Positions 1 through 64,000 of a stretch of DNA of 64,000 nt are shown in pieces. Source of the stretch: Bacteroidota bacterium. GTDB lineage: Bacteria; Bacteroidota; Bacteroidia; B-17B0; Aurantibacillaceae. The notes beneath the pieces are model-generated. The model ran no database searches, was not told the DNA's origin, and saw nothing but the letters and a program-made list of their open reading frames with translations. Numbering within the stretch: the stretch's first letter is position 1; the number at the start of each line of letters is the position of its first letter. The position numbers were made by a program, and so were the translations under genes. The stretch is from positions 1 to 64,000 of the forward strand of contig CAUJCR010000015.1 of the NCBI GenBank assembly GCA_963169355.1, read 5' to 3'.

Positions 1-1
1 A

Positions 2-295
2 TTAAACCAAATGGATGTAGAGTTGAGTGATAAAGATGCTATTGTATTAAATCAAAATGTACCTAATCCGTTTGCCGAGCAAACAACCATTACCTACAAT
101 GTACCAAGTAGTGTAGGCAAAGCGCAACTATTATTTTATAATAACGCAGGGCAAATTATACAAACTGTAGATATTAAAACAAGAGGCAAAGGCGAGATAA
201 ATGTATTTGCTGCCGATTTATCAAGCGGTATGTATCATTACACCTTAGTAGCCGATGGCCAAGTTGTGGATAGTAAAAAAATGGTAAGAGAGTAA
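2..295 (+). CDS. T9SS type A sorting domain, C-terminal end of a secreted protein (partial)
   Basis: Only the last 97 or so codons are in the window; the reading frame is open to the left edge, so the first ATG at 11 is probably internal. The visible part is a complete type A sorting domain of about 80 residues. It has the usual opening (LNQNVPNPF, then a run of beta strands), the central YNNAGQIIQ strand, the SSGMYHYTLVADG motif and the closing SKKMV strand. In known T9SS substrates this domain directs export across the outer membrane and is then cleaved. The NVPNPF opening is common in large Bacteroidota tail-fibre or peptidase-like secreted proteins, but the functional domain lies outside the window. 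Confidence 0.85.
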   Translation, partial: LNQMDVELSDKDAIVLNQNVPNPFAEQTTITYNVPSSVGKAQLLFYNNAGQIIQTVDIKTRGKGEINVFAADLSSGMYHYTLVADGQVVDSKKMVRE

Positions 296-320
296 AAAAC
301 GTTTACAATTTACCCCAATA

Positions 321-354
321 AAAAAACCGCAGTGAATAGCTGCGGTTTTTTTTG
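321..354 (+). terminator. Rho-independent terminator after the T9SS protein
   Basis: A GC-rich stem CCGCAG (327-332) pairs with CTGCGG (340-345) around a 7-nt loop. An A-run extends the stem on the left and a T-run follows on the right. It lies 30 bases after the stop codon at 293-295. Confidence 0.9.
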
Positions 355-390
355 TTTTTCATAGATGAAGCTGTGAGTATATTGAATTTA

Positions 391-682
391 GTTTTACTTT
401 CTTTTGCCTTGAAGCAAAAGAAACAAAAGTTCAAGTTCTTTATAAAACTTTTTGTCTTGATACAAAAAGTTACAAAAAAATCAAGGCTCCTTAAAATTTC
501 ACTAAAATCTGCATATCATCAATTCGATTGTTCGAAGCGCTTCGCGAACAGCCCGAACAATCTTCGCACATTCCAACGCATTTGATAATATTTGATTTTT
601 ACGTGAAATTTTAAAATGCCATAGCAGTAACCGGAATAGTATCGTGTGTAAATCTACAAACAGGCTTTTGAGTGCGTGGACT
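391..682. repeat. Intergenic repeat, copy 1
   Basis: First of three diverged copies of one intergenic element. It contains, in order, a small hairpin CTTTTGC/GCAAAAG (401-407/414-420), a second hairpin ACTTTTTGT/ACAAAAAGT (447-455/462-470), and a 9-bp stem GATTGTTCG/CGAACAATC (526-534/554-562) around a loop with GCGCTTCGCGAACAGCC. It also has a conserved block ending in AAAATGCCATAGCAGTAACC near 612-632 and a tail GGCTTTTGAGTGCG (663-676). No credible gene is present. Short open frames on both strands are products of the repeat. Confidence 0.8.
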
Positions 683-823
683 TTTATTTTTCGCAGATAT
701 AGCCGTGAGAAAATCGAAGGGCGGGCACGAGCGCTTCGTGGGATTTTTGAATCGGCGGTTTTGTTTGGCGGAGAAAAGTGCGCAGAAAACAAAAATATCC
801 TTCCGAAAAATAAAACGGTTTTG

Positions 824-847
824 GATACTTTTGGCGCCAAAAGTATC
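824..847. repeat. Perfect 24-bp palindrome in the intergenic repeat array
   Basis: The sequence from 824 to 847 equals its own reverse complement (arms GATACTTTTGGC and GCCAAAAGTATC). The same module recurs at 1476-1499 with a changed centre (10-bp arms GATACTTTTT/AAAAAGTATC). Both are preceded by the same AAAACGGTTTTG block. Confidence 0.85.
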
Positions 848-867
848 GTAAAAGAAATTTTCTTACA

Positions 868-1104
868 TTCATTTGACTTGAAGCTAAAGAAAGAAAAATT
901 AAAATCATTCTAAAATCATCGTGGTATCAAGCTGATTCTTTGAAAGCGCTTCGCGAACAGCCCAAAGAATCTACACACTTGCCTTCGCTTTTGATACCCC
1001 TCGATTTTTACGCAACATTTTAAAATGCCATAGCAGTAATCGGAATAGTTTGATGCAAAAAAATATACAACAAACATACGAATAGGCTTTTGAGTGCGAG
1101 GACG
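868..1104. repeat. Intergenic repeat, copy 2
   Basis: Second copy. The first small hairpin is degenerate here. The large stem is GATTCTTTG/CAAAGAATC (934-942/963-971) around nearly the same loop as copy 1. The AAAATGCCATAGCAGTAA block is at about 1021-1039 and the tail GGCTTTTGAGTGCG at 1086-1099. Downstream, 1203-1211 (TAACTTTTC) pairs with 1226-1234 (GAAAAGTTA) as a further hairpin. No gene is supported from 296 to 1638. Confidence 0.8.
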
Positions 1105-1250
1105 TCCACGAAAGGTGCGAACTGAAGGTTTTATGGCTTGCAAGCGCAGGCTCGTGCGACAAATGAAACTTTCTGTTGGCTTTTGTGGGCTCTTTTCGTT
1201 TGTAACTTTTCTTTGGAGAGGCAAGGAAAAGTTATGAGAGTAAAAAATTA

Positions 1251-1499
1251 TCTTACTTTCTTTTGCCTTGAAGCAAAAGAAACAAAAGTTCAAGGCTTCT
1301 TAAAATCTTGCTAAAATCATCGTAGTATCAAGCTGATTCTTTGAAAGGGCTTCGCGAACAGCCCAAAGAATCTACACACTTGCTCTCGCTTTTGATAGCA
1401 CTCGATTTTTACGCAACATTTTAAAATGCCATAGCGACAACCGGAATAGCATAGCGTGTAAATAAAACGGTTTTGGATACTTTTTCCGAAAAAAGTATC
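1251..1499. repeat. Intergenic repeat, copy 3
   Basis: Third copy. It has CTTTTGC/GCAAAAG (1260-1266/1273-1279), the large stem GATTCTTTG/CAAAGAATC (1335-1343/1364-1372), the AAAATGCCATAGC block near 1422, and the GATACTTTTT/AAAAAGTATC hairpin (1476-1485/1490-1499). The remaining bases to 1638 hold the probable leader of the next gene, including a possible -7 element TAACTTAG at 1610-1617. Confidence 0.8.
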
Positions 1500-1638
1500 A
1501 TAAAAAAATTCTATTGTTATATTTCTTTGGAGAAGCAAAAAAATTTAGGAAGCGTAAAAAATCATTTTTTTATATTTGGTCTATTGTAGGAAAATAGCTT
1601 ATTAAATACTAACTTAGCCGTAAAACAAATTAAAGATT

Positions 1639-2127
1639 GTGCGTACTAACGAGGATATATTTCAGCTACTATCAGAAATTCCTGACCCCGAAATTCCTGT
1701 TATTTCAATAACCGACCTAGGGGTAATTAGAGCCATTGATATAGCTAATTCAGAAAACATTACAGTAAACATCACTCCTACATATTCGGGCTGTCCGGCT
1801 ATGAAACAAATAGAAGATGATGTAAAAAAGAAACTCCTAGAACATGGATTTAAAAATATTACAGTTAATACAGTTTTCTCACCACCTTGGACTACAGATT
1901 GGATTCCGGAAGAAGCCAAAGAAAGGCTTAGAAAATATGGAATTGCCCCGCCAGAAGAAAGCACACAAGATAAAAGTTGGCTAACTGGTAAAAAATCAAG
2001 CATTACCTGCCCTCGATGTGGTTCAAAAAACACCAAACTTATATCGCTATTTGGTAGCACGGCTTGTAAAGCATTGCATCAATGTAATGAATGTTTAGAA
2101 CCCTTTGATTACTTTAAGTGCATCTAA
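1639..2127 (+). CDS. paaD: Phenylacetyl-CoA epoxidase assembly subunit PaaD (PaaJ)
   Basis: This 162-residue protein has the MIP18/DUF59 fold at its N-terminus (DPEIP at 16-20, the TYSGCPA motif with Cys52) and a C-terminal zinc-ribbon-like tail. That tail has CPRC at 124-127 and the STACK...CNEC region with Cys143, Cys149 and Cys152. This two-part architecture is that of PaaD/PaaJ, which is thought to help assemble the metal centre of the ring-epoxidising PaaABCE complex in aerobic phenylacetate breakdown. The start chosen is GTG at 1639; no ATG precedes the conserved region. paaABC are not in the window. The next gene, paaG, supports the pathway assignment. Confidence 0.9.
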   Translation: MRTNEDIFQLLSEIPDPEIPVISITDLGVIRAIDIANSENITVNITPTYSGCPAMKQIEDDVKKKLLEHGFKNITVNTVFSPPWTTDWIPEEAKERLRKYGIAPPEESTQDKSWLTGKKSSITCPRCGSKNTKLISLFGSTACKALHQCNECLEPFDYFKCI

Positions 2128-2189
2128 AGGGTTGTTTTCCTTAAAAATTATTCTCATTTTTATACAAGTATATTTTATCCAAACAAACC

Positions 2190-2966
2190 ATGAATTTAAT
2201 AACCTCACAAATACAAGATAAAGTAATGCTTATTACTTTAAATCGCCCTGATAAGTTCAATAGTTTTAATAGAGAAATGGCACTCGAACTTCATGCAGCA
2301 CTTGATAATGCAGAGGCTAACCCTCAAGTAAGAGCCATTATATTAACCGGAAACGGAAAAGCATTTTGCGCCGGACAAGATTTAGCAGAGGCAATTGATC
2401 CAAATGGTCCAGGTATTTCTCGAATTGTAGAGGAACATTATAATCCCATTGTTTTGAGGTTACGCAAAATAGAAAAGCCTATCATAGCAGCCGTAAATGG
2501 TGTTGCAGCGGGTGCAGGAGCCAACATTGCTCTTGCTTGTGATATTGTTTTGGCTACTGCCTCTGCCTCATTTATTCAAGCATTTAGTAAAATTGGTTTA
2601 ATACCTGATAGCGGTGGAACATTCTTTTTACCTCGCCTTATTGGTTTTCAAAGAGCAAGCGCATTAATGATGACGGGAGATAAAGTATCTGCCAACGAAG
2701 CTCAACAAATGGGCATGATTTATAAAGTATTTGCGGATGATACATTTATGAATGAAGTACAGAGTTTTGCTAATACTATGGCTAATATGCCTACTAAAGG
2801 TATTGGTTTAACAAAACGACTTTTGAATGAAAGCCAGTTTAACACCTTCGACAAACAACTCATGAGCGAAGGAAAAGTTCAAGTAGAATCTGCCTCTACG
2901 CATGATTACAACGAAGGTGTAAAAGCATTCTTAGAAAAAAGAAAGCCCGAATTTACTGGTCAGTAA
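2190..2966 (+). CDS. paaG: Enoyl-CoA hydratase/isomerase family, PaaG-like ring-1,2-epoxyphenylacetyl-CoA isomerase
   Basis: This 258-residue crotonase-fold protein has the oxyanion-hole loop (AFCAGQDLAE, 58-66) and the second loop (VAAGAGANIALACD, 105-118). The catalytic acid appears as Asp140 in GLIPDSGG, matching the single Asp expected of PaaG rather than the paired Glu of hydratases. PaaG isomerises the epoxide made by the PaaABCE oxygenase to an oxepin. It follows paaD by 62 bases and is followed 4 bases later by a regulator gene, so the three probably form one transcript. A general enoyl-CoA hydratase role cannot be excluded. Confidence 0.85.
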   Translation: MNLITSQIQDKVMLITLNRPDKFNSFNREMALELHAALDNAEANPQVRAIILTGNGKAFCAGQDLAEAIDPNGPGISRIVEEHYNPIVLRLRKIEKPIIAAVNGVAAGAGANIALACDIVLATASASFIQAFSKIGLIPDSGGTFFLPRLIGFQRASALMMTGDKVSANEAQQMGMIYKVFADDTFMNEVQSFANTMANMPTKGIGLTKRLLNESQFNTFDKQLMSEGKVQVESASTHDYNEGVKAFLEKRKPEFTGQ

Positions 2967-2970
2967 GCAC

Positions 2971-3537
2971 ATGAGTTCTTCTATATACATAAAAAATATG
3001 GTTTGCGACCGTTGTATAATGGTTATAGAAGATGAATTAAAAAAACTAAACATTGTAGTAGAAGATATAAAATTAGGTGAAGTGGTTTTATCAAAAGAAC
3101 TTAGCCAAGATGATAAGAACCAATTAAACCAAAGGCTTCACTCACTTGGGTTTGAACTTATTGATGATAAAAAAACGCGAATAATTGAACAAATAAAAAG
3201 TAAGATTATCGAACAAATTCATCATCAAACTGCTCAACAAAAAACTAACTTCTCTGAAATATTAAGTAGGCAACTAAATCATGATTACAATTATTTATCT
3301 AATCTGTTTTCGGAGATAGAAGGGACAACCATTGAGAAATACGTTATTGCACAAAAAATTGAAAAGGTTAAAGAACTTATCATATATGACGAGTTATCGC
3401 TTAGCGAAATTGCAGATTTATTAAATTATTCAAGTGTAGCCTATCTTAGCAATCAATTTAAAAAAGTAACAGGCTTAACCCCAAGTGCCTTTAAACAAAA
3501 TAGCCAAGGCAAAAGAAAAGCAATAGATAAAATATAA
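2971..3537 (+). CDS. AraC-type regulator with an N-terminal HMA-like metal-binding motif
   Basis: 188 residues. The last 90 or so form an AraC-type double helix-turn-helix (SLSEIADLLNYSSVAYLSNQ, then the FKKVTGLTPSAFK signature). The N-terminus reads as a small ferredoxin-like domain with M10-V-C12-D-R-C15. This is the MxCxxC copper/metal motif of heavy-metal-associated (HMA) domains. There is no sugar-binding cupin domain, so the signal could be a metal or a thiol state rather than a sugar. It lies 4 bases after paaG, which may reflect operon packing rather than shared function. Confidence 0.8.
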   Translation: MSSSIYIKNMVCDRCIMVIEDELKKLNIVVEDIKLGEVVLSKELSQDDKNQLNQRLHSLGFELIDDKKTRIIEQIKSKIIEQIHHQTAQQKTNFSEILSRQLNHDYNYLSNLFSEIEGTTIEKYVIAQKIEKVKELIIYDELSLSEIADLLNYSSVAYLSNQFKKVTGLTPSAFKQNSQGKRKAIDKI

Positions 3538-3572
3538 TTTAAAGCAATCGTACATAAAATTCTATAAAAACG

Positions 3573-3594
3573 GCGCAAATTAGTATTTTTGCGC
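3573..3594 (+). promoter_or_regulatory. Candidate prfA promoter (-7 element) inside a short inverted repeat
   Basis: TATTTTTG (3584-3591) fits the Bacteroidota -7 consensus TAnnTTTG and lies 16 bases before the ATG at 3608. It sits inside an inverted repeat GCGCAAA/TTTGCGC (3573-3579/3588-3594). No good -33 TTTG is seen at the usual distance. Confidence 0.4.
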
Positions 3595-3607
3595 TTTATT
3601 ACTATTT

Positions 3608-4681
3608 ATGATAGAGAAATTAGAAGAAATAAAAAGACGTTTTACTGATGTAGAAGCAAAGCTTGGCGATCCTACTGTGATTGCTGATATGCAACTTTTT
3701 AAAAAATTAAATAAAGAATACAGAGACTTAGAGCCTATAGTAGAGGCCTATTATAAGTACAAAAAAATTATTGAAAACATTAATGGAGCCAAAGAAGTGT
3801 TAGCTACTGAGAAAGACAAAGATTTTTTGGATATGGCTAAAGCTGAACTGGACGAAAATAGATTAGCCGAAGAAAAACTACAAGAAGAAGTTAGGATTAT
3901 GTTAATTCCTAAAGATCCAGAAGATGCTAAGAACTGTACCATGGAAATTAGAGGTGGAACTGGCGGAGATGAGGCTGCTATTTTTGCTGGAGATTTATTT
4001 GATATGTATCGTCGCTATTGCGAGATAAAAGGTTTTCAATTAGAAGTTGTAGATGAAAACCCAGGAACGATGGGCGGTTTTAAAGAAATAATATTTAATG
4101 TAAAAGGAAATAACGCTTACGGCACCATGAAATTTGAAAGTGGCGTACATCGTGTACAACGTGTACCTGCAACAGAAGCGGCAGGTCGTGTGCATACATC
4201 GGCAGCTACCGTGGTGGTATTGCCCGAAGCCGAAGAGTGGGATGTGGAAATAAAACCACAAGATATAGAGATGCAAACAGCACGAAGCGGTGGAGCTGGT
4301 GGGCAAAATGTAAATAAAGTAGAATCGAAAGTTATTTTAACACATAAACCTTCGGGCATTGTTGTTACTTGTCAAACTCAACGCAATCAGTTAGGGAATC
4401 GTGAAAAAGCAATGGAAATGTTGAGAGCAAAATTATACGATATAGAGTTTCAAAAACGCCAAGCCGAAACAACAGGAAAACGTAAAAGTATGGTAAGTAC
4501 GGGCGACCGTTCAGAAAAAATTAGAACTTATAATTACCCACAAAATCGTATTACCGACCATCGTATAAGCTTAACTTTATACAACCTTACCGATTTTGTA
4601 AATGGAAACATTCAGCAAATGATTGACGCTTTACAGTTTGCAGAAAATGCCGAAAGACTAAAAGAAGGCGGCATTGCCTAA
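3608..4681 (+). CDS. prfA: Peptide chain release factor 1
   Basis: 357 residues, the usual length for RF1. It carries the PAT tripeptide at about 187-189, which reads UAA and UAG and separates RF1 from RF2. The universally conserved GGQ loop at about 231-233 ([14 protein letters not shown]) triggers peptidyl-tRNA hydrolysis. The N-terminal coiled region and C-terminal helical domain are intact. It ends 6 bases before the end of a convergent gene. Confidence 0.97.
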
Positions 4682-4687
4682 TGCTTA

Positions 4688-5602
4688 CTAAGGATTAAAA
4701 ATTTTATAACTGTATAAATTTCCTTGTTCATCTATAATTTTTACCAAAAGTAAGCCTTTAGATAAAGAACCGATTGGCAGTGTTGCGCTTAATCCAAGAT
4801 GTTGTTTTTCTAATTCTAATTTGCCTTGCGTAGAATAAATAAACAGTTTAGCTATTTCGTATTTTTTAGCTATTAAGGTAATAGTGCTATTATCAAAATT
4901 TTGACTTACAATAAACGCTGAATTAGTATTTAACTCACTAACCGATAAAGGATAAACAGACACACAATCTGAAATAGAATCTAACTGGCTATATTCATTA
5001 ATGTTATTACTAAAAAAACAACTTAGCTGGCCCACGCCATTTATTTGAGGTGGCGCGCCTGGCGTATTAATTAAACACAAGGAACCGATGCCTTCTACCC
5101 AAATGGTATTTTTAGTTTGTGCTGTAACTGTATCTAAAGCATGTAAATAAAAAAAACGGTGATTAAAATTAACCAAAGGTTTTGAGATAATAGAATCTAA
5201 CACAAAAGCGCCAGGGTATTTTGGGTAAGGACTCCCTGGATTAGTGATGCTGATGGTATCATTAACTTGCATCGAGAAATCATACAGCAAATAATCCTTT
5301 ACTGGTGGCACATCGGCTCTTAATCGTAAATAAACTTTACGAGTTAGGGTATCTTCTCTAATAAAAAAGTTTTTTAAGTAATGAAATTGATCTAAAAAGC
5401 GATAATGTAAGCCATCAATAATGGTATCGCCTATGGTATAATATTTATCGGTTGCGCAACCTATGTAGCAATTGGTAACGTGCCATTCGCTATTGTATTT
5501 AAGCATAGGAATATAGCCTTGTGCCATTCCTTTTACATAACCTAAACACAAAATAACAATCGTAATAATGATGTGATATTTTAGCTTTTGATAAATCAAC
5601 AT
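4688..5602 (-). CDS. Secreted protein with C-terminal T9SS sorting domain, unknown function
   Basis: The open frame extends upstream to 5716, but the likely start is the ATG at 5602. From there a signal peptide follows at once (LKYHIIITIVILCLGYVKG, then AQG). The mature part has no domain I recognise; it includes repeated IGDTI- and DYLLYDFSMQVNDTI-like beta segments seen in many Bacteroidota secreted proteins. The last 75 or so residues look like a type A sorting domain: strand, IYSTQGKLELEKQ, SLSKGLLLVKI, YSYKIFNP end. This suggests export through T9SS. It probably ends before a terminator shared with nothing else. Confidence 0.7.
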   Translation of the reverse strand: MLIYQKLKYHIIITIVILCLGYVKGMAQGYIPMLKYNSEWHVTNCYIGCATDKYYTIGDTIIDGLHYRFLDQFHYLKNFFIREDTLTRKVYLRLRADVPPVKDYLLYDFSMQVNDTISITNPGSPYPKYPGAFVLDSIISKPLVNFNHRFFYLHALDTVTAQTKNTIWVEGIGSLCLINTPGAPPQINGVGQLSCFFSNNINEYSQLDSISDCVSVYPLSVSELNTNSAFIVSQNFDNSTITLIAKKYEIAKLFIYSTQGKLELEKQHLGLSATLPIGSLSKGLLLVKIIDEQGNLYSYKIFNP

Positions 5603-5688
5603 TATTCTGAAAGTTGAACTTGGTAAAAGTAATACAATTATAGAATAGATGAAATAACGAAATGGATAGACTATGGTAATACCAAAAA

Positions 5689-5726
5689 TAAAAAAGAGGC
5701 TGCCCTTTTGGAACAACCTCTTTTAA
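5689..5726 (-). terminator. Terminator after the 524-codon exported protein gene
   Basis: Arms AAAAGAGG (5717-5724 read on the minus strand) and CCTCTTTT (5692-5699) pair, and a T-rich run follows on the minus strand. It lies 20 to 50 bases past the stop of the gene that ends at 5743. Confidence 0.75.
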
Positions 5727-5742
5727 TTAACATAACAATGTG

Positions 5743-7311
5743 TTATTTAATTTCTAATTTAAGTACTTTAGAATCGCCTCCACCTGCTTTTAACCTGTCT
5801 AAAATTAAATTCTCACTCATAGATTCGAAAGAGCTTGGATATAATTTAATTTTTTCCTTCCTAATGTCAAATAAAGATTGTTTGGTCATTTTGCCTTGTT
5901 TATCAATTTTAACACAAGTTAAATAACCACCTGCTCCCGCTCTGTGTGGTGCAGGTTTTTCAGTTAAAGGTAAATCTATGTTTTTAGCGTTATCTAAATA
6001 TAAAAACAAATCTTCTCCTTTAAATATATGATGATGAAATCCTAAATCTCTAATATTCGATCCAGATTGATTTTTTGGAATTTTGTTGCACCACAATGTT
6101 TTCCCATCTTTATCGGCTTTTATCACAATAATGTTATTATAATGATATTCATACGTTGTAGAGGTTGATGAACCATTACGGGTTGTATGTACATCAACCC
6201 AAGATTCTTCACCTATTACCATTAAACTTCCATCAGGATAAAACACTACTTTTCTAAAATTTAAATTGTTGGCTTCTAATTTCCCTTTATCTTCTTTTTT
6301 ATCCATTTTTCTTCGAGAATATTCCGATTCAAATGCTTTAAGCGTTTCTACTGGAATTGGACAATATGTAGTTTTTAAATTTTTCACAGCACTATTATCA
6401 TCTAATTCAAGTCGAATTAAAAATGCCCCCTCTACAGTAGTAGAATACTTACGATCTGAATAATAGCCTACAATTACAATATTACGATTTAAGTCTTCGG
6501 ATAATAAAACTGTGCTAACGTATTTATTATCTAAATTAATTTTTATAGCTTGTATGGTGTTATTACTTTGATTTACTCGCATAAGTTCATAACGCATAGC
6601 ATCTTTATGTTCTCTATCCACCTCTCCATCTATGGCATTATTAATTTTTACCTCGGCTAACATATAGATATTACCTCTCGAATCCACCTCAAAATCTTTA
6701 TTATTCATATCAGCTTCCGAATAAGGCATTTCTATTTCTCCGGCATAAATTTTTTTCATTTTGTCGTCAAATAAATTAAAGCCTATTATGTCTTTATTTA
6801 ATTTATCCCTTTTTTCTTCTGGCTTCTTTCTATAGGTTATCAACATCTTGGTACTATCGGCCGAATAATTGTATGTGTATTTTTCAGGTGGGGTTAACCT
6901 TCCTGTTTCTATTAACTTAATTTCTTTATCCGCAAATTTTAATTTCTTTTTATCAAATGGCAGAGCAAATAAACGTTCTGTTTCTGTGCTTCTATCCCAA
7001 GTAGAGAAAAACCAAAAATAATCGTCTTTTAAACTAAAAAAACCTTCATCAGTTGGATGCTTTTCAAATTCAGGAATTTCGGCAGTTACTGTTTTGGTTA
7101 CATTTTGAAAGGTTTTATCAAATACTTGAAAAACTAAATCTTTTTCATCTTTTTGTATATACACCTCGGCATACTCATCATTACTAAATTTATAAAATCC
7201 TTTATCACGATGTTTTTTTACATTTTCAAACTCATTACTATAACTATACGTTACTTTTTGAGCGTACATTTTTGTTGCACATAAGGCAATAATTGGTAAT
7301 ATTTTTTTCAT
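5743..7311 (-). CDS. Exported protein of unknown function, probable beta-propeller
   Basis: About 522 residues starting MKKILPIIALCATKMYAQ, a clear signal peptide. A second ATG 6 bases upstream (7317) is possible. The mature part is rich in repeated beta motifs such as DSRGNIYMLAEV, FYPDGSLMVIGE and DLFLYLDNA, which suggests a propeller or repeated-strand fold. I see no catalytic motif, sorting domain or lipobox. The protein is probably periplasmic or outer-membrane associated. I do not recognise a named family, and its neighbours give no functional lead. Confidence 0.75.
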   Translation of the reverse strand: MKKILPIIALCATKMYAQKVTYSYSNEFENVKKHRDKGFYKFSNDEYAEVYIQKDEKDLVFQVFDKTFQNVTKTVTAEIPEFEKHPTDEGFFSLKDDYFWFFSTWDRSTETERLFALPFDKKKLKFADKEIKLIETGRLTPPEKYTYNYSADSTKMLITYRKKPEEKRDKLNKDIIGFNLFDDKMKKIYAGEIEMPYSEADMNNKDFEVDSRGNIYMLAEVKINNAIDGEVDREHKDAMRYELMRVNQSNNTIQAIKINLDNKYVSTVLLSEDLNRNIVIVGYYSDRKYSTTVEGAFLIRLELDDNSAVKNLKTTYCPIPVETLKAFESEYSRRKMDKKEDKGKLEANNLNFRKVVFYPDGSLMVIGEESWVDVHTTRNGSSTSTTYEYHYNNIIVIKADKDGKTLWCNKIPKNQSGSNIRDLGFHHHIFKGEDLFLYLDNAKNIDLPLTEKPAPHRAGAGGYLTCVKIDKQGKMTKQSLFDIRKEKIKLYPSSFESMSENLILDRLKAGGGDSKVLKLEIK

Positions 7312-7364
7312 ATACATTTATTTTGAGTACCAATTTTAAAAAAAAAACGAAACCAACATTATAT

Positions 7365-7395
7365 TTTGTTATTTAATTGTTTCATTTAATTTTTG
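7365..7395 (+). promoter_or_regulatory. Candidate promoter of the SF1 helicase gene
   Basis: TTTG (7365-7368) is followed after 18 bases by TAATTTTTG (7387-7395), close to the Bacteroidota -33/-7 pattern. A purine-rich AGGGGG lies about 10 bases before the ATG at 7420. Confidence 0.35.
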
Positions 7396-7419
7396 CTAAT
7401 TTTAGGGGGTAGATTTGAC

Positions 7420-9357
7420 ATGGAACAAAGTATAAGTCGGTTAAAAAAATTAAAGGAGCTTTTGGTTATTGAACGAGAGGAGGATTATCTACAATACAAA
7501 GAGCAATTTTTAAAAGCAAATATTGAGCAACGAAAAAAAAATGGCGTTACTTGGTATCCTATTCACATTTTAAGTAACGAAATTGGTTATGCCGATTATG
7601 TTCATTTAGAAATAGAACGTACCTCGCAACTAGATACACCACATCAAATGAGTGTGGGTAAAAATGTGAGTTTGTTTTCTAATAAAAACCCTGACGAAAC
7701 CTTAGAAATAACGGGAACAATAAAACAATCAGGGAAAAACAAACTAAAAATAATTATGCACACCGATGAGTTGCCCGACTGGTGTTATGACGGGAAACTA
7801 GGTATAAACATACAATTTGACGACAATAGCTATCTTGAAATGCAGAAAGCATTAGATGAAGTGATTGCCGCAAAACATAACCGAGTAGCCGAATTAAGAG
7901 AAATTATAGAAGGTAACCTTCCTGCTAGTTTTGAAAATATTAACCAATCTTTAGTTATTCCACCTTTAAATAATTCGCAAAACAAAGCGGTTCAACATCT
8001 ATTATCTGCTCATGATATAGCCGTTGTACACGGTCCTCCAGGAACTGGAAAAACAACAACTATTGTACAAGCCATTCGCTTAGTATTGCAAACCGAAAAC
8101 CAAGTACTTGTGTGTGCTCCAACCAATACCGCCGTAGATTTAATTACCGAAAAATTATTAGAACAAGGTATTAGAGTGTTAAGAGTGGGACATCCTGCCC
8201 GTGTATCTGAAGAGTTGCAACGCTCCACTATTGATGGAAGCATACAAGAACACGAGCATTACAAAGACATTAAAAATCTTCGTAAAAATGCCGAAGAGTA
8301 TTTTAGAATGGCTGGAAAATACAAGCGTGTGTTTGGTAAGGAGGATGCTAAACAGCGTGCCTTGTATTACACCGAGGCAAAAAATTGTATCAAAGAATCT
8401 AAATTACTTGAAGATTATATTGTGTCGTCACTTTTTGAACAGGCACAAGTTATTTGTTGTACACCAGTTAATGCCCGTCATAAAGCTCTCCAAAAAAAAC
8501 AATTTAACACCCTCTTTTTTGATGAAGCGTCGCAAGCCCTAGAAGCTATAACTTGGATACCTTTATTAAAATGCAACCGTGTTATTTTTAGTGGCGATCA
8601 TTTTCAGTTACCACCCGTTGTAAAAAGTATAAAAGCTAAACAAGAAGGATTAGACCAAACCATATTAGACCGACTAACAAAACACCAATCTGTATCTTCG
8701 CTTTTAAATCGCCAATACCGAATGCATGAACACATTATGCAATTTAGTAATTCCTATTTTTACAATAATGAGTTAGAAGCCGATGTGAGTGTTAAAAATA
8801 CGCTACTATCTCTCGACGAAAATAATGAGTTGCTATCCAAACCCATTGAGTTAATAGATACCGCAGGCTGTAGTTTTGATGAATATCAAAATCCTGAAAC
8901 ATTAAGTTTATCAAATAAAGGCGAAGCAGAACTTGTTTTCAAACACTTAGAATTATTAATGCAACAGTATCAATACGCCAACGAAACACAACGATTGGAT
9001 ATTGGTATTATTTCGCCTTACAAAGAACAAATTGAATTGTTAAAAGAAAAATCACTTTCATTTAATAAATCTGATTATTTAATAAATGAACTCGATGTAA
9101 AAACCATTGATGGTTTTCAGGGCGAAGAAAGAGACGTGATTTATATTTCATTGGTAAGAAGTAATCCACAATCCGAAATTGGTTTTTTATCGGATATAAG
9201 GCGCATGAATGTTGCGCTAACAAGAGCCAAAAAGAAATTAGTTGTTATAATGGACACTGCCACTATTGGTAATCACCCATTTTATAAATCGTTTATCGAG
9301 TACGCCGAAAGCCATCAGTACTACAAATCAGCTTGGGAGTTTCAATACGAAGTTTAA
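7420..9357 (+). CDS. Superfamily 1B helicase/nuclease-type ATPase (IGHMBP2/DNA2-like)
   Basis: 645 residues from the ATG at 7420; the frame is also open from a TTG at 7393, but the ATG has a purine-rich sequence before it. The Walker A motif is HGPPGTGKTTTI at about 203-214. Walker B is FFDEASQAL (about 367-375). Later SF1 motifs are present as GDHFQLPPV, RQYRMHE, TIDGFQGEERD and MNVALTRAKKKLVVI. The N-terminal region resembles the beta-barrel of the UPF1/IGHMBP2 group. This family unwinds DNA or RNA 5' to 3'. The mnmD gene starts 7 bases after the stop, so the two are probably co-transcribed. Confidence 0.9.
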   Translation: MEQSISRLKKLKELLVIEREEDYLQYKEQFLKANIEQRKKNGVTWYPIHILSNEIGYADYVHLEIERTSQLDTPHQMSVGKNVSLFSNKNPDETLEITGTIKQSGKNKLKIIMHTDELPDWCYDGKLGINIQFDDNSYLEMQKALDEVIAAKHNRVAELREIIEGNLPASFENINQSLVIPPLNNSQNKAVQHLLSAHDIAVVHGPPGTGKTTTIVQAIRLVLQTENQVLVCAPTNTAVDLITEKLLEQGIRVLRVGHPARVSEELQRSTIDGSIQEHEHYKDIKNLRKNAEEYFRMAGKYKRVFGKEDAKQRALYYTEAKNCIKESKLLEDYIVSSLFEQAQVICCTPVNARHKALQKKQFNTLFFDEASQALEAITWIPLLKCNRVIFSGDHFQLPPVVKSIKAKQEGLDQTILDRLTKHQSVSSLLNRQYRMHEHIMQFSNSYFYNNELEADVSVKNTLLSLDENNELLSKPIELIDTAGCSFDEYQNPETLSLSNKGEAELVFKHLELLMQQYQYANETQRLDIGIISPYKEQIELLKEKSLSFNKSDYLINELDVKTIDGFQGEERDVIYISLVRSNPQSEIGFLSDIRRMNVALTRAKKKLVVIMDTATIGNHPFYKSFIEYAESHQYYKSAWEFQYEV

Positions 9358-9363
9358 TAAAAA

Positions 9364-10044
9364 ATGAACATACCATTTCATCAAACTAGCCTTATTAAAA
9401 CACGTGATGGTTCCAATTCATTATTTAGCGAACAGTTTAATACCTCGTTTCATTCCTTATTTGGCGCTATAGAAGAAAGCAAACATGTATTTATTGAACA
9501 AGGATTAAAACCTTTATTAAACACCGAACAAAAAGAAATTAGTATTATAGAAATAGGTTTTGGCACTGGATTAAACACCTTGTTAACCATACGCGAAGTG
9601 CTTCAAAAACCTATTACCATAAATTATCATGCCGTAGAGTTTTATCCTATTGACTTTGAAAAAATAAATGAACTGAATTATTTTAAAGATGATACAGCAT
9701 TAGATGCGTTATTTAAAAAAATTCATCATCAAGAATGGAATCAAACTCGGGCGGTGTTACCACATTTTAACTTAACAAAACATTGGCTACAAATTGAAAA
9801 ATTTAAAATACCCATTAAAGCCGATGTTATTTATTTTGATGCCTTTTCGCCAAGAGAACAACCAGAGTTGTGGACTGAAGACATTTTTTTAAACATGTAT
9901 TCAATGCTTAAATGGCCAGGTAAATTAGTTACTTATTGCGCCCAAGGTCAGATGAAACGAAATTTAAAATCGGCTGGATTTATTGTAAAAGCCCTACCCG
10001 GATTTGCAAACAAAAGAGAAATGACGATAGGGTTAAAGGTTTAG
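9364..10044 (+). CDS. mnmD: tRNA 5-aminomethyl-2-thiouridine methyltransferase, stand-alone MnmC N-domain (MnmD)
   Basis: 226 residues. A class I SAM-binding motif (IEIGFGTGLNTL, about 61-72) is followed by the family signature YFDAFSPREQPELWT and by CAQGQMKRNLKSAGF and PGFANKREM near the end. These match the methyltransferase half of MnmC, which makes mnm5s2U at the wobble position of some tRNAs. The FAD-dependent oxidoreductase half is absent, as in many Bacteroidota where the single-domain enzyme is the rule. The gene ends in open sequence with no clear terminator. Confidence 0.9.
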   Translation: MNIPFHQTSLIKTRDGSNSLFSEQFNTSFHSLFGAIEESKHVFIEQGLKPLLNTEQKEISIIEIGFGTGLNTLLTIREVLQKPITINYHAVEFYPIDFEKINELNYFKDDTALDALFKKIHHQEWNQTRAVLPHFNLTKHWLQIEKFKIPIKADVIYFDAFSPREQPELWTEDIFLNMYSMLKWPGKLVTYCAQGQMKRNLKSAGFIVKALPGFANKREMTIGLKV

Positions 10045-10115
10045 AGGAGGTAAAAAGTAATAAAAGCCTGTGTAGTTAAGTTATAAGAAGCTTACATAGT
10101 TTTTATAGTTATCTA

Positions 10116-10403
10116 TTATGTTAAGGAATATTTTATAGGAGATTTATCTCCGATACGTTTAATCTTTTTATTGGCTTCCAAATCAAGTTTTACCCACTCC
10201 ACATGCCACTCAACTGAACCCATGAATTTAATTTTATCCTTTTTCAAACCATCTGTAATAGAGTTAAGCAATTCTGTATGAGTAGAGTTACCATTGCTTT
10301 TTAAATTAGCCAGCAAGTATTTTGCTAAAAGTTCATACTTATCTTTGTCCATCCTAATTGCTTTTTTTCCAGCAGGGTGTTTTAGTTGTAACTTTTGTTC
10401 CAT
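10116..10403 (-). CDS. Small cytoplasmic protein, DUF6958-like
   Basis: 95 residues with no signal peptide or membrane segment. It opens with LKHPAGKKAIRMDKDKYELL, continues with a helix-rich centre, and ends with a VEWHVEWVKLDLEANKKIKRI block. The order HPAGK..., KYE..., W..KLDLEA...I.R resembles my memory of the DUF6958 family, which looks like a winged-helix fold. The function is unknown. It stands alone on the minus strand between two unrelated genes. Confidence 0.7.
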   Translation of the reverse strand: MEQKLQLKHPAGKKAIRMDKDKYELLAKYLLANLKSNGNSTHTELLNSITDGLKKDKIKFMGSVEWHVEWVKLDLEANKKIKRIGDKSPIKYSLT

Positions 10404-10522
10404 TGTTCGTTAAAAAACTTGCTTTCATTAAAACAAGCTGTTTGTTCTTTATGAATTAAATGTACAAATAAAATTAGACTTCTAACTCTCTCACAAAAAA
10501 AACAAAATGTTTAACATACAAA

Positions 10523-10557
10523 AAAGGGTTGCCTCCCCCCTTTTAAGACAACCCTTT
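10523..10557 (-). terminator. Terminator of the sulfur-relay operon
   Basis: Arms AAAGGGTTG (minus strand of 10549-10557) and CAACCCTTT (minus strand of 10523-10531) form a strong stem, followed on the minus strand by a short T-run. It lies about 25 bases past the operon's last stop codon. Just before that stop codon, 10561-10578 reads TTATACCAAATATAACTA, which matches one end of the MITE at 28970. Confidence 0.85.
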
Positions 10558-10582
10558 GTGTTATACCAAATATAACTACTAT

Positions 10583-11314
10583 TTATTGTAATTGCGCTAC
10601 TACACCTTCCTTTGCTATGTAGCCAGAATGATTCCATGTTAAAGCCTTATTCTTATATATTTGAAGAACAGGCAGAGCATCAATTTTTAAGTCTTTACAC
10701 AGTTGTTGATTATTGTCGGCATTAATTCGAATTACCTCTACCTTATCTGCCATTTCTTTAGAAATTTCTTCTAAGTAAGGTTTCATTTTTTTACAAGGTG
10801 CACACCAATCAGCATAAAAATCTACTAAAACTATTTTATCAGAATTAACTAGCTCATTAAATTTATCCATGGTAAGCTCCTCTGCCCTAGCTTTAGAGGT
10901 TGTTTGTGAAGTGGTTTCAGTGGTTTCTGGCAAATCGGCGCCACGCCATTTCATAATACCGCCACTTAATTCATATACTTGAGTAAAGCCGTTAGAGCGC
11001 ATATAACTTGTGGCTGATGAACTTCTGCCTCCACTTAAGCAATATACAAATACAGGCTTAGATTTATCTAATGTAGCCACTTCGTTTTCAAAATTACTAC
11101 CATTCCAATTAAAATTCTTGGCATTTTGCAAATGCCCCTTTTCAAATTCTTCAGGTGTTCTCACATCAATGATTGGAGCATCTGGCATTTGATTTATTTT
11201 TTCAGAAAATTCAATAGCCGAAAGATTAAACTGTCCATTGGCTGTATTGCTACCACAACTCATCATTAAGATAAATAGCATAACGCTGGTGGTAATAAAA
11301 AATAATTGTTTCAT
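10583..11314 (-). CDS. Lipoprotein fusing a rhodanese domain and a thioredoxin domain
   Basis: 243 residues. The signal peptide ends in a lipobox-like MMSC with Cys20, so the protein is probably anchored in the periplasm. The first domain is a rhodanese (IIDVRTPEEFEKGH at 48-61, active-site loop CLSGGRS with Cys92). The second is a thioredoxin with WCAPC (Cys171, Cys174). The fusion suggests a sulfur carrier whose persulfide is reduced by its own thioredoxin half. It is the last gene of the operon and is followed by a strong terminator. Whether the substrate is thiosulfate, a polysulfide or a protein persulfide cannot be told. Confidence 0.92.
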   Translation of the reverse strand: MKQLFFITTSVMLFILMMSCGSNTANGQFNLSAIEFSEKINQMPDAPIIDVRTPEEFEKGHLQNAKNFNWNGSNFENEVATLDKSKPVFVYCLSGGRSSSATSYMRSNGFTQVYELSGGIMKWRGADLPETTETTSQTTSKARAEELTMDKFNELVNSDKIVLVDFYADWCAPCKKMKPYLEEISKEMADKVEVIRINADNNQQLCKDLKIDALPVLQIYKNKALTWNHSGYIAKEGVVAQLQ

Positions 11315-11326
11315 CGTTTTTAATTT

Positions 11327-11641
11327 TTATAAATATTGGTTTATTACTTGTAATAACTGTTGAGCAGGCACTACGCCAGCTTGCCTCCATTTTACTTCAT
11401 TATTCTTAAAAAGCAAAAGTGCCGGAACACCTTGTATTTTATATGCTGATGCTAACATAGGATTTTTGTCCACATCAATTTTTATAATTGTAGCATTATC
11501 TCCTATCTTATTTTTCAACTCTTCCAGTATAGGCGCCATCATCTTGCAAGGACCACACCATTCTGCAAAAAAATCAATTAATACTGGTTTGTTTCCAGCT
11601 ATAAGCTCCGAAAATGTTTTTGGTTTATCTGTCATATTCAT
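11327..11641 (-). CDS. Thioredoxin
   Basis: 104 residues with the classic [11 protein letters not shown] active site (Cys29, Cys32) and the cis-proline loop GVPAL. There is no signal peptide, so it is cytoplasmic. It lies 12 bases before the rhodanese-thioredoxin lipoprotein and directly after a small membrane protein gene. That placement suggests it reduces persulfides made by the rhodaneses of the same operon. Confidence 0.93.
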
Positions 11642-11642
11642 T

Positions 11643-11894
11643 CTATTTTACATCATTATCCGTTATTTCTTTTGTACGATTTATGGACTTTTGAGACGTT
11701 GTATCACAAGTGCCTCCATAACAATTTCCGGATGCACAGCCAAAAGCAAAAACACCCATAGAGGTTAAATATAAGCCAAGCAATATCCCCAACCATTCTC
11801 TTTGCATTATACTTTGTACAATGACAACAATACCTAGTATGAGGTATAAAACTCGCATATAATTCCAACCAGTTAAAATTCTTTCTTTCATCAT
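11643..11894 (-). CDS. Small membrane protein with Cys-rich motif, DUF2892-like
   Basis: About 83 residues with two hydrophobic helices ([17 protein letters not shown] and [15 protein letters not shown]) followed by a [12 protein letters not shown] segment. The fold resembles the YgaP membrane tail (DUF2892), which in other bacteria is attached to a rhodanese domain. Start choice is uncertain: a GTG at 11903 overlaps the preceding stop codon, and ATGs occur at 11894 and 11891. The gene sits between rhodanese and thioredoxin genes. Confidence 0.8.
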
Positions 11895-11902
11895 TGATAA
11901 CA

Positions 11903-12217
11903 CTATGATAATTTATTTTTTAAACTCATCCAGCCACCACCATTATGCACTTCTTTGTAGCCATTGGCTTTTAAAATACTCTTGGCAGACGCGCTACGCA
12001 TACCCGAAGCACAACAGGTAATAATCACTTTATCTTTTCTTAATTTTGAAAGGTTATGAGAAAGTTGTTGTAATGGAATATTATACGAACCTTTAATGTG
12101 CCCGCCTTGATACTCAGACGGCGTTCTTACATCAATAATTAATCCGCCATTTTTTACTATTTCTTTATAATCTACTTTTGGACCTAAGCCCAATAAATTT
12201 TTAATTAGTTGTATCAT
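11903..12217 (-). CDS. Rhodanese-like domain protein
   Basis: 104 residues. The rhodanese core shows LIIDVRTPSEYQGGH, IKGSYNIPL and the active-site loop CASGMRS with catalytic Cys69 preceded by another Cys. No signal peptide is convincing; the first 12 residues are hydrophobic but short. It is the second single-domain rhodanese in the operon and lies 18 bases after the first. Two near-neighbours of this kind suggest a sulfur-transfer relay, not two redundant detoxification enzymes. Confidence 0.92.
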   Translation of the reverse strand: MIQLIKNLLGLGPKVDYKEIVKNGGLIIDVRTPSEYQGGHIKGSYNIPLQQLSHNLSKLRKDKVIITCCASGMRSASAKSILKANGYKEVHNGGGWMSLKNKLS

Positions 12218-12235
12218 AATTTATTTATTAAAAGG

Positions 12236-12499
12236 TTAATTTTCATTTATTCTATAATTTACATCGAGCCAACTACCAGCATTTTCACAGTCAAACCCTA
12301 AGCTTTGCAAATAAGCAGCTGCTTGCCCACTTCTTCCGCCACTAGCACAACATAATAAAATTGGCTGTTCTAGTTTCTTAATTTCATCAATACGAGATTG
12401 AATTTCCTGTAGCGGGATATTGATACTACCCACAACATGACCACCTCTAAACTCATCACGAGTTCTTACATCAATAATTGTTATTTTGTTATTTTTCAT
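12236..12499 (-). CDS. Rhodanese-like domain protein, minimal
   Basis: 87 residues, a minimal rhodanese with IIDVRTRDEFRGGH at 8-21 and the active loop CASGGRS (Cys51), again preceded by a second Cys. It is cytoplasmic. Its start overlaps the end of the DUF6132 gene by 11 bases, which points to translational coupling. The CC-A-S-G pattern is shared with the neighbouring rhodanese. Confidence 0.92.
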   Translation of the reverse strand: MKNNKITIIDVRTRDEFRGGHVVGSINIPLQEIQSRIDEIKKLEQPILLCCASGGRSGQAAAYLQSLGFDCENAGSWLDVNYRINEN

Positions 12500-12713
12500 T
12501 TTCTTGATTTATTTTTTTTGGTTCATCTGATTTAAAACTAGTTAATAATAAAAATCCCATAAATGCACCATAAGCAGTACTAATATAAGGATTAGAAGTT
12601 ATGGCACATGTTCCACTAGCACATCCTACAAAATAATAATAGGCATATCCTGCAATAGCTCCAATAATTAATCCAAGAAGAGCTAATTTATACTTTATAA
12701 TAAATGATTTCAT
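12489..12713 (-). CDS. DUF6132-family small membrane protein
   Basis: 74 residues with two membrane helices (LALLGLIIGAIAGYAYYYFVG and AYGAFMGFLLLTSF) separated by a GCASGTCAITSNPY segment. This layout fits DUF6132, a short Bacteroidota family often found with sulfur-transfer genes. The GCASG-C motif resembles that of the DUF2892-like protein in the same operon. Paired cysteines near the membrane surface could carry or relay sulfur. Its ATG shares a base with the stop codon of the OsmC gene (TAATG). Confidence 0.82.
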   Translation of the reverse strand: MKSFIIKYKLALLGLIIGAIAGYAYYYFVGCASGTCAITSNPYISTAYGAFMGFLLLTSFKSDEPKKINQENEK

Positions 12714-13180
12714 TAATTAGGTAATACTACTGTTTGAGTTGAATTATTAAAAATTTCATGCCCATTATAAAGCACTTGCCAAGTTACTGGCATTATTTTT
12801 TTAAACATGTGGCTCACACCACATATTTTCTCTTGAGAAATTGTAACTGCTTCTAAAGCCGCTTTTTCATCTTCGCTATTACCTTCTAACTCATACACAA
12901 TATGAGCTGCTACATATTCAATAGGAGCCTGTTTACTAATTTCTCCACTTACTTTTAAATTAAAATTACGCAATTGTTTGCCTTGTTTTCTTAATAAAGC
13001 CACCACATCCATACCCGTGCATCCAGAAAGTGCTGTAAGCATAAACGGCTTAGGAATTGAGCCATTATCTTCACCTCCTACTCGTTCAGGTGTATCCATA
13101 ATAATCGTATGACCATTTACTAATGCATTAAATTGCATTTTTCCCATCCATTGTGTTTCAATTTCGTGTTTCATAATCAT
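12713..13180 (-). CDS. OsmC/Ohr-family peroxiredoxin-like protein
   Basis: 155 residues. The OsmC core has two conserved cysteines: Cys54 in LSGCTGMDVVALL and Cys120 in EKICGVSHMFKK. The preceding KPFMLTALSGC block is also typical. OsmC proteins reduce organic peroxides and, in some bacteria, persulfides. In an operon of rhodaneses and thioredoxins the sulfur-related role is plausible. It is cytoplasmic. A second in-frame ATG lies two codons downstream of the chosen one. Confidence 0.9.
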   Translation of the reverse strand: MIMKHEIETQWMGKMQFNALVNGHTIIMDTPERVGGEDNGSIPKPFMLTALSGCTGMDVVALLRKQGKQLRNFNLKVSGEISKQAPIEYVAAHIVYELEGNSEDEKAALEAVTISQEKICGVSHMFKKIMPVTWQVLYNGHEIFNNSTQTVVLPN

Positions 13181-13186
13181 TAGTTT

Positions 13187-13393
13187 TTAAGGTTTATTTT
13201 TTCTAGTAGAAATTCTAAAAGGGAGGTACAAAGGACAAAAACTCAACGCACTTGTTGCAATAAAAACTACAGCTAAAATTCCAAGAAATAAAGCCATAGT
13301 TCCAGAAATAACATTTAAAAAATAAAGGATTGCAATTACAAATGCCAACCCCAATCTTATTATTTTATCTAATGTGCCAATATTCTTTTTCAT
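13187..13393 (-). CDS. DUF2892-family membrane protein
   Basis: 68 residues. It opens with MKKNIGTLDKIIRLGLAF, then two hydrophobic stretches (FVIAILYFLNVISG and ALFLGILAVVFIATSALSF) and CPLYLPFRIST. This is the usual stand-alone DUF2892 (YgaP tail-like) protein, common next to rhodanese genes. It is the first gene of the operon, directly downstream of the Crp/Fnr-type dyad. The ATG at 13393 is preceded by a leader of about 25 bases. Confidence 0.88.
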   Translation of the reverse strand: MKKNIGTLDKIIRLGLAFVIAILYFLNVISGTMALFLGILAVVFIATSALSFCPLYLPFRISTRKNKP

Positions 13394-13422
13394 AAAACCT
13401 AGTCTTATTGTTTATCTTGATA

Positions 13423-13468
13423 CAAAGGTCGGTAAGAAAAAGAAATTAGATGGTAACATTTGTCACAA
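13423..13468 (-). promoter_or_regulatory. Operon promoter with a Crp/Fnr-type dyad
   Basis: On the minus strand TTGTGACAAATGTTACCA (13468-13451) forms an imperfect dyad of two 8-base halves that match at 6 positions. The left part has the full TGTGA half-site of CRP-type operators. GACCTTTG (13430-13423) matches the -7 consensus TAnnTTTG at 7 of 8 bases if offset is allowed. The dyad centre lies about 40 bases upstream of the expected start of transcription, the position of a class II activator site. The Crp/Fnr gene next door is the natural candidate regulator. Confidence 0.5.
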
Positions 13469-13476
13469 TCTATGTT

Positions 13477-13511
13477 TTATACCTAATTTGCACATAAGGA
13501 ATTGGGTATAA
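13477..13511. repeat. 12-bp-arm inverted repeat between the Crp gene and the sulfur operon
   Basis: TTATACCTAATT (13477-13488) pairs with AATTGGGTATAA (13500-13511) with one mismatch, around an 11-base loop. It follows the Crp/Fnr stop codon by about 30 bases. No T-run follows on the minus strand, so it is a poor rho-independent terminator. The TTATACC ends resemble the MITE ends at 28970. Confidence 0.65.
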
Positions 13512-13541
13512 AAAAGAAAAACCAACAAAACTCGGAATCTG

Positions 13542-14192
13542 TTATGAGAAAATAGTTTTCAAAAGTTTAATCTGATTACGATATAACAACACCTTTCCTT
13601 CATTTTCTAATTTCTTCAATAGCCTTGAAATCACCTCTCGCGATGAGGCCACGTCATTCGCTATTTCTTCGTGCGATAAATTAATGATGGTACTACCAGT
13701 AGCATTTGATTTATCTACAAGATAATTAACTAAACGCTCATCTAATTTTTGAAAGGCTAATTGATCAATAGTGTTCAGTAATTCATTAAAACGGCTTCTT
13801 ACGGTTCGCATCACAAAACTTTTCCAGGTTGGATATTTCATAAGCCATTCATCCATCACCCCTATTGGAATTGCAATAAATTCAACATCACTCTCTGCTA
13901 CAGCTCTTACCTCGCTTGGATATTGTTGCATACAACAAGTAAATGTCATAGCGCAACTTTGATTCGCACTTACATAATACAATAATAACTCTTTGCCATT
14001 TTCATCTACTCTACTTACTTTAAGAACTCCACTAAGTAACAAAGGAATCATAGTAACTGTTCTGCCAATATCAATAATTAGTTCTCCCTCCTTTACAGAA
14101 ATAATTTTGGATTTTGCCTCCATTTCTTTTAGTAATTCGGGCTCAAATACAGAAGAAAATTTATCGGTTAAATTATAATTAGATATTGTCAT
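13542..14192 (-). CDS. Crp/Fnr-family transcriptional regulator
   Basis: 216 residues. The N-terminal cyclic-nucleotide-type beta-barrel (KIISVKEGELIID...LLLSGVLKVSR) is followed by a long dimer helix. The C-terminal winged helix reads LSHEEIANDVASSREVISRLLKKLENEG. No N-terminal iron-sulfur cysteine cluster like that of FNR is seen, though CAMTFTCCMQQYP in the middle of the effector domain holds three cysteines. These could sense redox or sulfur species. It lies upstream of the sulfur operon in the same orientation, and a Crp-type dyad sits at the operon promoter. Confidence 0.92.
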   Translation of the reverse strand: MTISNYNLTDKFSSVFEPELLKEMEAKSKIISVKEGELIIDIGRTVTMIPLLLSGVLKVSRVDENGKELLLYYVSANQSCAMTFTCCMQQYPSEVRAVAESDVEFIAIPIGVMDEWLMKYPTWKSFVMRTVRSRFNELLNTIDQLAFQKLDERLVNYLVDKSNATGSTIINLSHEEIANDVASSREVISRLLKKLENEGKVLLYRNQIKLLKTIFS

Positions 14193-14232
14193 GTTGCTTA
14201 AAATGTATTTTTAATTCCACAATATAATAAAA

Positions 14233-14253
14233 AAGCTGTTAATGAAACAGCTT
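14233..14253 (-). terminator. Terminator after the redoxin gene
   Basis: AAGCTGTT (14233-14240) and AACAGCTT (14246-14253) form an 8-bp stem around 5 bases. On the minus strand the stem is followed by TTTTTTATTAT. It ends the gene at 14287-14901 and lies before the Crp gene. Confidence 0.8.
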
Positions 14254-14286
14254 GAAAGATGAAATAGGTCAAACTAATACGCTACC

Positions 14287-14901
14287 CTACTCTACTCGCT
14301 TTATCATGCAGCCTATGGCTTTTGTTTCTTGCACACTTGGCTTTTCTTGTTTTAATAAGGCATCAATGGCATTTTTTAAATAGGCTGCTTTAACCTCATT
14401 AACATCTCTAATATTATCATCAATAGTGCCTTTATACACTAATTCTTTTGAGTTAAACAAGAAACATTGTGGTGTTTTGGTGGCTCCAAACGCATCCGCT
14501 AATTTAGAAGATACATCTATTAGGTGCGCACAGGTTATATTGTTTTCTTTAGAAAATTTTGCCATCTCCTCAAAACTATCATCGTCTTTTCTTTGATCTT
14601 CGTTACTGTTAATTAACACGCAACCAATATTATTTTGAGTGCAGTAATCGGTTATTGTTTTCATTCTTTCGGCATACATTTTAACATAAGGGCAGGTATT
14701 AGCCGAAAAAATAACAAGTAAACCTTTAGCGGTTTTAATCTCATTAAGAGAGATTAATTTTCCGGAAACGTCTTTTAATTTTTCGTTACCAAGTGGTATT
14801 GAAGCTCCAATAGCAATCTCTGGATTAGTGGTCGTATTAATAAACGACAACAAAAAACCACATACAACTAATAGTACAACAAAAGAAAAACCTTTTTTCA
14901 T
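14287..14901 (-). CDS. Exported redoxin (AhpC/TSA thioredoxin-like)
   Basis: 204 residues. An N-terminal hydrophobic segment (FSFVVLLVVCGFLLSF) gives a signal or anchor. The redoxin fold follows: GASIPLGNEKLKDVSGK, then VIFSANTCPYVKMY with a single active-site Cys rather than CxxC, and later KTPQCFLF at the cis-proline position. A final Cys lies in IGCMIKR. The NTCPYVK motif is typical of a Bacteroidota redoxin family of unknown target. It is monocistronic with its own terminator and lies upstream of the Crp gene in the same direction. Confidence 0.82.
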   Translation of the reverse strand: MKKGFSFVVLLVVCGFLLSFINTTTNPEIAIGASIPLGNEKLKDVSGKLISLNEIKTAKGLLVIFSANTCPYVKMYAERMKTITDYCTQNNIGCVLINSNEDQRKDDDSFEEMAKFSKENNITCAHLIDVSSKLADAFGATKTPQCFLFNSKELVYKGTIDDNIRDVNEVKAAYLKNAIDALLKQEKPSVQETKAIGCMIKRVE

Positions 14902-15057
14902 TGTGTAAAAAATTAAGCACTAAATGTAAACAAAAGCTTATCAATAGGTTAATAATTCCTCGATGTGAGGGCTTATTTTGTCTAAAAAAAGCCTTTAAAA
15001 GCCTGATTTTTAACAATTTGTTAATGAAAAAACGAAAAATTGAATTAATAAATAACT

Positions 15058-15115
15058 TAAATTTGTGAGTAAGTGAACACCCTACAAGAGTTTTTTACAG
15101 TTTCTATGTAAAAAA
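15058..15115 (+). promoter_or_regulatory. Candidate -7 element and leader hairpin upstream of the T9SS protein gene
   Basis: TAAATTTG (15058-15065) matches TAnnTTTG exactly. About 25 bases on, TTTTTTACA (15091-15099) pairs with TGTAAAAAA (15107-15115). This gives a leader of about 125 bases before the ATG at 15192. The 13 bases at 15057-15069 recur at 28187-28199 before the response regulator gene. Confidence 0.35.
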
Positions 15116-15191
15116 TATTCCGAAACCACTTATTTAGGATTTAACTCAAAATTTAAGTTTTTGGATGTTGTTTTTGAAGACGAATAGAAAT

Positions 15192-16469
15192 ATGAATAGC
15201 CGAAATTTAATACTTAAATTTCTTTTATTTATTTGTATTCAAGGGCATTCGCAAGTATTAATTACAACAGGTAGTTATACTCAGGATTTTGGGAATACGG
15301 ATATTACAAGTTGGACAGATAACTCAACTTTTCTTGGTTGGTATCTCTCAAGCACATCCAATTTTTATCACCAAAATGTAACTACTTCTCCTGTACCTTC
15401 TAACAATGGTGGGATTTATTCATATGAATGTAACTCTGATAATAACCAAAAGTTAGGTACTCGGCCTTCTAATTCTAATCCTGGAGGGGTCGGCACTTAT
15501 TATCATTATGGTGTAAGACTAAAAAACAATTCAGGAAAAACAATATATAGTCTTAGAATTAGTTTTGATGCTTACCAACTTTCACTTGCTGGAAATGTAA
15601 ACACTCAAAACACATTAGACTTCAGTTATCAGGTTTCAGCTTCAGCAATTACAAATTTAACTACAGGAAGTTATATTAATGTTCCAGCACTACAATATAT
15701 AGCACCACGAGACACATCAAGCAATAACTCTTCAAATCAGTTATTAGGTTTCCCATGTACAATAAGTGAGAATAAAACCACATGTCTTTCTGTTTTAATT
15801 CCTAATAATTCCGAAATTATGCTTCGTTGGTCGGATGTAAATAATTCAAATAACGATCATCATTTAGCCATTGATAACTTAACTATCGACTTTGGAATTG
15901 ATTATAGTGACTGTTCATTATTACTTCCTATAAGCCTCATTGATTTTAAATGCATCTCCGAAGAAAAAGGATATAACCTTTACTGGGCAACGGCTAGCGA
16001 ACATAATAGTAAAGATTTTGAGATACAGTATTCAACAGATGGCATAATATTTCACACCATTCAAAAAGTTGCTGCCCGTGGCGAATCCAATTCATATACC
16101 AGCTATAGTCAATTTATTGATAATAAATTTTCATCTCCCTTAGTTTACTTCCGATTAAAAATCAACGATAATAATGGCAGTTATACATACTCGCCAATAG
16201 TTTATATTCAAAACGATATTTTTGCTAACATCAGTATTACACCCAATCCAGTATCAAGTGGCGAAAATGTAAGCATTTATATGGATGAAAAAACAGATTA
16301 TAACAATACAGAAATTACATTATACAATATTGCAGGAGAAAAAATACGACAAGATAAAATCGAGTCCATACATACAAGTATAAACACAAAAGAATTACCT
16401 GCAGGATTATATCAACTTAGAATAACAAACGCCTATCAAACTAAGAACTTTCGACTTATCATTCAATAA
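15192..16469 (+). CDS. Secreted protein with type A T9SS sorting domain
   Basis: About 425 residues from the ATG at 15192; another ATG at 15165 is less likely, as the signal peptide (LILKFLLFICIQGHSQ) follows the later one. The mature N-terminal region resembles surface domains that open with TGSYTQDFG. A central fibronectin-like segment carries the familiar LIDFKC...LYWATASEHNSKDFEIQ pattern, and a type A sorting domain closes the protein (ISITPNPV..., LYNIAGEKI, LPAGLYQLRI). It is probably exported or anchored by T9SS. No enzymatic motif is seen. Confidence 0.82.
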   Translation: MNSRNLILKFLLFICIQGHSQVLITTGSYTQDFGNTDITSWTDNSTFLGWYLSSTSNFYHQNVTTSPVPSNNGGIYSYECNSDNNQKLGTRPSNSNPGGVGTYYHYGVRLKNNSGKTIYSLRISFDAYQLSLAGNVNTQNTLDFSYQVSASAITNLTTGSYINVPALQYIAPRDTSSNNSSNQLLGFPCTISENKTTCLSVLIPNNSEIMLRWSDVNNSNNDHHLAIDNLTIDFGIDYSDCSLLLPISLIDFKCISEEKGYNLYWATASEHNSKDFEIQYSTDGIIFHTIQKVAARGESNSYTSYSQFIDNKFSSPLVYFRLKINDNNGSYTYSPIVYIQNDIFANISITPNPVSSGENVSIYMDEKTDYNNTEITLYNIAGEKIRQDKIESIHTSINTKELPAGLYQLRITNAYQTKNFRLIIQ

Positions 16470-16576
16470 GGTTATATTTTTAACCACATGTAATCCACTT
16501 TAAATTTAACTAGCTAAATAATTAGCAATGTCTTATTTTAATTCGTAACTTAGCGTATCTATTAATCCCATCTTAT

Positions 16577-17929
16577 ATGAAAATTTTTTATACTACTTTT
16601 ATTTTAAGTGCTTTTGTATTATTTAATATACATGCTCAAAACACCGAAACTCCAAAAAGAAAATGCTTATCGCCTACTTTCAATTCTAAATACGAAGAAG
16701 CATTTCAGCAAATGCTTGCCAAACATCAGCAGTTTGCTAACCAAAAAAGAACAAGTACTGTTTACACAATTCCTATTGTATTTCATGTGTTACATAGTGG
16801 TGTAGCTGTTAATTCTCCATCAGCAACTAGCGGACGAAACTTAAATGCGGCTCAAATAAACTCACAACTTACCATCTTAAATGAAGATTATCGTAAGTTA
16901 AACTCTAACTTTAATACTTATGTTACTCAATCTGGCTTTACATCCATTGCAGCCGACGTAGAGATTAATTTTTGTATGGCTCAAGTAGATCCATCAGGTA
17001 ATGCAATGGCAGAGCCTGGCATTGATCGTATCAATGTATCATCTAAAGGTTGGACATCATAACCCTATACCATGTCATATATAGAATCTACTGTTAAACC
17101 AAACTCTATTTGGGATCCTACCAAATATTTTAATGTGTGGATTTTGGAATTTGGTGGTATGGATTATGGAACATTAGGTTATGCCCAATTTCCAACTGTT
17201 GCGGCGAGTGTAACTCCTATATCTGATATGGCAGGTTATGGCGGTAGTGCTAATACAGACGGCGTTGTGATAGATTATCATTATATTGGAAATACAGGAA
17301 CAGCTACAAATTCTGCTCCTTATAACAAAGGTAGAACATTAGTTCACGAAGCTGGACACTGGCTTGGTTTATGGCATATTTGGGGAGATGATGGTTCCTC
17401 GTGCTCTGGAACAGATTATGTAACTGACACACCAAACCAAAGTGGTGAAAATTATACTTGCCCAAGTACTAATGGTGCAGTTGTTACCGATGCTTGTTCA
17501 TCATCGTCGCCTGGCGTTAATTACCAAAATTATATGGATTATAGCGATGATAGATGTATGGCTATGTTTACAGCAGGACAAAAAGCGCGTATGCAAGCAG
17601 TAATGGCAAATTGTATCCGTCGTAATTCATTAGCAAGTAGCAACGTGTGTAACGCCGTAGGCTTAAAGGAAAACACTATGGATATTCAAGCAGAAATTTA
17701 TCCAAATCCTGCAAAGGGCGAACTCCATATTGATTATTCATTAACCTCTTCACAAAACATTAACATTTCCATCATTAATACTCTAGGTCAAACACTAAAA
17801 GAACTCAATATTGAAAAATCAACCAATGGAAAATTAAAAATAGATGTTTCATCTATACAAGCTGGTGTATATTTTATTACTATAAAAACTAATACAAGTT
17901 CAAAAGTGAAACGAATTATTATTGAATAA
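16577..17929 (+). pseudogene. M43 (pappalysin-like) zinc metallopeptidase interrupted by one in-frame stop
   Basis: The reading frame runs unbroken for 450 codons except for a TAA at 17060-17062, after which the same frame continues. Before the stop are a signal peptide (MKIFYTTFILSAFVLFNIHAQ) and the M43 N-terminal part (IPIVFHVLH...LNEDYRKLN). After it come the PYT...IWDPTKYFNVW block, the zinc motif HEAGHWLGLWH, the Met-turn YMDYSDDRCMAMF and a type A sorting domain. Family members run straight through the break (GW-x-x-PYT). Because everything else is intact, the stop is either recent or a sequencing error. As read, no active enzyme can be made without readthrough or an internal start at 17072. 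Confidence 0.85.
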
Positions 17930-17954
17930 AATAAACCATAAAAAAACAACCATT

Positions 17955-18962
17955 ATGAAACTTCAAAACTTTCTTATTGCAATATGTTTAACAGGTGGCA
18001 TTTATGCTCAAAAAAAAGTAGATATTAAACTTGAATTAAGAGATGGTAATTCTATCATAGGCACCACCACTTTAAATGATGTGGTGCTTAAAACAAATTA
18101 TGGGCAATTAAATATCCCTATTCAAAACATTAATTCAGTACAAACTGGTATTGGAAGTAATAAAACCGTTAGTGACAAAGCTAATGGATATATGAAAATT
18201 TTAAATAACAACAACTCCGAAGATTTTAAAAAAGAGGCGTTTGAAAATTTACTAAAGCTCGACATTAGCGCTATTTCTGCTCTAACCGATTACCTTTCTA
18301 ATCCCAAAAACATAACTTCAGAAGCCGAAATAGCCAGTGAATATACTATTGAAAATGCTTTAAGTGAATTAAAAAGTAAATACTTAGTTAGTGATGAAAC
18401 TAAAACAGAAGATGTTGTTCTCATAGATGGAGAATATAGCATGGGCGGAACTTGGACATTTGAAAAACTAGATGTTAAAACTGAATATGGAGTTTTATCT
18501 ATCCCTAAAGAAAAAATAAAAACAATGGATATCTCGTATAGCGAGATGAGTAGCACTGGAGAAATTGTATTAAAACTTAATGCCAATAAACACATTAGCG
18601 GTAATAAATCTGGTGGTTGGTTAAAAACAAACATTAATTTAAAATCAGGTGCTAAATTTACCATCACTGCAAATGGCGAAATTACATTAGCTAGTTTAAG
18701 CAATCAGAAATACAAACCTGATGGCACCTATACAACTGTTGAAGGGACTACCTATCCAGGTTATAGTAGTGCAGAAAACAATACCTATCCTATTTACGGG
18801 AACTTAGTTTTCAAAATTGGTGAAAATGGAGAAATGATAAAGGCTGGAGCCAAATACAATGGCACTGCCAAAAGCAATGGAGCTTTATACATTTCTATAT
18901 ACGAAACTGTATATAATCAAGCCAATACAGGTTCTTATACTGTAAAGATTAGTTTGAAATAA
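17955..18962 (+). CDS. Exported protein with duplicated beta domain and a LecA (PA-IL)-like C-terminus
   Basis: 335 residues from the ATG at 17955, starting with a signal peptide (LQNFLIAICLTGGIYAQ). Two similar segments follow: ...LKTNYGQLNIPIQNINSVQTG in the first and ...VKTEYGVLSIPKEKIKTMDI in the second, each preceded by a DG...GTT/GGT strand. The C-terminal 120 residues (GGWLKTNINLKSGAKFTITA, then a glycine/tyrosine loop, YPIYGNLVFKIG, GALYISIYE) resemble the galactose-binding PA-IL lectin fold. The lectin match is by pattern only. It is 25 bases after the metallopeptidase stop and may be co-expressed with it. Confidence 0.7.
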   Translation: MKLQNFLIAICLTGGIYAQKKVDIKLELRDGNSIIGTTTLNDVVLKTNYGQLNIPIQNINSVQTGIGSNKTVSDKANGYMKILNNNNSEDFKKEAFENLLKLDISAISALTDYLSNPKNITSEAEIASEYTIENALSELKSKYLVSDETKTEDVVLIDGEYSMGGTWTFEKLDVKTEYGVLSIPKEKIKTMDISYSEMSSTGEIVLKLNANKHISGNKSGGWLKTNINLKSGAKFTITANGEITLASLSNQKYKPDGTYTTVEGTTYPGYSSAENNTYPIYGNLVFKIGENGEMIKAGAKYNGTAKSNGALYISIYETVYNQANTGSYTVKISLK

Positions 18963-18964
18963 CC

Positions 18965-19681
18965 TTACTTTAATTGTCTTAGGTACAATTGAATTGTATT
19001 TTCTAATCCAAAATAAAGGGCATCACTTATTAGTGCATGCCCTATTGAAACTTCATCAAGATACGGAACTTGATTTTTGAAATAAGCTAAGTTTTCGAGA
19101 CTTAAATCGTGCCCTGCATTTACACCCAATCCTAAGGTATGTGCCAATGCAGCCGCTTTAATAAATGGTTGTATAATTTCTTCTTTACTTGTTGTATAAA
19201 GCCGAGCATACTCCTCGGTATAAAGTTCAATTCTATCGGTTCCAGTTTCTTTAGCGCCCTCTACCATTTTTTCGTTGGCATCTACAAATATAGAAGTTCT
19301 AATTCCAGCCTTCTTAAAAGTAGAAACAATGTCTTTTAAATAAGTTTTATGGGCTATTGTATCCCAACCATGATCGGAAGTAAGTTGCCCTTTTGAATCA
19401 GGTACTAATGTAACTTGATGTGGCTTCACCTCTAATACCAAATCCACAAACTTTTGTTCCTTTGGATTCCCTTCGATATTAAACTCCGTTGTAAGTATTG
19501 GTTTCAAATCATAAACATCTTGATAACGAATATGTCTTTCGTCGGGGCGTGGATGCACTGTAATACCTTGTGCGCCAAAACGCTCGGCATCTTTTGCAAC
19601 TTGTAATAAATGAGGGGTGTTACCACCTCTTGAATTACGAAGTGTGGCAATCTTATTAATATTAACAGATAATTTTGTCAT
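18965..19681 (-). CDS. pdxJ: Pyridoxine 5'-phosphate synthase
   Basis: 238 residues, the usual PdxJ length. Recognisable segments are [16 protein letters not shown] at the N-terminus, [57 protein letters not shown] and [13 protein letters not shown]. The enzyme joins 1-deoxy-xylulose 5-phosphate with 3-amino-1-hydroxyacetone phosphate in the DXP-dependent vitamin B6 route. It converges on the lectin-like gene with only 2 bases between the stops. The gene upstream is 9 bases away, a likely operon. Confidence 0.96.
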
Positions 19682-19690
19682 AATTAAAAA

Positions 19691-20101
19691 TTATAAAAAT
19701 CGAGTGGCTAATTGGGGCGTGGGAACTATACATTGTGTTTGTTTCCCAAACCATTTATAACGTCGTTTAGCAACACCATCATAAAACCAATCGCGTATAA
19801 ATTTAGGAATTATTATAAAGGCATATAATAGTCTATAAAAACCTTTTAAATTTTTACAAACTCTTAAAATTGCCGTTGATTTCACATAAGCCTTATTAGC
19901 CTCAATCAACACAACACTCTCTATTATATTGGCATCTATTTTATAAAACGCTAACAAGTCTTTACCTATAGGCGACTGAAGCGCGGCAAAGTACATTTCT
20001 TTATGGCGCTCATGTCGTAAAATAAATTGAACCGATGAATTGCATAAATTACAATAACCATCAATCAATAAAATGGTTTTGTTTCTTAATATATCATTCA
20101 T
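19691..20101 (-). CDS. DCC-family thiol-disulfide oxidoreductase-like protein (DUF393)
   Basis: 136 residues. It opens with LLIDGYCNLCNSSVQFILRHE, the DGxCxxC signature that gives the DCC family its name. A RYKWFG motif lies near the end. The family is predicted to be thiol-disulfide active, but its substrates are not known. It is cytoplasmic and precedes pdxJ by 9 bases. Confidence 0.9.
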   Translation of the reverse strand: MNDILRNKTILLIDGYCNLCNSSVQFILRHERHKEMYFAALQSPIGKDLLAFYKIDANIIESVVLIEANKAYVKSTAILRVCKNLKGFYRLLYAFIIIPKFIRDWFYDGVAKRRYKWFGKQTQCIVPTPQLATRFL

Positions 20102-20183
20102 GTGTCCTTAGGGGTAGTTTTATCATTAGCCTAATACCCAAAGGTAAATAAAAAGATACAGAATATAATAGAATGTAAATTAA

Positions 20184-21146
20184 TTATAGTTTTTGATATT
20201 CCCACTTAGGACTACCAGTTAATCCGCCTGGGCTATAATAATCAATAAAATGCAACTTGTAATAAATATCATCTCTGTCTCTAATTAAATAATTTACATG
20301 ATATTTTATTGAATAGCTTGAACCTGAATACGATTTCCAATTATAACCAATAGCATCTACGTCTGTTTTTAAAGTATAATTAGGAATTTTATCATAGGTT
20401 ATTTGTGTGAAGGCTGTTGAAGAATCTACAACTGCCGAAGTATTTGAACGATTGATTAGACAACCAGTTACTAAATACGGTTCTGTTGGATTATGAAAGA
20501 TATGAGTGTATTGTGTAAATACTAAATCCCAAGTTTCTTTAGGTGGCTCTACTGTTATGGTGTTAGAAGTGCTAAATGACAAAAAGGTAAAATTAAAATT
20601 ATCATCTTTATTAATTTGAAGTGTAACATCTCCATTACCATTTAATTCTGAAAAACGCACGGTATAAGAAGTAGCATCTACACTCTGAAATTGAATTTTT
20701 CGAAATCCTTGATGTGTACCAACTTCATTAAAACCTCTGTCAATAATGTACACTTCATTATTTCCTTGCCAATTTCCAATAGCGGTCGAATCAAAATCGC
20801 CATTTGGCAAATCCCATGTTTTATTAATAGCAAATCCAATTGTATCCGTTACTGCACTAAAATTTGTTTGATGTGTATTGTAAACAAACATAAATTTTGA
20901 AGTGTTTAAAACAATATGTGAACCATTTGTTCCACACTCAAAGCCCAAATCCCAAATTGATTTTAAATTTTGACCAACCACAGTATTTGTTTTTAAGTCG
21001 AAATAAATTTGCCATTTATAATTAGACTCTAAATTCACCGATGATGTAATTACATCGCCTGGGTCATGTTTTTCAATAGGCAATTCTTTTTTCTTGCATG
21101 AAAAAATAAAAACAAGTGCTGGTATTAGAATTAATATTTTTTTCAT
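20184..21146 (-). CDS. HmuY-like lipoprotein
   Basis: 320 residues. The signal peptide ends with a lipobox (LVFIFSC, Cys17). The mature protein matches HmuY-type domains: W-x-x-YFDLKTN, SIWDLGFECGTNG near the start, TWDLVFTQYT in the centre, and IGYNWKSY...IKYHVNYLIRDRDDIYYKLHF. HmuY proteins bind haem and hand it to a TonB receptor. Its ATG overlaps the TonB receptor stop (ATGA), so the two are translationally coupled. It shares domain blocks with the T9SS-tagged protein at the other end of the operon. Haem binding itself is inferred. Confidence 0.82.
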   Translation of the reverse strand: MKKILILIPALVFIFSCKKKELPIEKHDPGDVITSSVNLESNYKWQIYFDLKTNTVVGQNLKSIWDLGFECGTNGSHIVLNTSKFMFVYNTHQTNFSAVTDTIGFAINKTWDLPNGDFDSTAIGNWQGNNEVYIIDRGFNEVGTHQGFRKIQFQSVDATSYTVRFSELNGNGDVTLQINKDDNFNFTFLSFSTSNTITVEPPKETWDLVFTQYTHIFHNPTEPYLVTGCLINRSNTSAVVDSSTAFTQITYDKIPNYTLKTDVDAIGYNWKSYSGSSYSIKYHVNYLIRDRDDIYYKLHFIDYYSPGGLTGSPKWEYQKL

Positions 21147-23443
21147 TTAGAATTCAAATTTATATCTAATTTCATAAAGTAGGTTCTTCCCATGCCAACT
21201 GCAATTGAATTTCCGGCAGAGGAATGTGCTGAGCCTGTACTAACACCACTAATGTTAGTTACATTAAACAAATTTTTAGCACCCAAACTAACTACTAATT
21301 TTCTACTCCAAAATGCTCTAGAGATAGAGCAATCTGCTGTGTGATAATCTTGCATAATAGTTTTTGTTAGCTCGTTTTGAGCATTTATTAAATAAGACGG
21401 TAATTTGCCAGTGTATTTATAAAAGATTGAAAAGGTCATATTTTGTTTTTTCCAATCATATAAAACATTACATCTACCTTCGGGAGAATAAGAAAATTCG
21501 TCGGCGCTATATTGCTGAGAAAGCTGATTATATCTACCAATATAAGCTCCTCCTACTGATACCTTTAGGTGCTTAATAGCATACTCGGTTAATAATTGCA
21601 CGCCCATCGTTTGAAAATTATCAATATTAAAATAGCTGTATTGTGTTCCAGAAGACTGGGCTAACGAAATCATATTCTCAATATAATTGTAAAAACAACT
21701 CATCTCCACTTTTGAAGCTCTGTCGTTGTATGAGGCATTATAACTCATACTCAAATTAAAGTTATGAGACTGCTCAGCTTTTAGCTTATCATTTCCTCGA
21801 ATGTTATGATTAATATCCACAAAATAAAAATACAATTCCTTTAAGGTTGGTGCCCTAAAACCTCTTGCATAAGAGAAACGTAAAGCGGCTGTTTTATTCT
21901 TTATTTCAGGAATATTGAATGAATATTTAATATTAAGCGAAGGAACTAAAGGTGCTTTATAAGCTGTATTATATATGGCTCTTAAGCCAGGGCGTATCAC
22001 TAAAGAAGAAATTGGCTTATACTCAGCACTCGAAAAAATAGCATAATCACCTATCTCTTTTTGTTTATTTAAAATCTGATGTCCGATTGTGGTTTCATGG
22101 TTCACATCATAACCAATTTCAAAATTAATTTTCGCACTATCTTTTGTTCTACTAATACTTCCCCGCGTCATTATATTTTTAAAAATGCTTGTATCTTGAT
22201 CGCTAGCACTTTCGGTTAAAATTTGATCGAGGGTAGTTAAATCTTTAAAATAGGTATTTTTAGTACGTTTAAAATAATTGTAGGCAGCCAATACATTAAG
22301 GTAATATTTTTTATTTAGGGCGCCATTTAAGTTAATAGAATTTGTAATTCTATTGGTTGTATAATAATCATCAAATGCCGTTTCATTATAAGGTAATCTT
22401 GGTTTTCCTCTATTTGTAACTTGCTCATAAAAATAATCGCCAGAGTAACTAAGTTTTAATTTTTTAAAATAATGGCCATAAAATAAGTTACCAAAATATT
22501 GTTCTTTAGGTTTCCAGTTCATATAGCGCATGCTGTCGGCTGGCCTCACTTGTTCTACATGAAATGGTTTGTCAATTTTTCTCCATCCGTCAAAATAATT
22601 TCGCCCTCCAGATAAGGTAATGATATCTTTGTTTTTCTTGTATCCAATCTTTCCATTAAAATTATACTGACCTATACTTTCGTAATAATTATTAGATGAA
22701 AACGAGAAGGTTTCTTTTTGAGTTTTTTTGGTAATGATATTAATTGTACCACCTAAGGCATCTGTACCATAATTAACCGACAAAGGACCTTCGATTACTT
22801 CAATACGCTCAACATTATTCATATTAATTTGAGACAAATCAATATTACCATTTAATCGCCCTGTAACTGGCACACCATCAATCAATATTTTTACATTTTG
22901 TCCGCTTACACCTTGCAAACTCATACTACTTCCCAAAATATTATCTTGTGATAATCTAATATTTAATTCGTTAGTTAATACATCTCTTAAATTAACAGCA
23001 CCCATGGCCTCAATTTTTTTACTATCAATAATCTTTATTTTATGTACTGCTTTTTCAGGGCTATTGGGTGCGTATTGTGCAGTAACAACTACTTCATTTA
23101 GTATGGTTTTTTCTGGTATTAAATAAATTGTACGATCGCTTAATTTATCTAACGAAAACAACATTTTTTGGTATCCAATGTATGATATTTTTACCTCGAA
23201 AGTAGAATTAGGATTTGTGAAAGATGAGATAAGTACTTTTCCAGCCGTATCAGTTAAAAATAATTTTTCTGTATTTGATTTCACATCCCTTACAAATACA
23301 TGAGCCGCTGGGATAGGTTGATTATCTTCTTTTGAAAAAACACTGATAGTTTGTGCATTAACCCATAAAGAACTTATAAAAAATAACAGCGAAAAAATGT
23401 GTTGTTTCTTTATGGAAAAAAAATATGTGCGATGTGTTTCCAA
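21143..23443 (-). CDS. TonB-dependent outer-membrane receptor, haem-uptake type
   Basis: About 767 residues. A signal peptide (HIFSLLFFISSLWVNAQ) is followed by a carboxypeptidase-regulatory-like domain, a plug domain (VNLRDVLTNELNIRLSQ..., VKILIDGVPVTG, IERIEVIEGPLSVNYGTDA) and a beta-barrel ending in LDINLNSK. There is no ATG in front of the signal peptide. The best start is TTG at 23443, 4 bases after the upstream stop; another TTG at 23476 would overlap that gene. The neighbours (two HmuY-like proteins, a PepSY protein, a CbiX-like chelatase) point to haem or another metal tetrapyrrole as ligand. Confidence 0.88.
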   Translation of the reverse strand: METHRTYFFSIKKQHIFSLLFFISSLWVNAQTISVFSKEDNQPIPAAHVFVRDVKSNTEKLFLTDTAGKVLISSFTNPNSTFEVKISYIGYQKMLFSLDKLSDRTIYLIPEKTILNEVVVTAQYAPNSPEKAVHKIKIIDSKKIEAMGAVNLRDVLTNELNIRLSQDNILGSSMSLQGVSGQNVKILIDGVPVTGRLNGNIDLSQINMNNVERIEVIEGPLSVNYGTDALGGTINIITKKTQKETFSFSSNNYYESIGQYNFNGKIGYKKNKDIITLSGGRNYFDGWRKIDKPFHVEQVRPADSMRYMNWKPKEQYFGNLFYGHYFKKLKLSYSGDYFYEQVTNRGKPRLPYNETAFDDYYTTNRITNSINLNGALNKKYYLNVLAAYNYFKRTKNTYFKDLTTLDQILTESASDQDTSIFKNIMTRGSISRTKDSAKINFEIGYDVNHETTIGHQILNKQKEIGDYAIFSSAEYKPISSLVIRPGLRAIYNTAYKAPLVPSLNIKYSFNIPEIKNKTAALRFSYARGFRAPTLKELYFYFVDINHNIRGNDKLKAEQSHNFNLSMSYNASYNDRASKVEMSCFYNYIENMISLAQSSGTQYSYFNIDNFQTMGVQLLTEYAIKHLKVSVGGAYIGRYNQLSQQYSADEFSYSPEGRCNVLYDWKKQNMTFSIFYKYTGKLPSYLINAQNELTKTIMQDYHTADCSISRAFWSRKLVVSLGAKNLFNVTNISGVSTGSAHSSAGNSIAVGMGRTYFMKLDINLNSK

Positions 23444-23447
23444 AATT

Positions 23448-24020
23448 TTATAATAATGCTTGAATGATAATGGCAACTACGGGTGGTAAAAAACCTGCTG
23501 CAATTAGCCATTTTCCTCTACCTGTAATACCATGTTTTCCTTTTAAAATAAATAGTCCTGTAATATTAATAACAATTAATAACACGGCAAAAATATCTGA
23601 TGCCCACTTCCACCCTTTTAAACTATTACGGTGCAACACGTTAGATTGATAGAAAACAGGACGCTTTGATACTTGCTCGTAGATTGCTTCTTTTTTATCT
23701 AAATATACATGTAATGAAGCATCTTTGTAATAAATTTTTACTTGATTACTTGTAGGAAAGTCAAAAACTTTATAGTCCGACTCTCCTACAAGTTTACCAA
23801 ATTCTTTAATTTGCTCGGCATTAATATCTTCTTTTGTAAATGTTTTTGGAAGTGTCACCGTTTTTTTATGTAAAATAAAATCCGGATTCCAATCATCTAC
23901 ATGGTTTAATGCAATACCTGAAATACAATAAATCAGAATTAAGGTTGAAAAAAAATAACCTAAATCGCGATGAGTAGCAACATTTAGCCTTCTGATTTTT
24001 TTAATATCCCACTTGGCCAT
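23448..24020 (-). CDS. PepSY-associated inner-membrane protein
   Basis: 190 residues with three or four membrane helices (YFFSTLILIYCISGIALN; IFAVLLIVINITGLFIL; WLIAAGFLPPVVAIIIQALL) and a periplasmic PepSY-like loop. The motif NVATHRDLGYF near the start and NVLHRNSLKGWKW before the third helix carry histidines typical of PepSY_TM proteins. Some of these take part in iron-siderophore or haem reduction. It lies between the chelatase-like gene and the TonB receptor gene with 4-base gaps on both sides. Confidence 0.85.
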   Translation of the reverse strand: MAKWDIKKIRRLNVATHRDLGYFFSTLILIYCISGIALNHVDDWNPDFILHKKTVTLPKTFTKEDINAEQIKEFGKLVGESDYKVFDFPTSNQVKIYYKDASLHVYLDKKEAIYEQVSKRPVFYQSNVLHRNSLKGWKWASDIFAVLLIVINITGLFILKGKHGITGRGKWLIAAGFLPPVVAIIIQALL

Positions 24021-24024
24021 TTTT

Positions 24025-24984
24025 TTACTTAATAGCTACAGTAGAATTAATTTTATTAACGTATTCAGCTGTAATGTCTATTACCCATTGGTCAATATTT
24101 TTATCAGGTAATATAGCATCTGGTCGATAAGCAACTCTCTCTTTACTATTTTTTACTTTATTTACACCACCACCAATTATATTTATTTGAAATTCCTCAT
24201 CATGAGCAACTAATACTGGAATAACAATTGCTTTAGATTTCTTTTCTAATACCTTATTCACAGCCTCGGTTGTTTTATCTGGATTATAATGTGCAATATG
24301 TCCACACCATCCATAAGAATGTTCGCCAATACCAGCTTCACTCTTTACATATTCACCTACATTATTAAATAATTCAATCCATTCCTTTTCATAGGTTTCA
24401 TCACCATATCCAATTAACACAATTCCTTCATTAGCTGGATCTTTTGATAAATCTTTCACACGACGTAATACGTTTTTCTTTAAAATATCTGTAAAATCCA
24501 AATTAGGCGTAATGTAAGTCTTTGCCTTAGGTGTATAACACTCTATCTTTTCAATTTTAAGCATTTCTTTAGATTGAGGATCTTCTTTTTGACCAATAAT
24601 TGTTGGAATATCATCAAAGGTATGAGGACTAACCGTTAAAAACATTGGAACTATAATAATATCAGTATAACCTTCTGCATCAAACTCTTTTAGTCTTGTA
24701 GCAATAGATGGCTCTGTATATTCCATGTGCGCTGTTTTAGTACCTTTTATTTTTCCGTCTGCTAATATGCGCTCTTTTACACCATCTTCCATGCTCATTA
24801 AAGCTTTTCGCCATGTTTCTGAACGTGATCCATGATTTACAAAAAGCACACCAACTTTTTTCTCAACGGCTGCTGTTTCTTCTGTTGTACTTGCTTCTTC
24901 TTTTGAACCACAGGCACTAAATATTACAGCACTAAAACTTAATGCTACTAAAACTACTAATGATTTTAACGAATTGATTGTCAT
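24025..24984 (-). CDS. CbiX/SirB-type chelatase domain lipoprotein
   Basis: 319 residues. The N-terminus is a lipoprotein signal (ALSFSAVIFSACGS, Cys25) followed by a low-complexity Glu/Thr linker. The first chelatase half has the key sites of class II chelatases: FVNHGSRSE (His51), MEYTEPSIA (Glu91) and VPMFLTVSPHTFDDIPT (His121). The second half keeps the fold (IVLIGYGDET, VIPVLVAHDEEFQ) but its HG is changed to YG. Family members insert metal into sirohydrochlorin in the cytoplasm. A membrane-anchored, exported copy in a HmuY/TonB operon suggests metal removal from, or scaffolding of, an imported tetrapyrrole. Confidence 0.85.
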   Translation of the reverse strand: MTINSLKSLVVLVALSFSAVIFSACGSKEEASTTEETAAVEKKVGVLFVNHGSRSETWRKALMSMEDGVKERILADGKIKGTKTAHMEYTEPSIATRLKEFDAEGYTDIIIVPMFLTVSPHTFDDIPTIIGQKEDPQSKEMLKIEKIECYTPKAKTYITPNLDFTDILKKNVLRRVKDLSKDPANEGIVLIGYGDETYEKEWIELFNNVGEYVKSEAGIGEHSYGWCGHIAHYNPDKTTEAVNKVLEKKSKAIVIPVLVAHDEEFQINIIGGGVNKVKNSKERVAYRPDAILPDKNIDQWVIDITAEYVNKINSTVAIK

Positions 24985-25023
24985 AATTAATTGATAGGTT
25001 GATGATTTTAATAAAATTTAAAA

Positions 25024-26277
25024 TTAGTTAACGATTAATTTCTGTTGAATAAGTTGCCCATCTACGTTTACAGATACAACATAAACTCCAGCACTTAATT
25101 GGCTTGTAGAGATTAGTTGTGTGTGCATACCGATGGTGTTATTTAAAGACTCTGTAAGTATCACACGACCTGATAAATCCATAACTGATAACACAGCACT
25201 ATTAAATTCTTTCTCAAAATTGTATAACAATGTAACTTGTGCTTGATTAGAAGGATTTGGATAAAGAGCAGTGGTAGCCAAAGTTAAGTGCTCATTTTCT
25301 TTAATACCTACTGCACTTACTTTTTCTTTAGAAAAAATGTAATTACCAGTTGAAGCACCTCCAAATCCAGTAAATATTAACTTCCAAATATCACCTTGTT
25401 TACTCTTTACAAAATAAACAGTATCGGTTGTTAATTTCCAAGATGAAGCATAGGCTTTCCAATCGTAACCAATGATATTAATATCTGTACCAAATGTATG
25501 TGCCGACCAATTATTGTAGGTGCTAGGATTCGTTACATCATCAGCTTGAGCTACATCTACACCTTTATTAGCTAACACACCCGATACAGTATATGGCGTA
25601 GGTATAAATGCGGTGTATTGAGTAAATAATAAATCCCAATTAGCTGATGCCACTGGCTCACGGTTTAACTCCATATTGGTTTGAAGAGAATAATAAGCGA
25701 AATTTTTACCCGAATAAGTAGATTTTAATAAAAATTTAGTTTGTAAATTATTACCATCTAAATCGGCGTATTTAAAATTATAACCACCACCTGCAACATT
25801 AATAATCCATAATTTTTTGTACGAACCATTAGATAATTTAATAACGAATAATGAGTCGCCAGTAATAATATGAGTAACCGAATTATAAACACCCCAACCT
25901 ACATCGTTAGGATTTGAAGTTACCATACCTTGATCAAAAGCACCCATAGCCCATGATGTTTCGCTATTATATTTAGGTGTCCAAGTTGAAATTCCAGTAG
26001 TATCTACTGTTGCCCATGCCGATGTGTCTGCTGACGGATAAGTCCAAAGCATTGTTCCTGTAATAGAGTTAATATGAATAGAGGTACCATAACCACCTGC
26101 CACATCAAAGGCAATATCCCAATTATTTTTAGGTGCCGAACCTTGTTCGTCGTTTTGTAAACTATACCATTTTTGGTTTGCATACATTGCACCAATTGAA
26201 ACGGTATCAATAATAATTTGTGCTTTTGAGCCTAATAAGGCTAACACTGCGATTGAAGTAAGTATAATTTTTTTCAT
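25024..26277 (-). CDS. HmuY-like secreted protein with T9SS sorting domain
   Basis: 417 residues. A signal peptide (KIILTSIAVLALLGSKAQ) is followed by HmuY-like sequence. It shares NWDIAFD, WDLLFTQYTAFIPTPYTVSG and IIGYDWKAY with the lipoprotein at 20184-21146 (WDLVFTQYT, IGYNWKSY). The last 85 or so residues are a type A sorting domain (TTALYPNPSNQ..., VMDLSGRVILTES, LSAGVYVVSVNVDG). The tag predicts export to the cell surface or medium, so this could be a haemophore that passes cargo to the receptor in the same operon. It is the first gene of the operon. Confidence 0.85.
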   Translation of the reverse strand: MKKIILTSIAVLALLGSKAQIIIDTVSIGAMYANQKWYSLQNDEQGSAPKNNWDIAFDVAGGYGTSIHINSITGTMLWTYPSADTSAWATVDTTGISTWTPKYNSETSWAMGAFDQGMVTSNPNDVGWGVYNSVTHIITGDSLFVIKLSNGSYKKLWIINVAGGGYNFKYADLDGNNLQTKFLLKSTYSGKNFAYYSLQTNMELNREPVASANWDLLFTQYTAFIPTPYTVSGVLANKGVDVAQADDVTNPSTYNNWSAHTFGTDINIIGYDWKAYASSWKLTTDTVYFVKSKQGDIWKLIFTGFGGASTGNYIFSKEKVSAVGIKENEHLTLATTALYPNPSNQAQVTLLYNFEKEFNSAVLSVMDLSGRVILTESLNNTIGMHTQLISTSQLSAGVYVVSVNVDGQLIQQKLIVN

Positions 26278-26290
26278 AATGATTTGTTAT

Positions 26291-26370
26291 TTAGAATAAT
26301 TCTAAGTTGAATTATTGCGGTACAAAACTATCATTCTTTACAAAGTAGCACAATACCATAAAAATGGTAT
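26291..26370 (-). promoter_or_regulatory. Promoter of the haem-type operon with an 18-bp operator-like dyad
   Basis: On the minus strand TAGTTTTG (26330-26323) matches the -7 consensus TAnnTTTG exactly. A TTG sits 19 bases upstream at the -33 position. The perfect dyad ATACCAT-AAAA-ATGGTAT (26353-26370, plus strand) abuts that -33 element. A second palindrome, TTAGAA-TAA-TTCTAA (26291-26305), lies in the leader. The rest of the stretch to 26696 holds one repeat copy and a gene remnant. No Fur-type box is seen. Confidence 0.55.
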
Positions 26371-26434
26371 GAAAATTTGATCTTAAGAAAGGGAAAAAAA
26401 TCAGCTCAGAACAGAGGTGTTGTATGAAGTGTTA

Positions 26435-26500
26435 ATCTTTAAAATTCTCTTACACTCATTTACATAAAGATAAGCATAATTTGCTTCATTTTTATAGAAT
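26435..26500. repeat. 66-bp direct repeat, copy A
   Basis: This matches 28082-28147 at 62 of 66 positions in the same orientation. The two copies flank a 1.6-kb segment holding a gene remnant and three small exported-protein genes. On the minus strand the repeat reads open as FYKNEANYAYLYVNECKR and the other copy as FYKNEANYAYFYVNECKR, so it may be a fragment of coding sequence. Confidence 0.9.
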
Positions 26501-26526
26501 GAATACTATAAAAAAGCCGTAAACCC

Positions 26527-26696
26527 CTAGCGACTAATGATGAGTTTTTTATGAAGGCAACCATGTGGCATACTAAGTTGCATCATGTAATTGCCATTTG
26601 CTAAGTGAGCGGTATTAATTAGTGTAGGGCTTTGATTACCAACCTGCTCTTACACACTATGCCCAGCCATGCAAGTATAAAAATGAGCCTTTTCAT
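26527..26696 (-). pseudogene. Remnant of a T9SS substrate gene: signal-peptide start and sorting-domain tail
   Basis: The ATG at 26696 directly follows the stop codon of the upstream gene and starts MKRLIFILAWLGIVC, a signal-peptide-like sequence. In another frame the remaining bases encode the end of a type A sorting domain: TLINTAHLANGNYMMQLSM and then HKKLIISR with a stop at 26527-26529. The parts are out of frame and almost everything between is missing. This looks like a gene collapsed by internal deletion. Confidence 0.7.
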
Positions 26697-27212
26697 TTAA
26701 TTACTTTTCATATAAAATGCGCCATCGGTTAGAGGAAGCGTGTAACTAGGATTTGTACTTAAAGTCATAACAGCAGAAAATGTACCAGCGTATGTGCGAT
26801 TTATTTTATCATAAGTTGTAATATTAATAGTGCCTGTTTTAGATACATAAGTTGAGTTGGGATTACTATAATTTCCAAAATTTAACACAAAACGATTGTT
26901 TTCATTAACATTTGTAGAATCGTGCGTAAAGGTGCCCGTGGAGTTAACCTTTAATGTAAAACCTCCAGATATTGTATCTGAAGAAGGACCATAGCCATTA
27001 ATCATCAAAAGTGTATCTCCAGTTGGAAGATCAAAATTTTGACCATAAACATTAGCTAATGAATAGGATGTATTACCAATTTTAAATGAATAATAATCTT
27101 GTTGTAAATTATTTTGAGTATTTGAAACAGGGCTTGGATTGCTTGTTTTATTCTTATTACATGAAATAAATATAATAAGCAATAGGCTGAAGTATAATGT
27201 ATTTTTTTTCAT
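26697..27212 (-). CDS. Small lipoprotein, DUF6252-like
   Basis: 171 residues. The signal ends with a lipobox (LLIIFISC), then a Ser/Asn-rich linker. The mature domain has YSFKIGNTSYSLA, VNSTGTFTHDS and TGTINITTYDKINRTYAGTF segments. The last motif is typical of DUF6252-type Bacteroidota lipoproteins of unknown role. It lies 5 bases from the next gene in the same direction and immediately before the T9SS remnant. Confidence 0.78.
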   Translation of the reverse strand: MKKNTLYFSLLLIIFISCNKNKTSNPSPVSNTQNNLQQDYYSFKIGNTSYSLANVYGQNFDLPTGDTLLMINGYGPSSDTISGGFTLKVNSTGTFTHDSTNVNENNRFVLNFGNYSNPNSTYVSKTGTINITTYDKINRTYAGTFSAVMTLSTNPSYTLPLTDGAFYMKSN

Positions 27213-27217
27213 GGTGT

Positions 27218-27535
27218 TTATTCTAAATATAAGTTAACTTTATTTACTTTTCTTTCGTTTAATGGTTCCCAAGTACTTCCACTATCACATTCGCAACTTA
27301 CTGTGTAGGCTCTATTCCTTTTCGACCGAAAGGAAAGTGAATATCTACCTTCACTATCAGTGGTTGTATGTGTGCCCTCCGGCTGTGTATCACTACCTAT
27401 AGTCCAATATATTTTAACATCTACATTAGCAACAGGTATATTGTGCTTAGAATACACAACACCTGATACATCGGTGTTTTTACACGAACAAAATAAAAAT
27501 ATAACCAAACCAATTAGTAAAAAGTTTCTTTTCAT
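27218..27535 (-). CDS. Small lipoprotein with carboxypeptidase-regulatory-like domain
   Basis: 105 residues. It has a lipoprotein signal (LIGLVIFLFCSC) followed by one Ig-like CarboxypepD_reg domain: VSGVVYSKHNIPVANVDVKI, then TTTDSEGRYSLSF, then the final NKVNLYLE strand. The single domain without a receptor suggests a structural or binding role in the periplasm or on the surface. It is closely packed between two other small exported-protein genes. Confidence 0.8.
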   Translation of the reverse strand: MKRNFLLIGLVIFLFCSCKNTDVSGVVYSKHNIPVANVDVKIYWTIGSDTQPEGTHTTTDSEGRYSLSFRSKRNRAYTVSCECDSGSTWEPLNERKVNKVNLYLE

Positions 27536-27539
27536 GGTT

Positions 27540-28076
27540 TTATTCTTTATCTATTTTTTTATTACCAAAATTAAACGCATACCCCAACGAAAGTCTTATA
27601 TCGGGAATAGGCTCGTAGTCCTCATAACTTCTATATTCTTTATATAGCTTCATGCCTCCTATTAGCAAATCTACAAAAAAAGAATGATGTTTACTAATAT
27701 TATAACTATAACCTGATAATATAAAAAAATTGGTTTGAGGATTCGTATGGCTTTTATCAAGCTCACCATTCACATAGTAATTTTGAGGGGTTAAATACCT
27801 AGCTCCCATGGCAAAGTGAAATCTTGATTTTTTAGTTGGTAGCGTTTGAATACCTAAAAATGCGGCGTAATGAGTTAAGGATTTATAATACTCTGTTTTA
27901 GTTGGAGCATACATCATATTAACTTGTGTGTATATTAATTTATACTGAAAGCTATAATAAAATTCAAAACTGGGATTAATAAAATTTAAAGTGCCAACGC
28001 CAAGACCAATCTCATTATTTTGCGATTTTAACTTTAAACACACAAATAGTAATAGTATATAAATTTTAATTTTCAT
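27540..28076 (-). CDS. Small outer-membrane beta-barrel-like protein
   Basis: 178 residues. A signal peptide (KIYILLLFVCLKLKSQ) is followed by alternating strands: EIGLGVGTLNF, FEFYYSFQYKLIYTQVN, HFAMGARYL, SFFVDLLIGG and a final DIRLSLGYAFNFG. The pattern and length are those of small 8-stranded outer-membrane barrels. There is no enzymatic signature. It is the first gene of the three-gene minus-strand group. Confidence 0.7.
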   Translation of the reverse strand: MKIKIYILLLFVCLKLKSQNNEIGLGVGTLNFINPSFEFYYSFQYKLIYTQVNMMYAPTKTEYYKSLTHYAAFLGIQTLPTKKSRFHFAMGARYLTPQNYYVNGELDKSHTNPQTNFFILSGYSYNISKHHSFFVDLLIGGMKLYKEYRSYEDYEPIPDIRLSLGYAFNFGNKKIDKE

Positions 28077-28081
28077 ACTTC

Positions 28082-28147
28082 ATCTTTAAAACCCTCTTAC
28101 ACTCATTTACATAAAAATAAGCATAATTTGCTTCATTTTTATAAAAT
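28082..28147. repeat. 66-bp direct repeat, copy B
   Basis: Partner of 26435-26500 (4 mismatches). It lies in the divergent intergenic region between the beta-barrel gene and the response regulator gene. Confidence 0.9.
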
Positions 28148-28187
28148 AATCAAAAAAAGCCATCCCTCAAGTTCTCGTTGATTTTAT

Positions 28188-28195
28188 TAAATTTG
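28188..28195 (+). promoter_or_regulatory. Candidate -7 element of the response regulator gene
   Basis: TAAATTTG is an exact TAnnTTTG match, 18 bases before the ATG at 28214. A TTG lies too close (28178-28180) to be a normal -33 element. Confidence 0.35.
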
Positions 28196-28213
28196 TGAGA
28201 ATAAAAAAATGGT

Positions 28214-28900
28214 ATGAGTCCTAAAATTTTAATTATAGAAGACGAAATTTCGTTGCAAGAAACCCTAAAACTAAACTTAGAGTTTGAGCAATACGAAGTA
28301 AAAGCCGTAGGCTCATGGCAAGAGGCACAACATACCTTACAGCATTTTGTTCCCCATTTATTATTGCTCGATATTATGCTCCCTGATGTAGATGGCATTG
28401 AAATTTACAAACAGTTACGAGCCAAAAATTATACTTTTCCTATTATCTTTTTAACTGCCAAAAGCCACATTAAAGATAAAATAGAAGGGCTAAAATTGGG
28501 CGCCGACGATTACATTACCAAACCATTTGAGTTAGAAGAGCTTTTATTAAGAGTATCAAATGTGCTTAAGCGTCAATCGTTCTCCGAAAAAGACTTGGCT
28601 ACCTTAAGTTTTAATAACTGCGAAATTAATTTTATTACTTTCGAAATTAAAACCATCAATGGCAAAACCGAAACCTTGCCCAAACGAGAAATAGCCCTTT
28701 TAAAATTGCTCACCGATAAAGAAAACGAAGTGGTATCGAGAGATAAAATTTTAGAAAAGCTATGGACAAAAGATGAAAACCCATCATCAAGAACCATCGA
28801 CAATTACATCTTAAATTTCAGAAAATTATTTGAAGTAAACCCCAAAGATCCCAAGCACTTTCATTCCATACGCGGAGTAGGCTATAAATTTATAGCTTAG
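28214..28900 (+). CDS. OmpR/PhoB-type response regulator
   Basis: 228 residues. The receiver domain has the acidic pocket (IIEDE), the phospho-acceptor Asp in LLLLDIMLPDVDG, the conserved Thr in FLTAKS and the Lys in DDYITKPF. The C-terminal winged helix includes LPKREIALLKLL, SRTIDNYILNFRKLFE and the closing HFHSIRGVGYKF. No histidine kinase gene is adjacent, so it is an orphan in this window. Its stop codon lies at the start of a duplicated DUF1653 gene end. Confidence 0.93.
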   Translation: MSPKILIIEDEISLQETLKLNLEFEQYEVKAVGSWQEAQHTLQHFVPHLLLLDIMLPDVDGIEIYKQLRAKNYTFPIIFLTAKSHIKDKIEGLKLGADDYITKPFELEELLLRVSNVLKRQSFSEKDLATLSFNNCEINFITFEIKTINGKTETLPKREIALLKLLTDKENEVVSRDKILEKLWTKDENPSSRTIDNYILNFRKLFEVNPKDPKHFHSIRGVGYKFIA

Positions 28901-29181
28901 TTTTACACTTTTTGAAAACGCTTCATGGGTTTCCCATTTACAGTGATGGTTTCTTCAAACATGTGTTTATACCAAATGTAATTATGATTTAGGTCAAAGA
29001 TGTTTAGTAATTTTTTATCAAGGCGATGAAAAAAATTGTTGCATAGCTTTGCCTATGGAACAATTTTTTGAAAATGTATTGATGAAAAAGAACAAGCAGA
29101 TTGGACTAAATGATAGTTACATTTGGTATTATGTCTCACCCACAGGTTTTGCCCTTCGGGTTGATAGAGTGCTTTGTAAAC
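28899..29181 (-). pseudogene. Truncated DUF1653 gene copy, interrupted by a MITE
   Basis: Without the inserted element, 28899-28969 joined to 29132-29181 aligns over 121 bases with 29987-30107, the 3' end of the intact DUF1653 gene, with only about 4 mismatches. Both copies have the same orientation. The copy lacks the gene's 5' part and contains the insertion at 28970-29131. It can only encode a fragment. The stretch from 28901 to 29226 holds this copy, the MITE and no other gene. Confidence 0.88.
28970..29128. mobile_element. 159-bp MITE with 16-bp terminal inverted repeats and TTA target duplication
   Basis: The ends TACCAAATGTAATTAT (28970-28985) and ATAGTTACATTTGGTA (29113-29128) are inverted repeats with one mismatch. 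TTA flanks both sides (28967-28969 and 29129-29131) and occurs once in the uninterrupted gene copy (30055-30057). Inside is a strong hairpin of AAAAAATTGTT/AACAATTTTTT (29030-29040/29059-29069) with an inner CATAG/CTATG stem. There is no open frame for a transposase, so it is non-autonomous. Confidence 0.88.
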
Positions 29182-29226
29182 AGGATTAGACGGTTATGTA
29201 AAGTAACTATTTTATTAATTCTATCT

Positions 29227-29925
29227 TTATTGCAATTGAACTATTAGAGAATCATAACCGCTTTGACACATTTCAAATTCTTTCGTTATCTGAATGATAT
29301 TGGTATTTATTAGATATGGATTAAATGTATATTTAAATGTTGCTGATATTGTATTTTTTCCCTCGAAAGGATAACCAAATCCTGAATAATTGTTACAATA
29401 AAACAAAGTATATTCAGAGAATGGACCAGCAAGTTTAGACCAATTACCAGATGAATTAGGTGTTGCTAAATTGAAATAATATAATGTATCTAAATTATTG
29501 AAGGGAGTTGAAGCTTTCACCTTTACAAAAAAATTAACCTTAGGACTTGCCTGTATAGTTCCTATCTCTTTTTTATGTTCAGGTTCATCTTTTAAATCTA
29601 AACCAAAAGCATATATTATACCATTACCAATTGAAAGTGAAACACCTTCTGTATTAGCTAATGGTAATGTTATACTGAAATAGCCATTGTTATCAGTATT
29701 ACCAGTTCCGATTTCACCACCTGATGGCTGGGAAAGCCAATTGCTACTTTGTCCTTGATAAAACCATAATGGTTTGTTTTTGTATGGTAAATTACAAGTT
29801 TCCATAATTCTACCTGTAAAAGTAACTTTAAGAGGCTCTGCTTCCTTTCTGCATTTTTTAGAACAACCTGAAAATAATATAATAACGCAAAGCGTTATTA
29901 TATTAAGATAATTAATTCTTTTCAT
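29227..29925 (-). CDS. Lipoprotein of unknown function
   Basis: 232 residues. The signal ends in a lipobox (CVIILFSGC). The mature part opens with FTGRIMETCNLPYKNKPLWF and has a carboxypeptidase-regulatory-like stretch (GTGNTDNNGYFSITLPL). Several cysteines occur (METC, FYCNN, FEMCQSG). No named family is recognised. The gene stands alone between the two direct copies of the DUF1653 3' end, as if it came with the duplication. Confidence 0.72.
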   Translation of the reverse strand: MKRINYLNIITLCVIILFSGCSKKCRKEAEPLKVTFTGRIMETCNLPYKNKPLWFYQGQSSNWLSQPSGGEIGTGNTDNNGYFSITLPLANTEGVSLSIGNGIIYAFGLDLKDEPEHKKEIGTIQASPKVNFFVKVKASTPFNNLDTLYYFNLATPNSSGNWSKLAGPFSEYTLFYCNNYSGFGYPFEGKNTISATFKYTFNPYLINTNIIQITKEFEMCQSGYDSLIVQLQ

Positions 29926-29990
29926 ACAATTATGATTACAGTTAAACGAATATATAAAATTTTTTGAGTTAAAAAATTGTAGTAATAGTT

Positions 29991-30197
29991 TTACACTTTT
30001 TGAAAACGCTTCATGGGTTTTCCATTTACTGTGATGGTTTCTTCAAACATGTGTTTAGGTCTCACCCACAGGTTTTGTCCTTCGGGTTGATAGAGTGCTT
30101 TGTAAACTACCATTTCCTCTAATGTTTCGCTGTGCTTGGCTACGCCTATTACTTCGTAATGCTTGCCTTTGTAGTGCTGATATAATCCTAATTCCAT
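29991..30197 (-). CDS. DUF1653-domain protein
   Basis: 68 residues from the ATG at 30197 (MELGLYQHYKGKHYEVIG). The family hallmarks are LGLYQHYKGK at the start, EEMVVYKALY in the centre and LWVRPKHMFEETI near the end. An upstream ATG at 30227 is open, but the one at 30197 overlaps the stop codon of the preceding gene (TAATG), the sign of translational coupling. The function is not known. Its last 121 bases are duplicated at 28899-29181. Confidence 0.88.
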   Translation of the reverse strand: MELGLYQHYKGKHYEVIGVAKHSETLEEMVVYKALYQPEGQNLWVRPKHMFEETITVNGKPMKRFQKV

Positions 30198-30619
30198 TAG
30201 CTTGTATGATCGATAACAATGACCCATTGGTTATTTATTTTTTTCCAAAGTAGTGTAAAATAGCCTCCTACTGGCTTTTCTCTACTCAGCTCCCACTTAC
30301 CAATAATATAAATAACGTTCTCAGAAAATTGTTGATTGCTTAAAATTGTAAATTTTAATTCGCCCATCGAGGCTTTATTAGGATAACTTTTTTTATAATT
30401 AGTAAGCGTTGCTTGCCAACCATAGGTAATGCCTTTGCTACCTATAAATTGTAGGCTATCGCTTTTCCAATAGGTAGTCATAAAACCATCAATATCGGCA
30501 CGGTTCCAGCAGGCTTCTTGCTGGTGCATAAGAGCTTCTACCTTTTGCTGGTCGGGGCTTTGAGCCTGCACAGTATAGTAGCTTAATAATAGGGTAAAAA
30601 ACAGATATAGTTTGCTCAT
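30197..30619 (-). CDS. Exported SnoaL/DUF4440-like NTF2-fold protein
   Basis: About 140 residues from the ATG at 30619 (another lies at 30628). A signal peptide (LYLFFTLLLSYYTVQAQ) is followed by an NTF2-like domain: KVEALMHQQEACWNRADIDGFM, YWKSDSLQFIG, GWQATLTNYKKSYP, GKWELSREKPVGGYFTLLWKK and WVIVIDHTS. Members are enzymes or binding proteins with varied substrates. It is the first gene of a two-gene unit with the DUF1653 gene. Confidence 0.85.
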   Translation of the reverse strand: MSKLYLFFTLLLSYYTVQAQSPDQQKVEALMHQQEACWNRADIDGFMTTYWKSDSLQFIGSKGITYGWQATLTNYKKSYPNKASMGELKFTILSNQQFSENVIYIIGKWELSREKPVGGYFTLLWKKINNQWVIVIDHTS

Positions 30620-30637
30620 ATTTTTCATAAAAATATT

Positions 30638-30670
30638 ATTGTATAAAGATAAAAAAATATAGTACCTTTG
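30638..30670 (+). promoter_or_regulatory. metH promoter
   Basis: TACCTTTG (30663-30670) matches the -7 consensus TAnnTTTG exactly. ATTG (30638-30641) lies 21 bases upstream in the -33 region. Transcription would start just before the riboswitch. Confidence 0.6.
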
Positions 30671-30689
30671 TTGACCGTTCTTTAAAATT

Positions 30690-30803
30690 ACTTATTAAGA
30701 AAAGCCGAGGGACACGCCCAATGAAGCTTTACCAACCCTATAGTAAATAAATATTTTTTTATAGAAGGTGGGAATTCGTTCCGAGTACATCGGAAAAATA
30801 AGT
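30690..30803 (+). ncRNA. SAM-I (S-box) riboswitch upstream of metH
   Basis: The conserved S-box elements occur in order: P1 strand ACTTATT, kink-turn side with GCCGAGGGACACGCC, CAATGAAGC, ACCAACC, a variable P3 with a long AT stem, GGTGGGAATTC, P4 CCGAGTACATCGG, and P1 closing strand AATAAGT. P1 pairs 30690-30696 with 30797-30803. In known members S-adenosylmethionine binding stabilises P1 and turns off methionine genes. It precedes metH directly and a terminator sits between them. Confidence 0.92.
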
Positions 30804-30837
30804 CAGAATAATATTTAGAAATTACAATTTATATGTT

Positions 30838-30876
30838 ATCCCTTCTGACAAAACAACACAGAAGGGATTTTTTTAT
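30838..30876 (+). terminator. Riboswitch-controlled intrinsic terminator
   Basis: ATCCCTTCTG (30838-30847) pairs with CAGAAGGGAT (30859-30868) and a T-run follows. The alternative antiterminator pairs GTCAGAA (30802-30808) with TTCTGAC (30844-30850). This uses both the 3' end of P1 and the terminator's left arm, so the two states exclude each other. The metH ATG follows 7 bases later. Confidence 0.9.
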
Positions 30877-30882
30877 TTATAT

Positions 30883-33800
30883 ATGAGCACAATACAACAA
30901 GAATTAGAAAAACGCATATTGGTGATTGATGGTGCCATGGGCACTCAAATACAACAATATAAACTCGAGGAAAAAGATTATAGAGGGAAACGCTTTGCCA
31001 ACTGGCCTGTAGATGTAAAAGGAAATAATGATTTATTATCCATTACAAAACCAGAAATTATAAAAACCATCCATAAAGAATATTTAAAAGCAGGAGCCGA
31101 TATTATTGAAACCAACACATTTAGTGGCACCACCATTGCCATGGCCGATTATGAGATGCAGGACTTGGTGTATGAACTCAACTATGAATCGGCTAAAATT
31201 GCCAAAGAAGCCATTGCTGAGTTTTATAAAGAATTTCCGGAGCAAGCCACTACCAAAAAATTTGTAGCTGGAGCCATTGGTCCTACTAACCGAACCTTAT
31301 CTTTATCGCCCAATGTAAACGACCCAGGTTTTAGAGCCATTACCTTTGATGAATTAGTAGCTGCTTACAAAGAACAAGTAAAAGGATTAATAGATGGCGG
31401 AGCTGATATTTTATTAATAGAAACTATTTTTGATACCCTAAATGCCAAAGCGGCCTTATTTGCCATACAAGAACATGGCAAAGAAATAAATCGCAAAATG
31501 CCTGTAATGGTATCTGGTACCATTACCGATGCTAGTGGTCGTACCTTATCGGGGCAAACAACCGAGGCCTTTTTAAATTCAGTGTCGCATGTTGATTTAT
31601 TAAGTATTGGTTTAAATTGTGCTTTAGGTGCAAAAGATATGCGACCTTATTTAGAGGAGTTATCTAACAAAGCCCCATTTTTTATTAGTGCTTATCCTAA
31701 TGCGGGTTTACCCAATCAGTTTGGCGAATACGACCAAGATGCTCACGAGATGGGGCATCAAATAGAAGATTTTTTAAAAGCAGGATTTATAAATATTGTA
31801 GGTGGTTGTTGTGGAACCTCGCCAGCACACATTAAACGCATTGCCGAAATTGCAAAAAATTTTAAGCCACGCCAAAAACCTCAACCAGATACATTAATGC
31901 ACTTGAGTGGTTTAGAGCCTGTAACACTACGCCCCGACAGTAATTTTATGAATGTGGGAGAACGTACTAATGTAACGGGTTCAAAAAAATTCTTACGCCT
32001 TATCAATGAACAAAAATTTGAAGAAGCACTTTCTATAGCACGCGAACAAGTAGAAGGTGGTGCACAAGTAATTGATGTTAATATGGACGAAGGAATGTTA
32101 GATGGCGCTAAAACCATGACCACCTTTCTTAATTTAATTGCTTCTGAGCCCGATATTTCGAAAGTACCCATTATGATAGATTCTAGTAAATGGGAAGTAA
32201 TAGAAGCTGGATTAAAATGTGTGCAAGGCAAAGCCATTGTTAATTCCATTTCATTAAAAGAAGGCGAAGCAGCCTTTATTGAACATGCTGCTAAAATAAA
32301 ACAATACGGCGCCGCTGTTATTGTAATGGCATTTGACGAAGAAGGACAAGCTGATACTTACCAACGAAGAATAGATATATGTAAGCGTGCTTATGATATT
32401 TTAGTTCACAAAGTACACTTTACACCACAAGACATCATCTTTGATCCAAATATTTTTCCGGTAGCAACGGGTATGGAAGAACATCGCTTAAATGCCCTCG
32501 ATTTTTTTAATGCTACCAAATGGATAAAAGAAAACTTACCACATGCCAAAGTAAGCGGCGGTGTAAGTAATGTATCGTTTTCATTTAGAGGCAATGATGT
32601 AGTGCGCGAGGCCATACATTCGGCTTTCTTATTTCATGCTATTAAAAACGGCATGGATATGGGTATCGTTAATCCATCTCAACTCGTTGTTTATGACAGC
32701 ATCGATAAAGAACTTTTAGAACATGTAGAAGATGTATTGTTAAATCGCCGTGATGATGCCACCGAGCGATTAATTACACTAGCCGAAAAACTAAAAGGCA
32801 CGAGTAACGAAAAAGCAGAAAAAGACGAAGCCTGGAGAAAAGGCACAGTAAACGAACGATTAACACACGCCTTAGTAAAGGGTATTGTAGAGTATATTGA
32901 AGAAGATGTAGAGGAATGTCGTAAAACAGCCGCAAAAACTTTAGATGTAATTGAAGGGCCATTAATGGACGGAATGAACGTTGTGGGCGATTTATTTGGC
33001 GCTGGTAAAATGTTTTTACCACAAGTTGTAAAAAGTGCCCGAGTAATGAAAAAAGCAGTAGCCTACTTATTACCATTTTTAGAAGAAGAAAAAGCAAAAA
33101 CGGGCGTTACACAAAAAAATAACGGAAAAATATTGTTGGCTACTGTAAAAGGCGATGTACATGATATTGGCAAAAACATTGTAGGAGTGGTGTTGGCTTG
33201 TAATAATTACGAAATTATTGATTTAGGCGTGATGGTATCTTGCGATAAAATATTAGAACAAGCTCGTCATCACAATGTGGATATTATTGGATTAAGCGGA
33301 TTAATTACCCCATCATTAGATGAAATGGTACATGTGGCTAAAGAAATGGAGCGCTTAGGTTTTAAAACGCCTTTATTAATTGGCGGCGCTACTACATCAA
33401 GAGTTCACACCGCTGTAAAGATTGATAAAAATTATTCGGGACCAGTTATTCATGTAAACGATGCTAGTAAATCGGTACCCGTTGCTAGCAACTTAATTTC
33501 AAACGAACTGAGAAAAGGTTTTATGTTGGAAATTGAGAAAGATTATGAGCGCATTCGCGAACAAAATAAAAATGCTCAATCACAAAATAAATTTATTTCG
33601 CTAGCCGAAGCTCAAGCCAATAAATACCCAATAGATTGGGAACGTACCTCAATTACCAAACCTACATTTATTGGTACCAAAGTTTTTACCGATTACGATA
33701 TTAGCGAAATAACACAATATATTGACTGGACACCATTCTTTCACAGTTGGGAATTAAAAGGTTCTTATCCTAAAATTTTTGAAAACGAAAATCATGGCAA

Positions 33801-34566
33801 AGAGGCCAAAAAATTATTTGATGATGCCCAACACATGCTTCAACAAATCATTAAAAACAAATGGTTAAGTGCCAGAGCGGTTATAGGTTTTTATCCAGCT
33901 AATAGCATTGGCGATGACATTGCAGTGTATAACGAAACAGGAAAACAAACTCATACATTTCACACCATTCGCCAACAAACTAAAAAACCAGCTGGGCAAT
34001 ACAATGTAGCCTTATCCGATTTCATCAAACCATCTCAAGACAATCAATTGCCAAGCGATTACATTGGCGCATTTGCGGTAAGCACTGGTTTTGGAATAGA
34101 TGAGCAAATTGAAGTATTTAGAAAAGACTTTGACGATTACAGTGTGATTATGCTAAAAGCATTAGCCGACCGCTTAGCCGAAGCATTTGCCGAATTAATG
34201 CACAAACGTGTTCGTAAAGAATTTTGGGGATTTGCAAAAGATGAAAACCTCAGCAATGATGAATTAATAAAAGAAGAATACATTGGCATTCGTCCAGCGC
34301 CTGGTTATCCGGCGCAACCCGACCACACCGAGAAAAATACCATTTGGAATTTACTAAAGGTAGAAGAAAATACAGGTATTCAACTCACCGAAGGTTTAGC
34401 GATGGTGCCTACCGCAGCGGTAAGTGGTTTATATTTCTCGCATCCTAATGCACATTATTTTGGAGTTGGAAAAATTAATAAAGAGCAATTAGAAGATTAC
34501 GCCAAACGTAAACAAATGGATATTGATGTAATGGAACGTTGGCTAAGTAGTGCCTTGAATTATTAA
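30883..34566 (+). CDS. metH: Cobalamin-dependent methionine synthase
   Basis: 1227 residues, all four modules present. The homocysteine domain has zinc cysteines in SIGLNCALG and [10 protein letters not shown]. The methyltetrahydrofolate domain is next ([20 protein letters not shown]...). The cobalamin domain has the DxHxxG motif in [13 protein letters not shown], about 756-765, and the activation domain ends the protein ([30 protein letters not shown]). It transfers a methyl group from methyltetrahydrofolate to homocysteine. Expression is under a SAM-I riboswitch. The full length means that reactivation by SAM is possible. Confidence 0.97.
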
Positions 34567-34571
34567 AGCAA

Positions 34572-35882
34572 CTAAATTCCAAGTTCTTTAGCTTGCTGAG
34601 AAGATTTACTTGGATTCCAACTATCCTCATAAGATTTCTTAAAGAAGAACTCTTGCACATAAGCTATGGAGCGAACAAATCTTAAATAAAAACCAAAATA
34701 AAAAACCATACAAGGTAAATAAGGTAAGAAATAGTAAACTGGCGCATTTTTACGATTTCTAAACAAAGAGAAAATTAAGAACTTAAGGAAGTTGTTGGTA
34801 GTATAAAGTAAGATATTAAATGGGAATATAAATCCTAACAAAGATGTGTAATTGATAACCATATCAAATAAATAAATCCACCATTTAATGTTTAGTATAA
34901 TATTGTAGGTAATGTTTTCTGCACTCGATACAAAATTTGAGAATCGAAAAGTAGCATTGGGATAAAATACATCTTTATGTTTCCTTACACGAAATCGAAT
35001 AATTGATTTATCCCATCTTAATCTTTGCTTAACTAATTTTTTAAAGGTACTTGGTACACTTGTTTGACATACAGCCTCTGGTTCAAATTTAATAAGATAG
35101 CCCAGCTTTCTTAATTTCACGGTTATATCGCCATCTAATCCAGGTCCAATATCCCAACCACCTACTCTATCTAAAGCCTCTCTTTTAAAAGCTCCAAATG
35201 CTCCAGACACTAAACGATAAATACCCAATGAACTAGAAGTAATACGACCTACCGAAATGGTATCAGAATACTCAATAGCTTGTAGAGTAGCACATAAACT
35301 TTCTTTATAATTTCTTACTAAAATATTCCCACCCACAGCGCCTACATTTTCTTCTAAGTAAAAAGGAATAATAATTTTTTCAATGGCATCATTATCATAA
35401 CTACAATCAGCATCTAAATGAACAACAATACTTCCTTTTGAAAAACGATAACCTAAGTTGGCAGCAGAGGCTTTTCCTCCACGAACATCGTTACGTAAAA
35501 ACAAATCAATTAATCCATTTCTTTGTAAGCTTTTACAAATTTGTTCAGTATCGTCATCCGAACCATCATCTATAACAATAAATTCAAAATTTTGATAGGT
35601 TTGTTCCTTTAAGGAATTTACCAGTTTAAAGATGTGCTTTCCCTCATTTTTTCCAGGAACAATAATTGAAACAAATGGTCTTTCAATAAATAATCTTCTG
35701 CGAGCATTTGCATACAATTCATTGCGTTTTTTTTCACGTAATTTCCAAACTAATAAAACGGCTAACTCAAAAATAAAGAAGCGTGCAAATTCAAAAAACA
35801 CAAAGAACCAAAAAATTCGAATGAGTTTTGTAGGACCAACCTCAGTTATATAATTAAAAAAATTATCTAAGGCTTCTATCAT
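34572..35882 (-). CDS. Membrane glycosyltransferase family 2, polysaccharide synthase
   Basis: 436 residues. A membrane helix near the N-terminus is followed by a GT-A domain with the processive synthase motifs: IVIDDGSDDD, LDADCSYDN, GLDGDITVK and QRLRW (the Q-x-x-R-W motif). Several C-terminal helices follow (WWIYLFDMVINYTSLLGFIF and others). This pattern fits poly-N-acetylglucosamine or hyaluronan-type synthases. The start codon overlaps the stop of the TackOD1 gene by 4 bases (ATGA). It is the last gene of a four-gene operon, which suggests the polymer made here is exported by the products of the first two genes. Confidence 0.9.
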   Translation of the reverse strand: MIEALDNFFNYITEVGPTKLIRIFWFFVFFEFARFFIFELAVLLVWKLREKKRNELYANARRRLFIERPFVSIIVPGKNEGKHIFKLVNSLKEQTYQNFEFIVIDDGSDDDTEQICKSLQRNGLIDLFLRNDVRGGKASAANLGYRFSKGSIVVHLDADCSYDNDAIEKIIIPFYLEENVGAVGGNILVRNYKESLCATLQAIEYSDTISVGRITSSSLGIYRLVSGAFGAFKREALDRVGGWDIGPGLDGDITVKLRKLGYLIKFEPEAVCQTSVPSTFKKLVKQRLRWDKSIIRFRVRKHKDVFYPNATFRFSNFVSSAENITYNIILNIKWWIYLFDMVINYTSLLGFIFPFNILLYTTNNFLKFLIFSLFRNRKNAPVYYFLPYLPCMVFYFGFYLRFVRSIAYVQEFFFKKSYEDSWNPSKSSQQAKELGI

Positions 35883-37321
35883 GCTTTTTCAACCAAATCT
35901 TTAATAATATTTTGGATTTGTTTGTCGAAACTTACTTCCTTACTAATAGATGCCACATGAGTTGCTATTTCAAGTTGAAAACGGTCAAAATTATTCATAA
36001 CCAATTCTTCAATCATATCGGTAATTTTCATAACCATAAAATTAGAATTCTCTAATGTTTCATCATTGATACACACAGAAATAACCGATGGATTATTGAT
36101 GCAAATAAAATCAGCAGGTGTAATATTAGATCGAATCATCGCTACAAACTCCGACAATAATGATTTTTCTTTTGAGCGCCCTATTGCACGATATAAATCA
36201 AAGATATTAGTAAAATAAAACACAACTATATTTGAATTTAAACTAGCATTAGCTTTCATACGCTCCTGTTCATAATGCATCATCGTAGCAAACATCTTGG
36301 TATTTAATGTCCCTACAACCTCATCACTTAAAGCATAATCAGATGAAGCAATTCCGCTTAGGGCTGAAGTTCTACCTTTTTTAGTTAATTTATATACATT
36401 AATATTTTTCGACACTAAAAATTGTACATCTGTATCAGTTGCACATTGAATACATTTAGCCTTTACTGTATAATCTTGAAACACTTCATTGCAATTTTGA
36501 CAGTGATTGATAATTGAAGGTTTATCATAATCCACACCAATGTGTCTTAAATTCTTAGTGCATTTTGGACAATTTAAAACAGTATCTATATTATTTTTAA
36601 AATCACTTATTGCACCAATGTATCCACAAGGGAAGTGATGAACTAAATCCTCCGAACGCATATTAGCCGAATTACAATTAGGGCAAATTTCTCTATAAGA
36701 TAAATGTCCGCCTTTGCAATTACTACATAAATAAACTCTGTCGTAAAAGTCTGGCCAAATTAAATTTTCTTTTTCAGCCCATTCTAATATTTCTAAAACT
36801 TTCGCTTCTTCAAAAGCATCATAATTAACCGAAACTATCGGGTAACTATAACCAATTGAAGAATTCATATCAGCATGTGGTTTCAAATTGTTTACACCTC
36901 TTGTAAACATAAAATTTAAAACCTTTTTAAATATTTGAATCTCAATAGAACTTGATGCCGATTGTTCTAGTTGCGTTATACGCATCTGAATTTGATTAAT
37001 ATCGTTAATAGTTTCTGGAATCTGTTCAAATGAAACGACTGAACCATCTGTTAATTCCTTGATATATGGATCATCATTATCTCTATTATTAATTAAAAAA
37101 ATAGGCTTTAAATAGAATTCAATTTTAGAGTGTGATCTAAATTTTTTAATAATAATTCGTGTAAAATCAACGTCTCTAGCATCTAATATGATAGCATCAT
37201 AATTTTCATATTGCTCTATCATAAGCGAACTAAATGATTCAATAAAATAAAATGATTTATTGAAAAATGTAATCACATTATCTTTAAATTCAATTTTGTC
37301 TTTTGCTATTTTATTAATCAT
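35879..37321 (-). CDS. TackOD1-like zinc-ribbon protein with degenerate GGDEF domain
   Basis: 480 residues and no signal peptide. The first 120 or so residues look like a receiver-type domain (YDAIILDARDVDFTR). A zinc-ribbon array follows with five CxxC pairs (CSNC, CPNC, CPKC, CQNC, CIQC), which I match to the TackOD1 domain by pattern. The C-terminal 170 residues resemble a GGDEF fold, but the signature loop reads INNPSVISVCIND, so it cannot make c-di-GMP. It may be a binding or regulatory subunit of the synthase. It is packed tightly between the HlyD-like and GT2 genes. Confidence 0.78.
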   Translation of the reverse strand: MINKIAKDKIEFKDNVITFFNKSFYFIESFSSLMIEQYENYDAIILDARDVDFTRIIIKKFRSHSKIEFYLKPIFLINNRDNDDPYIKELTDGSVVSFEQIPETINDINQIQMRITQLEQSASSSIEIQIFKKVLNFMFTRGVNNLKPHADMNSSIGYSYPIVSVNYDAFEEAKVLEILEWAEKENLIWPDFYDRVYLCSNCKGGHLSYREICPNCNSANMRSEDLVHHFPCGYIGAISDFKNNIDTVLNCPKCTKNLRHIGVDYDKPSIINHCQNCNEVFQDYTVKAKCIQCATDTDVQFLVSKNINVYKLTKKGRTSALSGIASSDYALSDEVVGTLNTKMFATMMHYEQERMKANASLNSNIVVFYFTNIFDLYRAIGRSKEKSLLSEFVAMIRSNITPADFICINNPSVISVCINDETLENSNFMVMKITDMIEELVMNNFDRFQLEIATHVASISKEVSFDKQIQNIIKDLVEKA

Positions 37322-37324
37322 ATT

Positions 37325-38452
37325 TTAATTGAATTTTAATTTAGAAATATCTACACTCATTTTATAAAACGTTTTCCACTTCACAAATTCTGCCGAATCT
37401 TTAGGATAAATATCACCAGCTATACTTCGGGTGGTAGGCTCATATTTTTTCTGAAATTCTTCAGGTAAAGTATAAGTGGCAATATAAAATCGTTTAAGAA
37501 CTCCTACAGATGTAGTACCATCAGGAAAAGTTACATTAAATTCATCGCCAACTTTAAAATATCTTAAGTCTTCTTGCTCAAAAAAAGCTTTGATATAAGC
37601 TGGATGAGATTGATGTATGGAAATAATATCTTCTGTTTTCAAAACAGTTTCAAAATCATGGGCATAAATTCTAGTTGCAATTCCATTTACAGGTGATTTA
37701 AAATATTTTGGTTCCGTTAATAACTCTTCGCTAAACAATAGTTTTTGAGAATCATCCATATTACTACCGCCTCCGCCTGTTGATGAATAAATTCGTGGCG
37801 ACTTATATGTAGCCGAATTAACTTGCGGACCCAATGTTTTAATTAAACCATATAATTCGTTATTTTCTTTCTGTAATTTTTTATTGAGAGTTTCTAATTT
37901 TAAAATTTCATTTTGAACATAATCTAATCTTGTTTTTGGCAAAACATCTAGTATAACTTCATTTGTCAATCGTTTAATCTCACTTTTAAAAGTAGTTATT
38001 AAGCCTTCGTTTTCGGCAATATCTATATTATTTAAGGCGATTTTTTTCTTTATAGAAAAGATTTCTTTTACCCACCAATCGTCTTTTTTGTCTCCTACTA
38101 TTGAACCAATACTTATAGATTGCGAAGCACTATTACCATTAATATCATCATCTCTATCCAAAGCATAAGAAAACAAAGTATCATTAACTTGTATGCTATC
38201 TCCTTCATGAACTTTAAAATTAATAATGCGAGCATCATCTGTTAATCTAATTTTGGTACTTTCAATAATGACATGCCCATACGCATTTATATATGCAAAT
38301 TTGAATAAAAAGTAATATGCTAAAAATAGCAAGAACAATCCTAATAAGCATAGATATAAAATTCTATCCCAGTTACGTTGTTTCTTTTTTTTAACTTTCT
38401 CGTTTACAACTCTAATTAATGATTTATTTCTTTGAAAATTTATACTTTTCAT
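37325..38452 (-). CDS. HlyD-type membrane fusion protein
   Basis: 375 residues. A cytoplasmic N-terminus (about 30 residues, basic) and one membrane helix (ILYLCLLGLFLLFLAYYFLF) are followed by the periplasmic half: a lipoyl-like strand (GHVIIESTKIRLTDDARI..KVHEGDSIQVNDTLF), a long coiled-coil hairpin and a beta-barrel region (YFKSPVNGIATRIYAHD, FKVGDEFNVTFPDG). Such proteins bridge the inner and outer membranes. The start codon abuts the stop of the exporter-like gene. The partner is probably the TolC-like protein encoded just before it. Confidence 0.88.
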   Translation of the reverse strand: MKSINFQRNKSLIRVVNEKVKKKKQRNWDRILYLCLLGLFLLFLAYYFLFKFAYINAYGHVIIESTKIRLTDDARIINFKVHEGDSIQVNDTLFSYALDRDDDINGNSASQSISIGSIVGDKKDDWWVKEIFSIKKKIALNNIDIAENEGLITTFKSEIKRLTNEVILDVLPKTRLDYVQNEILKLETLNKKLQKENNELYGLIKTLGPQVNSATYKSPRIYSSTGGGGSNMDDSQKLLFSEELLTEPKYFKSPVNGIATRIYAHDFETVLKTEDIISIHQSHPAYIKAFFEQEDLRYFKVGDEFNVTFPDGTTSVGVLKRFYIATYTLPEEFQKKYEPTTRSIAGDIYPKDSAEFVKWKTFYKMSVDISKLKFN

Positions 38453-40546
38453 TTATTTGTCATCTTCATTTTTTATTTGAATACTTTGCTTATCAAATTG
38501 AATAAGATCATCTAAATCATGATAAGCTTTCTTCGTAATTTTTATTTTCTCAAACATGGTCTCCATCTCCGTTCTATTCTTAAAGTCTTTCGTTCTAAAT
38601 GCTAAAACACATTTATCACCTAGCAATTGCACTTCTTCAATCAATTTCTTATTTAAAAATTCTATATCTACATTCTCATAAGCCATCAGATAAATCAAAT
38701 TACAAACACTATTAATTTCTTTTAGTACATTTTCTGGGTAATTTAAAGGAATGGAAACAGATAACTCTAAATGATTAGCATCTGTAAATTGCTTAGCCTC
38801 TTTTAATAATTGTAGATACAAGTTAAAGTGCTTTTCTTTATCCTCTTTAAATCCTTCTAGTGTATGAGGTTCAATATCTAAATGAATTCCTTTTACTAAT
38901 TTTAATTCAGTATTCATTTTAAGTGTATCTAAATATCCCTTTATTCCATTAAATAATAATTTATTACTTCCAATCATTAAATGAATTGGGCTTGTATATT
39001 GCTGACGAATAAATTCATTTAATTGCAATAAATAACTCTTTGTAGGATGGTATGAGATAAGTAAAGGATTAAACTCATTAACCTTGCAAAATTCAGAAAT
39101 AACAGTTTGAGTATGATTCTTAAAAGCGTCACTCCAAATATAAATTGCCTTAAAGGGTGGATTTGTTGAAGCAATATCTAAGTTTGTTAAGTTTAATGGC
39201 TGTGTAAAATCAATAATATTAACGTTAGGAAACTTAGATTTTATATTAATCAATACCTTATATAGTTCTTGTTTTAAATCCAACAATTCTATGGCATTAC
39301 TCCAAAAATCATCTAATATAAATAATGCCGTGTTAGGATTAAATTCCACATCTCCTAGTTTTTGTTTCACGTCTTCTGTTCTTAGTAACTCTATATACAC
39401 CAAGCGTTTATGATATAAATTTTTAAATTGTTTTAATTTATACTGATATTCATAGTATAAATTGAGCAGAAAGCTCTGCGAGTTAACTGTTCGATTAGGG
39501 GCTTGAAAATTATTAATTTGTTGCTGTAGGAAATAATATTCTTTTTTATCCTTTTGATTTAAGGTTAATGGTGCCGATAAATTAAATCCAACCGAAACAT
39601 AAGATCTATCGGGCAGAGTCTGATTATACACATCATAATAACTATATCTAGTATAAGCCTTTAAACTCATTTCTTTAAAATAAGAACTTTGATATTTCGC
39701 AATTTTCGCATAACTTAATGTGTCATTTTGAATGCTATCATGTAACAAACAATGTTGAATTAATTTTTGAACATTAATATCAAGGATTGGTAAATCAACA
39801 TCATTTAAATGTCCTTGTCTTGTTCCAGCATCATTATAATTTTTATAAATATTATATTGAGCATTAATGTCCGTTGTGTTTTGAATTACTTTTAAATAAT
39901 TGTCTTTTGTAATGTGTTTAATTGTCCATAATTGCTCTATAATCCGAGATTGCTCGGTGTTTAAGTTTTGACGATGATTTAAAATCAATAACTTCTTATT
40001 ATTAAAATATCTTATAATCTCTTCGGTTTGAGATGCTTGAAAGGCTTCCAAATTTTCTCTCATTTGTTTTTTTAAAAGCATCTCACGTTCAAGCTTTAAT
40101 AATTTCAATTTTTGCTTATATTCAAACAAGCCATTATTTAATAAGTCCCAATCAATACCGGCAATGGCTCTTCTTTTAAAAACCACTATTTCCTCTGGGT
40201 CAACTAAAGGTGCTTTTAAGTTCTCTTGATAAGCTAATGTAAAGCGTACACCATGTTCTTTTTGATAAATTTGTTGTTGTACTTGATTAGACTTTAACAA
40301 TAAATTCTTATAATTATTTTGCTTTTCATCATCTGATATTTTAAAGGGTTCATTTATTAATTTAGCAGACGAATCAATAATTAAATTATCAAAAGTGGAA
40401 TTTTTATGATTTAACCATATTGTATTTAATTGCTGAATGTATTTAGTAACTACCGAATCAATAGATTGAGAAAATACTTGACATCTGATTCCGTTAAATA
40501 ACATCAGAATAAAAACAATAGCAATATACCGAAACCTAATCATCAA
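38453..40546 (-). CDS. Outer-membrane efflux (TolC-like) protein with a C-terminal glycoside-hydrolase-like domain
   Basis: 697 residues. A signal peptide (YIAIVFILMLFNGIRCQ) is followed by a TolC-like half: long helices rich in Leu, Lys and Gln (KLLKLEREMLLKKQMRENLE) and a strand block YVSVGFNLSAPLTL. After about residue 450 the sequence changes to an alpha/beta pattern with IYIWSDAF, HLMIGSNKLLF, KGIHLDIEPH (about 549-557), LELSVSIPL and YLMAYENVD. This resembles a TIM-barrel glycosidase of the GH18/PgaB sort, with DIE as the likely catalytic segment. The fusion is not one I know. It is the first gene of the operon. Confidence 0.75.
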   Translation of the reverse strand: MMIRFRYIAIVFILMLFNGIRCQVFSQSIDSVVTKYIQQLNTIWLNHKNSTFDNLIIDSSAKLINEPFKISDDEKQNNYKNLLLKSNQVQQQIYQKEHGVRFTLAYQENLKAPLVDPEEIVVFKRRAIAGIDWDLLNNGLFEYKQKLKLLKLEREMLLKKQMRENLEAFQASQTEEIIRYFNNKKLLILNHRQNLNTEQSRIIEQLWTIKHITKDNYLKVIQNTTDINAQYNIYKNYNDAGTRQGHLNDVDLPILDINVQKLIQHCLLHDSIQNDTLSYAKIAKYQSSYFKEMSLKAYTRYSYYDVYNQTLPDRSYVSVGFNLSAPLTLNQKDKKEYYFLQQQINNFQAPNRTVNSQSFLLNLYYEYQYKLKQFKNLYHKRLVYIELLRTEDVKQKLGDVEFNPNTALFILDDFWSNAIELLDLKQELYKVLINIKSKFPNVNIIDFTQPLNLTNLDIASTNPPFKAIYIWSDAFKNHTQTVISEFCKVNEFNPLLISYHPTKSYLLQLNEFIRQQYTSPIHLMIGSNKLLFNGIKGYLDTLKMNTELKLVKGIHLDIEPHTLEGFKEDKEKHFNLYLQLLKEAKQFTDANHLELSVSIPLNYPENVLKEINSVCNLIYLMAYENVDIEFLNKKLIEEVQLLGDKCVLAFRTKDFKNRTEMETMFEKIKITKKAYHDLDDLIQFDKQSIQIKNEDDK

Positions 40547-40557
40547 TTTTAGCGGCG

Positions 40558-40565
40558 CAAATGTA
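40558..40565 (-). promoter_or_regulatory. Candidate -7 element of the exopolysaccharide operon
   Basis: On the minus strand TACATTTG (40565-40558) matches TAnnTTTG exactly and lies only 11 bases before the ATG at 40546, which implies a very short leader. The other side of this 234-base gap carries TACTTTCG (40752-40759) before maeB. Confidence 0.4.
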
Positions 40566-40780
40566 TGTATTTATCTAGTTTTTCACCTATAAAAAATTTG
40601 CAATTGTTGTCAAATTAACACTTTAATAGGAAACTCAATCGATTTAGATTGATTTTTTTACACTTTATACAGAATATCTACGATTTTCAACATTGTTCCT
40701 ATTATAATGAAGAATGTTAAAAATCATTAGCAATTTATGCGCTAAAAACCTTACTTTCGTTTTCTCAAAATACAACATCT

Positions 40781-43051
40781 ATGGCTAAATTTAAAAAGCA
40801 AGATGCTCTTGATTATCATTCGCAAGGCAGACCTGGAAAAATTGAAGTAATCCCTACCAAACCATATAGTACACAACGAGATTTAACCCTCGCCTACTCT
40901 CCTGGCGTTGCAGAACCATGTTTGGAAATAGAAAAAAATCCCGAAGATGCCTATAAATACACGGCTAAAGGCAATTTAGTAGCTGTAATTTCTAATGGAA
41001 CTGCTGTATTAGGATTGGGCGATATTGGTGCACTGGCCTCAAAACCAGTTATGGAAGGTAAAGGCTTATTATTTAAGATTTTTGCTGATATTGATGTGTT
41101 TGATATTGAAGTAAACACTAAAAATATTGACGAGTTTGTTCAAACTGTAAAAAATATTGCACCTACTTTTGGAGGTATTAATTTAGAAGACATCAAAGCA
41201 CCCGAGTGCTTTGAAATTGAACGCCGACTAAAAGAAGAGCTAGATATTCCATTAATGCACGACGACCAACATGGCACAGCCATTATTTCATCGGCGGGTT
41301 TAATTAATGCCGTGGAATTATCGGGTAAAAAAATGAGCGATGTGAAACTCGTTATTAATGGTGCTGGTGCTTCGGCAAACTCTTGTGCTAAAATGTATAT
41401 TGCAGTTGGTGTAAAAAAAGAAAATATCTTAATGCTAGATAGCAAAGGAGTTATCCATAAAAACAGAACCGACTTAGATCAATATAAATCCTTTTTTGCA
41501 TCCAATAACACTAAAATTAATACACTCGAAGAAGCCGTGAAAGGCGCCGATGTATTTGTTGGATTATCAAAAGGTAATGTCTTAACTCAAGATATGGTTC
41601 GCTCTATGGCTCCTAATTGTATTGTATTTGCCTTGGCCAACCCTACTCCCGAAATTTCTTATGAGGAGGCTATTGCCGCTCGTCCTGATATCATTGTTGC
41701 AACTGGTAGAAGCGACCATCCTAACCAAGTTAATAATGTTATTGGATTCCCTTTTATTTTTAGAGGTGCGCTAGATGTACGAGCAACTTGCATAAACGAA
41801 GAAATGAAACTAGCGGCTGCCTTAGCTATTGCAGCCTTGGCTAAAGAAAGCGTTCCAGATTATGTAAACTTAGCTTATGGCTCTAAAAACATCACCTTTG
41901 GAACCGATTATATTATTCCAAAACCAATTGATAACCGCTTAATCTCAAGAGTAAGTGCGGCAGTAGCCAAAGCTGCTATTGATAGCGGTGTTGCCAAACA
42001 TACTATTACCGATTGGGAAACTTATAAAAACGACCTTGATAATCGTTTAGGAAAAGATAATCGCTTAATGAGAAGCCTTGCTAATAAAGCAAAATCAAAT
42101 CCTAAGCGTATTGTATTTACCGAAGCAGATAATTACAAAATATTAAAAGCGGCTCAATTAGCAAAAGACGAAGGTATTGCTAAGCCTATATTACTTGGTA
42201 ATAAAGAAAAGATATTATCCTTGCTCGAAACACACCAAATAGATATGGGCGATGCGCCAATTATTGACCCTTGGTTGCCAGAAGAAGAAGCAAAGCGCAT
42301 TGAATTTGGTGATATATTATGGGCAAAAATGCAACGCAAAGGTATTACACAGTACGATGCCCGAAAATTAATGCGCGACCGTAACTACTTTGGTGCAATG
42401 ATGGTAGAGCGTGGCATGGCAGATGCTATGATTTCGGGGCTTACCCGAAAATATGGAGCACCTATTAAACCTGCCCTAGAAATTATTGGGGTGCAAGAAG
42501 GCGTAAGCCGTGTGGCAGGTTTATACATGATGATTACTAAACGTGGCCCTTATTTCTTTGCAGATACAACCATGAATCTCGACCCTAATGCTCAACAATT
42601 GGCCGACATTGCGGTTTTAACTGCTAATACCGTAAAACAATATAATATTACACCACGTATTGCTTTATTATCTTATTCTAACTTTGGATCAGCCGAAGGC
42701 GAAATACCTAAAAAAGTACAAGAAGCTGTAAAAATTTTACACGGTAATTATCCTGGCTTGATTGTAGATGGCGATGTACAAGCCAATTTCGCTGTAGATA
42801 ACGAGTTATTAAAGGAACAATTCCCATTTAGTACCCTAGTAGATAAAGATGTAAATACTTTTATATTCCCAAATCTTGCATCTGGTAACATTGCTTATAA
42901 AATTTTACAACAATTAGGTGGTGCTGAGGCTATTGGTCCAATTCTAATTGGCCTTAAAAAACCAGTACATGTATTACAGCTAGGTAGCTCTGTACGTGAA
43001 ATTGTAAACATGATAACCATTGCCGTTATTGATGCTCAAAATAAAAAATAA
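40781..43051 (+). CDS. maeB: NADP-dependent malic enzyme with phosphotransacetylase-like domain
   Basis: 756 residues. The malic enzyme half (1 to about 430) has [50 protein letters not shown] and [14 protein letters not shown]. The C-terminal half ([55 protein letters not shown]) is the phosphotransacetylase-like regulatory domain. It decarboxylates malate to pyruvate with NADP reduction. In E. coli the extra domain mediates control by acetyl-CoA. It stands alone with its own promoter. Confidence 0.96.
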
Positions 43052-43114
43052 GGGAATGAATTAAAAAGCCTAAATCTTTCTTTATTTTTGATTGCAGTAT
43101 TTTTTTAACTTTTA

Positions 43115-43145
43115 TTTGTTAAGTTGCTAATTTTTAGTACCTTTC
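43115..43145 (+). promoter_or_regulatory. Promoter of the TerB-ABCG fusion gene
   Basis: TTTG (43115-43118) is followed after exactly 19 bases by TACCTTTC (43138-43145), a 7-of-8 match to TAnnTTTG. The ATG is at 43190. This is the best -33/-7 pair in the window. Confidence 0.5.
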
Positions 43146-43189
43146 GTACTTTGTCTTAACTTTTAATTTAACTACTATAATTATAACTT

Positions 43190-46100
43190 ATGAGTGAACG
43201 AATACTTAGAGCCTTAATGCAAATGTTTGCCATCATTGCAAAAGTAGATGGGGTAACAAATACAGGAAGAGCTATTGTTGAAGCTTTTTTAAAACAACAA
43301 TTAAATAAGGAACAAGTAGAAAAATACTTAGTTATTTTTGACGAATACATTGAAGCACAGCAAGCTGGCTCAAAGAAAAAAGATGGTGCCGCCAAAAAAA
43401 CATCGCTTAATTCTGTTAAGGTTTTAAAAATTTGTACACAAATAAATCAAGAACTTGAACAACCACAAAAGATTATCGTTCTCATTCGTTTGCTGGAGTT
43501 TATTCATTCATCTGATGAGATTTCGGAACAAGAGAATGAATTTGTATCTACAGTTGCCGAAACCTTTAATATATCCACCGAAGAGTATCTTCAACTTCGT
43601 TCATTTGTAGAAGATAATACCGAAAAAACACCAAATAGTAGCGATATTTTGGTTATCAATAACAAAGAAAACGGTTATAATAATCAATGTAAGCATATTT
43701 TTTGCGATACTTTGTCTTCTGATGTAAGAGTTTTACAAATCAATAGCGTGGGCATGTATGTGCTACGTATATATGGTAATGTAGAACTACAGTTAAATGG
43801 GCAAGGCATTTCAAAGGAAAGAGTACACGTACTTACGCCAGGTTCTTCTTTAAGAAGCTCGAAAATAAAACCTATTTATTATAGCGATATCATTAGTCGC
43901 TTTTTAGCAGATAGTTCGCAAGCCCGCATCTCATTTGAAGCTAGAAATATTGAGTATAAATTTAAAGGCGGTAAATTAGGTTTACGCAACATTAACATTC
44001 GTGAGGAAAGCGGAAAACTCATTGGAATTATGGGTGGCTCTGGTGCTGGTAAATCTACTTTACTCAATGTGCTTAATGGTGTTGAAATTCCAAGCGCAGG
44101 ACAAGTATTAATTAATGGAAAAAACATTCATTATGATAAAAAATCAGTTGATGGAGTTATTGGCCACGTTACACAAGATGACTTATTAATTGAAGAACTC
44201 ACCGTTTATCAAAACTTATTTTACAATGCCAAGTTATGTTTTGGAAACTTAACAGACGATGAAATAGCAAAAAAATGTACTAAGTTATTAGCCGATTTAG
44301 GTTTATCAGAAACGAGAGATTTAAAAGTGGGATCGCCGTTAGAAAAAACAATTTCTGGTGGGCAACGTAAGCGTTTAAATATTGGTTTAGAATTAATTCG
44401 TGAGCCTTCTGTATTATATGTTGATGAGCCTACATCTGGTTTATCATCAAGAGACTCCGAAAATATTATGGACCTTTTAAAAGAACTATCTTTAAAAGGT
44501 AAATTAATTTTCGTGGTAATTCATCAACCTTCTTCCGACATCTTTAAAATGTTTGATAAGTTGATGATTTTAGATGTTGGTGGATTTCCAATTTATTACG
44601 GTAATCCTGTTGATGCGGTATCATATTTTAAATCTTTGGTTAATCATGTAAACGCAGATGAGAGTGAATGTTGGAACTGTGGTAATGTTAATCCAGAAAT
44701 GATTTTCAATATCATTGAAAGTAAGGTATTAGATGAATATGGAAATTTAACACATAATCGTAAAACTAGTCCTAGTGAATGGAATAAGAGTTATGTAGAA
44801 AAAATAGAATCAACCATTGGTGACATTAAACATCAAGACGAGATTCCAGAGGCTATTTTTAAAATTCCAAATGCCATTAAACAATTTAAGGTTTTTATAA
44901 CTCGTGATGTAAAAAGTAAATTAACAAATACGCAGTACTTATTAATTAACTTAATCGAGGCTCCTGCGTTAGCTTTTGTATTAGCTGCTTTAATTCGATT
45001 CTTTAACACGGATGAAAACAACACTAAAGGTTATTTCTTTAGAGAAAATGAGAATATTCCTGCCTATATGTTTATGGCGGTAGTAGTTGCATTATTTATA
45101 GGTTTAACCGTATCTGCCGAAGAAATTATTAGAGATAGAAAAATTAGAAAACGTGAGTCGTTTTTAAATTTAAGTAAAGGCAGTTATTTGTGGAGTAAAA
45201 TCGTCATCATGTTTACATTATCGGCTTTACAAACATTTACATTTGTAGTGGTAGGTAATTTAATTCTAGGCGTAAAAGGTATGTTTGCCGATTATTGGTT
45301 AGTTCTTTTCTCGGCATCGTGTTTTGCCAATATGCTTGGTTTAAATATTTCGAGTGCGTTTAATAGTGCAGTTACCATTTATATTTCAATTCCATTTTTA
45401 ATTATACCACAATTATTATTGGCGGGTGTAGTTGTAAAGTTTGATAAATTAAATCCAATTTTAGCCAAACAAGGTGGTGTGCCAGTAGTAGGCGAAATGA
45501 TGGCTAGTCGTTGGGCATTTGAAGCATTAGCGGTTAATCAATTTAAAGCCAATGAGTACGAAAAGAATTTCTATAAATACGATAAAGCAATTAGTACAGC
45601 TTCCTATAAAAAGATTTATTGGATACCTGAGTTACAAAACAAAATGATAAAAATTGATAACGCCTTAAAAGATAAAAACACCAAACTGACCGATATTCAA
45701 AAAGATTTTGCATTATTAAAGAATGAACTTATTAAAGAGCAATCGTATTTGAAGAATAAATATAAATTCGAAAATCTTGATAAATTAAATGATAAAGATT
45801 ACACACCAGAAGTTGCATCATCTTTAAAACAATTTCTATCAAAAATAAACGAGCATTATATTAATTTTGAGAATAAAGCTCGAAAACACCAAGATGAGGT
45901 AAGTCAAAAATTAATTAAATCAATGGGTAACGATGAGTTTATTAAATTAAAAGACGATTACACCAACGAAGCTCTAGACCAATTTATGTTAAATAGCAAT
46001 GAACTAGGTGATAGATGTTTAGAATATAATGGTAGATTAATTCAAAGAATTGACCCAATCTATTTAGATCCTACCGAGTCAAACTTGGGAGCGGCTCATT

Positions 46101-46264
46101 TTTATGCTCCTAATAAACGTTTTATGGGAGTGTTGTTTCCAACATATTGGTTCAATATTGTGGTTATTTGGTTAATGAGTATTTCAATGATGATTACCTT
46201 ATATTTTGATGTGTTTAAAAAAGTACTTGACTTTTTAGGAAATATTAGCTTCGGTAAAAAATAA
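43190..46264 (+). CDS. ABCG-type transporter half with TerB-like N-terminal domain
   Basis: 1024 residues. The first 150 or so (ILRALMQMFAIIAKVDGVTN, ISEQENEFVSTVAETFNIS) resemble a TerB-like tellurite-resistance domain. The ATPase domain has Walker A GGSGAGKSTLL, signature ISGGQRKRLNIGLELI and Walker B VLYVDEPTSGL. ABCG-type helices follow (from about 580), interrupted between the last two by a long charged, coiled-coil-rich loop of about 240 residues. The fused domain order (ATPase, then membrane) is ABCG. The substrate is unknown; lipid or polymer export is possible. The gene ends 23 bases before bamD. Confidence 0.88.
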   Translation: MSERILRALMQMFAIIAKVDGVTNTGRAIVEAFLKQQLNKEQVEKYLVIFDEYIEAQQAGSKKKDGAAKKTSLNSVKVLKICTQINQELEQPQKIIVLIRLLEFIHSSDEISEQENEFVSTVAETFNISTEEYLQLRSFVEDNTEKTPNSSDILVINNKENGYNNQCKHIFCDTLSSDVRVLQINSVGMYVLRIYGNVELQLNGQGISKERVHVLTPGSSLRSSKIKPIYYSDIISRFLADSSQARISFEARNIEYKFKGGKLGLRNINIREESGKLIGIMGGSGAGKSTLLNVLNGVEIPSAGQVLINGKNIHYDKKSVDGVIGHVTQDDLLIEELTVYQNLFYNAKLCFGNLTDDEIAKKCTKLLADLGLSETRDLKVGSPLEKTISGGQRKRLNIGLELIREPSVLYVDEPTSGLSSRDSENIMDLLKELSLKGKLIFVVIHQPSSDIFKMFDKLMILDVGGFPIYYGNPVDAVSYFKSLVNHVNADESECWNCGNVNPEMIFNIIESKVLDEYGNLTHNRKTSPSEWNKSYVEKIESTIGDIKHQDEIPEAIFKIPNAIKQFKVFITRDVKSKLTNTQYLLINLIEAPALAFVLAALIRFFNTDENNTKGYFFRENENIPAYMFMAVVVALFIGLTVSAEEIIRDRKIRKRESFLNLSKGSYLWSKIVIMFTLSALQTFTFVVVGNLILGVKGMFADYWLVLFSASCFANMLGLNISSAFNSAVTIYISIPFLIIPQLLLAGVVVKFDKLNPILAKQGGVPVVGEMMASRWAFEALAVNQFKANEYEKNFYKYDKAISTASYKKIYWIPELQNKMIKIDNALKDKNTKLTDIQKDFALLKNELIKEQSYLKNKYKFENLDKLNDKDYTPEVASSLKQFLSKINEHYINFENKARKHQDEVSQKLIKSMGNDEFIKLKDDYTNEALDQFMLNSNELGDRCLEYNGRLIQRIDPIYLDPTESNLGAAHFYAPNKRFMGVLFPTYWFNIVVIWLMSISMMITLYFDVFKKVLDFLGNISFGKK

Positions 46265-46271
46265 AATACAT

Positions 46272-46279
46272 TACATTTG
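46272..46279 (+). promoter_or_regulatory. Candidate -7 element of bamD
   Basis: TACATTTG matches TAnnTTTG exactly and lies 8 bases before the TTG start codon at 46288. The same octamer occurs before the exopolysaccharide operon (40558-40565). Confidence 0.35.
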
Positions 46280-46287
46280 CACTCCAC

Positions 46288-47100
46288 TTGAAAAAGCTAT
46301 TACTATATTTTTCAACTATCTTGTTCATTACGCTAACCAGTTGTGATGGATATAATCGTTTATTAAAAAGTAATAACTACGAATTGAAATATGAAAAAGC
46401 CAATCAATATTATCAAAAAGGGAATTATGTAAAAGCTACTGCTTTATTTGAAGAACTAATCCCAGTTTTTAAAGGAACCGATAGAGCCGAGGAGATTTAT
46501 TACTACTATGCCTATTGTAATTATTACCAAAGTGATTATGCTTTATCTCAGTACCATTTTAAAAACTATTACAGGAATTTTCCAATGGGAAAACATGCCG
46601 AGGAATGCTTGTTTATGAATGCTTACTGTTATTACTTAAACTCTCCAAACTATAAATTAGACCAAACAGATACTAAAAATGCCATGAATGAATTGCAAAA
46701 TTTTATTGATCAATACCCACAAAGTGTACGAATAGATTCTTGCAATAAGATTTATGATGCTCTAAGAGGTAAATTAGAAAAAAAAGAAAGAGACATTATT
46801 ATTCAATATTATAACTTAGGTGATTATATGCCTGATAACTATAAAGCAGCTATAACTTCGGTTAATAATTTCATAAAAGAGTATCCAGAATCGAATTATA
46901 TTGACGAAATGTTGTACTATTCCATCAACTCATATTACCTTTTAGCAATTAACAGCGTGAAAAACAAGAAGTTAGAAAGATTAAATTTAGCTATGGAAAA
47001 TTACTTAAAATTATTAGATTTGTACCCTAAAAGCAATTATCTACGCCGAGCAGAATCTGTGTATGAGAGTTGTAAAAAAATGAAAAGTAATCTAAATTAA
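46288..47100 (+). CDS. bamD: Outer-membrane assembly lipoprotein BamD
   Basis: 270 residues. The start is TTG; no ATG precedes the lipoprotein signal (LLLYFSTILFITLTSC). TPR-type helices follow: YEKANQYYQKGNYVKATALFEELIPVF, YYYAYCNYYQSDYALSQYHFKNY, FPMGKHAEECLFMNAYCYY, then YPQSVRIDSCNKIYDALRGKLE. BamD works with BamA to insert outer-membrane proteins. The rpoZ gene starts 5 bases after its stop. Confidence 0.94.
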   Translation: MKKLLLYFSTILFITLTSCDGYNRLLKSNNYELKYEKANQYYQKGNYVKATALFEELIPVFKGTDRAEEIYYYYAYCNYYQSDYALSQYHFKNYYRNFPMGKHAEECLFMNAYCYYLNSPNYKLDQTDTKNAMNELQNFIDQYPQSVRIDSCNKIYDALRGKLEKKERDIIIQYYNLGDYMPDNYKAAITSVNNFIKEYPESNYIDEMLYYSINSYYLLAINSVKNKKLERLNLAMENYLKLLDLYPKSNYLRRAESVYESCKKMKSNLN

Positions 47101-47105
47101 TAACG

Positions 47106-47432
47106 ATGGATTTTAAAAAAACAAACGCCGATTCAACTACTGTAACAAGAGACATCAGAAAATTTGATGAACCTACAGGTAATTTATATGAATCAATTGC
47201 GATTATTTCAAAAAGAGCTAATCAAATTAGTTCTGAAATGAAAGAAGAATTATCAGCAAAATTAGCTGAGTTTGCAAGCAATTCTGATAATCTAGAAGAG
47301 ATTTTTGAAAATAGAGAACAAATCGAAATTTCTAAATTTTACGAAAGATTACCTAAGCCTTCTTTAATTGCTGTTAATGAGTTTTTAGAAAATAAAACAT
47401 ATTACAGAAATTCTGTAAAAGACTCTAACTAA
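47106..47432 (+). CDS. rpoZ: RNA polymerase omega-type subunit
   Basis: 108 residues. The N-terminus (TTVTRDIRKFDEPTGNLYESI) and the centre (IISKRANQISSEMKEEL) match the Bacteroidota omega subunit (Rpb6-like). Omega helps fold and hold the beta' subunit. The position between bamD and coaBC is the usual one in this phylum, as is the length. Confidence 0.93.
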   Translation: MDFKKTNADSTTVTRDIRKFDEPTGNLYESIAIISKRANQISSEMKEELSAKLAEFASNSDNLEEIFENREQIEISKFYERLPKPSLIAVNEFLENKTYYRNSVKDSN

Positions 47433-47454
47433 TTTTTGTGAATACAATCATAAT

Positions 47455-47490
47455 AAACCCATCCACCAAGCATTTGGCAGATGGGTTTTT
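47455..47490 (+). terminator. Terminator between rpoZ and coaBC
   Basis: AAACCCATC (47455-47463) pairs with GATGGGTTT (47480-47488) and a T-run follows. It stands 23 bases after rpoZ and 10 bases before the coaBC start, so coaBC either needs its own promoter or is reached by partial read-through. Confidence 0.85.
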
Positions 47491-47499
47491 AATTTACAA

Positions 47500-48705
47500 A
47501 TGCTTTTAAAAAACAAACATATTTTATTAGCTATAACGGGAGGGATTGCTGCTTATAAATGTGCGCATTTAGTTCGATTACTTGTAAAAGAAGGCGCACA
47601 CGTAAAAGTAGTACTTACAAAATCAGCTCAAGAATTTGTAACCACCAAAACACTTTCTGTACTTAGTAAAAACGAAGTAGTAACTGATTTTTTCGACTCA
47701 AATAATAATTGGAACAATCATGTAGCTCTTGCCGAGTGGGCAGATATAATGTTGGTTGCACCACTTACAGCTAATACACTTTCTAAATTTGCCAATGGCT
47801 TATGCGACAATATGGTTTCGGCATGTTACTTATCTGCAAAATGCCCTGTATTTGTTGCGCCAGCAATGGATTTAGACATGTATAAACATCCCACAACAAT
47901 TAAAAATTTAAAAACGTTAGAATCCAATAAAAATATCATCATTCCTGCCGAACACGGTGAGTTAGCTAGTGGTTTAGTTGGAGAAGGTAGAATGGCAGAA
48001 CCAGAAAACATAGTGGATTTCATGAAAAAAACGATGAGTCAGCATCTACCATTTAGCGGAAAAAAGATATTAGTAAATGCTGGCCCTACTTATGAAGCCA
48101 TAGATCCGGTAAGATTTATAGGAAACCGTTCTTCAGGGAAAATGGGTGTAGCACTTGCTGATGAGTTTGCTAAACAAGGAGCTGATGTAACTTTAGTGTT
48201 AGGTCCTTCTCACATTAAACCTACCGAACAAACAGTAGAAACCATTATGGTAGAAAGTGCAGATGAAATGTTTGAAAAATGCAACGCCCTATTTAGAACC
48301 ATAGATATTGCCGTTTTATCAGCCGCTGTAGCCGATTATAAACCAGAAACCATATACAATTCTAAAATAAAAAAACAAGATGGCGCTTTAACACTTAACC
48401 TAATTAAAACTACCGACATTTTAGAGTCGCTTGGCAAACAAAAACAACATCAAATTTTGGTAGGCTTTGCATTAGAAACAGACAATCTTCTTGAATATGC
48501 CAAAGAAAAAATTAAAAAGAAAAATTTAGATTTTATTGTCGCCAATTCTGCATCAGAAAAAGGGAGTGGATTTGGTGTTGATACCAATAAAATAACTATT
48601 ATTGACAAACACAATAATTTACATAATTTTGAGTTAAAAAGTAAACAAGCCGTGGCAAAAGATATTGTACAATTCACTTATAAAACCTTGAAAGATCATG
48701 CTTAA
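47500..48705 (+). CDS. coaBC: Phosphopantothenoylcysteine decarboxylase / phosphopantothenate-cysteine ligase
   Basis: 401 residues. The decarboxylase half has the flavin segment ITGGIAAYKCAHLVRLL and the PXMXXXM-type motif APAMDLDMYKHP. The ligase half begins KILVNAGPTYEAIDPVRFIGNRSSGKMG and includes AAVADYKPE and GFALETDNLLEYAKEK. The bifunctional enzyme makes 4'-phosphopantetheine in coenzyme A synthesis. Its end overlaps the start of the DUF4835 gene by 8 bases, so the two are coupled. Confidence 0.96.
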   Translation: MLLKNKHILLAITGGIAAYKCAHLVRLLVKEGAHVKVVLTKSAQEFVTTKTLSVLSKNEVVTDFFDSNNNWNNHVALAEWADIMLVAPLTANTLSKFANGLCDNMVSACYLSAKCPVFVAPAMDLDMYKHPTTIKNLKTLESNKNIIIPAEHGELASGLVGEGRMAEPENIVDFMKKTMSQHLPFSGKKILVNAGPTYEAIDPVRFIGNRSSGKMGVALADEFAKQGADVTLVLGPSHIKPTEQTVETIMVESADEMFEKCNALFRTIDIAVLSAAVADYKPETIYNSKIKKQDGALTLNLIKTTDILESLGKQKQHQILVGFALETDNLLEYAKEKIKKKNLDFIVANSASEKGSGFGVDTNKITIIDKHNNLHNFELKSKQAVAKDIVQFTYKTLKDHA

Positions 48706-49597
48706 ATATTTATATATAGCAATTAGTTTCTTCTTACTTAATGTCATTCATGCGCAAGAATTAAATTGTCAAGTAGAAGTAGTTTCTGTGCAAGTTCAAG
48801 GAACAACGCAAACTCAAATTTTTGACCAACTAAAAAAATCCATTTTTGAGTTTATGAATAATACAAAATGGACGAAAGATAATTATACAACATCCGAAAG
48901 AATTGACTGTTCCATACTTATAAACGTAACCTCACAAATCTCTAGCGATGTATATTCTGCAACTATTCAAATACAAAGTCGTAGGCCTGTATTTAAGAGT
49001 TCTTATTATACACCCATATTTAATTACATTGATGAAAATTTTACGTTTAGATACCAACAATTTCAACAGTTAGAATTTAATTTAAATACCTTTAATAATA
49101 ACTTAACATCTGTTTTAGCATATTATGCTTATGTTATCTTAGCAAACGATTATGATACTTTCTCAAACTTAGGAGGTACAGAATATTGGCAAAAAGCGCA
49201 AACAATAGTCGCTAATGCTCAAAGTGCTGACGAAAAAGGGTGGCGTTCTAATGAAAGTAACCGTAACCGCTATTGGATACCAGAAAACGCTTTACAACCA
49301 GTTTATCAATCTATACGAGAATACATGTATAAATTTCATCGTTTAGGTTTAGATATTATGTTTGATAAACCAAACGAGGGTAGAAAAGAAATTTTAAATT
49401 CTATGGACTTAATTTTATCTACCTACAAAAACAGGCCAGCTTCATTTCCAATAGAGTTATTTTTTAACGCCAAAGTAGATGAGATGGTGAATGTATTTAG
49501 TAAAGGAACTCCTGATGAAAAATCGAAGGCAGTTGAAACCCTTACAACCGTTAACCCTACAAATTCAACAAAGTATAATAAAATACTTGGCAACTAG
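48698..49597 (+). CDS. DUF4835-family exported protein
   Basis: 299 residues. A signal peptide (YIAISFFLLNVIHAQ) is followed by the family hallmarks: LNCQVEVVSVQVQGT, FMNNTKWTKDNYT, ERIDCSILINVTSQ, YIDENFTFRYQQFQQLEFN and AYYAYVILANDYDTFS. The family is restricted to Bacteroidota and usually follows coaBC. The function is unknown; an outer-membrane or assembly role is possible. It overlaps coaBC by 8 bases. Confidence 0.93.
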   Translation: MLKYLYIAISFFLLNVIHAQELNCQVEVVSVQVQGTTQTQIFDQLKKSIFEFMNNTKWTKDNYTTSERIDCSILINVTSQISSDVYSATIQIQSRRPVFKSSYYTPIFNYIDENFTFRYQQFQQLEFNLNTFNNNLTSVLAYYAYVILANDYDTFSNLGGTEYWQKAQTIVANAQSADEKGWRSNESNRNRYWIPENALQPVYQSIREYMYKFHRLGLDIMFDKPNEGRKEILNSMDLILSTYKNRPASFPIELFFNAKVDEMVNVFSKGTPDEKSKAVETLTTVNPTNSTKYNKILGN

Positions 49598-49672
49598 TGT
49601 TAAATTATTTAACACTTTTACGGTTTAGATTTCTTTAATAATTATTAATTTCGCAGTCTTAAATTTTAAGAC

Positions 49673-50656
49673 ATGAGGAAATTATTTATATCCATTTTAG
49701 TGATTGTTAATTCATCCATCTTTGCACAAGATGTTACCAAAGATGATGCAGCAAAAATTCAAGCAGAATCAGATAAATTAAAAGCTGTAGCGATTGATAC
49801 TTCCAAGCACTGGTCACTTGGCGGTGTAGTTTCAATTAACGGGCAACAAGTAAGTTTAACAAACTGGTCGGCAGGTGGTTCCAACTCTATCTCATTTGGC
49901 GGTATTATCTCGGTATTTGCACGTTATAAAAAAGGAAAATCTACTTGGGATAATAATGTGGACTTAGGTTATGGCGTAATTAAACAAGGCTTTAATAAAA
50001 ACTGGTGGAAAACAGATGATAAAATACAGATAACTTCAAAATATGGTTATCAAATAGCTAAAAGTACGTACCTTACAGCATTAGCCGATTTTAAAACTCA
50101 ATTTACAAATGGTTATAATTACCCTAACGATTCAGTTTACATATCTAAATTTATGGCGCCAGGATATGGTATAGCTGCACTTGGTATTGATTATAAACCA
50201 AATGATAAGTTCTCTGTTTTTCTATCTCCAGTTACTGGAAAATTTACCATTGTAAATGATGATAGCTTAGCTAGAAATGGTGCTTACGGTGTTCAAAAAG
50301 AAATAAGAGACCCAAATGATGGGGGAAAAATTACACAGTATTACAAAACTCACCGCGAAGAATTTGGTGCTTACTTAAAAGCCCAATATCAAACAAAAAT
50401 TATGGATAATGTTACATTCCAAACAATGTTAGAACTCTTCTCAAATTATCTTCATAATCCACAAAATATTGATGTGAACTGGACAACATTAACCACTTTT
50501 AAAGTAAACAAATTTATATCAGCTACTTTATCTACCCAATTAATTTATGATGATGATATAAAATTATTACGCACTGCAGGTGATAAGAAAAACACGGTTG
50601 GACCAGATGTTCAGTTTAAACAAGTATTAGGCGTAGGATTTACTTATAAATTCTAA
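49673..50656 (+). CDS. DUF3078-family outer-membrane protein
   Basis: 327 residues. A signal peptide (LFISILVIVNSSIFAQ) is followed by WSLGGVVSINGQQVSLTNWSAGGSNS, the family's signature. The rest is strands typical of a barrel (NVDLGYGVIKQ, YGIAALGIDYKPNDKFSVFLSP, FGAYLKAQYQTKI, FKQVLGVGFTYKF). The function is unknown. A 7-of-8 -7 element TAATTTCG (49646-49653) precedes it. It ends at a strong two-way terminator. Confidence 0.92.
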   Translation: MRKLFISILVIVNSSIFAQDVTKDDAAKIQAESDKLKAVAIDTSKHWSLGGVVSINGQQVSLTNWSAGGSNSISFGGIISVFARYKKGKSTWDNNVDLGYGVIKQGFNKNWWKTDDKIQITSKYGYQIAKSTYLTALADFKTQFTNGYNYPNDSVYISKFMAPGYGIAALGIDYKPNDKFSVFLSPVTGKFTIVNDDSLARNGAYGVQKEIRDPNDGGKITQYYKTHREEFGAYLKAQYQTKIMDNVTFQTMLELFSNYLHNPQNIDVNWTTLTTFKVNKFISATLSTQLIYDDDIKLLRTAGDKKNTVGPDVQFKQVLGVGFTYKF

Positions 50657-50657
50657 T

Positions 50658-50685
50658 AAAAAAAAGAGGCAATGCCTCTTTTTTT
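50658..50685. terminator. Bidirectional terminator between convergent genes
   Basis: AAAAAGAGGC (50661-50670) and GCCTCTTTTT (50674-50683) form a 10-bp stem with a 3-base loop, with A- and T-runs on each side. It serves the DUF3078 gene on the plus strand and the WcaF-like gene on the minus strand. Confidence 0.92.
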
Positions 50686-51244
50686 ATGACTTAATAATCC
50701 TGTCTTTAATTTTAACTGCTGGATTACCTTGATAGATAGACCAAGGTAATAAATGCGAAGTAGCAACACTATTTACTGTAAGTACTGCATGACTTCCTAC
50801 TTTAACTCCTGGGCAAACTACGGCTTGTGCTCCTACCCAAGCACCTTCTTCAATGGTAATATTGCCAACTATTAAATCAAATGCCGATTTCTTATAATGA
50901 TGATTACCACATAACAACATGGCTCCCTGAGAAATACAAGAATTATCATGTATAACTACAAATCCTAAATTATCAATCCATACACGTTCCCCAATCCAAA
51001 CATAATTTCCAACACTTAAATTCCAAGGATATTTAATATTAACATAAGGTTTTATAACCACATTTTTTCCAATTCTTGCTCCAAACATTTTTAATAAAAA
51101 ACATTTTACCGAAATGATAGGAAATGGCGAATTAAAAAAAGTGGCATTAATAATATACCATAGTAATCTTTTAAAAGGATTACCGCCCTTTTTATACCAA
51201 TCATTATTGTATTTTGATAAATCAGTTTTTAGTCGTGTTTCCAT
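50684..51244 (-). CDS. WcaF-type acetyltransferase (left-handed beta-helix)
   Basis: 186 residues. The N-terminus (TDLSKYNNDWYKKGGNPFKRLLWY) is typical of WcaF. The C-terminal hexapeptide repeats (ARIGKNVVIKPYVNIKYPW, ISQGAMLLCGNHHYKK, GAWVGAQAVVCPGVKVG) form the left-handed helix with the acetyl-CoA site. WcaF acetylates colanic acid sugars in E. coli; here it probably modifies a surface polysaccharide. It overlaps by one base the start of the upstream gene's stop codon region. Confidence 0.9.
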   Translation of the reverse strand: METRLKTDLSKYNNDWYKKGGNPFKRLLWYIINATFFNSPFPIISVKCFLLKMFGARIGKNVVIKPYVNIKYPWNLSVGNYVWIGERVWIDNLGFVVIHDNSCISQGAMLLCGNHHYKKSAFDLIVGNITIEEGAWVGAQAVVCPGVKVGSHAVLTVNSVATSHLLPWSIYQGNPAVKIKDRIIKS

Positions 51245-51651
51245 TATTTAATTGAATCACATTGGCAAGGAATGGTAGTATCTAATAATTTAATATCACT
51301 AATATAAGAAATTGTATCTCTATCTTCAACAGCCATTTCATACTTTGCATTTTTTGTATCAATAGCTTGCAGATAATAAACTCCATAAGGTTTTTTATGA
51401 ACTTCACTCAAATCATAATTCACTTTAAAATCTCGTATATTAATTTGAAAAACCTTTTCAGGCATGTTCAAGCACTTTATCTTACATGATGCCTTTTCGC
51501 CAAGTTCCAAATATTGGTGTTTTAATTCCAATATTTTTAATTCATTGGGACTTGTACAACCTTTTTTAGTTACAATAAAAATCAGAATAATACATCCTGG
51601 TATAAATCCTATTAAAAAAAAGCGAATGCGTTGCCAAAAATTCATCTTCAA
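51244..51651 (-). CDS. Membrane-anchored protein of unknown function
   Basis: 135 residues. One membrane helix (FFLIGFIPGCIILIFIVTKKG) near the N-terminus is followed by an exported domain of about 100 residues with no motif I recognise. Cysteines occur at the ends (KKGCTS, CKIKC, CQC). Its position between asnB and the WcaF gene suggests a polysaccharide-related role, but that is inferred from context only. Confidence 0.72.
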   Translation of the reverse strand: MKMNFWQRIRFFLIGFIPGCIILIFIVTKKGCTSPNELKILELKHQYLELGEKASCKIKCLNMPEKVFQINIRDFKVNYDLSEVHKKPYGVYYLQAIDTKNAKYEMAVEDRDTISYISDIKLLDTTIPCQCDSIK

Positions 51652-51722
51652 TATACGTCAGAAAAAAAAATTAAACAAATGTAAGAAAAATGTTAAACCT
51701 TACTAGTATTAGCTTCACAATC

Positions 51723-53612
51723 TTACTCCTCTACACCATGTTGATTGATCCAATTGTTTAACACAACTAAGTGCCATACCCTACTCCATGTTACCTTTGA
51801 ATCATTGGCTAAAAAGCGAGTCCATAAATCAGTAACTGCCTGTTTATTCACAAAACTCCTCTCCGAAAGTTCTTCGATATTCTTCTCGCAAAAATGTTTT
51901 AATTCATGTTTCAACCAATTTTTCCAAGGCAAAACAAATCCCATTTTTGGGCGATTAACAACTTCTGATGGTAATAAATCACCTAAAGAATCAATTAATA
52001 ATTTTTTTGGCGAACTTGGATATTTATATTCATCAGGCACACTTAAAACAAACTGAACTAATTGATAATCTAAAAAAGGAACTCTCACTTCAAGAGCCGT
52101 TGCCATACTCATTTGGTCGGCATCTCGCAACAACACATTTTGCATATATGTTTTTATTTCATACAATGAAACTCTACTTAGTATATGTTGTGAGTCTGTT
52201 TGGCTATTTTTAATGAGTTGTTTAATGAACTGATTATCGTCAACCTTATTCGTTAAAATAGATTTAAAAGTTTTTTGATTAAACAATTTACGATTTACAG
52301 GATAAGCATTTAATCCATTAATAGTAGATAGGTTTAATATTTCTGATGTTTTATCTCCTTGAACAGAATTCTTTTTTAATGCCAGTGCTTTACCTAATAA
52401 TCCTTTTGCAGGAATAACATTTAACCACGTTTTTTTTTCTAATTCATAAAAACGCTTAAATATATCATAACCTGCAAATAACTCATCGCCACCTAAACCA
52501 GAAAGCGCCATTGTTATCCCCGCCTCTTTAGTGGCTTTAGATACAATATAGCTATTAGCACCATCTCCGCTTGGATGGTCAATTACTGATAATGCTTCGG
52601 GTAATTGTTTTAAAAAATCATCAGGTGTTAATCTTATTTCGTGATGCTCTGTATTAAATCGCTGAGCAATTTGCTTAGCATACTTAGCTTCAGAGAACTC
52701 TCCTTCATCAAAGCTCACATTAAAGGTTCTTACCTTTTCTTGCGACACTTTACTCATTAATCCAACAATAGCACTACTATCAATGCCTCCAGATAAAAAT
52801 GCACCAAATGGAACATCTGCTACTAATCGGCGCTCCACCGAGGCTGTTAAAAGCTCATTAACTCGTTGACAAGTTTCTTTATAAGATAAATCTTTTAACG
52901 ATTTTGCATACGTATTTATATTCCAATACTCAAAAACGTTTAAGTTATGATGTTGCCACTCCATAGCATGAGCTGGCATAAGCATAAACACATCTTGTAA
53001 GATGGTATTTGGCGCATGAACCGTGCTGTATTGTATATATTCGGCTACAGATGATTGATTTAACCTTTTGTCTATAAGCCCCGATTGCATTAATGCTCTA
53101 ATTTCGGAGGCAAATAATAAAGTGTTGTTTTTAAAATAATAATACAAGGGTTTTATGCCCATTCTATCGCGAGCTATCAACAATTTTTGTTCATCATTAT
53201 CCCATATTGCAAAGGCAAACATCCCATTAAAATAATTTAAACACTCTTTTCCCCAACGTATGTAAGCAGCAAGAATAACCTCTGTATCAGTATCGGTTTT
53301 AAAAAAATAAGGCAGATGTTTTGAGCCATGTTGAGCTCCTTGTAACTCAATTTTTAACTCTCTATAATTATATAACTCGCCATTATATATTAAAACATAA
53401 CGTCCATCATGCGAAATAAATGGCTGATTGCCCGATTCTGACAAATCAATAATTGATAAACGACGATGTCCTAAAAAAACATGTTGGTTGTGCCAAATAC
53501 CTTCGGCATCTGGTCCGCGATGCTTAATCGCATCGGTCATTTGATGAATAGCTTGCTTAAACTTAGCTTCTTGATTAGGTTCTTGAGTTACTATACCCGC
53601 AATTCCACACAT
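51723..53612 (-). CDS. asnB: Glutamine-hydrolysing asparagine synthase
   Basis: 629 residues. The protein starts MCGIAGIV, so Cys2 is the glutaminase nucleophile after Met removal. The N-terminal domain has IKHRGPDAEGIWH and YNGELYNY, with a linker to the synthetase half. That half carries the PP-loop ATPase motif GAFLSGGIDSSAIVGLM and the MSMATALEVRVPFLDYQ signature. In surface-polysaccharide clusters such genes may amidate a sugar acid instead of free aspartate. It ends 71 bases before the next gene and starts 6 bases after an epimerase gene. Confidence 0.94.
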   Translation of the reverse strand: MCGIAGIVTQEPNQEAKFKQAIHQMTDAIKHRGPDAEGIWHNQHVFLGHRRLSIIDLSESGNQPFISHDGRYVLIYNGELYNYRELKIELQGAQHGSKHLPYFFKTDTDTEVILAAYIRWGKECLNYFNGMFAFAIWDNDEQKLLIARDRMGIKPLYYYFKNNTLLFASEIRALMQSGLIDKRLNQSSVAEYIQYSTVHAPNTILQDVFMLMPAHAMEWQHHNLNVFEYWNINTYAKSLKDLSYKETCQRVNELLTASVERRLVADVPFGAFLSGGIDSSAIVGLMSKVSQEKVRTFNVSFDEGEFSEAKYAKQIAQRFNTEHHEIRLTPDDFLKQLPEALSVIDHPSGDGANSYIVSKATKEAGITMALSGLGGDELFAGYDIFKRFYELEKKTWLNVIPAKGLLGKALALKKNSVQGDKTSEILNLSTINGLNAYPVNRKLFNQKTFKSILTNKVDDNQFIKQLIKNSQTDSQHILSRVSLYEIKTYMQNVLLRDADQMSMATALEVRVPFLDYQLVQFVLSVPDEYKYPSSPKKLLIDSLGDLLPSEVVNRPKMGFVLPWKNWLKHELKHFCEKNIEELSERSFVNKQAVTDLWTRFLANDSKVTWSRVWHLVVLNNWINQHGVEE

Positions 53613-53618
53613 AAATAC

Positions 53619-54566
53619 TTATAAACCAATAGAACGTAAAAACTTATCGCTCGCCATCATTTTTTTAATTCCTTCTTCTATGCTTAATAACTCTCTTCCT
53701 AATATTTCTTTCATCTTTTGGTTATTAGGCTGTCTTCGGGTCATATCACCTTCTTTTAAAGCAGGTAAATGAATAATTTGAGATTTACTTTTTGTGATTT
53801 CAATTATCAACTTAGCTAAATCTAGCACGGTCATTAATTTATCACTACCAATATTAATGACATCATTCTTTATTAATTCTTTATTTAAAATAGAAACTAA
53901 AGTTTCAATATTATCATCAATATAAGTAAATGTTCTAGTTTGTGAGCCATCGCCATAAATTGTAATATCTTCGTTTTTTAAAGCTGCCGATAAAAAACGT
54001 GGCACCACAAAATCTGTACTCTGATTTGGGCCATAAGTATTAAAAAACCTAAAGATGGTATAATTTAAGCCATATTCCTGATGATAACTCTTTAAAAAAC
54101 TTTCTCCCACATTTTTCACCACAGCATAAGGCACCCTAGAATTTAAAGGCGTGGTATGTTCGTGTTGTGGCAGCTCTACTGGCTCTCCATACACCTCCGA
54201 AGAAGATGAAAAATAAATATGTTTAACGGAGGTGTTTTTACTTAAATTTAAAATATGCTTAATACCTGTAATATCCTCTAGTACACTAACTGGGTTTTCT
54301 TGTGTTCGTTGAACCCCAACTACCGCTGCAAAATGATAAACATAATCAAATTGATGGGCTAACATAATTGAAGAAATCTCTCTATAATCATTCACATTAG
54401 CTTTAATAAATTTCCAATTTGTAAGTTCATGAGAAGGTAATTTATATAAATAACCAGTCGATAAATTATCTACCACTACCACAAAGTTTGACTTATCTAA
54501 AACAAGTTTTTCAACCAATGCGCCTCCAATGTTCCCAGCTCCTCCAGTAACTAATATTTTTCTCAT
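53619..54566 (-). CDS. NAD-dependent sugar nucleotide epimerase/dehydratase
   Basis: 315 residues. The Rossmann motif VTGGAGNIGGALVEKL is at the N-terminus. The extended SDR active site is present as FSSSSEVYGEP and RVPYAVVKN (Tyr and Lys of YxxxK). The C-terminus has substrate loops such as TFTYIDDNIETLVSIL. It is likely to work on a UDP- or dTDP-sugar. It is the first gene of the minus-strand polysaccharide group with asnB. Confidence 0.92.
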   Translation of the reverse strand: MRKILVTGGAGNIGGALVEKLVLDKSNFVVVVDNLSTGYLYKLPSHELTNWKFIKANVNDYREISSIMLAHQFDYVYHFAAVVGVQRTQENPVSVLEDITGIKHILNLSKNTSVKHIYFSSSSEVYGEPVELPQHEHTTPLNSRVPYAVVKNVGESFLKSYHQEYGLNYTIFRFFNTYGPNQSTDFVVPRFLSAALKNEDITIYGDGSQTRTFTYIDDNIETLVSILNKELIKNDVINIGSDKLMTVLDLAKLIIEITKSKSQIIHLPALKEGDMTRRQPNNQKMKEILGRELLSIEEGIKKMMASDKFLRSIGL

Positions 54567-54669
54567 TTAACTATAAATAAAGTTCAACGAATATACGGTT
54601 TTTCGACTATTACATACAATAAATCATATCTATTTTTTCGTTAGGCTTATGTATTTGAGTAATAAAATT

Positions 54670-54677
54670 TATATTTG
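54670..54677 (+). promoter_or_regulatory. Candidate -7 element of the acyl-CoA carboxylase gene
   Basis: TATATTTG matches TAnnTTTG exactly, 25 bases before the ATG at 54702. No good -33 element at the standard distance. Confidence 0.4.
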
Positions 54678-54701
54678 TTAATTGATTTTAGAACGAACAT
54701 T

Positions 54702-56330
54702 ATGAATTTGGAATTTAACAAAAACGACGATAAAATGCGTTTACTCATTTCTCAAATGGAGCAACGCTTATCAAAAATATACGAAGGTGGTGGAAAAGGG
54801 CGAATTGAAAAGCTACACGAGCAAGGGAAGATGAGTGCCCGCGAACGAATTGATTTTTTACTTGATAAAAACACGCCTCGTTTTGAAATGGGTGCCTTTG
54901 CGGGTTTTGAGATGTACAAAGAACATGGTGGGTGTCCTGGTGGTGGTGTTGTTATTGTAATTGGATATGTAAGCGGTAAACAATGTATTGTTGTAGCCAA
55001 TGATGCAACTGTAAAAGCAGGAGCTTGGTTTCCTATTACAGGTAAGAAAAATTTACGTGCCCAAGAAATATCTATGGAAAATAAATTACCAATTATTTAT
55101 TTAGTAGATAGTGCTGGTGTGTATTTACCAATGCAAGACGAAATATTTCCAGACAAAGAACACTTTGGACGTATTTTTAGAAATAACGCTATTATGAGCG
55201 GCATGGGCATTACTCAAATATCGGCAGTGATGGGTAGTTGCGTAGCAGGCGGTGCTTACTTACCTATTATGAGTGATGAAGCCATGATAGTTGATAAAAC
55301 AGGTTCCATATTTTTGGCAGGTAGTTACTTAGTAAAAGCTGCTATTGGCGAAAATATTGATAACGAAACCTTAGGTGGCGCAACCACGCATTGCGAAATA
55401 AGTGGTGTAACCGATTACAAATGTAAGGATGACAAAGATTGCTTAACTCGTATTAGAAATATTATGAGTAAAATTGGCGATTATGAAAAGGCAGGATTTA
55501 ATAGAATAGAGCCTGTTTTACCAAAAAAAGATCCAAAAGAAATTTATGGCATTATTCCAGATACCCGTGATAAACAATACGAAGTGAGAGAAGTGATTGA
55601 ACGACTTGTAGATGGTGGCGAGTATGATGAATACAAAGAGTTATACGGACAATCCATTGTGTGTGCTTATGCCCGTATTGATGGATGGGCTGTGGGTATT
55701 GTGGCTAATCAACGTAAAGTGGTAAAAAGCAAAAAAGGCGAAATGCAGTTTGGTGGTGTTATTTATAGCGATAGTGCCGATAAAGCTGCTCGCTTTATTA
55801 TGAATTGTAACCAAAAGAAAATACCGCTTGTATTTTTACAAGATGCTACTGGATTTATGGTAGGGTCGAGAAGTGAACATGGTGGAATTATTAAAGATGG
55901 TGCTAAATTAGTAAATGCCATGGCTAATTCAGTAGTTCCAAAATTTACTATTATAACAGGTAATAGTTATGGCGCTGCTAACTACGCCATGTGTGGAAAA
56001 GCCTACGATCCTCGATTAATTGTAGGATGGCCAACAGCACAAGTAGCAGTAATGGGCGGCGCACAAGCGGCTAAAGTATTAGTGCAAATAGAAGTGGCTT
56101 CGTTAAAAGCTAAAGGCGAAGAAATTACCCCAGAAAGAGAAGCTGAATTATTTAATAAAATTAAAGATCGTTACGATACCCAAACCACTCCTTATTATGC
56201 GGCATCTCGCTTATGGTTAGATGCTATTATTGACCCATTAGAAACAAGAAAAGTAATTAGTATGGGTATTGAAGCCGCTAATCATGCGCCTATCACTAAG
56301 CCTTATAATGTAGGTGTACTCCAAACTTAA
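54702..56330 (+). CDS. Acyl-CoA carboxylase beta (carboxyltransferase) subunit
   Basis: 542 residues from the ATG at 54702; another ATG 27 bases upstream is less likely. The carboxyltransferase fold shows ERIDFLLDKNTPRFEMGAF, GGCPGGGVVIVIGYVSG, VDSAGVYLPMQDEIFPD, SCVAGGAYLPIMSDEA, and in the second half PLVFLQDATGFMVGSRSEHG and SYGAANYAMCGKAYDPRL. These match the beta subunits of propionyl-CoA, methylcrotonyl-CoA or related carboxylases; the specific substrate is not resolved. It partners a biotin subunit outside the window. The next gene overlaps by 17 bases. Confidence 0.92.
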   Translation: MNLEFNKNDDKMRLLISQMEQRLSKIYEGGGKGRIEKLHEQGKMSARERIDFLLDKNTPRFEMGAFAGFEMYKEHGGCPGGGVVIVIGYVSGKQCIVVANDATVKAGAWFPITGKKNLRAQEISMENKLPIIYLVDSAGVYLPMQDEIFPDKEHFGRIFRNNAIMSGMGITQISAVMGSCVAGGAYLPIMSDEAMIVDKTGSIFLAGSYLVKAAIGENIDNETLGGATTHCEISGVTDYKCKDDKDCLTRIRNIMSKIGDYEKAGFNRIEPVLPKKDPKEIYGIIPDTRDKQYEVREVIERLVDGGEYDEYKELYGQSIVCAYARIDGWAVGIVANQRKVVKSKKGEMQFGGVIYSDSADKAARFIMNCNQKKIPLVFLQDATGFMVGSRSEHGGIIKDGAKLVNAMANSVVPKFTIITGNSYGAANYAMCGKAYDPRLIVGWPTAQVAVMGGAQAAKVLVQIEVASLKAKGEEITPEREAELFNKIKDRYDTQTTPYYAASRLWLDAIIDPLETRKVISMGIEAANHAPITKPYNVGVLQT

Positions 56331-56724
56331 TATTAAACACTGCTTGGCAGAAACCATAAAAATAATAAAACAAGTCAACTTACCAGAAGCATCTATCTCG
56401 TTAAGAGAGGATGGCATTGTGCATATACATTATAATGAGAACACAGAGCTTGATGTTCCTCTTCAGATGAAGATGCTTAAAATTTTCCAAGAGATAACTG
56501 ATAGAAAACTATCACCTTTTCTAATTACTGCCTCCGATGGATTAAATGTAACAGTAGAGGCGAGAGATAATGCGATAGCTATAGAGGAGATATCGCCTTG
56601 TTATGGTACAGCAGTTATTGTAAATAACTTAGCTTATCTATTAATTGCTAATTTTTACCTAAAAGTTAACAAACCAAAAAGGCCCTATCAAATTTTTAAA
56701 AATGAAGAAGATGCTATCGTTTGA
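56314..56724 (+). CDS. Small DUF7793-like protein, last residues lost to a premature stop
   Basis: Up to 136 residues. The GTG at 56314 overlaps the end of the carboxylase gene; a TTG at 56344 is another possible start. Recognisable parts are EDGIVHIHYNENTELDVPLQMKML, AIAIEEIS and ILIANFYLKVNKPKRPYQIFKNEEDAIV, which match my memory of a Bacteroidota family of STAS-like proteins. The frame ends at TGA (56722-56724), after which the same frame reads LKTFL and a TAG at 56740-56742. Family members continue from this point with a W-L segment, so the TGA may replace a TGG (Trp) codon. The role is unknown. Confidence 0.65.
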   Translation: MYSKLNIKHCLAETIKIIKQVNLPEASISLREDGIVHIHYNENTELDVPLQMKMLKIFQEITDRKLSPFLITASDGLNVTVEARDNAIAIEEISPCYGTAVIVNNLAYLLIANFYLKVNKPKRPYQIFKNEEDAIV

Positions 56725-56743
56725 CTCAAAACATTTTTGTAGA

Positions 56744-57694
56744 ATGAAACTAATTCCTTTCCTTTTTCTGACACTTACCGTAAACATAAGCTATTCGCAA
56801 AATAAAACACCATTTATTTTTCGGATACAAGACAAGCAATCCATTAAACACTTGCGCAATTATATAAAAAATGACACTTTAATTCAAACAACTAATGCCA
56901 TCATTCATGTATCTTATAATCAAGATTCACTAAAGCCCTATCTTTTATTGCTTCACGGAATGGGCGCCAATGGTAGAAGTAATTGGTACAATCAAATAAA
57001 ACCATTATCAGATAAATTTAATCTTATAATTCCTGATTTAATTTATTACGGAGAAAGCACTTCGGATAGTAAAGATTACTCGGTTGAATTTCAAGCACAA
57101 CAAATTAATGAAGCCATTGAAAAAATTGGGATTAAACAAAAAATAAATGTTGCAGGATTTAGTTATGGTGGTTTAACTACGGCTATGTTTAATGAATTAT
57201 ACCACCACAAAATTTCTAAAATTATTATTATTGATGGTCCTGTTAAATATTTCTCATCACACTCGGCAGATAGCTTAGCAAGAGTGGCGGGCGTTGAAAG
57301 CATGAAACAGATTATTGCGCCTAGTAATTTAAAAGAATTTGATGCCATGCAAGTGGCGGTTATGTCTTCGCCCTTTCTTATCGGGAAAAGTATGAAAAAG
57401 AAAATGATTCATTATTTCTTTAAACCGCATAAAGCTATACGTGATGCTCAAATTGATTATATGATTACGCATCAAACGAAATATCAAAATTTGAATTATA
57501 ATTTGGATATAACGCCTACGTTATTAATTTGGGGTGAAAAAGATGGCGTTGTTCCAGCAAGTGTAGGTCGTAATTTGCATAAAGCCTTTAATAAAACCAC
57601 ACAACTCATCATCTATCCAAATGCTAAGCATGATGCGCATTTTAGCTATACTAAAGAAGTCAATCAAGCAATTACCGATTTTTTAAAAAATTAA
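56744..57694 (+). CDS. Exported alpha/beta hydrolase
   Basis: 316 residues from the ATG at 56744, where a signal peptide begins (LIPFLFLTLTVNISYSQ). An upstream ATG at 56702 is inside the previous gene and lacks support. The fold has LLLHGMGANGRSNWYNQIKP (oxyanion loop), the nucleophile elbow VAGFSYGGLT (Ser) and the catalytic His in PNAKHDAHFSY. The catalytic acid is probably in WGEKDGVVPA. The substrate is not known. Confidence 0.88.
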   Translation: MKLIPFLFLTLTVNISYSQNKTPFIFRIQDKQSIKHLRNYIKNDTLIQTTNAIIHVSYNQDSLKPYLLLLHGMGANGRSNWYNQIKPLSDKFNLIIPDLIYYGESTSDSKDYSVEFQAQQINEAIEKIGIKQKINVAGFSYGGLTTAMFNELYHHKISKIIIIDGPVKYFSSHSADSLARVAGVESMKQIIAPSNLKEFDAMQVAVMSSPFLIGKSMKKKMIHYFFKPHKAIRDAQIDYMITHQTKYQNLNYNLDITPTLLIWGEKDGVVPASVGRNLHKAFNKTTQLIIYPNAKHDAHFSYTKEVNQAITDFLKN

Positions 57695-57706
57695 TTAGAT
57701 TTGTAT

Positions 57707-58210
57707 ATGCAAAAAACTAAAATACTTGACGCCTCTCAAATAAATCAAAAGATAAACCGCATGGCTTATCAAATTTATGAGAACAACTTTAAAGAAAAAG
57801 AACTATTAATTGTAGGAATTGAAGGTAACGGCTATAAAGTTGCAGAAAGATTAGTAACAGTTCTAAGCTCTATATCATCTATTAAAACTAAACTTGGAAA
57901 AATTACTCTGAATAAAGAGAACCCATGGTTACAAGAACCAAAAATTGATTTTAGCCAAAAAGATTTCGAGCACAAATCCATCATTTTAGTAGATGATGTA
58001 TTAAATAGTGGTAAAACATTAATTTATGCAGTAAAGCTCTTGTTATCCAAACCTGTAAAACAACTTCACACATTAGTTTTAGTAGATAGAAGCCATAGAC
58101 GATTTCCTGTAAAAGCTGATTTTGTTGGCCTTTCATTATCAACAACCTTACAAGAACGCATTGATACCGATTTTTCTAAAAAAGGGAAAGAGGCTGTTTA
58201 TTTAATTTAG
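57707..58210 (+). CDS. Phosphoribosyltransferase-family protein (PyrR/Hpt-like)
   Basis: 167 residues from the ATG at 57707; a TTG two codons upstream is open. The phosphoribosyl-binding loop is SIILVDDVLNSGKTLIYA. VGIEGNGYKVAERL near the start is the loop-I region. The fold resembles type I phosphoribosyltransferases such as PyrR or hypoxanthine phosphoribosyltransferase. The base specificity cannot be assigned. It converges on the PorP gene with a 4-base overlap of the ends. Confidence 0.9.
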   Translation: MQKTKILDASQINQKINRMAYQIYENNFKEKELLIVGIEGNGYKVAERLVTVLSSISSIKTKLGKITLNKENPWLQEPKIDFSQKDFEHKSIILVDDVLNSGKTLIYAVKLLLSKPVKQLHTLVLVDRSHRRFPVKADFVGLSLSTTLQERIDTDFSKKGKEAVYLI

Positions 58211-59211
58211 AACTTTGGACAAGTAACTAATACTTTTCTTGTTCGTTTTCTCTTTTTGTAAATTTCATAAACCAATGAAATTTCATGAGCACCCCAAGAA
58301 TTGGTAATGCCTAATTTTGATATGGTTATATCATAACTATACCCTACTCTTAAATGATATTCAGTTAAATCAAATCCAACCAACAAAGCTATAGATTCCA
58401 TATTGGTGTAAGTTGGAGCATATCTTTTAAGAGGCAATCCTCTGTACCAAACACCAACATTTAAAGGCACATGATAATAGTACACACCGAGGTCTAATTG
58501 GTCGTATCGTTGTTCATGGCGATAATTAATTGCGGGCGATAAATAACGTCTTATATCTGTTTTACTTTTTTGTTCAATAATGTAACGGTACCCGCCATGT
58601 AAACTCAACGAAAGGGGCAATGGTACTCTATCCCCTATTAAACTACTGTTGGGTTGGGTTAAATGTTTGGCACTAAATCCTAACCAGTATTCATTAGAAT
58701 TTAATAAAGCCCCAGCTGCAAAATCAACATAATTCAAGCGTTCATAATTAGATGCTTCATTAGATATGCTTGAACCAGTAACTAATTGATCGTTAAACCG
58801 CAACTTATTAAAATCAATTCGTTTATTATTGAAATTCACATTAGCTCCCATTCGAATTTCTGAGAACTTAGAAATATTAAAACGATAGGAATAATTTAAT
58901 CCAACTTGTGTGTGTGTTAAACCTGCTGTTCCCGCTTTATCTTGCATAACATTAAGTCCTAAGCCACTATTCAAATCAGATAAGTTATAATCATAACTTG
59001 CCATATAGGTTTGATAGGCTTTTCTTACGCCTGGCCATTGATTGCGATAGTTAGCCACAAAGCGATGCTCATACGTTAAACCCGTAAATGCAGGATTAAG
59101 ATACATAGGCGCTGCATAAAACTGAGTAAACTGAGGATCTTGCGCTTTTAATGGTTTAAAAAAAACACAACTTGTGATGATGCAAGCTAAATATGTAAGT
59201 TGATGTTTAAT
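58207..59211 (-). CDS. PorP/SprF-family T9SS membrane protein
   Basis: Family signature AAPMYLNPAFTGL is present, followed by the beta-barrel (RNQWPGVRKAYQTYMASYDY, YNYSYRFNISKF-like strands). The annotated ATG at 59106 would remove the signal peptide and the QDPQFTQFY segment that precedes MYLNPAFTG in all members. The frame stays open upstream to ATT at 59211-59209, giving a signal peptide of KHQLTYLACIITSCVFF and KAQ. No ATG, GTG, TTG or CTG lies in frame there, so the start is probably ATT. PorP/SprF proteins take part in delivery or anchoring of gliding adhesins and T9SS cargo. It follows the PD40 gene by 4 bases. Confidence 0.85.
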   Translation of the reverse strand: MKHQLTYLACIITSCVFFKPLKAQDPQFTQFYAAPMYLNPAFTGLTYEHRFVANYRNQWPGVRKAYQTYMASYDYNLSDLNSGLGLNVMQDKAGTAGLTHTQVGLNYSYRFNISKFSEIRMGANVNFNNKRIDFNKLRFNDQLVTGSSISNEASNYERLNYVDFAAGALLNSNEYWLGFSAKHLTQPNSSLIGDRVPLPLSLSLHGGYRYIIEQKSKTDIRRYLSPAINYRHEQRYDQLDLGVYYYHVPLNVGVWYRGLPLKRYAPTYTNMESIALLVGFDLTEYHLRVGYSYDITISKLGITNSWGAHEISLVYEIYKKRKRTRKVLVTCPKF

Positions 59212-59215
59212 AGTG

Positions 59216-60778
59216 TTATTTCTTTTTAAGATTAATAATTAATTCTTTTTCGGCTGTATCATCCACCATTGGCGGAATATCTAAAATAAGAGTTTCAAAA
59301 CCATCTTCTTCTACAATCGCACGATAAGCTTTTAAAGGATTCATTGCTAATATAAATTTTCCAGTAGTAGGATTCGCATTATAAATTCCCGCCACTTGTT
59401 TACTCTCTATATCAATTAAAGTTATTTTAGCTTTGTTGATTTGGTTTTCAAATAACACTTTTCCTTGTTTTACTTTAATATCATTATCTCCATAGCGGGT
59501 ATCAATAACATATATATCCGACTCGCCATAAGTATCTTCTTTTATCGAAGAATAATAACCATGTGTGCCATTGGCGTTTAACACAAAAAACACATCATTA
59601 TTAACTGTATTAATTGGATAACCTAAATTTTCAGGCGTTGAAAACACATTTGTTTCAGGATCAACGGTTGTTTTAAAAACATCAAAGCCTCCCATGCTAT
59701 TGTGTCCTTTAGAACTAAAATACAAAGTAGTTCCATTAGAATGTAAAAAAGGAGCGTCATCATCTCTACTTGTATTTATGGTTGCACCTAAATTCATCGG
59801 TTGCGACCATTTACCATTAGGTAATTTTTTTATGCGATAAATATCTTTGCCGCCAAATCCTCCAGGTCTATTACTACTAAAATAAATAACATTGGTATCC
59901 ACGCTAAAACAAGCACTTGTTTCAATATATGGTGAATTAATTTCTGAACCAAGTTTCACTGGACTAGTCCAGCCATCATGTCCCATTCTCGATAAATATA
60001 AATCGCCTGTGGTTTTATCTTCCGATGTTCTAAAAATAATCATTTGGTTACCATCAAAACTTAAAGCCACACAAGCATCATTGGTATTTGTATTGATTGG
60101 AGCACCAACATTCCTTGCGCTTACCCAGCCCGCATCTTCAGGGCGAGAAGCGACATACACATCTTCATAAAATTGTCCGTATTCATCTTTTAAATTGCCC
60201 GTACTTCCTTCTCTTCTCGAAGTAAAATACATAATGCGTTCATCTGGAGTAATTAATGGCACATAATCTGAATAAGGTGAATTTATGTAAGGTCCCACAT
60301 TTTTAATCACAGAACGATGTGGTTGTTTTTGTAATTCTATCGCATTATTAGTACAAGAAATAAAATAATCAATTTCTTCGTTGGTAATTAACCTATATTT
60401 TACTGGAATATTTTTATAATCATTATAATATTTTAAAGCTGCCTCAAAATTTGACGAAAGATGTTCAAATCTGCCTAAATAAAACTTAGCTTCAGGTGTT
60501 TCAGCGCTAAGAATAGGTTGTGCATTTATTTTTAATGAATCTTTTAGTTGTCCTAAATTTATTCTACAAATTAAAGAATTCAAATGAGCTGTTTCATTTT
60601 GCGCATCTATGGCAATTACTTTTCTATACGCGTTTAACGCCTTTAGATAATCATTCATTTCAAAATAAGAATTTGCCTCCTTAGCCTCTTTAGCATATAA
60701 TTTTGGACGTATCTTACTTTGAGCAAATACACAAGTTGCCGATACAAAAATTAAAATTATACTTACTAATCCTTTCAC
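59216..60778 (-). CDS. TPR/PD40-repeat protein of the T9SS adhesin cluster
   Basis: 520 residues. A signal peptide (KGLVSIILIFVSATCVFAQ) is followed by a TPR stretch (KLYAKEAKEANSYFEMNDYLKALNAYRKVI) and then PD40 beta-propeller blades: LSFDGNQMIIF, SVDTNVIYFSSNRPGGFGGKDIYRI, LHSNGTTLYFSSKGHNSMGGFDVFK, LNANGTHGYYSSIKEDTYGESDIYVI. A carboxypeptidase-regulatory-like domain closes it (ITLIDIESKQVAGIYNANPTTGKF). This is PorE-like but lacks the OmpA peptidoglycan-binding domain. It lies between the PKD adhesin gene and porP/sprF, as usual in this gene trio. Confidence 0.9.
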   Translation of the reverse strand: MKGLVSIILIFVSATCVFAQSKIRPKLYAKEAKEANSYFEMNDYLKALNAYRKVIAIDAQNETAHLNSLICRINLGQLKDSLKINAQPILSAETPEAKFYLGRFEHLSSNFEAALKYYNDYKNIPVKYRLITNEEIDYFISCTNNAIELQKQPHRSVIKNVGPYINSPYSDYVPLITPDERIMYFTSRREGSTGNLKDEYGQFYEDVYVASRPEDAGWVSARNVGAPINTNTNDACVALSFDGNQMIIFRTSEDKTTGDLYLSRMGHDGWTSPVKLGSEINSPYIETSACFSVDTNVIYFSSNRPGGFGGKDIYRIKKLPNGKWSQPMNLGATINTSRDDDAPFLHSNGTTLYFSSKGHNSMGGFDVFKTTVDPETNVFSTPENLGYPINTVNNDVFFVLNANGTHGYYSSIKEDTYGESDIYVIDTRYGDNDIKVKQGKVLFENQINKAKITLIDIESKQVAGIYNANPTTGKFILAMNPLKAYRAIVEEDGFETLILDIPPMVDDTAEKELIINLKKK

Positions 60779-60783
60779 GTCTC

Positions 60784-63700
60784 TTATCTTAACAATAATA
60801 CATCTCCTGTTTTATCCAACTTCTTTCCATCTACTGTGGTGGCTTTTATTTTCCATATATACACATCTTGCGTACATAGTTTACCTTTATAATAACCATC
60901 CCAGCCAATATTAATGTCTTTAGACACAAATAACAATTCGCCCCAACGAGAGAAAATATTTAACTCGTATTTATCTACACCTTTAATAACTGGATGAAAC
61001 ACATCATTATTCAAATCATTTGCTTGAAAAGCACCGCCATTTCCACCATTAGGGTTTGGAGAAAACGCATTTGGTACATCTATTGAGCTTTCAATTTCAG
61101 CTACAATTTTATTAGGTAAATTAAATGTATCTCTACAACCATGACTATTTGTAGCTACTAAATAAATTTGATACTCACCCGGATTTTGATAGGTGTAAGA
61201 AGGACTGTTTTCGGTAGAGGTATTTCCATCGCCAAAATTCCAATAATACGTGCTCGCATACGAGGATAAATTAGTTAAAGTAACAGGCGTGGTTGGCACA
61301 TAAACCAAGGTAGGATTTGCTTGAAAAAGAGCAATTGGTTTAGCAAAAACTTGAATTACTTTGGTGGAAGTATCTTTGCAGCCAAACACATCAGAGGCTA
61401 CTAATTGAACGGTAAATGTTTTAGTAAGCTGCGAATTATTATAAAATATATTATCTGGATTGGCTGATGTTGAAATATTGCCATCGCCAAAATTCCATTG
61501 ATAACTACTAACTCCATTGATAAGCGGGAAATTGACACTTAATGCACTACAACCGCTATCAGGCGAAGCGATAATTGCAAATTCTGGCTTTGGATGTATG
61601 GCAATAGGCACTATAAGCGTGTCTTTACAGCCACCTGCCGAAGTGGTAATTAATTGCACCGTTTGAGTAATACTTGCAGTAGTGGTATTGTTATATGTTG
61701 CACTTACATTAATATTAGTTGATGTTGAAACGCCTAAATTCCATTGATAAGTATTCGCACCAACCGAGGCATTTGAGAAATTTAATTGCGCAGGCGCACA
61801 AGCCGGTGTATCAACTGTAAAATCTGATTTAGGTGTATTAAATACAATAACGGTATGCGCAATTGAATCTTGACAGCCATTTGTATTGGTAGCCACTAAC
61901 ACACAAGTATAAGTTTGGTTTGCTGAATTACTTGGATTCGTATAAGAATGTGCTGGATTAAAAATAACATCTGTATTTCCATCTCCAAACTTCCAAAGGT
62001 ATGAATTGGCAAATTGGCTTGAATTATTCATCGATGTGTTTAAAGGCGAACAGCCACTTGTAGGACTCACATTAAAATTAGCAATTGGTTTCGCATAAAT
62101 TTCGGTGGTGCTTTGAGTGGTGTCTCTACAACCTTCGGTAGTAGTTGTAATGAGTTGTACCGTATAAGTTAAATTACTAGCGGTATTGTTGGTGTATGTA
62201 TGACTTGGGTTTGCTAAGTTAGATGTAGGACTTAAATCTCCAAAGTCCCAAGTGTTGGAGGTTGCTCCTACTGTTGTATTTGTAAATGTAATTGTTTTTG
62301 ATATACATTTTGGTGTATCGGCTATAAATGAAGCATCGGGCTTATAATAAACTAATACAGGCAAATCAACTGAATCTTTACAACCATTGGTACTTGTTGT
62401 TACCAATGTACAAGTAAATGTTTGATGGGTTGTACTACTTGAATTTACATAGGTGTGATTTGGATTGGTGTTAGTAGAAGTATTTCCATCTCCAAATTTC
62501 CACAAATACGTACTACCAGAAACGCTCGTATTCGTGTAAGTTACCGACAAAGGCGAACAACCAACCGTAGGTGTTGCTACAAAATTAGCTTGCGGTGTTG
62601 CATACACAACAGGAAAGCCATAAGTTGTATCGGCGCATGAAAACGCATTTGAGGCAATTAACTGTACTGTATAAGTTTGATTAACAGAAGTTGTATTTGT
62701 AAATACATGGGTAGGATTTGGCGAAAAATCAAGCGGGCTACCATCTCCAAAATCCCATTGATAAGTTACTGCACCTAACACAGGAGGGAAATTAATACTT
62801 AATGGAGAACAGCCACTATTGGGAACCATTGTAAAGTTAAAGATTGGTTTTGGATAAGCTGTAACACTAAGTGTTGTACTATCTTTACAACCATTACTAC
62901 TTGTTGCGGTTAATTGTACTGTATAGGTTTGAATTAATAAAGTAGCATTAACATAAGTATGTGATAAAACAGAAGTTGTAGCTGTGCTAGTAGAAGCATC
63001 TCCAAAATCCCAATTAAAGGATGTAGCTCCTGTTGAATTATTAGTAAATGTAGCCGCAATAGGAGAACAACCAGCAGGTGCACTCACGGTAAATGAAGCG
63101 GTTGGTTTTGGAAAAACAGTTACGCTAGTTGTTTTTGTATCACTACAACCTGCTGCTGTAGAAGCCGTTAATGTAACAATATATACCGCATTGGTAACAC
63201 CCGCATTGCTATATGTATTAGTAGCATTTGTAGCTGTTGAAACAGCCGTATTTCCAAAATCCCAATGATATGAATCGGCATTACTAGATGTATTTGTAAA
63301 ATTTACCGTAAGCGTTGGACAGCCACTAATGGGCGATAACGTAAAATCAGCGGTAGGTTTAACATTAATGGTAATTGGTTGCTCAATGGTATCGGCACAA
63401 TGAGCCGTATTCACAATTAATTGTACTGTAAATGTATTTTGTACAGAGTAAGTATGACTTGGGTTTTGCACGGTTGTAGTTGCTGTTGGCGACGCATCGC
63501 CAAAATTCCACAACCAAGATACAATAGGATCTCCAGTGCCATTGGTTGAATTATCTGTAAAGTTAGCCAACGAAAACATACAGGCATTAGTTGTAGTAAA
63601 AGCAGCGGTTGGAATTTGATAAACCGTGATTGGCACCGTAAACGTATGTTCGCAAGTATTGGCAGCCGTTACCGTTAATGAAGCCACATAGTTATTAACG

Positions 63701-64000
63701 CCCACATAATTTTGAGCAGGAGGTACTTGACCATTAAACGTATTTCCATTCCCAAAATTCCAATCCCAACTTACAGCACTGGTTGATAAATCGGTAAATA
63801 CAACATTATTTAAGGTATTACAACCTTCATTTGGCGATACTGTAAAATTAGCCGTTGGTCGTGGTAAAATATTTACAACTACTTTAGCCGTATCTGTACA
63901 AGAGGCTCCACCGCCTCCAATTAAAGCTACCACCGTAATGGTAAAAGTGCCTGATGAATTATAGGTATGCGATTGCGGACCAAATGGCTTTGAAACAAAG
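60784..64000 (-). CDS. PKD-repeat surface adhesin with gliding-motility C-terminal domain (partial)
   Basis: The frame is open to the window edge, so the N-terminus is missing. At least eleven PKD-type units of about 85-90 residues are stacked in this stretch, each with a start like GCSPLSVTYTNTS, the strand YLWKFGDGNTS and an ending like GCKDSVDLPV. The C-terminus (IDVPNAFSPNPNGGNGGAF... LNIFSRWGELLF... DVYIWKIKATTVDGK... VLLLR) is the CHU_C gliding-motility/type B sorting domain. Such proteins are exported by T9SS and act as long surface adhesins. The neighbours are a PD40 protein and PorP/SprF. Confidence 0.93.
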   Translation of the reverse strand, partial: FVSKPFGPQSHTYNSSGTFTITVVALIGGGGASCTDTAKVVVNILPRPTANFTVSPNEGCNTLNNVVFTDLSTSAVSWDWNFGNGNTFNGQVPPAQNYVGVNNYVASLTVTAANTCEHTFTVPITVYQIPTAAFTTTNACMFSLANFTDNSTNGTGDPIVSWLWNFGDASPTATTTVQNPSHTYSVQNTFTVQLIVNTAHCADTIEQPITINVKPTADFTLSPISGCPTLTVNFTNTSSNADSYHWDFGNTAVSTATNATNTYSNAGVTNAVYIVTLTASTAAGCSDTKTTSVTVFPKPTASFTVSAPAGCSPIAATFTNNSTGATSFNWDFGDASTSTATTSVLSHTYVNATLLIQTYTVQLTATSSNGCKDSTTLSVTAYPKPIFNFTMVPNSGCSPLSINFPPVLGAVTYQWDFGDGSPLDFSPNPTHVFTNTTSVNQTYTVQLIASNAFSCADTTYGFPVVYATPQANFVATPTVGCSPLSVTYTNTSVSGSTYLWKFGDGNTSTNTNPNHTYVNSSSTTHQTFTCTLVTTSTNGCKDSVDLPVLVYYKPDASFIADTPKCISKTITFTNTTVGATSNTWDFGDLSPTSNLANPSHTYTNNTASNLTYTVQLITTTTEGCRDTTQSTTEIYAKPIANFNVSPTSGCSPLNTSMNNSSQFANSYLWKFGDGNTDVIFNPAHSYTNPSNSANQTYTCVLVATNTNGCQDSIAHTVIVFNTPKSDFTVDTPACAPAQLNFSNASVGANTYQWNLGVSTSTNINVSATYNNTTTASITQTVQLITTSAGGCKDTLIVPIAIHPKPEFAIIASPDSGCSALSVNFPLINGVSSYQWNFGDGNISTSANPDNIFYNNSQLTKTFTVQLVASDVFGCKDTSTKVIQVFAKPIALFQANPTLVYVPTTPVTLTNLSSYASTYYWNFGDGNTSTENSPSYTYQNPGEYQIYLVATNSHGCRDTFNLPNKIVAEIESSIDVPNAFSPNPNGGNGGAFQANDLNNDVFHPVIKGVDKYELNIFSRWGELLFVSKDINIGWDGYYKGKLCTQDVYIWKIKATTVDGKKLDKTGDVLLLR

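Follow-up and report, generated by a model that had tools for sequence, protein, structure and literature searches.

A MITE-like mosaic repeat of Bacteroidota with strong covariation and few wobble pairs, probably maintained as a DNA hairpin

Close to the start of the 64,000-nucleotide stretch of Bacteroidota DNA analysed here (the window) lies an intergenic repeat whose main stem differs at two base pairs between copies with pairing kept, which raises the question of whether its structure is selected and, if so, whether it works as an RNA or as DNA. Judging from sequence comparisons, we put at about 0.6 the probability that it is a non-autonomous, MITE-like mosaic DNA repeat resembling BIME, ERIC, and BOX elements and preserved in the form of a DNA hairpin. 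The structure is real, and the data, as far as they go, indicate that it is selected or maintained at the DNA rather than the RNA level.

The three copies with a 9-bp stem and a nearly constant loop that an earlier note had described are present, at 526-562, 934-971, and 1335-1372 (plus strand, as are all features of the repeat given below). Read directly, the main stem is GATTGTTCG (526-534) with CGAACAATC (554-562) in copy 1, and GATTCTTTG with CAAAGAATC in copies 2 (934-942 and 963-971) and 3 (1335-1343 and 1364-1372); we refer to the GATTCTTTG/CAAAGAATC arms as type I and to the GATTGTTCG/CGAACAATC arms as type II. The constant core, GCTTCGCGAACAGCCC, occurs three times in the window against 0.06 expected from shuffles. 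An alignment of the three copies spans 150 nt, and the 9-bp stem is only the tip of an imperfect palindrome of ∼125 nt, here named M, in each of them (491-614, type II/II; 899-1023, type I/I; and 1300-1424, type I/I), scoring 141.5, 136.6, and 139.9 bits, respectively, with our R1 covariance model. The top loop of M is constant, and a one-sided internal loop is conserved.

The full unit consists of a left-end hairpin module, then M, and often then a right-hand block that ends in an inverted relative of the left end; it measures ∼420 to 450 bp in one genus. The left-end module is a stem with a CTTGAN loop complementary to NTCAAG just downstream. In the window it is found at 394-435 (CTTGAA loop, TTCAAG downstream), at 439-490, where a second module precedes copy 1 (CTTGAT loop with ATCAAG, and GGCTCC at its end), at 863-898 before copy 2 (degenerate, and missed by the loop/partner test described below), and at 1253-1299 before copy 3. 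The CTTGAA-loop palindrome stands at 394-435 and 1253-1294, with a 27-nt part occurring exactly twice and 0 expected. Right-hand modules follow copy 1 at 615-823, including a TTTTATTTTTCG/CGAAAAATAAAA stem (682-693 and 804-815), and copy 2 at 1024-1250, with a CGTGGAC/GTCCACG-type palindrome and a terminal hairpin near 1203-1234; the latter block has 26 matches within its own genome. The GATACTTTT hairpin appears at two places, as the 24-bp palindrome GATACTTTTGGCGCCAAAAGTATC at 824-847 and as the GATACTTTTTCCGAAAAAAGTATC hairpin 3' of copy 3 at 1476-1499. The palindrome and hairpin modules do recur in mixed order, as the earlier note had observed.

The 3.2-Mb genome (61 contigs) carries 24 core-bearing copies, 22 exact and 2 with one mismatch, after three weaker pattern matches were excluded by eye as noise. 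Many copies or modules lie near contig ends (C4, C6, C8, C12, C30, C53, C55, and C61), so the assembly breaks at these repeats and the copy number is a lower bound. The main-stem arms of the 24 copies are I/I in 13, II/II in 6, I/II in 3, and II/I in 2; a C·C or G·G mismatch interrupts the stem of the five hybrids. In the four hybrids with typable outer arms, the outer arm matches the inner arm of the same side, which places the switch in the constant core between the arms. In one further copy (L106), the inner arms are type II on either side and the outer arms type I. The two compensated pairs of the window are therefore two standing haplotypes with recombinants present, and the window's own two base-pair changes are weak evidence of compensation, since they amount to one contrast between two pre-existing sequence types, with no series of independent compensations, and 5 of the 24 copies combine an arm of one type with an arm of the other.

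Relatives of the element extend across the family. A blast search with one copy finds it in 12 of 60 genomes, and the R1 covariance model detects relatives in 34 of 87 family genomes and 4 of 10 genera; an order-level scan yielded the same 87 genomes. A second model, R2, matched 10 of 395 genomes of the class under strict filters and with only eight candidates scored per genome; nine are of the same family and one (G520) of another. The E-values of both models are rough, and most of the genomes look like metagenome-assembled genomes (MAGs). The copy in G520 (L251) has different stems and keeps the plan and the internal loop around GCACATGCCCTCGCTTTGA. Those named records in which the core occurs exactly are MAGs of uncultured Bacteroidota (16 stretches). 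When the left end was searched for with a pattern of fixed length, only 2 of 296 genomes of the phylum matched, and since left-end spacing varies, this says little about spread. The loop can pair downstream in an automatic hairpin test in 100 of 129 copies (a list that excludes one truncated copy, L102), a few of which have loops other than CTTGAN, and the sixth base of the loop covaries with its partner (TA 70, AT 20, CG 13, other 3; n = 106). In some left-end modules (L043, L204, L205, L209, L213, and L163), the small hairpin is replaced by one ending in a GAGCCAGCCTGTGTG-like sequence, and the NTCAAG partner is retained. We also note a copy without half of its left-end hairpin (L053, in G016:C50) that is fused to the 3' end of a gene, which we take to be pyrF from the way it reads; the remainder of its reading frame was looked for downstream at this locus and not found.

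The evidence for conserved pairing comes from this wider set of copies. With 43 copies (alignment A1, in which 6 of 49 copies without both ends were left out), 92.2% of cells pair, both sides have changed in 13 of 38 pairs, and covariation is 0.170 against 0.073 when shuffled and at most 0.056 when slid. With 105 copies, 92.6% of cells pair, both sides have changed in 37 of 38 pairs, and covariation reaches 0.491, compared with 0.122 after shuffling and no more than 0.083 after sliding; alignment A2 excludes eight antisense matches, and alignments made with a covariance model lean towards the model. The pairing of the M arms is truly conserved despite total sequence turnover, which bears out the earlier proposal that pairing is kept while sequence drifts. 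One-sided changes fall on terminal rather than internal branches (196 and 36) far more than substitutions at unpaired positions do (359 and 211; p = 8e-10), in counts by parsimony that treat copies of mobile DNA as a tree; five hybrid-labelled matches were left out of these counts, of the C>T and G>A counts, and of the RNase P comparison below, and a mosaic-looking copy (L050 of G018) was kept. Single copies thus decay and lasting lineages stay paired, as is to be expected if selection acts on the element's own propagation. Stem changes that break pairing, which the earlier note had named as the finding that would refute its reading, do occur to some extent genome-wide, in the 5 of 24 mismatched hybrids and in the one-sided changes of decaying copies, so that this refutation applies in part.

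Strong covariation of this kind would ordinarily point to a structured noncoding or cis-acting RNA, such as a 3'-UTR stability element or terminator selected by the host in each copy, and the conserved internal and top loops, the left-end pairing of loop with downstream sequence and its covarying sixth base, the position of copies downstream of genes, and the retention of some copies at orthologous sites all agree with such an RNA. As a control, the RNase P RNAs of 60 genomes in the family (of 79 with a match) were compared with 107 copies, using the same tree and parsimony code, at mean identities of 0.689 for the element and 0.699 for RNase P; the 80%/70% filters removed 4 of the 103 pairs in RNase P and 3 of the 38 in the element. 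G·U occupies 13.2% of cells in RNase P and 0.9% in the element (1.9% if the minus strand is folded, still far below), and A·C 0.6% and 1.9%, respectively. One-sided events leading to G·U and A·C number 228 and 24 in RNase P and 31 and 62 in the element. Among double changes, transitions and transversions number 278 and 177 in RNase P and 94 and 119 in the element, where transversion pairs make up over half. The G·U tolerance expected of structured RNA helices is not seen in the element, and together with the concentration of one-sided changes at the tips, the homogenisation within genomes described below, and the lack of an Rfam family, this makes an RNA unlikely in our view. Of the earlier suggestion that selection on structure indicates an RNA or a recognised DNA element, the conservation of pairing is supported and the RNA branch is not.

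Across all 38 pairs of the element, A·C exceeds G·U (77 and 34; p = 5e-5), and unpaired positions show no matching bias (70 C>T and 69 G>A changes), so that the minus strand is perhaps the folding one; we take this as a hint. Searches of the window against Rfam matched only a SAM riboswitch and no family for the element itself, and the element loci gave only chance-level matches, none to an Rfam covariance model at its gathering score. The SAM riboswitch (RF00162, 71.3 bits) lies at 30689-30804 on the plus strand, shortly upstream of a 1,227-amino-acid open reading frame (ORF) at 30883-34566.

Covarying arms could also arise with no selection on pairing, if template switching or copying within the palindrome during replication perfects quasi-palindromes and the arms change together by mutation. 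Double changes that are as often transversions as transitions, the scarcity of wobble intermediates, and arms that change in concert are what such a process would produce. It should, however, erase the one-sided internal loop, which is conserved even in the other family (L251), and the constancy of the top loop and the rarity of mismatched lineages on internal branches also argue against mutation as the whole account, which we regard as improbable. Template switching or arm copying may nevertheless be the mechanism of arm correction inside a selected element.

Copies within a genome are homogenised in sequence, and they exchange arms as well as entire hairpin modules. For orthologous sites, taken as sites of different species that have the flanking genes and the orientation in common, nine pairs in five groups were compared; in 15 of 18 copy-wise comparisons, a copy is nearer to its best paralogue within the genome than to its orthologue. 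L137, for example, has a paralogue at 0.94 and orthologues at 0.78 and 0.87, and L164 a paralogue at 0.86 and an orthologue at 0.63. The exceptions are L174 against L180 (0.79, 0.80), L184 against L157 (0.82, 0.84), and L172 against L161 (0.79, 0.90). The compared copies differ from one another in both partners of 1 to 11 pairs, which nevertheless still pair. Another copy, L186, has the flanking genes common to L164 and L179, is absent from the same-orientation list, and seems to lie in the opposite orientation at that site; it is likewise nearer to its own paralogues.

One syntenic site was read in eight species. G354 has a left end, M, and a right block there; in G359 the same ends flank another long hairpin, M', which is also present at a different locus of G380 (L267); G364 has only the right block, and G381 a left end with a collapsed hairpin. 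In G380 (L260) and G360 (L263) no part of the element is present and another interspersed repeat occupies the site (CCACAGATTTCACTGATTTACACAG ... AAATCTGCGGC in G380), so a truly empty site was not found among the eight species, both element-free sites holding another repeat. In G363 (L265) and G373 (L264) the site holds a palindrome containing the Flavo-1 RNA (RF01705; 50.6 and 49.4 bits, with a gathering threshold of 42); the Flavo-1 sequence is embedded in a larger palindromic repeat that has GGGCGTGCCC and ACGCCCA at its borders. A scan of 60 further loci found no Flavo-1, and the link to Flavo-1 thus rests on one site and is no rule.

The genomic context is consistent with spread into sites where insertion is tolerated. 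Among 128 distinct copies, 104 have an ORF on both sides, and these gaps are convergent in 45 cases, ++ in 28, -- in 19, and divergent in 12; the corresponding numbers for 44 element-free gaps (from the window and 16 named contigs) are 6, 14, 9, and 15. The convergent share is higher for the element (p = 0.0006) and the divergent share lower (p = 0.002), with crude ORF calls and a small baseline behind both values. Copies thus sit mainly downstream of genes. The element also has traits of a MITE: it is short, has no transposase gene, is present in multiple dispersed copies (24), and in full copies has terminal inverted repeats in the form of inverted related modules, with many copies lacking the right end.

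A transposase or common mobilising protein was looked for in the flanks of the copies and not found, the only recurring proteins being ORFs that run across the repeats, members of widespread domain families, and sets of orthologous genes. The palindromic form, 3'-intergenic location, and BIME-like mosaic recall REP/REPIN elements moved by a RAYT (Y1_Tnp) transposase, and PF01797 genes are present in 57 of the 87 family genomes. None of 31 Y1_Tnp loci, however, contains an element match, 10 of the 34 genomes with the element lack a PF01797 match, the Y1_Tnp gene of the genome itself sits among other short repeats, and the element is far longer than REPs. We rejected linkage to RAYT on the first two of these grounds, and consider movement by such an enzyme very improbable. 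That Y1_Tnp gene is at positions 1100-2060 of L056 (G000:C7:50889-54233), amid repeats such as CTCCGTAGGAGCAACATCATAATAGAA that resemble a separate REP system. Resemblances to hammerhead, to pistol, and to an integron attC site were considered as well and tentatively set aside; the constant top loop presumably speaks against attC.

Under the preferred reading of a MITE-like DNA repeat, the hairpin would act as DNA, as a cruciform or a single-stranded hairpin, perhaps of the minus strand, and an enzyme encoded elsewhere would recognise it. The arms might be copied onto each other when the DNA folds or the element amplifies, copies would spread to 3' intergenic positions where they are tolerated, and the arm hybrids could arise when copies recombine at the constant core. 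Mobility, an enzyme that recognises the element, a DNA hairpin as its working form, and the copying of one arm onto the other are what we infer from the patterns above. Several observations count against the DNA-repeat reading. Orthologous copies share position and orientation, which shows that some of them are old and have been retained; the A·C excess is modest and depends on the strand, which is not what a pure double-strand model predicts; there is no flanking transposase, no clear target-site duplication among 14 pairs of left and right ends inspected, and no truly empty site; and in the left-end stem (plus strand) G·U exceeds A·C (22 and 7), unlike in M.

ERIC sequences of enterobacteria are dispersed intergenic imperfect palindromes with inverted ends. 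Like these, BIMEs, and MITEs, the element is a dispersed intergenic imperfect palindrome or mosaic with no gene of its own and with inverted ends in full copies; it differs from them in keeping its pairing through total sequence turnover and in swapping hairpin modules within a shared frame, the sequence comparison being through Rfam and the literature. BIMEs are REPs in mosaic arrangement (PMC2817692). Pneumococcal BOX elements, which PMC3049150 describes as modular (boxA-boxB-boxC), extensively folded, likely parasitic, and slow in transposition, are likewise modular folded repeats; they belong to another phylum, and covariation and an RNA control were measured for the present element, whereas the words covariation and compensatory are absent from that paper's main text. 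REPIN/RAYT systems are also populations of hairpin DNA that persist in genomes, and the element differs in having no linkage to Y1_Tnp genes. Among the literature excerpts retrieved by motif strings and topics, no description of the element was recognised, and on our best reading it is a new variant alongside BIME, ERIC, and BOX, with module swapping and arm exchange.

Flavo-1 shares with the element the character of a dispersed structured Bacteroidota motif, and in two of the eight species it occupies the intergenic site of the G354 element. The element itself has no match to RF01705 at E ≤ 10; such a match is confined to the alternative repeat that occupies the site in G363 and G373. In a transcriptome study (PMC9723704), Flavo-1 matches are reported to lie indistinctly sense or antisense of transcribed regions, with many outside them. 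We tentatively entertain, with some doubt, a cassette-type element in which interchangeable hairpins (M, M', and others) sit in a shared terminal frame, are swapped at palindrome centres, and have their arms perfected on DNA by an unrecognised enzyme; some Bacteroidota "small RNAs," including Flavo-1, could then be such DNA cassettes.

Covariation is the usual proof of a structured RNA, and here it is overwhelming without the wobble pattern that a real RNA shows in these genomes, so that RNA discovery relying on covariation alone can go astray where repeats abound. Comparing G·U with A·C and transitions with transversions, with a same-clade RNA as reference, offers a simple way to screen other Rfam candidates, and the orthologous sites of the element provide a series for studying how palindromes stay perfect and swap.

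Follow-up and report, generated by a model that had tools for sequence, protein, structure and literature searches.

The four-gene operon described here very probably serves to make a sugar polymer and to export it through a TolC-type tunnel that carries its own sugar-cutting enzyme. The window, a stretch of 64,000 nucleotides, came from a Bacteroidota bacterium (GCA_963169355.1, contig CAUJCR010000015.1), and the operon occupies positions 34572 to 40546 on the minus strand, where the open reading frame (ORF) list and the sequence gave four genes, each abutting or overlapping its neighbor (Table 1). The original prediction had placed four packed minus-strand genes at these positions and described them as a TolC-like protein fused to a glycoside hydrolase (GH)-like domain, an HlyD-like protein, a TackOD1/degenerate-GGDEF protein, and a GT2 with a QRLRW motif; folds, profiles, and motifs bore out this parts list. 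Gene 1 was the only outer-membrane gene in the block according to the ORF list, and its start is likelier to be the ATG at 40543 than the TTG at 40546. A deacetylase and a TPR scaffold, which are found among other exopolysaccharide (EPS) genes, were absent from the operon. A role as a defense system was dropped, as PADLOC gave no match. The operon is likely a self-contained synthase-dependent EPS system, for which we infer the polymer, the direction of transport, the catalysis, and the regulation.

Table 1. Coordinates of the four genes and of their domains and motifs within the window
Feature	Position	Strand	Description
Gene 1	38453..40546	-	TolC-type outer-membrane channel with a GH18-like barrel at its C terminus; 697 aa counted from the TTG
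Signal peptide of gene 1 (predicted)	40469..40546	-	Residues 1-26; hydropathy peak at residues 2-26
TolC-type channel domain	39197..40363	-	Residues about 62-450; two beta-hairpins and long paired helices
GH18-like (beta/alpha)8 barrel	38474..39157	-	Residues about 464-691; from model and structural matches
HLDIE, putative active site	38870..38884	-	His555-Glu559, end of strand 4; invariant in relatives
Gene 2	37325..38452	-	HlyD/EmrA-type membrane fusion protein (MFP), 375 aa; directly abuts gene 1
Gene 3	35879..37321	-	Pseudo-receiver, TackOD1, and degenerate GGDEF, 480 aa; 3-base gap after gene 2
Pseudo-receiver domain	36962..37279	-	Residues about 15-120; profile match to REC structures, about 1e-3
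TackOD1 zinc-cysteine domain	36386..36934	-	Residues 130-312; PF18551, 1.4e-53
Degenerate GGDEF domain	35903..36337	-	Residues 329-473; GGDEF-like by profile, 3.6e-6
Gene 4	34572..35882	-	Processive-type PgaC-like GT2 synthase, 436 aa; 4-base ATGA overlap with gene 3
QRLRW motif of gene 4	35013..35027	-	Processive synthase motif

Sequence searches with gene 1 returned no significant match in Pfam, NCBIfam, or PDB (by phmmer and profile), and its TolC and GH18 assignments therefore come from predicted folds and from relatives. Weak Pfam matches to RWD, Prefoldin_3, RasGAP_C, and Imm9 were judged to be due to chance. The AlphaFold2 model of the channel domain, which was of middling confidence (pLDDT 80.2, pTM 0.67), shows the tandem helix-hairpin-helix channel fold of the TolC outer-membrane factor family, and its top matches in both Foldseek and VIA were all TolC, OprM, CusC, or VceC. 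The VIA Z scores of the TolC-family matches were 16.9 to 11.1, compared to 6.6 for the first unrelated chain, and the match to Klebsiella TolC (Z 16.9) had an rmsd of 5.0 over 363 residues. The Pfam OEP family gave no match to gene 1 of the window, whereas the Aeromonas homologue scored 37 bits against a cutoff of 22.

The C-terminal part of gene 1 was modeled with higher confidence (pLDDT 90.5) and folds as an eight-stranded barrel of the GH18/PgaB kind, as had been predicted. In VIA, the best matches were GH18 chitinases, the PgaB C-terminal domain (Z 18.1), Cwp19, and SleL, with Z scores of about 17 to 18. Foldseek alone put tryptophan synthase alpha chains first, but these were generic TIM-barrel matches (TM about 0.55). 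The barrel does not carry the full GH18 motif DxxDxDxE. Instead it has KGIHLDIE, which keeps the last Asp and the Glu only; the first Asp is missing (Lys/variable), and His stands at the -4 position. However, across 15 sequences from three phyla, with identity down to 15%, the residues H96, D98, E100, M162, and Y164 (domain numbering; HxDxE on strand 4 and MxY on strand 6) were invariant, the last of these being Tyr623 of the MAY motif. Pfam GH18 matched 3 of 20 relatives (best 1.6e-6) and did not match the domain in the window. The system can do without the barrel, which was missing or reduced to a remnant in 5 of the 12 loci from distant Bacteroidota. In three distant genomes, the GH domain occurred without TackOD1, in secreted proteins for which neither a GT2 nor a TolC partner was seen.

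The other three genes were assigned by profiles and motifs. The gene 2 profile matched the MFP family in PDB (best 8dck, 2.2e-8; EmrA, 1.6e-7), and the protein has one transmembrane (TM) helix at residues 31 to 49. Gene 4 matched PF00535 (1.1e-26) and has hydrophobic segments at each end. All of the catalytic motifs are present: D106, D157, D159, D250, and D252, as well as QxxRW, a hallmark of processive synthases, were invariant in 19/19 aligned relatives. All four of the GT2s that were scanned had PgaC/IcaA as their best family, although the gene 4 score for this equivalog (TIGR03937, 174.1 bits) was below the cutoff of 422.3. Processive GT2 motifs and adjacent export parts (HlyD and a TolC-type fold) in one conserved operon are the marks of synthase-dependent EPS production. 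Gene 3 has no TM segment and is cytoplasmic. The TackOD1 and degenerate GGDEF domains expected in it were both found, but an N-terminal pseudo-receiver had been missed; a bona fide REC occurs in relatives, for example L045 (PF00072, 6.3e-21). The TackOD1 domain scored 181.7 bits compared to a Pfam cutoff of 32, and its Cys set was invariant in 27 relatives.

The four-gene set recurs in dozens of genomes, far beyond chance. The order OMP-MFP-TackOD1-GT2 was found in 14/14 loci in the genome contigs searched (four of them at contig ends and partly cut) and in 12/12 distant Bacteroidota loci, of which some had extra genes in between. It was also kept in 20 further loci of the organism's own order, where the exceptions were contig-end truncations and an OMP split into two ORFs (L096). 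In short, every intact Bacteroidota TackOD1 locus that was read had the order TolC-HlyD-TackOD1-GT2, whereas flanking genes were conserved in 0 of 26 loci. The coupling first proposed from gene order alone is thus borne out, because the four genes regularly occur together in related genomes and their flanks do not. Among 87 genomes of the own order, 24 had TackOD1 and 24 had the GH barrel, with 23 shared (Fisher p 9e-19, a value not corrected for phylogeny); the two exceptions were genomes under 80% complete. Operon carriers make up less than one-third of the genomes in the order.

The system also reaches further than the Bacteroidota, in which it was expected to recur. A survey of Pseudomonadota TackOD1 genes, which covered plasmids, found TackOD1-GT2-HlyD operons there. 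For instance, a small mobilizable plasmid of Aeromonas caviae (L088) has a complete copy, TackOD1-GT2-(TolC::GH, 694 aa)-HlyD, in which the fusion recurs, and a Methylocystis locus (L078) reads TackOD1-GT2-MFP-GH-TolC, where GH and TolC each have their own gene. The two loci have the same parts, fused or split. Some operons include sugar-nucleotide enzymes, a TviB-like UDP-GlcNAc dehydrogenase or GalE. No GT2 was found beside TackOD1 genes on haloarchaeal plasmids, and the TackOD1-GT2 link is therefore stated for bacteria only.

These parts suggest how the system might work. In the cytoplasm, judging from its family and motifs, the GT2 of gene 4 would polymerize a sugar nucleotide, extruding the chain via its own membrane channel. 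The HlyD-type adaptor (gene 2), by its fold and gene linkage, may dock the synthase to a TolC-type trimer of gene 1, and the adaptor and trimer would form a conduit across the periplasm and outer membrane. The GH18-like barrel would sit in the periplasm beside this conduit and hydrolyze chains of the operon's polymer, whether to remove those that fail to enter the channel or to determine their length. The original proposal that one polypeptide both exports and trims fits the fold and the conserved acidic residues. However, trimming in transit is only one option, because, by the TolC topology, the barrel would lie in the periplasm and not within the channel. The gene 3 protein, translationally coupled to the synthase gene, may bind the synthase and switch it on or off. 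Its input would be phosphorylation in relatives with an intact receiver; in this species, where the domain is a pseudo-receiver and neither GGDEF nor PilZ was detected, it would be another ligand or partner.

Two other readings concern what the machine does with its cargo. Within the same export machine, the barrel could be a noncatalytic carbohydrate-binding scaffold that serves to guide the polymer or to anchor it at the outer membrane. The single best structural match of the barrel was an imaginal disc growth factor, a noncatalytic GH18 relative; the GH18 motif has other residues at two of its acidic positions (Lys/variable and His), and some lineages dispense with the barrel. However, the pair needed for GH18 chemistry (Asp -2 and Glu 0) and the strand 6 Tyr are held invariant in three phyla despite low overall identity, and relatives of the barrel occur free-standing and secreted, as enzymes would. 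We regard a scaffold as the less likely role, at perhaps one chance in a few. It is considerably less probable that the operon encodes a type I-like exporter for a glycolipid, modified lipid, or small glycoside, a cargo that the GT2 would decorate instead of polymerizing it. Such a role would be in keeping with the general use of TolC and HlyD as exporters, with a GT2 score under the PgaC equivalog cutoff, and with the lack of a further polymer-modifying enzyme in the operon. On the other hand, neither this operon nor those of Pseudomonadota contain an ABC, MFS, or RND inner-membrane pump, which leaves the GT2 as the only inner-membrane partner, and both the QxxRW motif and the family placement of the GT2s point to a processive synthase.

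A further reading concerns the switch. Gene 3 might act as a receptor for c-di-GMP and activate the synthase in the manner of PelD or PilZ proteins, as its C-terminal domain is GGDEF-like and gammaproteobacterial homologues keep an RxxD-like RDTD at the matching place. However, the window protein has NNPSV in place of the GGDEF motif and TPAD where RxxD would stand, so that both motifs are absent. In addition, no GGDEF (PF00990) or PilZ (PF07238) match was found in the whole genome, which is 97% complete, and Pfam found no PilZ in gene 4. This makes c-di-GMP control, and hence action of gene 3 through it, unlikely in this organism, and we give the receptor reading little credence, the least of the three.

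The synthase systems known from Gram-negative bacteria (PNAG, Pel, alginate, and cellulose) use TPR outer-membrane proteins and c-di-GMP control, and their hydrolysis is done by separate proteins such as PgaB, BcsZ, and AlgL. No description of an operon of the present kind was found in the open-license literature. However, GT2-HlyD-TolC export is not a new idea, since XcsA-XcsB(HlyD)-TolC, for cyanobacterial cellulose in Thermosynechococcus (Maeda 2018), has been proposed as a tripartite polysaccharide exporter (PMC12430437). Both systems combine a GT2 synthase, an HlyD-like adaptor, and a TolC-like channel, and Xcs has an associated glycosidase, XcsC. In Xcs, the synthase is controlled through PilZ/c-di-GMP, the gene for TolC lies elsewhere, and the endoglucanase is a protein of its own, whereas here a single operon has all the parts, the hydrolase forms a fusion with TolC, and TackOD1 takes the place of PilZ. 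The PgaC-like GT2 and the barrel resembling the PgaB C-terminal domain recall PNAG PgaABCD, but the channel is of the TolC type and not a PgaA-type TPR and beta-barrel porin, and unlike PNAG, the four proteins have no N-deacetylase domain (Pfam, NCBIfam). In PNAG, the hydrolase works with the outer-membrane protein (PMC9384988), and pairing of the two has precedents in PNAG and Pel. PgaB (GH153) lacks the second acid (PMC5933820), whereas the active site of this barrel has a GH18-like DxE. Rhizobial BgsBA, an HlyD-GT2 operon making a mixed-linkage beta-glucan (PMC9495663), likewise holds an HlyD-like protein and a GT2 synthase in one operon, but it has two genes only, c-di-GMP binds the synthase C terminus, and TackOD1 and a hydrolase-TolC are lacking. 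In Thaumarchaeota, TackOD1 is a cysteine-rich domain of obscure function that occurs in type IV pilus loci, at times preceded by a receiver domain (PMC5847659); here it goes together with a GT2 synthase and a dead GGDEF. We put at about even the chance that this is a distinct cross-phylum EPS machine, with GT2-HlyD-TolC in one operon, the hydrolase within the TolC subunit, and a zinc-cysteine TackOD1 receiver protein replacing c-di-GMP as the direct switch of the synthase.

A compact operon of this kind would couple a synthase to a TolC tunnel with a tethered trimming enzyme, in an organism where neither GGDEF nor PilZ domains were detected. It allows a direct test of whether HlyD-TolC conduits carry GT2-made polymers, which in cyanobacteria is proposed but unproven, and it bears on why synthase systems have hydrolases. 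The complete copy on an Aeromonas plasmid means that the whole unit is compact and able to move between hosts. Finally, the operon bears on the role of the widespread TackOD1; if the proposed mechanism is true, this would be the first role for a domain of obscure function.

Four open reading frames lie on the minus strand exactly where the original prediction placed them, and all four are real.

Open reading frames of the four-gene block
Feature	Predicted product	Coordinates	Strand
Gene 1	TolC-type channel fused to GH18-like barrel	40546..38453	minus
Gene 2	HlyD-type adaptor	38452..37325	minus
Gene 3	Pseudo-receiver/TackOD1/GGDEF-like protein	37321..35879	minus
Gene 4	PgaC-like GT2 synthase	35882..34572	minus

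The successive junctions are 0, +3, and -4 bases, the last being an ATGA overlap. The 5′ end of gene 1 reads TTG-ATG, and its start is probably the ATG at 40543. The neighbors of the block are metH and a malic-enzyme gene of opposite orientation; genes 1 to 4 therefore form a single unit.

Sequence searches of Pfam, NCBIfam, and PDB returned nothing significant for gene 1. An AlphaFold2 model of residues 1 to 466 (pLDDT 80.2; 22 relatives in the alignment) retrieved TolC-family channels in each of the top 29 rows in VIA (Z 16.9 to 11.1), the first unrelated chain following at Z 6.6, and Foldseek agreed. Residues 460 to 697 (pLDDT 90.5; 20 relatives) were modeled as eight strands alternating with helices, with GH18 proteins, the PgaB C-terminal domain (Z 18.1), Cwp19, and SleL as top VIA matches. 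A GH18/PgaB-type barrel is thus predicted, as expected from the hydrolase-like C-terminal part originally proposed. Three relatives matched Pfam GH18 (best, 1.6e-6). Among 15 sequences from Bacteroidota, Pseudomonadota, and Bacillota, the sole invariants were W, G, H-x-D-x-E (strand 4), and M-x-Y (strand 6); the last two occupy the places of the GH18 catalytic Asp-x-Glu and Tyr. Of the GH18 motif, the initial Asp is absent and the next one is His. An unnamed GH18-like family of free-standing proteins with the signature [GA]-[IVL]-H-x-D-[VIL]-E-P was also seen in Paenibacillus, Priestia (with a GT4 glycosyltransferase nearby), and distant Bacteroidota (loci L082, 5971-6795; L083, 5995-6846; L120, 5777-7660; L121, 6120-7469); the two Bacillota members scanned against Pfam gave no match.

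Gene 2 encodes an HlyD/EmrA-type membrane fusion protein (best PDB match of its profile, 2.2e-8) that has one transmembrane helix. The nearest family of gene 4 is PgaC/IcaA (174 bits against an equivalog cutoff of 422), and its D106, D157/D159, D250/D252, and QRLRW were invariant in 19 of 19 relatives. Gene 3 carries TackOD1 (1.4e-53) between an N-terminal receiver-like and a C-terminal GGDEF-like domain, as judged by profiles against REC and GGDEF structures. Its receiver is degenerate and that of some relatives is intact (PF00072, 6.3e-21 at locus L045); both GGDEF and RxxD are missing from its GGDEF-like part. At six loci (L039 to L041 and L043 to L045), a separate ORF of ∼110 to 120 aa resembling part of gene 3 lies just upstream of a TackOD1 gene that seems to encode an intact receiver of its own, which suggests a phosphorelay input there.

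The genes also occur together in related genomes, as the original prediction required, their order being kept across Bacteroidota. This was so in 14 of 14 loci found with gene 3 in genome contigs, a few of them cut by contig ends, and in 12 of 12 further loci from a phylum-wide sample TackOD1 and GT2 were adjacent with the adaptor and channel genes upstream. The 20 loci from the organism's own order, which are not independent of the genome-contig set because some contigs, judged by their matching lengths, are common to both, agree except for contig-end truncations and one channel gene read as two ORFs (L096). The window's flanking genes were found at none of 26 loci. Within the order, TackOD1 occurred in 24 of 87 genomes, the barrel in 24, and both in 23 (Fisher p 9e-19, uncorrected for shared ancestry); the two genomes with one alone were both <80% complete.

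The channel does not always carry the barrel. At 5 of the 12 distant Bacteroidota loci it is 423 to 560 aa without a full barrel, so the barrel is an option and no requirement. Four of these (L035 to L038) represent a second operon subtype, which also has CheY-like regulators; the three read gene by gene encode a TviB-like UDP-GlcNAc dehydrogenase (scanned at L035) and LytTR regulators, and L036 and L038 have a predicted lipoprotein of 654 to 656 aa between adaptor and TackOD1. One genome (G203) holds both subtypes 15 kb apart. The polymers of the two probably differ.

On Pseudomonadota plasmids, GT2 and HlyD come after TackOD1 in all of the bacterial records read that extend far enough (Plesiomonas, Photobacterium, Roseibium, two Phyllobacterium, Aminobacter, Palleronia, Methylocystis, Alisedimentitalea, Rhodobacteraceae M382, and Aeromonas). 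Haloarchaeal plasmids (L075 and L076) carry TackOD1-only proteins of ∼330 aa with no glycosyltransferase nearby. A complete TackOD1-GT2-TolC::GH-HlyD operon is present on the 29-kb mobilizable Aeromonas caviae plasmid pKAM329_3 (L088, NZ_AP024139.1, 6659-12481), annotated merely as diguanylate cyclase, glycosyltransferase, TolC, and HlyD. Its 694-aa TolC protein (OEP match, 37 bits) ends in the same barrel as gene 1 (4e-6), with VYLWD, GLHLDLE, and LMIY present. In Methylocystis iwaonis (L078, 11393-12337), a stand-alone exported barrel with a Tat-like signal lies between adaptor and canonical TolC genes; the record annotates its C-terminal two thirds alone, as a hypothetical protein, and that start is probably too late. 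The occurrence of the same parts both fused and split gives good support to a joint function of barrel and channel.

In the proposed mechanism, an inner membrane GT2 synthase, the HlyD adaptor, and a TolC trimer would form an export conduit. The same arrangement was proposed for cyanobacterial cellulose (XcsA-XcsB-TolC), where a review calls it unvalidated (PMC12430437). That earlier proposal lowers the novelty of the system; the TolC::hydrolase fusion, its spread across phyla, and the link of TackOD1, a domain of obscure function (PMC5847659), with GT2 synthases raise it. In most Bacteroidota of this order, gene 3 runs into the start of the GT2 gene, and it is therefore probably a direct cytoplasmic regulator of the synthase. 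Searches of the organism's genome (97% complete) found no GGDEF or PilZ domain, and as far as the genome shows, the input of gene 3 would not be c-di-GMP. For the window's subtype, a GlcNAc-type polymer is suggested, with low confidence, by the family of the GT2 and the kinship with GH18. The C-termini of TolC subunits are periplasmic, which would leave three barrels on the outside of the conduit. There they would most likely clear or trim stray polymer, a role likened to that of PgaB, BcsZ, and AlgL. Contact between PgaA and PgaB raises hydrolase activity 13-fold (PMC9384988), a precedent for coupling the cutter to the exit.

Follow-up and report, generated by a model that had tools for sequence, protein, structure and literature searches.

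Fusion of a TolC-type channel with a GH18-like barrel in a four-gene operon, a candidate exopolysaccharide exporter of Bacteroidota and Balneolota

The DNA analysed here is a stretch of 64,000 nucleotides from a Bacteroidota bacterium (contig CAUJCR010000015.1, positions 1 to 64,000), hereafter called the window. An initial annotation, made from the sequence alone, had read one of its frames as a TolC-like exporter continued by a glycosidase-like barrel. The locus raises two questions: whether a channel and an enzyme are really joined in one polypeptide, and what such a protein would be for. The features considered are collected in Table 1.

Table 1. Fusion gene, its domains and motifs, and the neighbouring genes, in window coordinates
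Feature	Position	Strand	Basis
Fusion gene, TolC/OEP outer-membrane factor + GH18-like TIM barrel, 697 aa, operon gene 1	38453..40546	minus	single open frame
TolC/OEP half, residues 28-440, two strand pairs + two long helical hairpins	39227..40465	minus	AlphaFold topology, Foldseek, Pfam OEP in relatives
Barrel-strand pair 1, residues 100-133	40148..40249	minus	AlphaFold
Barrel-strand pair 2, residues 294-326	39569..39667	minus	AlphaFold
GH18-like (beta/alpha)8 barrel, residues 462-690	38477..39163	minus	AlphaFold, VIA-align, Pfam GH18 in relatives
HLDIE (residues 555-559) at the strand-4 end, with D557 + E559 as presumed catalytic acids	38870..38884	minus	invariance
MAYE (residues 621-624) at the strand-6 end; counterpart of GH18 MxY(D/N)	38675..38686	minus	M and Y invariant; aligned to MAYD of 3g6l
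HD, residues 676-677, end of strand 8	38516..38521	minus	D677 invariant
Periplasmic adaptor of HlyD/EmrA type, 375 aa, TM segment at the N-terminus	37325..38452	minus	profile matches; starts directly at fusion stop
TackOD1 zinc-ribbon protein, 480 aa, receiver-like N-part, degenerate GGDEF-like C-part	35879..37321	minus	PF18551
Processive GT2, 436 aa	34572..35882	minus	TIGR03937; 31% identity to E. coli PgaC; 4-bp overlap with TackOD1 gene
Malic-enzyme-type gene, upstream, divergent	40781..43051		name read from sequence
Methionine-synthase-type gene, downstream, convergent	30883..34566		name read from sequence

The fusion frame is intact, with 697 codons counted from a TTG. Its second codon is an ATG (40543-40541) and, because the frame begins with TTG-ATG, translation probably starts one codon later, at position 40543. 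The fusion has a patchy distribution, being found in 10 of 60 related genomes compared, and in all ten it is one open frame. It is also unbroken in nearly all of 80 public loci, the exceptions being contig ends and a few broken MAG frames (contigs L030, L076 and L083). Relatives are encoded in about 116 public stretches, nearly all labelled Bacteroidota or Balneolota; much of this evidence comes from MAGs, and the isolates carrying the open frame include Crocinitomix, Brumimicrobium, Salibacter and Rhodohalobacter. One record labelled Candidatus Kuenenia (Planctomycetota; L052) has a GT2 that groups with Fluviicola with full support, and is probably a mislabelled or contaminated bin. Comparison with a relative of 89% identity gave a dN/dS of 0.053 for the channel half and of 0.089 for the barrel half; by this codon-level comparison, the barrel is under purifying selection.

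Searched alone, the fusion protein gave no convincing Pfam or NCBIfam match; weak single-sequence Pfam matches to RWD and DUF2368 were taken as chance. No single known family spanning the full length was found in Pfam, NCBIfam or PDB profile searches. An AlphaFold model of the whole protein, built from ten relatives (mean pLDDT 75.6), agrees with the initial description of helices and barrel strands followed by an alpha/beta part, and the change of pattern had been correctly put at about residue 450: eight alternating strands, between residues 466 and 675, come after the helix 404-438.

In the first half of this model, strands (100-110, 125-133, 294-304 and 314-326) and long helices (140-208, 214-240, 356-396 and 404-438) succeed each other in the OEP order, with a strand pair at 100-133, a hairpin at 140-240, a second pair at 294-326 and a second hairpin at 356-438. 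The OEP family (PF02321) matches 32 of 42 family members at E<=1, with a best E of 1.1e-8, and its cut-off is passed by some relatives (L065, L131); the fusion protein itself has no OEP match, the family being seen via relatives only. The top Foldseek match of the whole model in the PDB is CmeC (445 columns, E 4.3e-6), followed by OprM, TolC and CusC. These fits to TolC-type channels are loose (TM 0.26-0.42), the channel half being modelled at moderate confidence; low scores are expected, because long bent helices are compared in an uncertain monomer model. The sequence profile of the OEP half matched no solved TolC structure. An HlyD/MFP-type adaptor, the kind of partner with which OEPs work, is encoded next to the channel in all untruncated loci. 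Fold, length and adaptor partner are common to the fusion and to the TolC/OEP factors (CmeC, OprM, CusC, TolC), whereas the C-terminal enzyme domain, the weak sequence similarity and the operon without an ABC, RND or MFS partner set it apart. Six ordinary OEPs of 447-487 aa are encoded in the same genome, together with one sub-threshold match in a 378-aa frame, and the barrel extension is absent from all of them. Some fusion proteins elsewhere carry a Ycf48-type propeller at the N-terminus, and others a weak SPOR-like N-terminus (L009, L010/L087).

The second half was also modelled alone, from 42 relatives, and folded into a complete (beta/alpha)8 barrel (pLDDT 92.0, pTM 0.85). The top ranks of VIA-align are held by GH18-type proteins and by the C-terminal domain of PgaB, with Z between 16.5 and 18.6 over 207-230 residues, and the same proteins come out on top when the whole-protein model is used. 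Foldseek ranked tryptophan synthase alpha first, which was set aside as a generic TIM-barrel match, full structural alignment favouring GH18/PgaB. By sequence, the best PDB match of the barrel is 10yv ('putative GH97'; E 0.0015), covering strands 2-5 only. Pfam GH18 matches 8 of 42 family members (best E 1.3e-7), and the fusion protein itself does not reach the Pfam cut-off for GH18. Among 296 genomes of the phylum, only fusion frames of about 700 aa matched the barrel profile strongly. A stand-alone secreted protein of 449 aa with an HLDVEPY motif (L102, 895-2244) is unfused and distantly related to the barrel.

HLDvE of the family profile lines up with the catalytic motif of the chitinase 3g6l and with iHfDfE of SleL/YaaH, and MaYE with MaYD of 3g6l. 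D557 and E559 follow strand 4, and M621 and Y623 follow strand 6, in the same placing as in GH18. The full consensus DxxDxDxE is not kept: the sequence reads KGIHLDIE, with the middle Asp replaced by His, as in SleL/YaaH. The label GH18-like, rather than GH18, is used here because the consensus is incomplete and the protein itself has no GH18 match. With GH18 members (chitinases, SleL/YaaH, endo-beta-N-acetylglucosaminidases) the barrel shares the fold, the D-x-E after strand 4 and the M-x-Y after strand 6; it differs in its KxxHxDxE-like motif, in a similarity that lies at the edge of detection, and in being fused to an OEP. H555, D557, E559, M621, Y623, D654, H676 and D677 are invariant in 80 of 80 public loci, a figure biased by the use of HLDxEPH and YLMAYE as search patterns. 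Conservation was therefore rechecked on 19 sequences found otherwise, with the whole protein or the OEP part alone as query: HxDxE, MxY and D677 are kept in every one, and H676 is replaced by Q in three. The initial reading thus holds for both halves, the first by its OEP and Foldseek matches and its adjoining HlyD-type partner, the second by its complete barrel and its GH18 and PgaB matches. GIHLDIEPH is present as described, at residues 553-561 instead of 549-557, and the acid pair proposed for a TIM-barrel hydrolase corresponds to the invariant D557 and E559, whose catalytic role is presumed from their position and conservation.

The fusion gene is followed on the same strand by genes for the adaptor, the TackOD1 protein and the GT2. 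This order is kept in 72 of 72 untruncated loci, the eight incomplete ones of the 80 all ending at a contig edge, and the spacing between fusion and adaptor varies from -14 to +90 bp. No ABC, MFS or RND transporter gene is found in the operon. The initial annotation had noticed neither this operon, from which the likely function is read, nor the hydrolase-pore precedent BcsZC (PMC7112194). The adaptor profile matches the structures of EmrA (4tko, 1.6e-8), MacA, LipC and HlyD; in one locus the adaptor carries a SPOR domain at its C-terminus (L090, E 3.2e-9). Family alignment of the GT2 shows TM segments and the invariant motifs QRxRW and DxD. Its nearest curated model is PgaC/IcaA (TIGR03937, E 4.5e-51), with 174 bits against a cut-off of 422, and its PDB relatives are chondroitin, hyaluronan and chitin synthases; PilZ was not found on it by Pfam. 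A CotH kinase-like secreted protein is encoded in ten loci (L023, at 12977-15610, L054, L056, L062, L066, L067, L070, L083 and others), in most of them immediately after the GT2; the two tested carry a T9SS tail as well as lamin-tail and chitobiase C-terminal domains.

The 480-aa protein matches TackOD1 with an E of 1.4e-53. The GGDEF motif is absent from its C-terminal part in the alignment, and TIGR00254 is matched with an E of 0.11 only; the protein is presumed to be a cytoplasmic regulator. TackOD1 was first defined in archaeal response regulators, where its function was termed obscure (PMC5847659). Here a bacterial polysaccharide operon regularly includes the domain, set between a receiver-like and a GGDEF-like part.

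A polysaccharide deacetylase of about 700 aa, with a T9SS tail and conserved NodB motifs (THDVD, HSxxH), flanks the operon in nine loci. The source genome encodes an orthologue of 704 aa (L146/L158) beyond the 64-kb window, at about 78.5-80.6 kb of the same contig. Eight of ten genomes with the operon encode this deacetylase, against none of 50 others (Fisher p 1.8e-8), and at genus level the six genera with deacetylase, out of 33, are the six with operon (p 9e-7); these p-values ignore relatedness within genera. The deacetylase was not found in two of the operon genomes (G003, G009), nor in seven of nine operon genomes of Balneolaceae. In wider samples it is rarer, yet nearly always together with the operon. 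Its co-occurrence links the operon to an N-acetylated polymer, independently of the barrel-less operons described below.

In the sister operons of some Balneolaceae (L126, L127, L131) the channel protein stops after the OEP half or has a short divergent tail, and a dehydrogenase gene is inserted, for which the best model is TviB, a UDP-GlcNAc C-6 dehydrogenase (E between about 1e-136 and 1e-139, short of the equivalog cut-off). A gene of about 650 aa is also present in two of the three, with DUF4114 where tested. One genome (G259) has both operon types on the same contig, L131 being the first of them. In a GT2 tree, whose root is unreliable since the PgaC branch has a length of 10, the barrel-less systems and L128 form one clade (SH-aLRT 99). 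L128 encodes a 536-aa channel protein (9895-11505) whose barrel is degenerate, with recognisable first strands and last part but no catalytic middle (strands 3-6). This remnant makes a single loss of the barrel probable, at the point where the sugar precursor became one of uronic acid type; the reverse, which the uncertain root would allow, is less likely. The barrel-less operon is probably a uronic-acid variant of the same exporter, and its TviB-type dehydrogenase points to sugars derived from UDP-GlcNAc and ties the barrel to the type of polymer.

On this evidence, the four-gene operon can with some confidence, though well short of assurance, be regarded as a synthase-dependent exopolysaccharide machine whose hydrolase is fused to its TolC-type channel. 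The domains, the operon, its conservation, the co-occurrence with the deacetylase and the lack of the barrel in a sister system are observed; we infer the assembly of the complex, the identity of the polymer, catalysis and regulation. The GT2 would polymerise an N-acetylhexosamine polymer, most likely GlcNAc-based, and extrude it through the inner membrane; the HlyD-type adaptor would link the GT2 to the channel, making a conduit to the outside, and the TackOD1/GGDEF-like protein would switch the synthase from the cytoplasm. The barrel would hang from the C-terminus of the channel in the periplasm and cleave the polymer of its own system, either trimming chains, including those failing to enter, or clearing polymer leaked from the conduit. 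Outside the cell, the T9SS-exported deacetylase would take acetyl groups off the product. In known synthase-dependent systems the polymerase is accompanied by a periplasmic enzyme, hydrolase or lyase, that cuts the polymer it makes, as with AlgL, PelA, BcsZ and PgaB (PMC7112194, PMC5933820).

The position of the barrel bears on what it would cut. The C-terminus of TolC lies in the periplasm, and therefore a trimer would carry its three barrels in a circle around the channel, outside the conduit; with a sealed conduit, they would meet polymer by leakage only. Such a placing suits the clearing of leaked polymer or trimming, and leaves room for local cleavage of peptidoglycan. A peptidoglycan hydrolase that opens the murein locally for installation of the exporter, the polysaccharide being exported and not cut by the barrel, is the main alternative; it is rather unlikely, with several points in its favour: the closest folds include the cell-wall enzymes SleL/YaaH and Cwp19, SleL having the HxDxE form of the motif too, and a barrel so placed is expected near the peptidoglycan layer. 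SPOR domains bind peptidoglycan glycans, and they occur on some adaptor relatives, as in L090, and weakly at the N-terminus of some fusion relatives. However, the barrel is gone exactly where the sugar chemistry of the operon shifts, though those channels cross the same peptidoglycan, and the six ordinary OEPs of the genome do without such a domain.

It is distinctly unlikely that the barrel does not cleave at all and instead binds the polymer, guiding or gating it at the mouth of the channel like chitinase-like lectins. In its favour, the structurally close proteins include catalytically dead lectins of this kind (IDGF-2, YKL-40 type), the position following the tyrosine of MxY varies in Balneolota (E, G, Q, K), and K/H stands in place of the Asp with which the GH18 motif usually begins. 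Such lectins, however, usually lose the Glu, whereas D557, E559, Y623 and D677 are invariant in the sequences found without the motif.

Efflux and type I secretion are the usual tasks of the OEP and HlyD families, and the nearest solved relatives of the adaptor are EmrA and MacA. That the pair is an ordinary channel for proteins or small molecules, with the glycosyltransferase as a bystander, is nevertheless very improbable, given an operon devoid of transporters of those classes and a GT2 present in every untruncated locus of both Bacteroidota and Balneolota. Two genes artificially joined by a frameshift or missed stop in assembly or annotation have a negligible chance, MAG-derived as much of the evidence is, the frame being open in isolates and in all related genomes that carry the fusion.

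The exopolysaccharide machine has partial precedents. In the model of the cyanobacterial XcsA-XcsB-TolC (XcsC) system, a GT2, an HlyD-like protein and a TolC-like channel form a tripartite cellulose exporter, with a separate glucanase (PMC12430437). Genes for the same three components are found here, all in one operon. In XcsAB-TolC, the TolC and the hydrolase are separate, often unlinked genes and the synthase carries PilZ, whereas here a single polypeptide combines channel and GH18-like hydrolase, and its operon also encodes a TackOD1 protein and a PgaC-like GT2. A hydrolase fused to an outer-membrane pore is reported from Zymomonas as BcsZC (PMC7112194). The principle is the same and the families are others: by their names, BcsZC joins a BcsZ-type cellulase to a BcsC-type pore, whereas the fusion described here joins a TolC-type channel to a C-terminal GH18-like barrel, in the absence of BcsB.

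The PgaABCD system for PNAG is similar in having a PgaC-like synthase, a barrel of the same fold (Z about 18) and a hydrolase and a deacetylase around one polymer. The GH153 domain at the C-terminus of PgaB lacks the second catalytic acid of GH18/GH20 (PMC5933820); in the fusion, by contrast, this acid, E559, is present and invariant, and the N-terminal part is an OEP and not a deacetylase. PgaB, its deacetylase included, is a protein of its own, and PgaA is not of TolC type. No PgaB over the cut-off was found in the source genome, and PgaA and PgaD are absent from the operon. The initial annotation had known of no characterised TolC homologue with a glycosidase domain, and no description of a fusion between a TolC-type channel and a GH18-like barrel, or of the four-gene system, was found in the open-access literature. 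Parts and principle thus have precedents in XcsAB-TolC, BcsZC and PgaB, while the fusion and the four-gene system are apparently undescribed.

Channels of the TolC family are known as passive exits through which drugs and proteins leave the cell. If the proposed function is true, Bacteroidota and Balneolota would have an exopolysaccharide exporter with a hydrolase bound to the channel at fixed stoichiometry, and the unproven route from synthase through HlyD to TolC would become directly testable within a single operon. The TackOD1 domain would be placed beside a polysaccharide synthase, and the loss of the barrel with the gain of a UDP-GlcNAc dehydrogenase would be a natural experiment on the purpose of the hydrolase. 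In wider terms, the chances seem evenly balanced that the operon represents an undescribed class of synthase-dependent systems for polysaccharide secretion, widespread among Bacteroidota and Balneolota, with a TolC-type exit bearing its own glycosidase, an HlyD adaptor and a TackOD1/degenerate-GGDEF switch, in which the enzyme module would be gained or lost with polymer chemistry and TackOD1 would find its first functional context.
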